Part shown: positions 1-15,411 of the stretch, in pieces
Layout: each line of letters starts with the position of its first letter
How positions within the stretch are numbered: the stretch's first letter is position 1
NCBI GenBank assembly: GCA_011390385.1
Contig: JAABSN010000078.1
Location: 1 to 15,411 of the forward strand
Length of the DNA: 15,411 nucleotides
Origin: Thioalkalivibrio nitratireducens
GTDB lineage: Bacteria > Pseudomonadota > Gammaproteobacteria > Ectothiorhodospirales > Ectothiorhodospiraceae
Direction: 5' to 3'
Translations under genes and position numbers: made by a program
The notes under the pieces: model-generated
The model's database searches: none
Seen by the model: the letters and a program-made list of their open reading frames with translations, nothing else
What the model was told of the DNA's origin: nothing

Positions 1-335
1 TGTCCCTCCGGGTTCTGCGGCCTGGACTAAGGTCCAAATCTTCGGCCAGCAACGCGCAAGGCGACCGTTCCGGCCTCCACGAATCCTTGTCGGCCGTGGA
101 GGGCGGTTCTCACTGTCGCCGCAGCCTGTACCGGATGAACGCTCCGGCAGGGTGGCCATGAGCGCAGCGAATTGTGCCGATCGAGGCCCGGGAGCCCGGA
201 GGCCAGACGGGCGTGGTGTCGGCGCGGTTCGGTTTCGCCTCGCGGTACCCTGCGGGTTGGACCCTGAAACGGGTCATGCAAGGCATGGGCTGGAGAGCCC
301 GGAAAGCGGGATTGCCCGCTCATGGTGCATACCGT
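1..335. other. Upstream intergenic region, no supported gene
   Basis: No open frame here looks like a real protein: candidates on both strands are rich in Arg, Pro and Gly, as expected from random GC-rich frames. Two small hairpins stand in tandem, GGGCT-ggag-AGCCC at 287-300 and AGCGGG-attg-CCCGCT at 305-320. Neither is followed by a T-run. They could end a gene lying left of the window or be incidental. I see no tRNA, insertion sequence or recognisable gene fragment. Confidence 0.4.
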
Positions 336-352
336 TGCACTGCATGCGTGCG
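336..352 (+). promoter_or_regulatory. Candidate NtrC-type enhancer site
   Basis: The dyad TGCAC-N7-GTGCG differs in one base from the enteric NtrC pattern TGCAC-N7-GTGCA. Further half-sites lie beside it: GGTGCA at 324-329, the palindrome GTGCGCAC at 348-355 and TTGCACCA at 365-372. The dyad centre is about 110 bp upstream of the start expected from the sigma-54 promoter at 427-442, a usual enhancer distance. A nitrogen-scavenging operon is a sensible NtrC target. The motif match is seen directly; binding by NtrC is inference. Confidence 0.5.
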
Positions 353-426
353 CACCGTCGGTATTTGCACCAGGTTCTCCGGAACAGAGAAACCGCAAGC
401 ATTTGAAAAGAAGGGGGTTGCGATTC

Positions 427-442
427 TGGCAAGAGATTTGCA
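427..442 (+). promoter_or_regulatory. Sigma-54 (RpoN) promoter, -24/-12
   Basis: TGGCAAGAGATTTGCA matches the sigma-54 consensus TGGCACGNNNNTTGCW at every defined position but one, and has the required GG-N10-GC spacing (GG 428-429, GC 440-441). The expected transcription start is near 453. That gives a leader of roughly 235 nt containing the whole riboswitch. With the NtrC-like dyad upstream, this points to induction under nitrogen limitation. I saw no equally good sigma-70 promoter, but did not scan exhaustively. Confidence 0.65.
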
Positions 443-514
443 TTGCCCTGTTCAGGCATGGGGTGCGCGGGGTTCCCACAGGAATCCGCAACCTCACCCA
501 GCAGCGCTGCACCA

Positions 515-626
515 ATGGGCGACTAGGGTTCCGGTCCGCTTCGGCGGATGACTGGTCCGAGAGTTGCCGACCTCTCCGGGGTTCTCGGGACGGGGTTACA
601 CGGCGGGACAAAAGCCCGGGAGATCA
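515..626 (+). ncRNA. Guanidine-I riboswitch aptamer (ykkC)
   Basis: The conserved blocks of the ykkC / guanidine-I aptamer occur in order: CTAGGGTTCCG at 523-533, ACTGGTCCGAGAG at 551-563, and a 3' block from 598 to 623 beginning ACACGGCGGGACAAAAGCCC and ending GGGAGA. Variable stem sequence lies between them. This class binds guanidinium and is known as a genetic ON switch, often in front of carboxylase operons and guanidine exporters. It sits 62 nt upstream of the first transporter gene. Its presence is the strongest sign that the operon handles guanidine rather than urea. The outer edges are approximate because the P1 stem was not folded. Confidence 0.93.
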
Positions 627-648
627 ACGGAAGTCCGTCGCTCTCCCG
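617..648 (+). promoter_or_regulatory. Putative riboswitch expression-platform hairpin
   Basis: CGGGAGA (617-623), the conserved 3' end of the aptamer, is an exact reverse complement of TCTCCCG (642-648). Between them ACGG/CCGT (627-638) forms an inner stem. Forming this hairpin would break the aptamer's 3' block, so the two folds are mutually exclusive, as expected of an ON switch. No T-run follows, so a classic intrinsic terminator is not evident; weak, Rho-assisted or translational control is possible. This is inferred from complementarity only. Confidence 0.55.
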
Positions 649-674
649 TGCCTTGTCCGTTACCGGTAACCACA

Positions 675-687
675 AGAGGATCGCCTC
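675..687 (+). promoter_or_regulatory. Ribosome binding site in a small hairpin
   Basis: AGAGGA (675-680) lies 7 nt before the ATG at 688 and fixes that start. GAGG (676-679) can pair with CCTC (684-687) around an ATCG loop, which could hide the site in the mRNA. Just upstream, 659-670 is a perfect 12-nt palindrome, GTTACCGGTAAC. Whether either structure takes part in riboswitch control is unknown. Confidence 0.35.
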
Positions 688-1779
688 ATGAACCCGTTTC
701 ACTTTGCCGTTCGACGTCTCCCCCTGAAACTCCTGATGCTCGTCGTGCTGTCCGGCGTGATCGCCGCTACCGGCACCGCGCAGGCTCAGCAACGCGACAG
801 CTTTCGCATCGCCTGGAGCATCTACGTCGGGTGGATGCCCTGGGGCTTCGGTGCCGAGTCGGGCATCGTCGACAAATGGGCCGAAAAGTACGGCATCGAC
901 ATCGAAATCGTGCAGATCAACGATTACATCGAGTCGATCAACCTCTACACGGCTGGCGGCTTCGACGGCGTGAGCGCGACCAATATGGACGCGCTGACCA
1001 TTCCCGCGGCGGGCGGCGTGGATACCACCGCGCTGATCGTCGGCGACTTCTCTGACGGCAACGATGGGCTGATTCTGAAGGATTCCGCCAGGCTCGAGGA
1101 TGTGCGCGGCAGAAACGTGCACTTGGTGGAATTGTCCGTTTCGCATTACCTGTTGGCCCGGGCACTCGAATCGGTGGACATGTCCGAGCGCGATATCCGT
1201 GTCGTGAATACGTCGGATGCGGATATCGTCGCCGCTTTCGGTTCGAGCGACGTCGATGCGGTCGTCACCTGGAATCCGCAGCTTGGCGAGATCCGTGCGC
1301 GCGACGATGCGACCGTGGTGTTCGATTCCAGCCAGATCCCGGGCGAGATCATGGACCTGCTGGTGGTGAACACGGCCGTGCTCGAGGCCAACCCGGCGCT
1401 CGGCAAGGCGCTGACTGGAGCCTGGTACGAGATCATGGACGTGATGCGCGGTGATGACGAAGCCGGACGTGCCGCACGAGCGTCGATGGGCGAAGCCGGC
1501 GGTACCGATCTCGAAGGCTACGAGGCGCAACTTGCCTCCACGCGCATGTTCTACGACGCCGCAGGCGCGGTCGAATTCGTGACTGGCACCGGCCCGATCG
1601 AAACGATGGAGAAAGTCCGCCAGTTCGCGTTCGAACATGGCCTGCTCGGTGAGCGCGCGCCCAGCCCGGACTTCGTCGGTATCGAGTTCACCGACGGCTC
1701 GATCCTCGGCAGCAGCGACAACGTGCGCTTCCGTTTCAACGCGGACTACATGCAGATGGCGGCGGACGGCAAGCTCTGA
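688..1779 (+). CDS. Guanidine/urea-type ABC transporter substrate-binding protein
   Basis: 363 aa periplasmic binding protein of the NitT/TauT class, of the kind found next to urea/guanidine carboxylase genes. Residues 1-33 are a Sec signal peptide: RR and K near the N terminus, a hydrophobic core LLMLVVLSGVIAA, and an AQA cleavage site before QQR. The mature part opens with FRIAWSIYVGWMPWGF, typical of this group, and the length fits the family. The ATG at 688 has a good ribosome site. It is the first gene after the guanidine-I riboswitch, so it most likely captures guanidinium; in databases it would be called a putative urea-binding protein. Substrate assignment is inference from context. 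The next gene starts 141 nt downstream, a longer gap than elsewhere within the transporter. Confidence 0.9.
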   Translation: MNPFHFAVRRLPLKLLMLVVLSGVIAATGTAQAQQRDSFRIAWSIYVGWMPWGFGAESGIVDKWAEKYGIDIEIVQINDYIESINLYTAGGFDGVSATNMDALTIPAAGGVDTTALIVGDFSDGNDGLILKDSARLEDVRGRNVHLVELSVSHYLLARALESVDMSERDIRVVNTSDADIVAAFGSSDVDAVVTWNPQLGEIRARDDATVVFDSSQIPGEIMDLLVVNTAVLEANPALGKALTGAWYEIMDVMRGDDEAGRAARASMGEAGGTDLEGYEAQLASTRMFYDAAGAVEFVTGTGPIETMEKVRQFAFEHGLLGERAPSPDFVGIEFTDGSILGSSDNVRFRFNADYMQMAADGKL

Positions 1780-1920
1780 TCCGTTGAAGCTCGCAACTGC
1801 CGAAGACGCCACGATGAACCCGACCCGGAAAGCACGCGTTGCTCCTGGCCGATGCCTTTCGGCAGATGACGCTGCGCTCTTGCGCCCTACCCGGTTGCCT
1901 TCGGCGTCGGCAGCGTCGGC

Positions 1921-2739
1921 ATGAAACGTTTCATCAACCAGCGTCCGCACCGCGCGGTGGGATATTTGCTCGGGCTGCTCCCGTTCGTGCTGCTGCTGCT
2001 CGCTTACATGGCGGCATCGGCGGCGCGGCTGGCGGAGAATCCGAATGACCCACTGCTCCCTTCGCTGGGGACAATGCTCGACACCTTCTGGAGGCTGGCC
2101 ACCGAGCCCAGCCGGCGCACGGGCGAGTTGATACTCTGGGTGGACACTGCGGCGAGTCTGACCAGGCTCGGTCTGGGCGTGGCCATCAGCATGGCCATGG
2201 GGCTCGTTGTCGGCATATTGGCCGGGCTGATCCCTTACGCTGGGCGCACCCTGTCGCCGTTGATCACCGCGGTGGCGATGATTCCGCCGCTGGCGGTGTT
2301 GCCGATCCTGTTCATCGCGTTTGGGGTCGGTGAGCTCGCAAAGGTGGTGCTGATCGTTTTCGGGATCGCCCCGTTCATCATTCGCGACGTGCAGCAGCGC
2401 GTGTCGGAGTTGCCCACGGAACAGTTGATCAAGGCGCAGACATTGGGCGCATCGAGCTGGCTGATCATCCTGCGTGTGGTGCTGCCGCAGGTGTTCCCGC
2501 GTCTTCTGGACGCCACGCGGCTTGCACTTGGAGCCGCATGGCTGTTCCTGATCGCATCGGAGGCGATCGCTGCCACCGAGGGGCTGGGCTATCGGATTTT
2601 CCTGGTTCGCCGATTCCTGGATATGGCCACGATTCTGCCCTACGTGTTCTGGATCACGCTGCTCGCTTTTCTTGCCGACTTCTTGCTGCGGATGGTGAAC
2701 CGGCTCCTTTTTCCCTGGTACGGGTGGCAGAGAAACTGA
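1921..2739 (+). CDS. ABC transporter permease (NitT/TauT type)
   Basis: 272 aa inner-membrane permease. Hydrophobic segments are visible at about residues 15-35, 82-105, 112-155 (probably two), 200-216 and 237-258. The cytoplasmic EAA loop that contacts the ATPase is at about 167-188 (EQLIKAQTLGASSWLIILRV). This fits the permease family used for nitrate, taurine and carboxylase-linked uptake. An in-frame TGA at 1867-1869 and the lack of other start codons leave ATG 1921 as the start, though no strong ribosome site precedes it. The 141-nt gap upstream contains a GCCGA/TCGGC hairpin (1848-1863) and nothing else I recognise. The stop codon overlaps the ATPase start by one base, so the two are translationally coupled. 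Confidence 0.9.
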   Translation: MKRFINQRPHRAVGYLLGLLPFVLLLLAYMAASAARLAENPNDPLLPSLGTMLDTFWRLATEPSRRTGELILWVDTAASLTRLGLGVAISMAMGLVVGILAGLIPYAGRTLSPLITAVAMIPPLAVLPILFIAFGVGELAKVVLIVFGIAPFIIRDVQQRVSELPTEQLIKAQTLGASSWLIILRVVLPQVFPRLLDATRLALGAAWLFLIASEAIAATEGLGYRIFLVRRFLDMATILPYVFWITLLAFLADFLLRMVNRLLFPWYGWQRN

Positions 2740-3533
2740 TGGCCACGGTGACATTGAAGAACGTCTGGAAGACCTACGGTGCCGACATCGTGCTCGAGCA
2801 CGTGAACCTGCACGTGAAATCCGGTGAATTCGTCACCATCGTGGGCGCCTCCGGCTGCGGCAAGACCACCTTTCTGCGCATGCTGCTGGGTGAGGAGACG
2901 CCGAGCCGGGGCGAACTGCTGATGGATGGCATGCCCATGCCGAGCGAGCCCGGGCCCGACCGTGGCGTAGTGTTTCAGAAGTACTCGGTATTTCCGCACC
3001 TGAACGCCTTGAAGAATGTGCTCGTTGCGGAGGAGTTCGGTCGCGCCCGCCTGACCGGGCATCTTTTCGGCACTGCTCGGCACAAGGCAAGTGCAAAGGC
3101 CGTCGAAATGCTGGAAGCCGTGGGTCTCGGGCACGCATCGAAAAAGTATCCGCATGAACTTTCCGGTGGCATGCAGCAGCGTCTCGCAATCGCGCAGGCA
3201 CTGATGAAGGATCCGAGGATCCTGCTGCTCGACGAACCCTTCGGCGCGCTGGACCCGGGGATCCGCAAGGACATGCACGCCCTGATCCTGGACCTCTGGA
3301 AACGCCGCGGTCTGACGATCTTCATGGTCACCCACGACCTGAAGGAGGGCTTTTTTCTGGGCACACGCCTGCTGGTGTTCGACAAGGTGCGCCATGATCC
3401 GCAGGCACCCAATGCCTACGGCGCGAACATCACCTATGACATCCCCGTAGGGCGCACCGAGCCCGAACTGCTGGCCGAGATCCGTGACCAGACGGGCCTT
3501 CCACTTACCGTTGAGACGGATCGCCATGGGTAG
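2739..3533 (+). CDS. ABC transporter ATP-binding protein (NitT/TauT type)
   Basis: 264 aa ATPase that powers import through the permease just upstream. All nucleotide-binding motifs are intact: Walker A GASGCGKTT at residues 36-44, Q-loop VFQK near 79-82, signature LSGGMQQR at 141-148, Walker B ILLLDEP with D165-E166, and the switch histidine in MVTHD (H199). The reading frame is open farther upstream, but ATG 2739 overlaps the permease stop in a TGATG junction and gives the family-typical N terminus MATVTLKNVWKTYG. After the stop, GGCC-gaaaa-GGCC (3534-3546) could form a short hairpin, and 141 nt separate this gene from the next. Confidence 0.93.
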   Translation: MATVTLKNVWKTYGADIVLEHVNLHVKSGEFVTIVGASGCGKTTFLRMLLGEETPSRGELLMDGMPMPSEPGPDRGVVFQKYSVFPHLNALKNVLVAEEFGRARLTGHLFGTARHKASAKAVEMLEAVGLGHASKKYPHELSGGMQQRLAIAQALMKDPRILLLDEPFGALDPGIRKDMHALILDLWKRRGLTIFMVTHDLKEGFFLGTRLLVFDKVRHDPQAPNAYGANITYDIPVGRTEPELLAEIRDQTGLPLTVETDRHG

Positions 3534-3674
3534 GGCCGAAAAGGCCACAGACCATCATCCGCCGTTCAACAACTGCGATGATGCCAGAGCCCCGAGGTCG
3601 GCAGCCCGCCTTTTCGAGGGACTGTCGCCGTTGGTGGTGGCCAAGGACAACGTGAACACTGAGGAGGGCAAACG

Positions 3675-4412
3675 ATGAGCAATCCGGACGCGACCCCGGA
3701 CGCGGTTGTGCACCGGGACACGGTTCCCGGAGGCCGCTATTGGTCGATGGTGGTCCGGTGCGGCTATACGCTGCGCCTGGTTGATCGCGACGGCAAGGCA
3801 AACGTATCGGCGCTGCTTTACAACCCGCAGAACCTGCTCGAGCGCTACAACATGGCCGATACCCTGAAGGGCCAGCACACGTCAAAGCTGACCCGCGGCA
3901 ACATGCTGTACTCGGACATGGGTCGGGTGATGCTGTCGATCGTCGAGGACACCGCGGGCTGGCACGACACCATCGGCGGCATCACCCGCGATGCCGACAT
4001 CGTGCGCAAGTACGGCGAGCACCGTTACCAGGAGTACCGCAACGACTTCTACCGCAGCGGCCGCGAACTGTTCCTGATCGAGTTGGCCAAGTGGGGCCTG
4101 GGCAAGCGCGATCTGGTCGCCAACCTGAATTTCTTCAGCAAGGTCTACGCAGGGGCGGATGGGGTACTGCACTTCGACGCCAGCCACAGCCAACCCGGCG
4201 ATTACATCGACCTGCGGGCGGAGATGGACACGCTGGTCGTGCTGAACACCGCGCCGCACCCGATGGACCCGGCGCCGGCCTACGCGCCGGGTGCCGTGGA
4301 CCTTGCGGTCTACCGCTCGCCACCGGTCACCGAGGATGATGACTGCGTGAATTTTCGCCCGGAGAACGCGCGCGCCTTTGCCAACACCGCGATCTACAAC
4401 TGCCAGGGGTGA
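3675..4412 (+). CDS. Carboxyguanidine deiminase subunit (DUF1989, urea carboxylase-associated)
   Basis: 245 aa member of DUF1989, one of the tandem pair known as urea carboxylase-associated proteins (UAAP1/UAAP2). The pair has been shown to act as carboxyguanidine deiminase (CgdAB), converting carboxyguanidine to allophanate and ammonia. Family hallmarks are [21 protein letters not shown] near the N terminus (in part), [30 protein letters not shown] (around residue 95-103) and [17 protein letters not shown]. The longer length (about 245 aa) suggests the UAAP2-type member; I do not assign the A or B letter. GAGGAG (3661-3666) precedes the ATG. Its partner begins 4 nt after its stop. It shares the core blocks of the partner, so the pair arose by duplication. 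Confidence 0.88.
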
Positions 4413-4416
4413 GGAC

Positions 4417-5076
4417 ATGAGTGGAATCAATCTTGTGGAAAGCCCGCTGGACCCGGCCGACGCCGTGTCCCGGGAAGTCGTTCCAGCCGGCGAGCCCTGG
4501 CTGAAGGCGCTGCGCAGGGGCCAGACCCTGCGTATCCTCGATCTCGAAGGCAACCAGGCCGTGGACACGCTGTTCTACAGCCTGGAACACCCCACCGTGG
4601 AGCGCTACAGCGCGATCGACACCGTGCAGGCGCAGGGCAACGTGTACCTGACCACCGGAACGCAGCTGATGTCGAACGAAGGCAACGTGATGCTGACCAT
4701 CACCGCCGACACCTGCGGCCGCCACGACACCCTTGGCGGGGCCTGCGCGGCAGAGTCGAACCAGGTGCGCTACGGCCTCGACAAGAAGCCGATGCACTCC
4801 TGCCGGGACAGCTTCCTGCGCGCGCTGGCCGACAGCGACTACGGTCTCGGCAAGCGCGACCTGGCGAGCAACATCAATTTCTTCATGAACGTGCCACTGA
4901 CCCCCGAAGGCGGCCTGACCTTCGAGGACGGCATCTCCGACGCCGGCAAGTACGTGGAGATGCGCGCCGAGATGGACGTGCTGGTGCTGGTCTCGAACTG
5001 CCCGCAGCTGAACAACCCCTGCAATGCCTACAACCCGACGCCGGTCGAGATGATCATCTGGGATCCGTCGGAGTAA
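4417..5076 (+). CDS. Carboxyguanidine deiminase subunit (DUF1989, second member)
   Basis: 219 aa DUF1989 protein, partner of the preceding gene and probably the UAAP1-type member. Conserved blocks are [84 protein letters not shown] and [17 protein letters not shown]. The conserved Cys/His sites (CGRH and the [10 protein letters not shown] region) are candidate metal or catalytic ligands, by inference. The strong ribosome site GGGGTGAGGA (4406-4415) overlaps the stop of the upstream gene, and ATG 4417 follows at once. The open frame reaches back to 4378 but those residues are not family-like. Expected role: with its partner, hydrolysis of carboxyguanidine to allophanate. Confidence 0.88.
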
Positions 5077-5080
5077 ACAC

Positions 5081-5158
5081 AGCCACGGAAGGACACGGAA
5101 ATCACGGAAGAAAACGGATTCAACTCTTGTTCAGTGTCTGTCCGTGCTTTCCGTGGCT
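5081..5158. repeat. Inverted repeat of CACGGAA units, MITE-like hairpin
   Basis: The left arm at 5081-5099 (AGCCACGGAAGGACACGGA) pairs with 5141-5158 (TCCGTGCTTTCCGTGGCT): 10 perfect pairs, a G-T pair, one more pair, a bulged A, then 6 pairs. The left side also holds three tandem CACGGAA units about 9 bp apart (from 5085, 5094 and 5103). Such CACGGAAG-rich hairpins look like dispersed palindromic repeats of some gammaproteobacteria. It lies 4 bp after the deiminase stop, inside the operon, so it may affect mRNA stability or partial termination. From 5159 to 5318 there is only GC-rich sequence without a recognisable gene. Confidence 0.7.
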
Positions 5159-5318
5159 CGCCTTTTCATTTTCAGGGTGGTCGTGGCCATGAGAATGAGT
5201 GAGGGCGACACACCCGCCACGAAGGCGGCAACCCCGGGGACGACCCCGGCGGCACGCGTTCACCGCGGGACGGCCCGCGGACCCTGGGGAAATGGGCCCC
5301 GCCGGGAGCGTTGAAGAT

Positions 5319-8300
5319 ATGTTCGACAAGGTATTGATCGCGAATCGCGGCGCCATCGCGTGCCGCATCATCCGCACCCTGAAGCGGATGGGGGTCGGCT
5401 CGGTGGCGGTGTATTCGGAGGCGGACCGCCACTCGCTGCACGTGCGCGAGGCGGACGAGGCAGTGCTGATCGGCCCGGCATCTCCCGCGCAGTCCTACCT
5501 CGACGGTGAACACATCCTGCAGGTGGCGCGGGAAACCGGGGCGGGAGCGATCCACCCGGGATACGGGTTCCTTTCCGAGAACGCGGACTTTGCGCAGCGC
5601 TGCGAAGCGACAGGCATCGCCTTCGCCGGCCCGAAGCCGCAGCAGATCCGCGATTTCGGACTGAAGCACCGCGCCCGGGAACTGGCCCGTGCCGCCGGCT
5701 TGCCGATGCTGCCGGGTACCGAACTGCTGGAAAATCCCGATCATGCGGTCGCCGAGGCCCGCACCATCGGCTTCCCCGTCATGCTCAAGAGCACCGCCGG
5801 TGGTGGCGGCATCGGCATGCAACTCTGCCGCGACGAGGCCGACCTGCGCGAGTCCTGGGACTCGGTGCAGCGCCTGGCGCAGAACAACTTCGCGAATGCC
5901 GGCGTGTTCCTGGAGAAGTACGTCGAGCACGCACGCCACATCGAGGTACAGATCTTTGGCGACGGTCACGGCGCGGTGATCGCACTGGGCGAACGCGACT
6001 GTTCCTTGCAACGGCGCAACCAGAAGGTGGTCGAGGAAGCACCCGCGCCCAACCTTCCCGAAGCCGCTCGCGCCCGGCTGCTGGCCGATTCGGAGGCCCT
6101 CGGCAAGCGGGTCGGCTATCGCGGCGCAGGCACTGTCGAATACCTCTACGACGCCGAGACCGGCGCGTTCTATTTCCTGGAAGTGAACACCCGGCTGCAG
6201 GTCGAGCATGGCGTTACCGAAGAGGTCACCGGCGTCGATCTCGTCGCGTGGATGCTGCTGGCGGCGGCCGGCGAACTGCCGTCCCTGGAGACCCTGCGCC
6301 CGGGGCCCGCGACCGGCCACGCCATCCAGGCGCGAATCTATGCCGAGGACCCGGGCAAGCACTTCCAGCCCTCCGCCGGCCTGCTGACCGAGGCCCGGTT
6401 CCCGGAAGACGTTCGGGTGGATACCTGGGTCGAGCGCGGCAGCGAGATCTCGCCCTTCTACGACCCGATGGTCGCCAAGCTGATCGTGCACGCAGGCGAC
6501 CGCGATGCCGCCTGCGCCCGTCTGCAGGCGGCATTGGCAGCCACCGACCTGCAGGGGCTGGAGACCAACCTGCGCTATCTGCGGCAGATTGCCTCCGACC
6601 CGGTGTTTCTTCGCGGGGAACAGACGACACGCACCCTGGGGGGCCTCGAGTACCACGCTGACAGCATCGACGTGCTTGATCCGGGCACCCAGACCATGCT
6701 GCAGGACTGGCCGGGCCGGGTAGGCCATTGGGACATCGGCGTGCCGCCGTCGGGCCCGATGGACAGCCTCGCGTTCAGGCTGGGCAACCGGCTGCTCGGC
6801 AACCCCGAGGGTGCCGCCGGGCTGGAGCTGACCGTCACCGGCCCGACCCTGCGGTTCAACACCGATGCCGTGATCGCCCTGGCCGGCGCACGGATGTCGG
6901 CGCACCTGGACGGCGAACCCGTCGCGTACTGGACGGCGCTGGCGGTGCGCCGTGGACAGGTGCTGGAACTGGGTAGTATCCATGGGGCCGGAGTGCGCAG
7001 CTACCTGCTGCTGCGTGGTGGATTCGACGCGCCGACGGTAATGGGCAGCCGCGCGACGTTCACGCTGGGGCGCATCGGCGGCCACGGAGGACGGGTGCTC
7101 CGGCCGGGCGATGTGCTGCATCTGGCTGGTGAACCTGCCGGCGACACCGATGTCCTCGCGCCCGAGGCGATTCCGGAATACCGCCACGAATGGCGGCTGC
7201 GGACCGTGTACGGGCCGCACGGTGCGCCGGATTTTTTCACCCGGCAGGACATCGAGACCTTCTTCGCCACCGACTGGGAAGTGCACTACAACTCCAGCCG
7301 CACCGGGGTGCGCCTGATCGGACCGCGCCCGCAGTGGGCCCGAACCGACGGTGGCGAGGCCGGCCTGCATCCGTCGAACATTCACGACAACGCCTACGCG
7401 GTCGGCACCGTGGACTTCACCGGCGACATGCCGGTGATCCTGGGTCCGGATGGCCCCAGCCTGGGTGGCTTCGTGTGTCCTGCGACGGTAATCGAGGCGG
7501 ATCTCTGGAAGCTCGGACAACTGCGACCCGGCGACACCCTGCGCTTCGAAGCGGTGGGCCTGGCCGCGGCGGGCCGGCTGGCGCTGGAGCTCGACGCGGC
7601 AGTCGAAGCGCTTGCCGCGCTGCCGGACGCCGGCGTCGAGCCTGCAGCGCCGGGTGAGATCGCGGCCAGCAGCCCGGTACTGCGCGAACTCCCGGCAGGC
7701 GGCGTTGTGCAGGGTGCCAGCGCGGATGTTCCCGGCGGCGGCCCGGTACTGGAGCCTGTAGGCCACCCGGTCGGGGTGGCCTACAGGCCCGCCGGTGACC
7801 GCTATCTCCTGGTCGAGTACGGTCCAATGGTGCTGGACCTCGCGCTGCGTTTCCGGGTTCAGGCGCTGCTCGACTGGCTGACCGGGCAGCGGATCCCGGG
7901 CATCCGGGAAATGACTCCGGGCGTGCGCAGCCTGCAACTCCATTACGAACCCAGGCAGTTGCCGCTGGCGCGGCTCCTCGACCTGCTGGAACAGGCCGAG
8001 GCGGAACTGCAGGACCTGTCCGAGGCCGAGATGCCCTCGCGCATCGTCCACCTGCCGCTTGCATGGGATGACAGCCAGACCCGGCTCGCGACGCGCAAGT
8101 ACATGCAGTCGGTACGTCCCGACGCCCCCTGGTGCCCGCGCAACATCGAGTTCATCCGGCGCATCAACGGGTTGGACAGCGAAGACGAGGTCAAGCGGAT
8201 CGTGCTCGAGGCCTCCTACCTGGTGATGGGCCTGGGCGACGTGTACCTGTCAGCACCGGTGGCCACGCCAGTGGACCCGCGCCATCGACTGGTCACGACC

Positions 8301-8987
8301 AAGTACAACCCGGCGCGCACCTGGACTCCGGAAAACGCGGTCGGCATCGGCGGCGCCTACATGTGTATCTACGGGATGGAGGGGCCGGGCGGCTACCAGT
8401 TCGTGGGCCGCACCCTGCCGATCTGGAATCGCTACAAGCGGACCCCTGAATTCGAGCAGCCGTGGCTGCTGCGCTTTTTCGACCAGATCCGTTTTTACGA
8501 AGTCTCCGAGCCGGAACTGCTTTCGATGCGCGAGGCTTTTCCGCATGGCGGACTGCGCCTGGAGATCGAGGAATCGCGTTTCTCGCTGGCCGGTTACAAC
8601 CGCTTCCTGAGCGAGAACCGCGAAAGCATCGAGGCCTTTCAACAATCTCAGCGTTACGCATTCGAGGCCGAGCGCCAGCGCTGGGTCGAGGCCGGTCAGG
8701 CCGATTACGTGGCGGAGCCCGACGCACCGATTGCGGGTTCCGATGATCTCGACCTGGCCGAAGGCGAGCAGGCGGTCTCGGGGCATGTGGCGGGCAGTCT
8801 GTGGGCGCTGGAGGTGAACGAGGGCGACCGCGTCGAGGCCGGACAGACACTGCTGGTGCTGGAATCGATGAAGATGGAGATCCCGTTGACCGCACGCGCC
8901 GCGGGCACCGTGGTCCGGGTGTTGTGCCGTGAAGGGGCCTCGGTGACGCCGGGCCAGGCATTGCTGGTGATCCGTGCCGAAGGCTGA
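5319..8987 (+). CDS. uca: Guanidine carboxylase (urea carboxylase family, biotin-dependent)
   Basis: 1222 aa multidomain biotin enzyme. The biotin carboxylase domain spans about residues 1-450, opening [17 protein letters not shown], with the ATP-grasp glycine loop GGGGIGM near 161-167 and [15 protein letters not shown] near 288-302. A carboxyltransferase domain of the AHS2 (KipA-like) type runs from about 460, starting [20 protein letters not shown], followed by an AHS1 (KipI-like) region around 817-1020. The biotin carrier domain is C-terminal, with the biotinyl lysine K1185 in ESMKME. It carboxylates its substrate with ATP and bicarbonate. Riboswitch and DUF1989 neighbours indicate guanidine, giving carboxyguanidine; urea may be a poor substrate. 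The frame is open from 5199, but upstream residues are Arg/Pro-rich and unlike the family, so ATG 5319 is chosen. There is no fused allophanate hydrolase, unlike yeast urea amidolyase. Confidence 0.92.
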   Translation: [1222 protein letters not shown]

Positions 8988-9010
8988 GTGGGGCGCCCCA
9001 CTCAGCCTTC
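8979..9010. terminator. Perfect 32-nt palindrome over the carboxylase stop codon
   Basis: GAAGGCTGAGTGGGGC (8979-8994) is followed directly by its exact reverse complement (8995-9010), giving 16-bp arms with no spacer. The carboxylase TGA (8985-8987) lies in the left arm. No T-run follows on either strand, so a standard intrinsic terminator is not proven. It could cause partial termination, protect the upstream mRNA, or be a dimeric protein site. The next gene starts 43 nt later. Confidence 0.55.
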
Positions 9011-9052
9011 CCCCGCGAAGCCGAGCGGCCGGGATTATCGAGTGAGGAAACG

Positions 9053-10876
9053 ATGATGCGTGACATGACGATCGAGGGCTTGCTGGACGGTTACCGCGCG
9101 GGGAGACACACGGTGCGCGAGGTGATTGCGGATGCGCTGGCCGAGATTCGCCGGGCGGATTCGCGGAACGTATGGATCACGGTGCTGGACGACGCGACGC
9201 TGGAGCCCTATCTCGCCGGGCTCGAAGGGATCGACCCGGCTGCGCTGCCGCTGTACGGCGTGCCGTTCGCGCTGAAAGACAACATCGACCTCTCGGGCGT
9301 GCCGACGACTGCGGGTTGCCCGGAGTATGCCTATGTACCCGAGTCCTCTGCTTTCGCGGTGCAGCGGCTGATCGACGCCGGAGCCGTGCCGCTGGGCAAG
9401 ACCAACCTGGACCAGTTCGCGACCGGGCTGGTCGGAGCCCGCTCGCCCTATGGTGCCTGCAGGAACGCGTTCAATCCCGAATATGTGTCCGGCGGTTCCA
9501 GTTCGGGTTCCGCGGTGGCGGTTGCGCTCGGGCAGGTCGGTTTCGCATTGGGGACCGATACCGCCGGTTCCGGCCGGGTTCCCGCCGCATTCAACAATCT
9601 GGTGGGTCTGAAACCGACGAGAGGGTTGCTCAGCGCTGACGGTGTCGTGCCGGCCTGTCGGACGCTGGACACCCTGTCGATCTTCGCATTGTCGGTGCCG
9701 GACGCGGCAAGGGTGCTGGACGCAGTGGCCGTTTACGATCCCGACGATCCCTATGCCCGATCGGACCAGGCGCCATCGCTCGGTCTGGCCGGTATTCCCG
9801 AAACCGGTTTTCGCTTCGGCGTTCCTGCTGCCGGGCAGCTCGAGTTCTTCGGTGATCGCGAGTACGAGGCTGAATTTCTCGCGAGCGTGGAACGGGTCGA
9901 GGCGCTGGGCGGCGAGCGGGTCGAAGTCGATTTCGAGCCCTTTCTCGCGGCTGCGCGTCTGCTTTACGAGGGCCCGTGGGTCGCCGAGCGCTATGCGGCC
10001 ATCCGCGGATTCCTGGATGCTCGGCCCGACGCCCTGTTTCCCGTGACACGGGAGATCATTGCCGGTGGACGCATGCCCCTTGCGGTCGATGCCTTCGACG
10101 CGCAATACCGCCTGCAGGCGCTGCGCCGCCGTACCGAGGTCGTCTGGAACACGGTGGACCTGATGCTGACACCGACCACCGGAACGATTCCCGCGATCGC
10201 CGACGTGGAAGCAGAACCGGTGCAGGTAAACAGCGATCTCGGTTATTACACCAATTTCATGAACCTTCTGGACCTCTGTGCGGTGGCAGTGCCTGCGGGC
10301 TTTCGTGCGGACGGCCTGCCGTTCGGCGTTACGCTGTTCGCGCCAGCCTTCCGCGATCGCGACCTGCTCCCGATCGCTGACCGACTGCACCGGGCGGCGG
10401 ATCTACCCATCGGGGCGACGGGACTGCGGTTGCCGAAACCGGGCGCACAGTCTTGCGCATCGCCGCACTCGATCATGGTCGCTGTGTGCGGTGCGCATAT
10501 GTCGGGGTTGCCATTGAACCACCAGTTGACCGACCGTGGCGCCCGCTTCCTCCGGACCACCAGCACGGCTCCCGAATACCGATTCTACGCCCTGTCCGGC
10601 GGCCCGCCGGAGCGTCCCGGGTTGGTACGCGTGCGTTCCGGTGGGGCATCGGTCGAAGTCGAGGTCTGGGCCGTTCCTGCGGACCGGTTCGGGTCCTTCG
10701 TCGCAGGCATTCCCTCGCCACTGGGGATTGGTCGAGTGCGACTGGCGGACGGAAGCGAAGCAGCGGGCTTCCTCTGCGAGAGCGTCGCGGTGGAGGGCGC
10801 CACGGACGTCACGGATCACGCTTCCTGGCGGAAGTATCTGGCCGAGAGACAAGAACAACGCCATCGCGGGGGTTGA
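9053..10876 (+). CDS. atzF: Allophanate hydrolase
   Basis: 607 aa amidase-signature enzyme that hydrolyses allophanate to ammonia and CO2, the last step of the pathway. The Ser-cisSer-Lys triad is complete: K75 in ALKDNI, cis-Ser S149 in GGSSSGSA, and nucleophile S173 in DTAGSGR. The spacings (24 and 98 residues) equal those I recall for Pseudomonas AtzF (K91, S165, S189). After about residue 470 there is the family's separate C-terminal domain, with LPLNHQL, YRFYAL and LGIGRVRLADG, so this is a full-length two-domain enzyme. Ribosome site GTGAGGAAA (9042-9050) precedes ATG 9053; ATG 9056 or 9062 are equally possible starts. It follows the carboxylase by 65 nt and closes the operon. Just after it, GGGCC/GGCCC near 10887-10906 may form a weak hairpin. 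Confidence 0.95.
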   Translation: MMRDMTIEGLLDGYRAGRHTVREVIADALAEIRRADSRNVWITVLDDATLEPYLAGLEGIDPAALPLYGVPFALKDNIDLSGVPTTAGCPEYAYVPESSAFAVQRLIDAGAVPLGKTNLDQFATGLVGARSPYGACRNAFNPEYVSGGSSSGSAVAVALGQVGFALGTDTAGSGRVPAAFNNLVGLKPTRGLLSADGVVPACRTLDTLSIFALSVPDAARVLDAVAVYDPDDPYARSDQAPSLGLAGIPETGFRFGVPAAGQLEFFGDREYEAEFLASVERVEALGGERVEVDFEPFLAAARLLYEGPWVAERYAAIRGFLDARPDALFPVTREIIAGGRMPLAVDAFDAQYRLQALRRRTEVVWNTVDLMLTPTTGTIPAIADVEAEPVQVNSDLGYYTNFMNLLDLCAVAVPAGFRADGLPFGVTLFAPAFRDRDLLPIADRLHRAADLPIGATGLRLPKPGAQSCASPHSIMVAVCGAHMSGLPLNHQLTDRGARFLRTTSTAPEYRFYALSGGPPERPGLVRVRSGGASVEVEVWAVPADRFGSFVAGIPSPLGIGRVRLADGSEAAGFLCESVAVEGATDVTDHASWRKYLAERQEQRHRGG

Positions 10877-11082
10877 GCGCTCTACTGGGCCCGTCGGATG
10901 GCCCGGTATGAAACAGGGAAGTGAGGGGATCAGTTGATCGAGCGCCGGCGGTTGCGGCTTCATCGTGCGCTCGCCACAGGCTGCCGCGTTCGCAAAAAGG
11001 CCTGACCAACCGCCGTACCGGTAACCGGATTGAAATGATTTCCTGCAATGCTTCGCATTTCCACTGCTTGCGGACTCTCCGT

Positions 11083-11613
11083 ATGGATATCGCCATTGCC
11101 ATTGTCGCTGGAGTCACAGCTCTGTTTCTCCTGAACCTGCTCAGCTACCGGATACTGAAGCCTCGCATTATCCGGGAGCGCCAGAATTGGGATTTGAATA
11201 TCTGCTGCGGCGATACCGACGGCGGTGGCGTGAATGCGGACATCGTGGCGCAGGATGTGGCGAACTTCGTGCTGATACCGGATATTTACCGACTACCGTT
11301 CAAGGATGGCGAGTTTGAGCATGTGCTCTGCTCGCACACCATCGAACACGTTGATGACCCGGACGCTTTCTGGGCGGAACTGAACCGCGTTGGCAAGGAC
11401 GTCACTCTGGTCCTGCCTCCATTGTGGGATCTCGCCGCCGCGCTCAATATTTTCGAGCACAAATGGATCTTCCTGTCATGGCGCAAACGGCATCATGCGC
11501 TGCCGCGCCATTTCGAATTGCCCTGGGCACAGCGTTACCAGAAGCGTTTCGGGCAAGTCGTTGCGAACAGCATGATGCAGCGCTTGCGCGAGCTGGCAGC
11601 ATCGCGTACCTGA
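11083..11613 (+). CDS. Membrane-anchored class I methyltransferase-like protein
   Basis: About 176 aa if started at ATG 11083. One N-terminal membrane helix (residues 2-24, IAIAIVAGVTALFLLNLL) is followed by a short Rossmann-type methyltransferase fold: motif I-like WDLNICCGD, then DIYRLPFKDGEFEHVLCSHTIEHVDDP, the usual Methyltransf_11 post-I region, and VTLVLPP. The glycine loop is odd, with CCG where GCG/GTG is usual. The frame is open to 10921, but those residues are not protein-like; ATG 11035 is another possible start and no good ribosome site decides. It has lower GC and a different codon style from the operon before it, so it is probably a separate unit. Substrate and pathway are unknown. 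From 10877 to 11082 I see no other gene. Confidence 0.6.
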   Translation: MDIAIAIVAGVTALFLLNLLSYRILKPRIIRERQNWDLNICCGDTDGGGVNADIVAQDVANFVLIPDIYRLPFKDGEFEHVLCSHTIEHVDDPDAFWAELNRVGKDVTLVLPPLWDLAAALNIFEHKWIFLSWRKRHHALPRHFELPWAQRYQKRFGQVVANSMMQRLRELAASRT

Positions 11614-11633
11614 ACGGCCGTACCCGCCAGGGC

Positions 11634-12300
11634 CTATCGTCGCCGAAGGAATCGGTTTTCCCAGCAACTGATCGTTGCCAGGCCCGCGGCGCGGACATTC
11701 AGTGCCAGCCAGCCCGACGAAGCCGTTCACGATCGCGTGCGCCGGCACACCAGAAAGGTCATCGGGTTGCCACGGTTCGAGCCAGTCCACCATGCGCTCG
11801 ACCGTGTATTCGTCGGTCACGGCACTGATCTCGAACACGACCACCAGCACCAGCGCGAACACGGCCAGGGTATCGACAAAGCTCCAGCGGGGATGCAGGA
11901 ACAACTCGTCGCCCCAGCGTTGCCAGCGCGGCTGTGTGTTGTTGTCACCCGGCCGAGTCACCGCCTCGTAGAGCAGCGCGGCGTGATGATGGCGGTCGGC
12001 GCGAATCTCGTCTCCGAGGGTCGCGGCAGGGCTTTCGCGGCTACGCTGCACGCGGCGAGCAATTCAGCGAACCGCGCGAGGAAATGGCTGCGCAGTTCCT
12101 GGTACAAGTCCGTCGGTCTCCGCGAGCTGGAGTATTAGTAACGGCGTTGGCACTTGGAACGACTCTGTGATTTCCGGATCTTCCGCGATCGCGACGATGT
12201 GCGGGGAATACCCCGCGGTGTCAGAGTAGTTGGGTCTGCCGTAGCGCGCGGGTAGGATGACCGAATCGCCCCGGGAATTGCGTGGGCTGGTTGGTTTAAG
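11634..12300 (-). pseudogene. Frameshifted remnant of an unknown membrane protein gene
   Basis: Coding-like sequence runs right to left in four pieces in shifting frames: 12300-12112 (ending LLILQLAETD), about 12107-12051 (LYQELRSHFLARFAELLAA), about 12048-11713 (SRESPAATL ... AIVNGFVG) and 11711-11634 (WLALNVRAAGLATISCWENR, then RFLRRR and stop). Each piece has strong GC at third positions and reads as ordinary protein, unlike the other frames. The third piece contains a clear membrane helix, VDTLAVFALVLVVVFEI. Three single-step frame changes separate the pieces. No start codon lies in the first piece; its frame continues past a TGA at 12301-12303 into more protein-like sequence. I do not recognise the family. 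Decay is likelier than assembly error because intact genes flank it, but errors cannot be excluded. Confidence 0.55.
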
Positions 12301-12403
12301 TCACGCGGCCATTGCCGACGTACTGGCGAGTTGCCGGTAGTAGTTTGCCTCGGCTTCCGCAGGGGGGATAACGCGAGCCCGCTGACAAATGAGGAGATGA
12401 TTG

Positions 12404-12847
12404 ATGTCGAGACGACGAAAGCTGTTCCTGGCCGCCAGTCTGGCTGCGCTGGCCTACGGTGCCATGGTGCACGCGGCCGAGCCGGAGATCACCGTTTACA
12501 AGAGCCCCACCTGTGGCTGCTGCACGAAATGGGTGGACCACTTGGAGGAGAGCGGGCTCGAGGTCGAGAGTGTCGATGTGCGCGATCTCAACCGCATCAA
12601 GGCCATGGCGGGGGTGAGTCCGGAACTCGCCTCCTGCCACACGGCCATTGTGGACGGCTACGTGATCGAAGGGCACGTCCCTGCCGATGACATCAGACGA
12701 CTGCTGACGGAGCGGCCAGAGGTCAGGGGGTTGACGGTGCCAGGCATGCCCCATGGTTCGCCAGGCATGGAGACGGGGCGCGAAGATCCCTACCAGGTAC
12801 TGACCTTCGATGCCGAGGGCAATACGCGAGTGTTCGCTCGTTACTGA
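12404..12847 (+). CDS. Secreted DUF411 metal-binding-type protein
   Basis: 147 aa DUF411 family protein, often found in copper resistance clusters. Residues 1-25 form a Sec signal peptide (MSRRRKLFLAASLAALAYG...HAAE). The mature part starts with a thioredoxin-like strand and the cysteine motif SPTCGCCTKW (about 33-42), followed by HLEESGLEVESVDV. It has a further SCHTAIVDGYVIEGHVPADDI block and the C-terminal VPGMPHGSPGME typical of the family. The Cys and Met residues are candidate metal ligands. GAGGAG (12391-12396) places the start at ATG 12404; a TTG at 12401 is less likely. Neighbouring copZ-like remnant and multicopper oxidase support a periplasmic copper role. The biochemical function of DUF411 is not firmly established, to my knowledge. 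Confidence 0.85.
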   Translation: MSRRRKLFLAASLAALAYGAMVHAAEPEITVYKSPTCGCCTKWVDHLEESGLEVESVDVRDLNRIKAMAGVSPELASCHTAIVDGYVIEGHVPADDIRRLLTERPEVRGLTVPGMPHGSPGMETGREDPYQVLTFDAEGNTRVFARY

Positions 12848-12860
12848 CGGGGTTTTACAC

Positions 12861-12907
12861 CCCATCGCCGCACGTGAATCCGGGACAGATTCGCATGCGG
12901 CGGTGGG
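12861..12907. terminator. Large 20-bp stem-loop between convergent genes
   Basis: The arm at 12861-12880 pairs with 12888-12907 around a 7-nt loop (CGGGACA), with one C-A mismatch and two G-T pairs. It begins 13 bp after the DUF411 stop and 39 bp beyond the 3' end of the opposing copZ-like pseudogene. A smaller GGGGT/ACCCC hairpin stands just before it (about 12849-12863). There is no clear T-run. It may serve as a bidirectional terminator or be a dispersed palindromic repeat. Confidence 0.5.
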
Positions 12908-12945
12908 CAGCAGTCAGCCCGCATAAACGGTCCGGCGCGCTCTTT

Positions 12946-13146
12946 TCAGAGGGTCTCTGCCTCGTACCTTTCTTCCTTGATCGTAGCGAGCAGGGCCGCC
13001 GTATCTGCGTTTCACGTAACCACGGCCTGTTGGTTCTAGAGGTTGACGTCGGCCGATTCGACGCCCGGCACCTTTTGCAACGCTTGGGTCACGGCGGTAA
13101 CGCAGTGCATGCATGTCATGCCGGTCATTCGGATTCGCGTCTCCAC
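12946..13146 (-). pseudogene. copZ: copZ-like copper chaperone (HMA domain), two in-frame stops
   Basis: A complete 66-codon heavy-metal-associated domain gene is readable in one frame. It starts at GTG 13146, preceded by GGGAGA with 6-nt spacing, and ends at TGA 12946-12948. It shows the metal site MTGMTCMHC (CxxC), then VTQALQKVPGVESADVNL, NQQAVVT, and NADTAALLATIKEERYEAETL in the rest. Two stops interrupt it: TAG at 13036-13038, where the family usually has Glu (GAG), and TGA at 13012-13014, where Gly (GGA) is usual. Each is one base change away. The intact copy would bind Cu(I) in the cytoplasm. The first 36 residues keep the CxxC, so a short truncated product is conceivable. An automatic caller may extend the open part back to 13284, joining it to the regulator remnant. 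Confidence 0.8.
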
Positions 13147-13188
13147 CGCCGTTCTCCCATGTTTTCCAGGTAGCAGGGAAGATTTCGC

Positions 13189-13290
13189 ACCCACGCGATC
13201 GGCCACCAGACCCAACGAGTAGTCGGTTTCACTGAGGCCTTTCCTGAGTTCGCTGCCCGTCTCCCGCGCGCCTTCGACGCTCAAAACCTT
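13189..13290 (-). pseudogene. Remnant of CopR/CusR-type response regulator N terminus
   Basis: On the - strand, about 34 codons read KVLSVEGARETGSELRKG followed by LSETDYSLGLVADRVG. This matches residue by residue the start of heavy-metal response regulators, whose usual pattern is KVLVVEDE-KTGEYLRKGL, then SE-GY-VDL-ADGVDG. The acidic DE pair that helps bind magnesium is replaced by GA, and the rest of the receiver and DNA-binding domain is missing. No ATG precedes it. It sits in the same frame as, and about 43 bp upstream of, the copZ-like pseudogene. It is a fragment, probably left by deletion or recombination; it cannot work as a regulator. Confidence 0.6.
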
Positions 13291-13443
13291 GTTGCATGCC
13301 TCCCATCCCGGGTTGATCGCCAGATTGCCATACCAGCCGCTACTGGTTCAGATTGCAGGGTAGTCATCTCGCGGTCAGGTCCAGGACAGGCAACTGGACT
13401 ATGGTTGAGGCCAGCTTCTGTAGCCACGTTTGGAGAAATCGAA
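13291..13443. other. Intergenic region before the multicopper oxidase
   Basis: No gene is supported here. I looked for a CueR/MerR-type spaced dyad and for a CopR box of direct repeats and saw no convincing match. The only clear signal is GGAGAA at 13432-13437, the ribosome site of the following oxidase. Confidence 0.4.
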
Positions 13444-14952
13444 ATGGATCGACGTTATTTTCTCAAGGGCAGCCTTGCTGCTGCCACCACAGCAGCCGTT
13501 AGTGTTGCAACGATGAGGGCGGCCTGGGCGCGCACGAGTGCTCGTCCGGCCCTACCGATGCCCAGCCTGCTCGATCTGACGCAAAGTGGCCGTCTTGACC
13601 TGGTGGCACAACAAGGCACGCATCGCTTTGGTCAAGACAGCCAGCCCTCCTCGACCTTTGGCTACAATCAATCCTATCTGGGGCCGATCGTGCGCGCCAA
13701 TCAAGGGCAGGAGATTGCGGCTCGAGTGCGAAACGATCTCCCGGAACCGCTCGCCACCCATTGGCATGGATTGCTTGTCCCCGGCGAAGTGGACGGTGGC
13801 CCGCATCTCGCGATCGATCCGGGCGAAGCATGGAAGCCCGTCCTGTTCATCGACCAACCGCCAGCAACCGCATGGTTTCATGCCCATACCCATCCAAATA
13901 CGGCCAGACAGGTTTATTCCGGGCTGGCCGGTGTTTTCCAGATCAGCGATGGACAAGACGGCGAGCGGGGCCTGCCGCACGAACACGGGGTCGACGATCT
14001 CACTCTGGTCTTGCAGGACCGGCGTTTTGATGATTTCGGGCGCCTTTCCTACCGCCTGGGCATGTTTGACCGGATGCAAGGTTTCCGTGGAGATCACATC
14101 GTGGTGAACGGCGCCCCGAACCCGCGAACCAGTATCCCCCGTTCGATCGTTCGACTTCGGCTTTTGAACGGCTCTAACGCCCGCATTTATCACCTTCGCT
14201 TCGATGATGGCCGACCGATGCATGTCATGGCCTCCGATTCCGGCTACTGGCCAGAACCGGTCCCAACCAACGAGCTGCGTATGGCCCCCGGCGAACGTTT
14301 CGAGGTGCTGGTTGACTTCAGTGACGGGGGTGACGTCAGCCTGCTGACTGGCCCCGATCAAAACCGGGGAGGCCCGGGCATGATGGGCATGATGGGCAAC
14401 ATGCGCTCATTCATTACGGGTCTCGTAGACGACGATCTGCCGATTCTTTCCTTTCATCCCGAGGGCCGCAAGGGTGCCATCGATCGCATGCCCGAGAAGA
14501 TCGATGACGATCTCGATCAGCTTCCAACGAATTTCGCTCGCAAGCGAGAATTTTCTCTGGACATGATGCTCGGTGGCATGCCGATGGGGCGAGGCATGAT
14601 GGGCGGAGACGGTGCTGGCCCAGCCATGGGAATCAACGGCCGGCCGTTCGACATGCGGCACATCAACGAGCAGGTATCTCTCGGCACCACTGAGCAATGG
14701 GTCATCGAGAGTGACATGCTCATGCACCCGTTCCATATCCATGGTGTGCGATTCCGGGTCCTGGCCGACGAGACCGGGCAAGCTCCGCGCCTGGAAAACC
14801 GTGGCTACAAGGACACCGTGCTCGTTGATGGTCGTGCCGAGGTCGCCGTGGAATTCACGCAGCCGGCCGCCCCGGAGACGCCGTTCATGTACCACTGTCA
14901 CATCCTCGAGCACGAAGATGCCGGGATGATGGGTCAATTCGGAGTTTCCTGA
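13444..14952 (+). CDS. Tat-exported multicopper oxidase (CueO-like)
   Basis: 502 aa multicopper oxidase. A Tat signal opens the protein (DRRYFLKGSLAAATTAA), with likely cleavage after RAAWA. All copper-binding motifs are intact: HWH at residues 106-108, HAH at 146-148, HPFHIH at 428-433 and HCHILEHEDAGM at 484-495, giving T1 ligands H428, C485, H490 and axial M495. Two methionine-rich loops, about 309-323 (GPGMMGMMGNM) and 373-404 (MMLGGMPMGRGMMGG), resemble the CueO segment that binds Cu(I). Likely role: periplasmic oxidation of Cu(I) to Cu(II) with reduction of oxygen, as copper detoxification. GGAGAA lies 6 nt before ATG 13444; the frame extends to 13405 but would displace the Tat motif. 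The gene stands alone on this strand, next to decayed copper genes. Confidence 0.92.
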   Translation: MDRRYFLKGSLAAATTAAVSVATMRAAWARTSARPALPMPSLLDLTQSGRLDLVAQQGTHRFGQDSQPSSTFGYNQSYLGPIVRANQGQEIAARVRNDLPEPLATHWHGLLVPGEVDGGPHLAIDPGEAWKPVLFIDQPPATAWFHAHTHPNTARQVYSGLAGVFQISDGQDGERGLPHEHGVDDLTLVLQDRRFDDFGRLSYRLGMFDRMQGFRGDHIVVNGAPNPRTSIPRSIVRLRLLNGSNARIYHLRFDDGRPMHVMASDSGYWPEPVPTNELRMAPGERFEVLVDFSDGGDVSLLTGPDQNRGGPGMMGMMGNMRSFITGLVDDDLPILSFHPEGRKGAIDRMPEKIDDDLDQLPTNFARKREFSLDMMLGGMPMGRGMMGGDGAGPAMGINGRPFDMRHINEQVSLGTTEQWVIESDMLMHPFHIHGVRFRVLADETGQAPRLENRGYKDTVLVDGRAEVAVEFTQPAAPETPFMYHCHILEHEDAGMMGQFGVS

Positions 14953-14967
14953 TCTGGGGGCGGGGGT

Positions 14968-15177
14968 TCACCAAGGCGCGAGCAAAAGCGCTGCAGCCAG
15001 TGGACAAGCGACGGTCAGCTGCGCCAGGTCACAGCCACGGAACTTGCTGTAGATCGCCAGGTTGAACAGGGCAAGTTCCGTGATCCTGCCGGCCATCTCC
15101 CATCGGGTGCGCAGGACCCGGATCTCTCTGAGCTTCAGCGGGGCCTCAAAAGATGGTTGGTCGATTTCCTGATGCAC
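14968..15177 (-). pseudogene. Tyrosine recombinase/integrase remnant
   Basis: From GTG 15177 leftwards the - strand reads QPSFEAPLKLREIRVLRTRW, then EMAGRITELALFNLAIYSKF and RGCDLAQLTV. This matches the N-terminal half of the short (about 200 aa) tyrosine integrases with the pattern LKP-EIWAIR, RDLALFNLAIDSKLRGCDLV-L-V. The conserved arginine of the RGCDL motif, the first catalytic residue of the family, is present. Similarity ends near 15010; the frame then closes at 14968 after unrelated residues, so the catalytic C-terminal half (H-x-x-R and Tyr) is gone. It indicates past insertion or rearrangement beside the copper genes. Confidence 0.72.
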
Positions 15178-15225
15178 CGGCCCGCCGCGATCCACGCCTT
15201 GCAGCCCAGGGCGAGGCACCCGGGA

Positions 15226-15411
15226 TCACAGGTGACCGGTCTTCACGTAGATCAGGGTCTCCTGTTCCACCCAGGGGTTGTGCTGGCTATGGTGCGGACT
15301 GCGTATCCACGTACCGGTGGGATAGCGCCCGTGTTCATCGATGAACTCGCCCGACAACACCAGAATCTCCTCACCGCCCCAGTGCCGGTGGGGCTGAAAA
15401 TGCTCTCCGGC
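15226..15411 (-). CDS. ChrR-type cupin, C-terminal part (cut by window edge)
   Basis: The last 61 residues of a cupin protein enter from the right edge and end at TGA 15226-15228. They read AGEHFQPHRHWGGEEILVLS and continue GEFIDEHGRYPTGTWIRSPH, then HSQHNPWVEQETLIYVK. PHRH plus GGEEI is the first cupin metal motif (two His and a Glu), and the GEFIDEHG...YPTGTWIRSP stretch is the hallmark of the ChrR cupin-like group. Members include the metal-binding half of the anti-sigma factor ChrR and stand-alone cupins, mostly of unknown activity. Which kind this is cannot be told without the N terminus. It ends 48 bp from the integrase remnant's likely start, on the same strand. Confidence 0.85.
   Translation of the reverse strand, partial: AGEHFQPHRHWGGEEILVLSGEFIDEHGRYPTGTWIRSPHHSQHNPWVEQETLIYVKTGHL

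Follow-up and report, generated by a model that had tools for sequence, protein, structure and literature searches.

In Klebsiella, transcription of nasF starts at an Ntr-controlled sigma-54 promoter and then meets a leader terminator, which is overcome by the specific substrate. The nitrate is read by a protein, NasR. To our knowledge, this is the nearest logic to the one proposed below for an operon that carries guanidine riboswitches.

Other described systems, each represented here by excerpts of the paper cited, share genes or RNA elements with this operon. V. boliviensis combines Guanidine-I and Guanidine-II riboswitches in one carboxylase operon (PMC12508155). As in the DNA described here, Guanidine-I lies at the operon start, Guanidine-II lies before the carboxylase, and pathway and transporter genes are present; however, NtrC and RpoN do not occur in the main text (PMC12508155). 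In Burkholderia cenocepacia H111, an ntrC mutant displays a reduction in urea carboxylase (log2 -6.0), and the same list includes related transporter genes (PMC5491218). Among the top 150 NtrC-affected genes of that study, 95% are also sigma-54-regulated, and the urea carboxylase operon is not named there in the available excerpt (PMC5491218). The H111 operon thus resembles the present one in having urea-carboxylase-type genes under NtrC, but the paper does not mention a riboswitch (PMC5491218). Likewise, computed sigma-54 regulons contain COG3665 with 102 predicted genes, 59% of them named urea carboxylase, but that study does not mention guanidine (PMC12316311). For an Ectopseudomonas operon with a Guanidine-I riboswitch, the authors propose a LysR regulator (PMC13296017).

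The individual parts have been described before, as has the control by NtrC of an operon of the urea-carboxylase type. A first-pass annotation of the locus knew of no well-described case of sigma-54 and guanidine-I control stacked in this way. The stack was indeed not found among the matches listed from the open-access literature, a scope that excludes the two likeliest places, Schneider et al. (2020) and Sinn et al. (2021); on the other hand, NtrC control and predicted sigma-54 control of urea-carboxylase-type genes have been published. Within the available portions of fourteen papers (PMC12186494, PMC12508155, PMC9549626, PMC9788540, PMC5491218, PMC13296017, PMC3616915, PMC4842269, PMC12403871, PMC12316311, PMC7011215, PMC12452182, PMC8443478, and PMC8467165), sigma-54 or NtrC is nowhere joined with a guanidine riboswitch.

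The DNA analysed here (the window) is a stretch of 15,411 nucleotides of Thioalkalivibrio nitratireducens (contig JAABSN010000078.1, positions 1 to 15,411). The genes of its operon (688-10876) are those for a transporter, UAAP1/2, a urea/guanidine carboxylase, and an allophanate hydrolase:

688..1779, + strand: substrate-binding protein (SBP) of a urea-carboxylase-linked ABC transporter (TIGR03427, 533 bits)
1921..2739, + strand: ABC permease (family-level matches, below equivalog cut-offs)
2736..3533, + strand: ABC ATPase (family-level matches, below equivalog cut-offs)
3675..4412, + strand: UAAP1 (TIGR03425)
4414..5076, + strand: UAAP2 (TIGR03424)
5232..5278, + strand: Guanidine-II riboswitch (Rfam RF01068, 40.9 bits, gathering threshold 32)
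5316..8987, + strand: urea/guanidine carboxylase (TIGR02712, 1836 bits)
9053..10876, + strand: allophanate hydrolase (TIGR02713 / PRK08186)

UAAP1 and UAAP2 are proteins that we take to be carboxyguanidine deiminase-type subunits. The name of the carboxylase model, TIGR02712, does not include guanidine; from the two guanidine riboswitches and the literature we infer that guanidine is the substrate of the enzyme, and the SBP gene probably serves guanidine uptake. The Guanidine-II element, which was unmentioned in the first-pass annotation, scores over the threshold of its covariance model with both hairpins covered (model 1-48), and its position between UAAP2 and the carboxylase gives the operon two guanidine sensors. 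The same internal arrangement is seen in several relatives. Among the seven window proteins examined, none was called mgdH/mgdL-like. On the 3' side of the operon, the translations of 12401-14952 include copper-related-looking genes, among them a DUF411-like protein and, at 13405-14952, a multicopper oxidase-like protein.

The elements that concern the control of this operon lie ahead of the SBP gene:

314..328, + strand: weaker NtrC-like site, GCCC-N7-GTGC, with one mismatch (centre at about -132)
337..351, + strand: NtrC-type dyad GCACTGCATGCGTGC, a perfect GCAC-N7-GTGC (centre 344, which is -109 from 453)
427..442, + strand: sigma-54 (-24/-12) promoter box TGGCAAGAGATTTGCA, with one mismatch to TGGCACG-N4-TTGCW
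453, + strand: predicted transcription start, 11 nt past the box end
512..624, + strand: Guanidine-I riboswitch aptamer (Rfam RF00442, 90.6 bits, gathering threshold 63)
594..671, + strand: predicted alternative hairpin (inner stem 606-658), occupying the 3' part of the aptamer, with no T-run behind it

The Guanidine-I match is full-length (model 1-107) and well above threshold, as expected from the earlier claim of a riboswitch in the leader, and 63 nt separate it from the TIGR03427 transporter gene. The sigma-54 box carries the GG and GC elements of the -24/-12 promoter with the correct spacing. In sigma-54 numbering, transcription starts 11 nt past the last base of the box, which predicts a start at 453, 59 nt ahead of the aptamer. 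The box had been annotated before with a quality of 15/16; the box stands, while that score had counted the four N positions, and over the informative positions it is 11/12. Enhancer dyads of the type GCAC-N7-GTGC, about 80-150 bp upstream, are the mark of the NtrC regulon. The predicted sites of the window comprise a perfect dyad at -109, where an NtrC-like dyad had been placed at about -110, and the weaker one at -132.

Taken by itself, the window offers little beyond chance. TGGCAAGAGATTTGCA is its sole match with at most one mismatch, where 0.15 are expected, and at least one match appears in 25 of 200 shuffles; a looser consensus search at three mismatches gave no signal in the window (20 found, 27 expected). 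The perfect dyad occurs twice in the window against an expectation of 0.58, and at least two occur in 21/200 shuffles. With these chance counts, 0.15 for the box and 0.58 for the dyad, the window by itself was rejected as proof. They are also what favours the reading that the motifs upstream of the riboswitch are a meaningless co-occurrence. However, the conservation of the motifs in relatives lifts them above chance.

Relatives were taken as the best 80 loci from a search with the substrate-binding protein, the closest among the matches listed being Thioalkalivibrio MAGs (87-90%). By a fuzzy pattern, the Guanidine-I aptamer is present in the leader of 70 of these best 80 loci, absence from the other 10 being judged by pattern match only, and a covariance model confirmed it in the five loci checked (L001-L005). 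Sixty-nine loci were usable (L053 was excluded for masked bases, and of two aptamers in L061 the second was left aside). Within 300 nt upstream of the aptamer, the sigma-54 matrix, which like the NtrC consensus was set beforehand and not fitted, scores at least 12 in 62/69 loci and at least 10 in 66/69, and in 56 of the 69 all 50 dinucleotide shuffles stay below the observed score. Aligning the window with L001-L005, the comparison across relatives that had been proposed as a check, shows that all six species retain the GG and GC of the box; TGGC and TGC are invariant, against a mean column identity of 59%. The perfect dyad is found in four of the six aligned species (the window, L001, L002, and L003). 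In the Thioalkalivibrio loci L001 and L002 it lies at -108, and L001 also has a one-mismatch dyad at a distance equivalent to window 314-328. L004 has a perfect dyad at -143, and L005 has a one-mismatch dyad at best. The rpoN and ntrC genes score over cut-off in all six relatives checked of the 80, including L001 and L002, a presence that is expected of such bacteria and is thus not discriminating. Among these six, L008 has a low box score and L020 lacks the aptamer by pattern.

Because a search that begins with close homologues is biased, an independent sample was also taken. It comprised 754 genomes, 369 belonging to the same class as a Thioalkalivibrio genome and 385 to that of a Thalassospira genome, presumably the Gammaproteobacteria and the Alphaproteobacteria, respectively. 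Guanidine-I was found in 29/369 and 31/385 genomes, amounting to 38 and 33 hits; in the second set, four hits (L145-L148) score below the family cut-off and were retained. Of the 71 hits, 68 were used (excluded were G001, identical to L001; G006, identical to L068; and G620:C347:1-102, at a contig end). A box scoring at least 12 lies within 300 nt upstream in 55/68 of these loci, compared with 8 of 1,202 background windows (0.67%), the background being 300-nt windows of downstream DNA on both strands, mostly coding and not intergenic leaders. The strict consensus TGGCAY-N5-YTGCW occurs in 25/68 loci and in none of the 1,202 windows; when one substitution is allowed and the last base is relaxed, the figures are 59/68 and 31/1,202. 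Grouping at 70% ungapped identity leaves 66 groups among the 68 upstream regions, which shows that a single sequence has not been counted repeatedly, and the strict consensus in loci this diverged argues for selection. Chance as a general statement is contradicted by the background comparison and the strict-consensus count, as well as by the unprompted dyad count and the two preferred distances of the box from the aptamer described below, and we consider it very improbable. The stack of a sigma-54 box on a Guanidine-I riboswitch is real, as the first-pass annotation had it; rather than being special to this genome, it is common in the sampled loci.

By first gene, a score of at least 12 is reached in 36/42 loci that begin with the SBP gene (3/42 score below 10), in 5/6 that begin with a UAAP gene, in 5/5 with a divergent SBP gene, in 1/5 with another transporter gene, and in 8/10 others. 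A strong box is missing in 13/68 loci, including four of the five that begin with another transporter gene. These 13 were examined for an operon-internal position, and some (for example L093, L127, L114, and L147) have a stop-to-stop frame on the same strand that ends within about 100 nt of the aptamer; because the DNA is G+C-rich, such frames carry no weight. Eleven further loci from the order of G759, outside the 68, represent 13 over-cut-off hits minus those of G759 and G006, which were already counted. Nine of them have a box scoring at least 12; L175 scores 11.7 and L177 scores 4.1.

The sample also held several loci with other gene contents. In L098, L101, L104, and L108, ureohydrolase-like proteins, perhaps guanidine hydrolases, are encoded behind Guanidine-I and sigma-54 boxes, the gene being divergent from the transporter operon in L101, L104, and L108; the L098 protein, the only one of the four scanned, matches agmatinase/arginase models below their cut-offs. 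L124 and L129 encode, by translation, TonB-dependent receptor-like proteins immediately after Guanidine-I and a sigma-54 box of full consensus; outer-membrane uptake of guanidine or a relative is a possible role of these proteins. A membrane desaturase-like protein lies behind Guanidine-I with a sigma-54 box in L117, and behind Guanidine-II in L155, L160, and L169, with a sigma-54 box in L155 and L160. The L117 protein matches PF00487 and, weakly and below cut-off, the guanitoxin arginine hydroxylase GntB, while the proteins of L155, L160, and L169 were judged by reading alone; these proteins are candidates for a hydroxylase of a guanidino compound. On contig 3 of G125 (L083/L169/L093), a Guanidine-I, a Guanidine-II, and a second Guanidine-I lie within about 7 kb on one strand.

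Guanidine-II leaders provide a control by function. In the Thioalkalivibrio-class set, Guanidine-II occurs in 26/369 genomes (29 hits), of which 20 loci were read; the other nine lie a few kb behind a same-strand Guanidine-I and were left out. None of the eight leaders of sugE-type exporters has a box scoring at least 12 (best 8.6), seven of the eight having been assigned by reading their 104-106 aa translations and one (L150) by HMM, and L162 having only 67 nt upstream. A box of this score is present in 1/8 loci with Guanidine-II before a carboxylase (L166) and in 2/3 before a desaturase-like gene (L155 and L160), and the one remaining locus has no gene in view. The sugE leaders resemble the window in their ligand and class of bacteria, but differ in lacking a strong box. 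The contrast between 55/68 Guanidine-I loci and 0/8 sugE-type leaders (Fisher p 1e-5, kinship ignored) suggests, within this small control, that the box tracks assimilation and not the ligand, and sugE leaders without a box fit a detoxification that is free of nitrogen gating.

Across 117 loci with a box scoring at least 12 and enough upstream sequence (L009 was excluded, its upstream sequence being too short), two promoter layouts can be distinguished. In the first (73/117 loci), the box stands more than 20 nt ahead of the aptamer, at 40-80 nt in 61 of the 73. In the second (44/117), it stands 3-15 nt ahead, which places the predicted start between about 5 nt before the aptamer and 8 nt inside it. 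Within the independent sample, 26 loci from the Gammaproteobacterial search and one from the Alphaproteobacterial search have the first layout, and five and 23, respectively, have the second.

Loci of the first layout are enriched in NtrC-type motifs. Their best match to TGCACC-N5-GGTGCA averages 9.07 of 12, compared with 7.45 in shuffles, and their top 6-mer is GCACCA (53/73 loci, 5.5 expected). An unprompted count of 4+4 dyads ranks GCAC-N7-GTGC first, in 13/73 loci against 0.15 expected, while permuted half-sites give a mean of 0.18 and a maximum of one locus; allowing one mismatch, the dyad is found in 51/73 (permuted halves: mean 5.3, maximum 17). Sites scoring at least 9/12 cluster mainly at -86 to -143, and their centres suggest a periodicity of about 10.5-11 bp (the best among nine periods tested on 45 sites, with no correction for kinship), with a lower value when 42 distinct sites are used. 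For loci of the second layout, the match to the NtrC consensus hardly exceeds that of shuffles (8.0 vs 7.5 of 12), and the perfect GCAC-N7-GTGC occurs in 3/44 loci, with permuted halves reaching up to 3. A different dyad, TGCC-N9-GGCA, occurs there in 8/44 loci, permuted halves giving none; it lies at -85 to -141 in L034, L123, L126, L136, L137, L138, L142, and L143. As it fits the same 17-bp frame, it could be an NtrC variant.

The scarcity of the NtrC consensus in most of these 44 loci, together with the TGCC-N9-GGCA dyad, is one reason to consider that the sigma-54 promoter, though real, answers to another enhancer-binding protein and perhaps to another cue, so that the first key would not be nitrogen starvation as such. 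A gene for a sigma-54-interacting regulator about 3 kb from the Caballeronia operon and the many NtrC-model matches in the proteins of relatives point the same way. On the other hand, the window dyad is the classical GCAC-N7-GTGC, the sites of the 73 loci sit mainly at -86 to -143, and the shared 17-bp frame leaves room for NtrC at the variant dyad as well. The three plasmid records examined all combine Guanidine-I, a sigma-54 box (scores 16.7-18.5), and a perfect GCAC-N7-GTGC, at -107 in Rhizobium johnstonii 3841 (pRL9), -115 in Pantoea vagans C9-1 (pPag3), and -120 in Caballeronia sp. NK8 (pNK83); the first two speak against another activator, as does the NtrC dependence of a similar operon in the excerpted B. 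cenocepacia data (PMC5491218). Another activator is accordingly an unlikely explanation. NtrC is well supported as the predicted activator where the promoter stands further upstream, mostly in Gammaproteobacteria; for most Alphaproteobacterial loci, NtrC is a less certain candidate.

Start-site data are available for Magnetospirillum gryphiswaldense, where, in the excerpt of the published table, a Guanidine-I aptamer occupies 119,571-119,680 (- strand) and a start at 119,678, the third base of the aptamer, is recorded in the oxic sample and not in the anoxic one (PMC9549626). Genome G895 is probably this organism: the aptamer lengths agree with the excerpted table (PMC9549626), while the coordinates of the Guanidine-II and glycine riboswitches do not match, nor does one orientation, and G895 gives two Guanidine-II hits versus one in the table. 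In G895, TGGCACGGGCTTTGCG ends 10 nt before the aptamer, which predicts a start at base 1, and the published start is 2 nt beyond this sigma-54 prediction. A weak sigma-70-like site, TTGGTG-17-TATACA, was seen by eye to overlap the box, so the G895 start is consistent with sigma-54, but not decisive.

This overlapping site fits another reading: the box would be genuine, yet most of the expression would come from a sigma-70 promoter, possibly together with another regulator such as one of the LysR type. The operon would then respond chiefly to guanidine, and nitrogen would modify this response only to a minor degree. The oxic-only start at base 3 of the aptamer (PMC9549626), the trace levels of three of the proteins in V. 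boliviensis on ammonium (PMC12508155), and the LysR regulator proposed for the Ectopseudomonas operon (PMC13296017), all as given in the excerpts, are compatible with this reading. However, a sigma-70 pattern scan of window positions 1-1200 returned no match, which is a weak test given that shuffles average 0.3, and strict sigma-54 consensus sequences in 25/68 diverged loci against 0/1,202 windows argue for selection on the box. Dominance by sigma-70 is therefore judged improbable, slightly more so than a different activator.

With regard to the output of the leader, the RNA of 590-690 is predicted to fold at -47.3 kcal/mol (z -4.25) into a hairpin that captures the 3' strand of the aptamer, which is what a switch would show. 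The terminator pattern found no U-tract terminator in the window leader, and an intrinsic terminator as the output is thus unsupported in the window. For this reason three options are kept, and the leader may act through Rho-independent termination, Rho-dependent termination, or translation. Across loci, an anti-aptamer arm within one edit is present in 17/73 with the box well upstream (0.98 expected) and in 1/44 whose box adjoins the aptamer (0.70 expected); a CCCGGG-plus-T-run terminator is present in 5/73 of the former versus 0/44 of the latter. In a crude scan, which extends pairs too far and is not relied on, the best anti-aptamer pairing is followed by a T-run in 1/139 loci and has a z below -3 in 15/139, with -4.7 for the window.

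Taken together, the operon is quite probably governed by a two-key switch, in which transcription is initiated through Ntr and sigma-54 and its passage beyond the leader depends on guanidine. What we infer in this switch is that NtrC binds, that rpoN is required, that the two inputs combine by AND logic, and that the leader acts by termination. Under nitrogen limitation, phosphorylated NtrC would bind the dyads about 109 and 132 bp upstream and activate sigma-54 RNA polymerase at 427-442, with transcription starting near 453. The nascent leader would then fold the Guanidine-I aptamer. Upon binding guanidine, the aptamer would keep its 3' strand, allowing elongation into the transporter and carboxylase genes; with no guanidine, the 606-658 hairpin would take that strand, and transcription would stop or the mRNA would remain silent. 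The Guanidine-II element before the carboxylase could provide a third, local adjustment.

With somewhat less assurance, the same wiring can be proposed more widely. In Gamma- and Alphaproteobacteria, genes for guanidine assimilation would stand behind both Ntr/sigma-54 and a guanidine riboswitch, as an AND gate, and sugE export behind a riboswitch alone; in many Alphaproteobacteria, transcription would start at the first bases of the aptamer, making the sensor the 5' end of the RNA. The assimilation genes so wired would include those for uptake, the carboxylase, the ureohydrolase-type guanidine hydrolase, and perhaps the TonB receptors and the desaturase-like enzyme.

If this is true, the guanidine riboswitches of assimilation operons do not act alone, and uptake and breakdown occur only under nitrogen lack, while export is usable at any time; from the upstream promoter one could then tell genes for which free guanidine is food from those for which it is poison. 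It would also mean that, where guanidine is compared with ammonium as the only source of nitrogen, two inputs may be confounded, and the V. boliviensis comparison of this kind may have changed both keys at once. Compared with Klebsiella nasF, the window is predicted to follow the same two-key logic, with guanidine read by an RNA aptamer and not by a protein, and would represent a natural RNA-only counterpart of the nasF-type switch.
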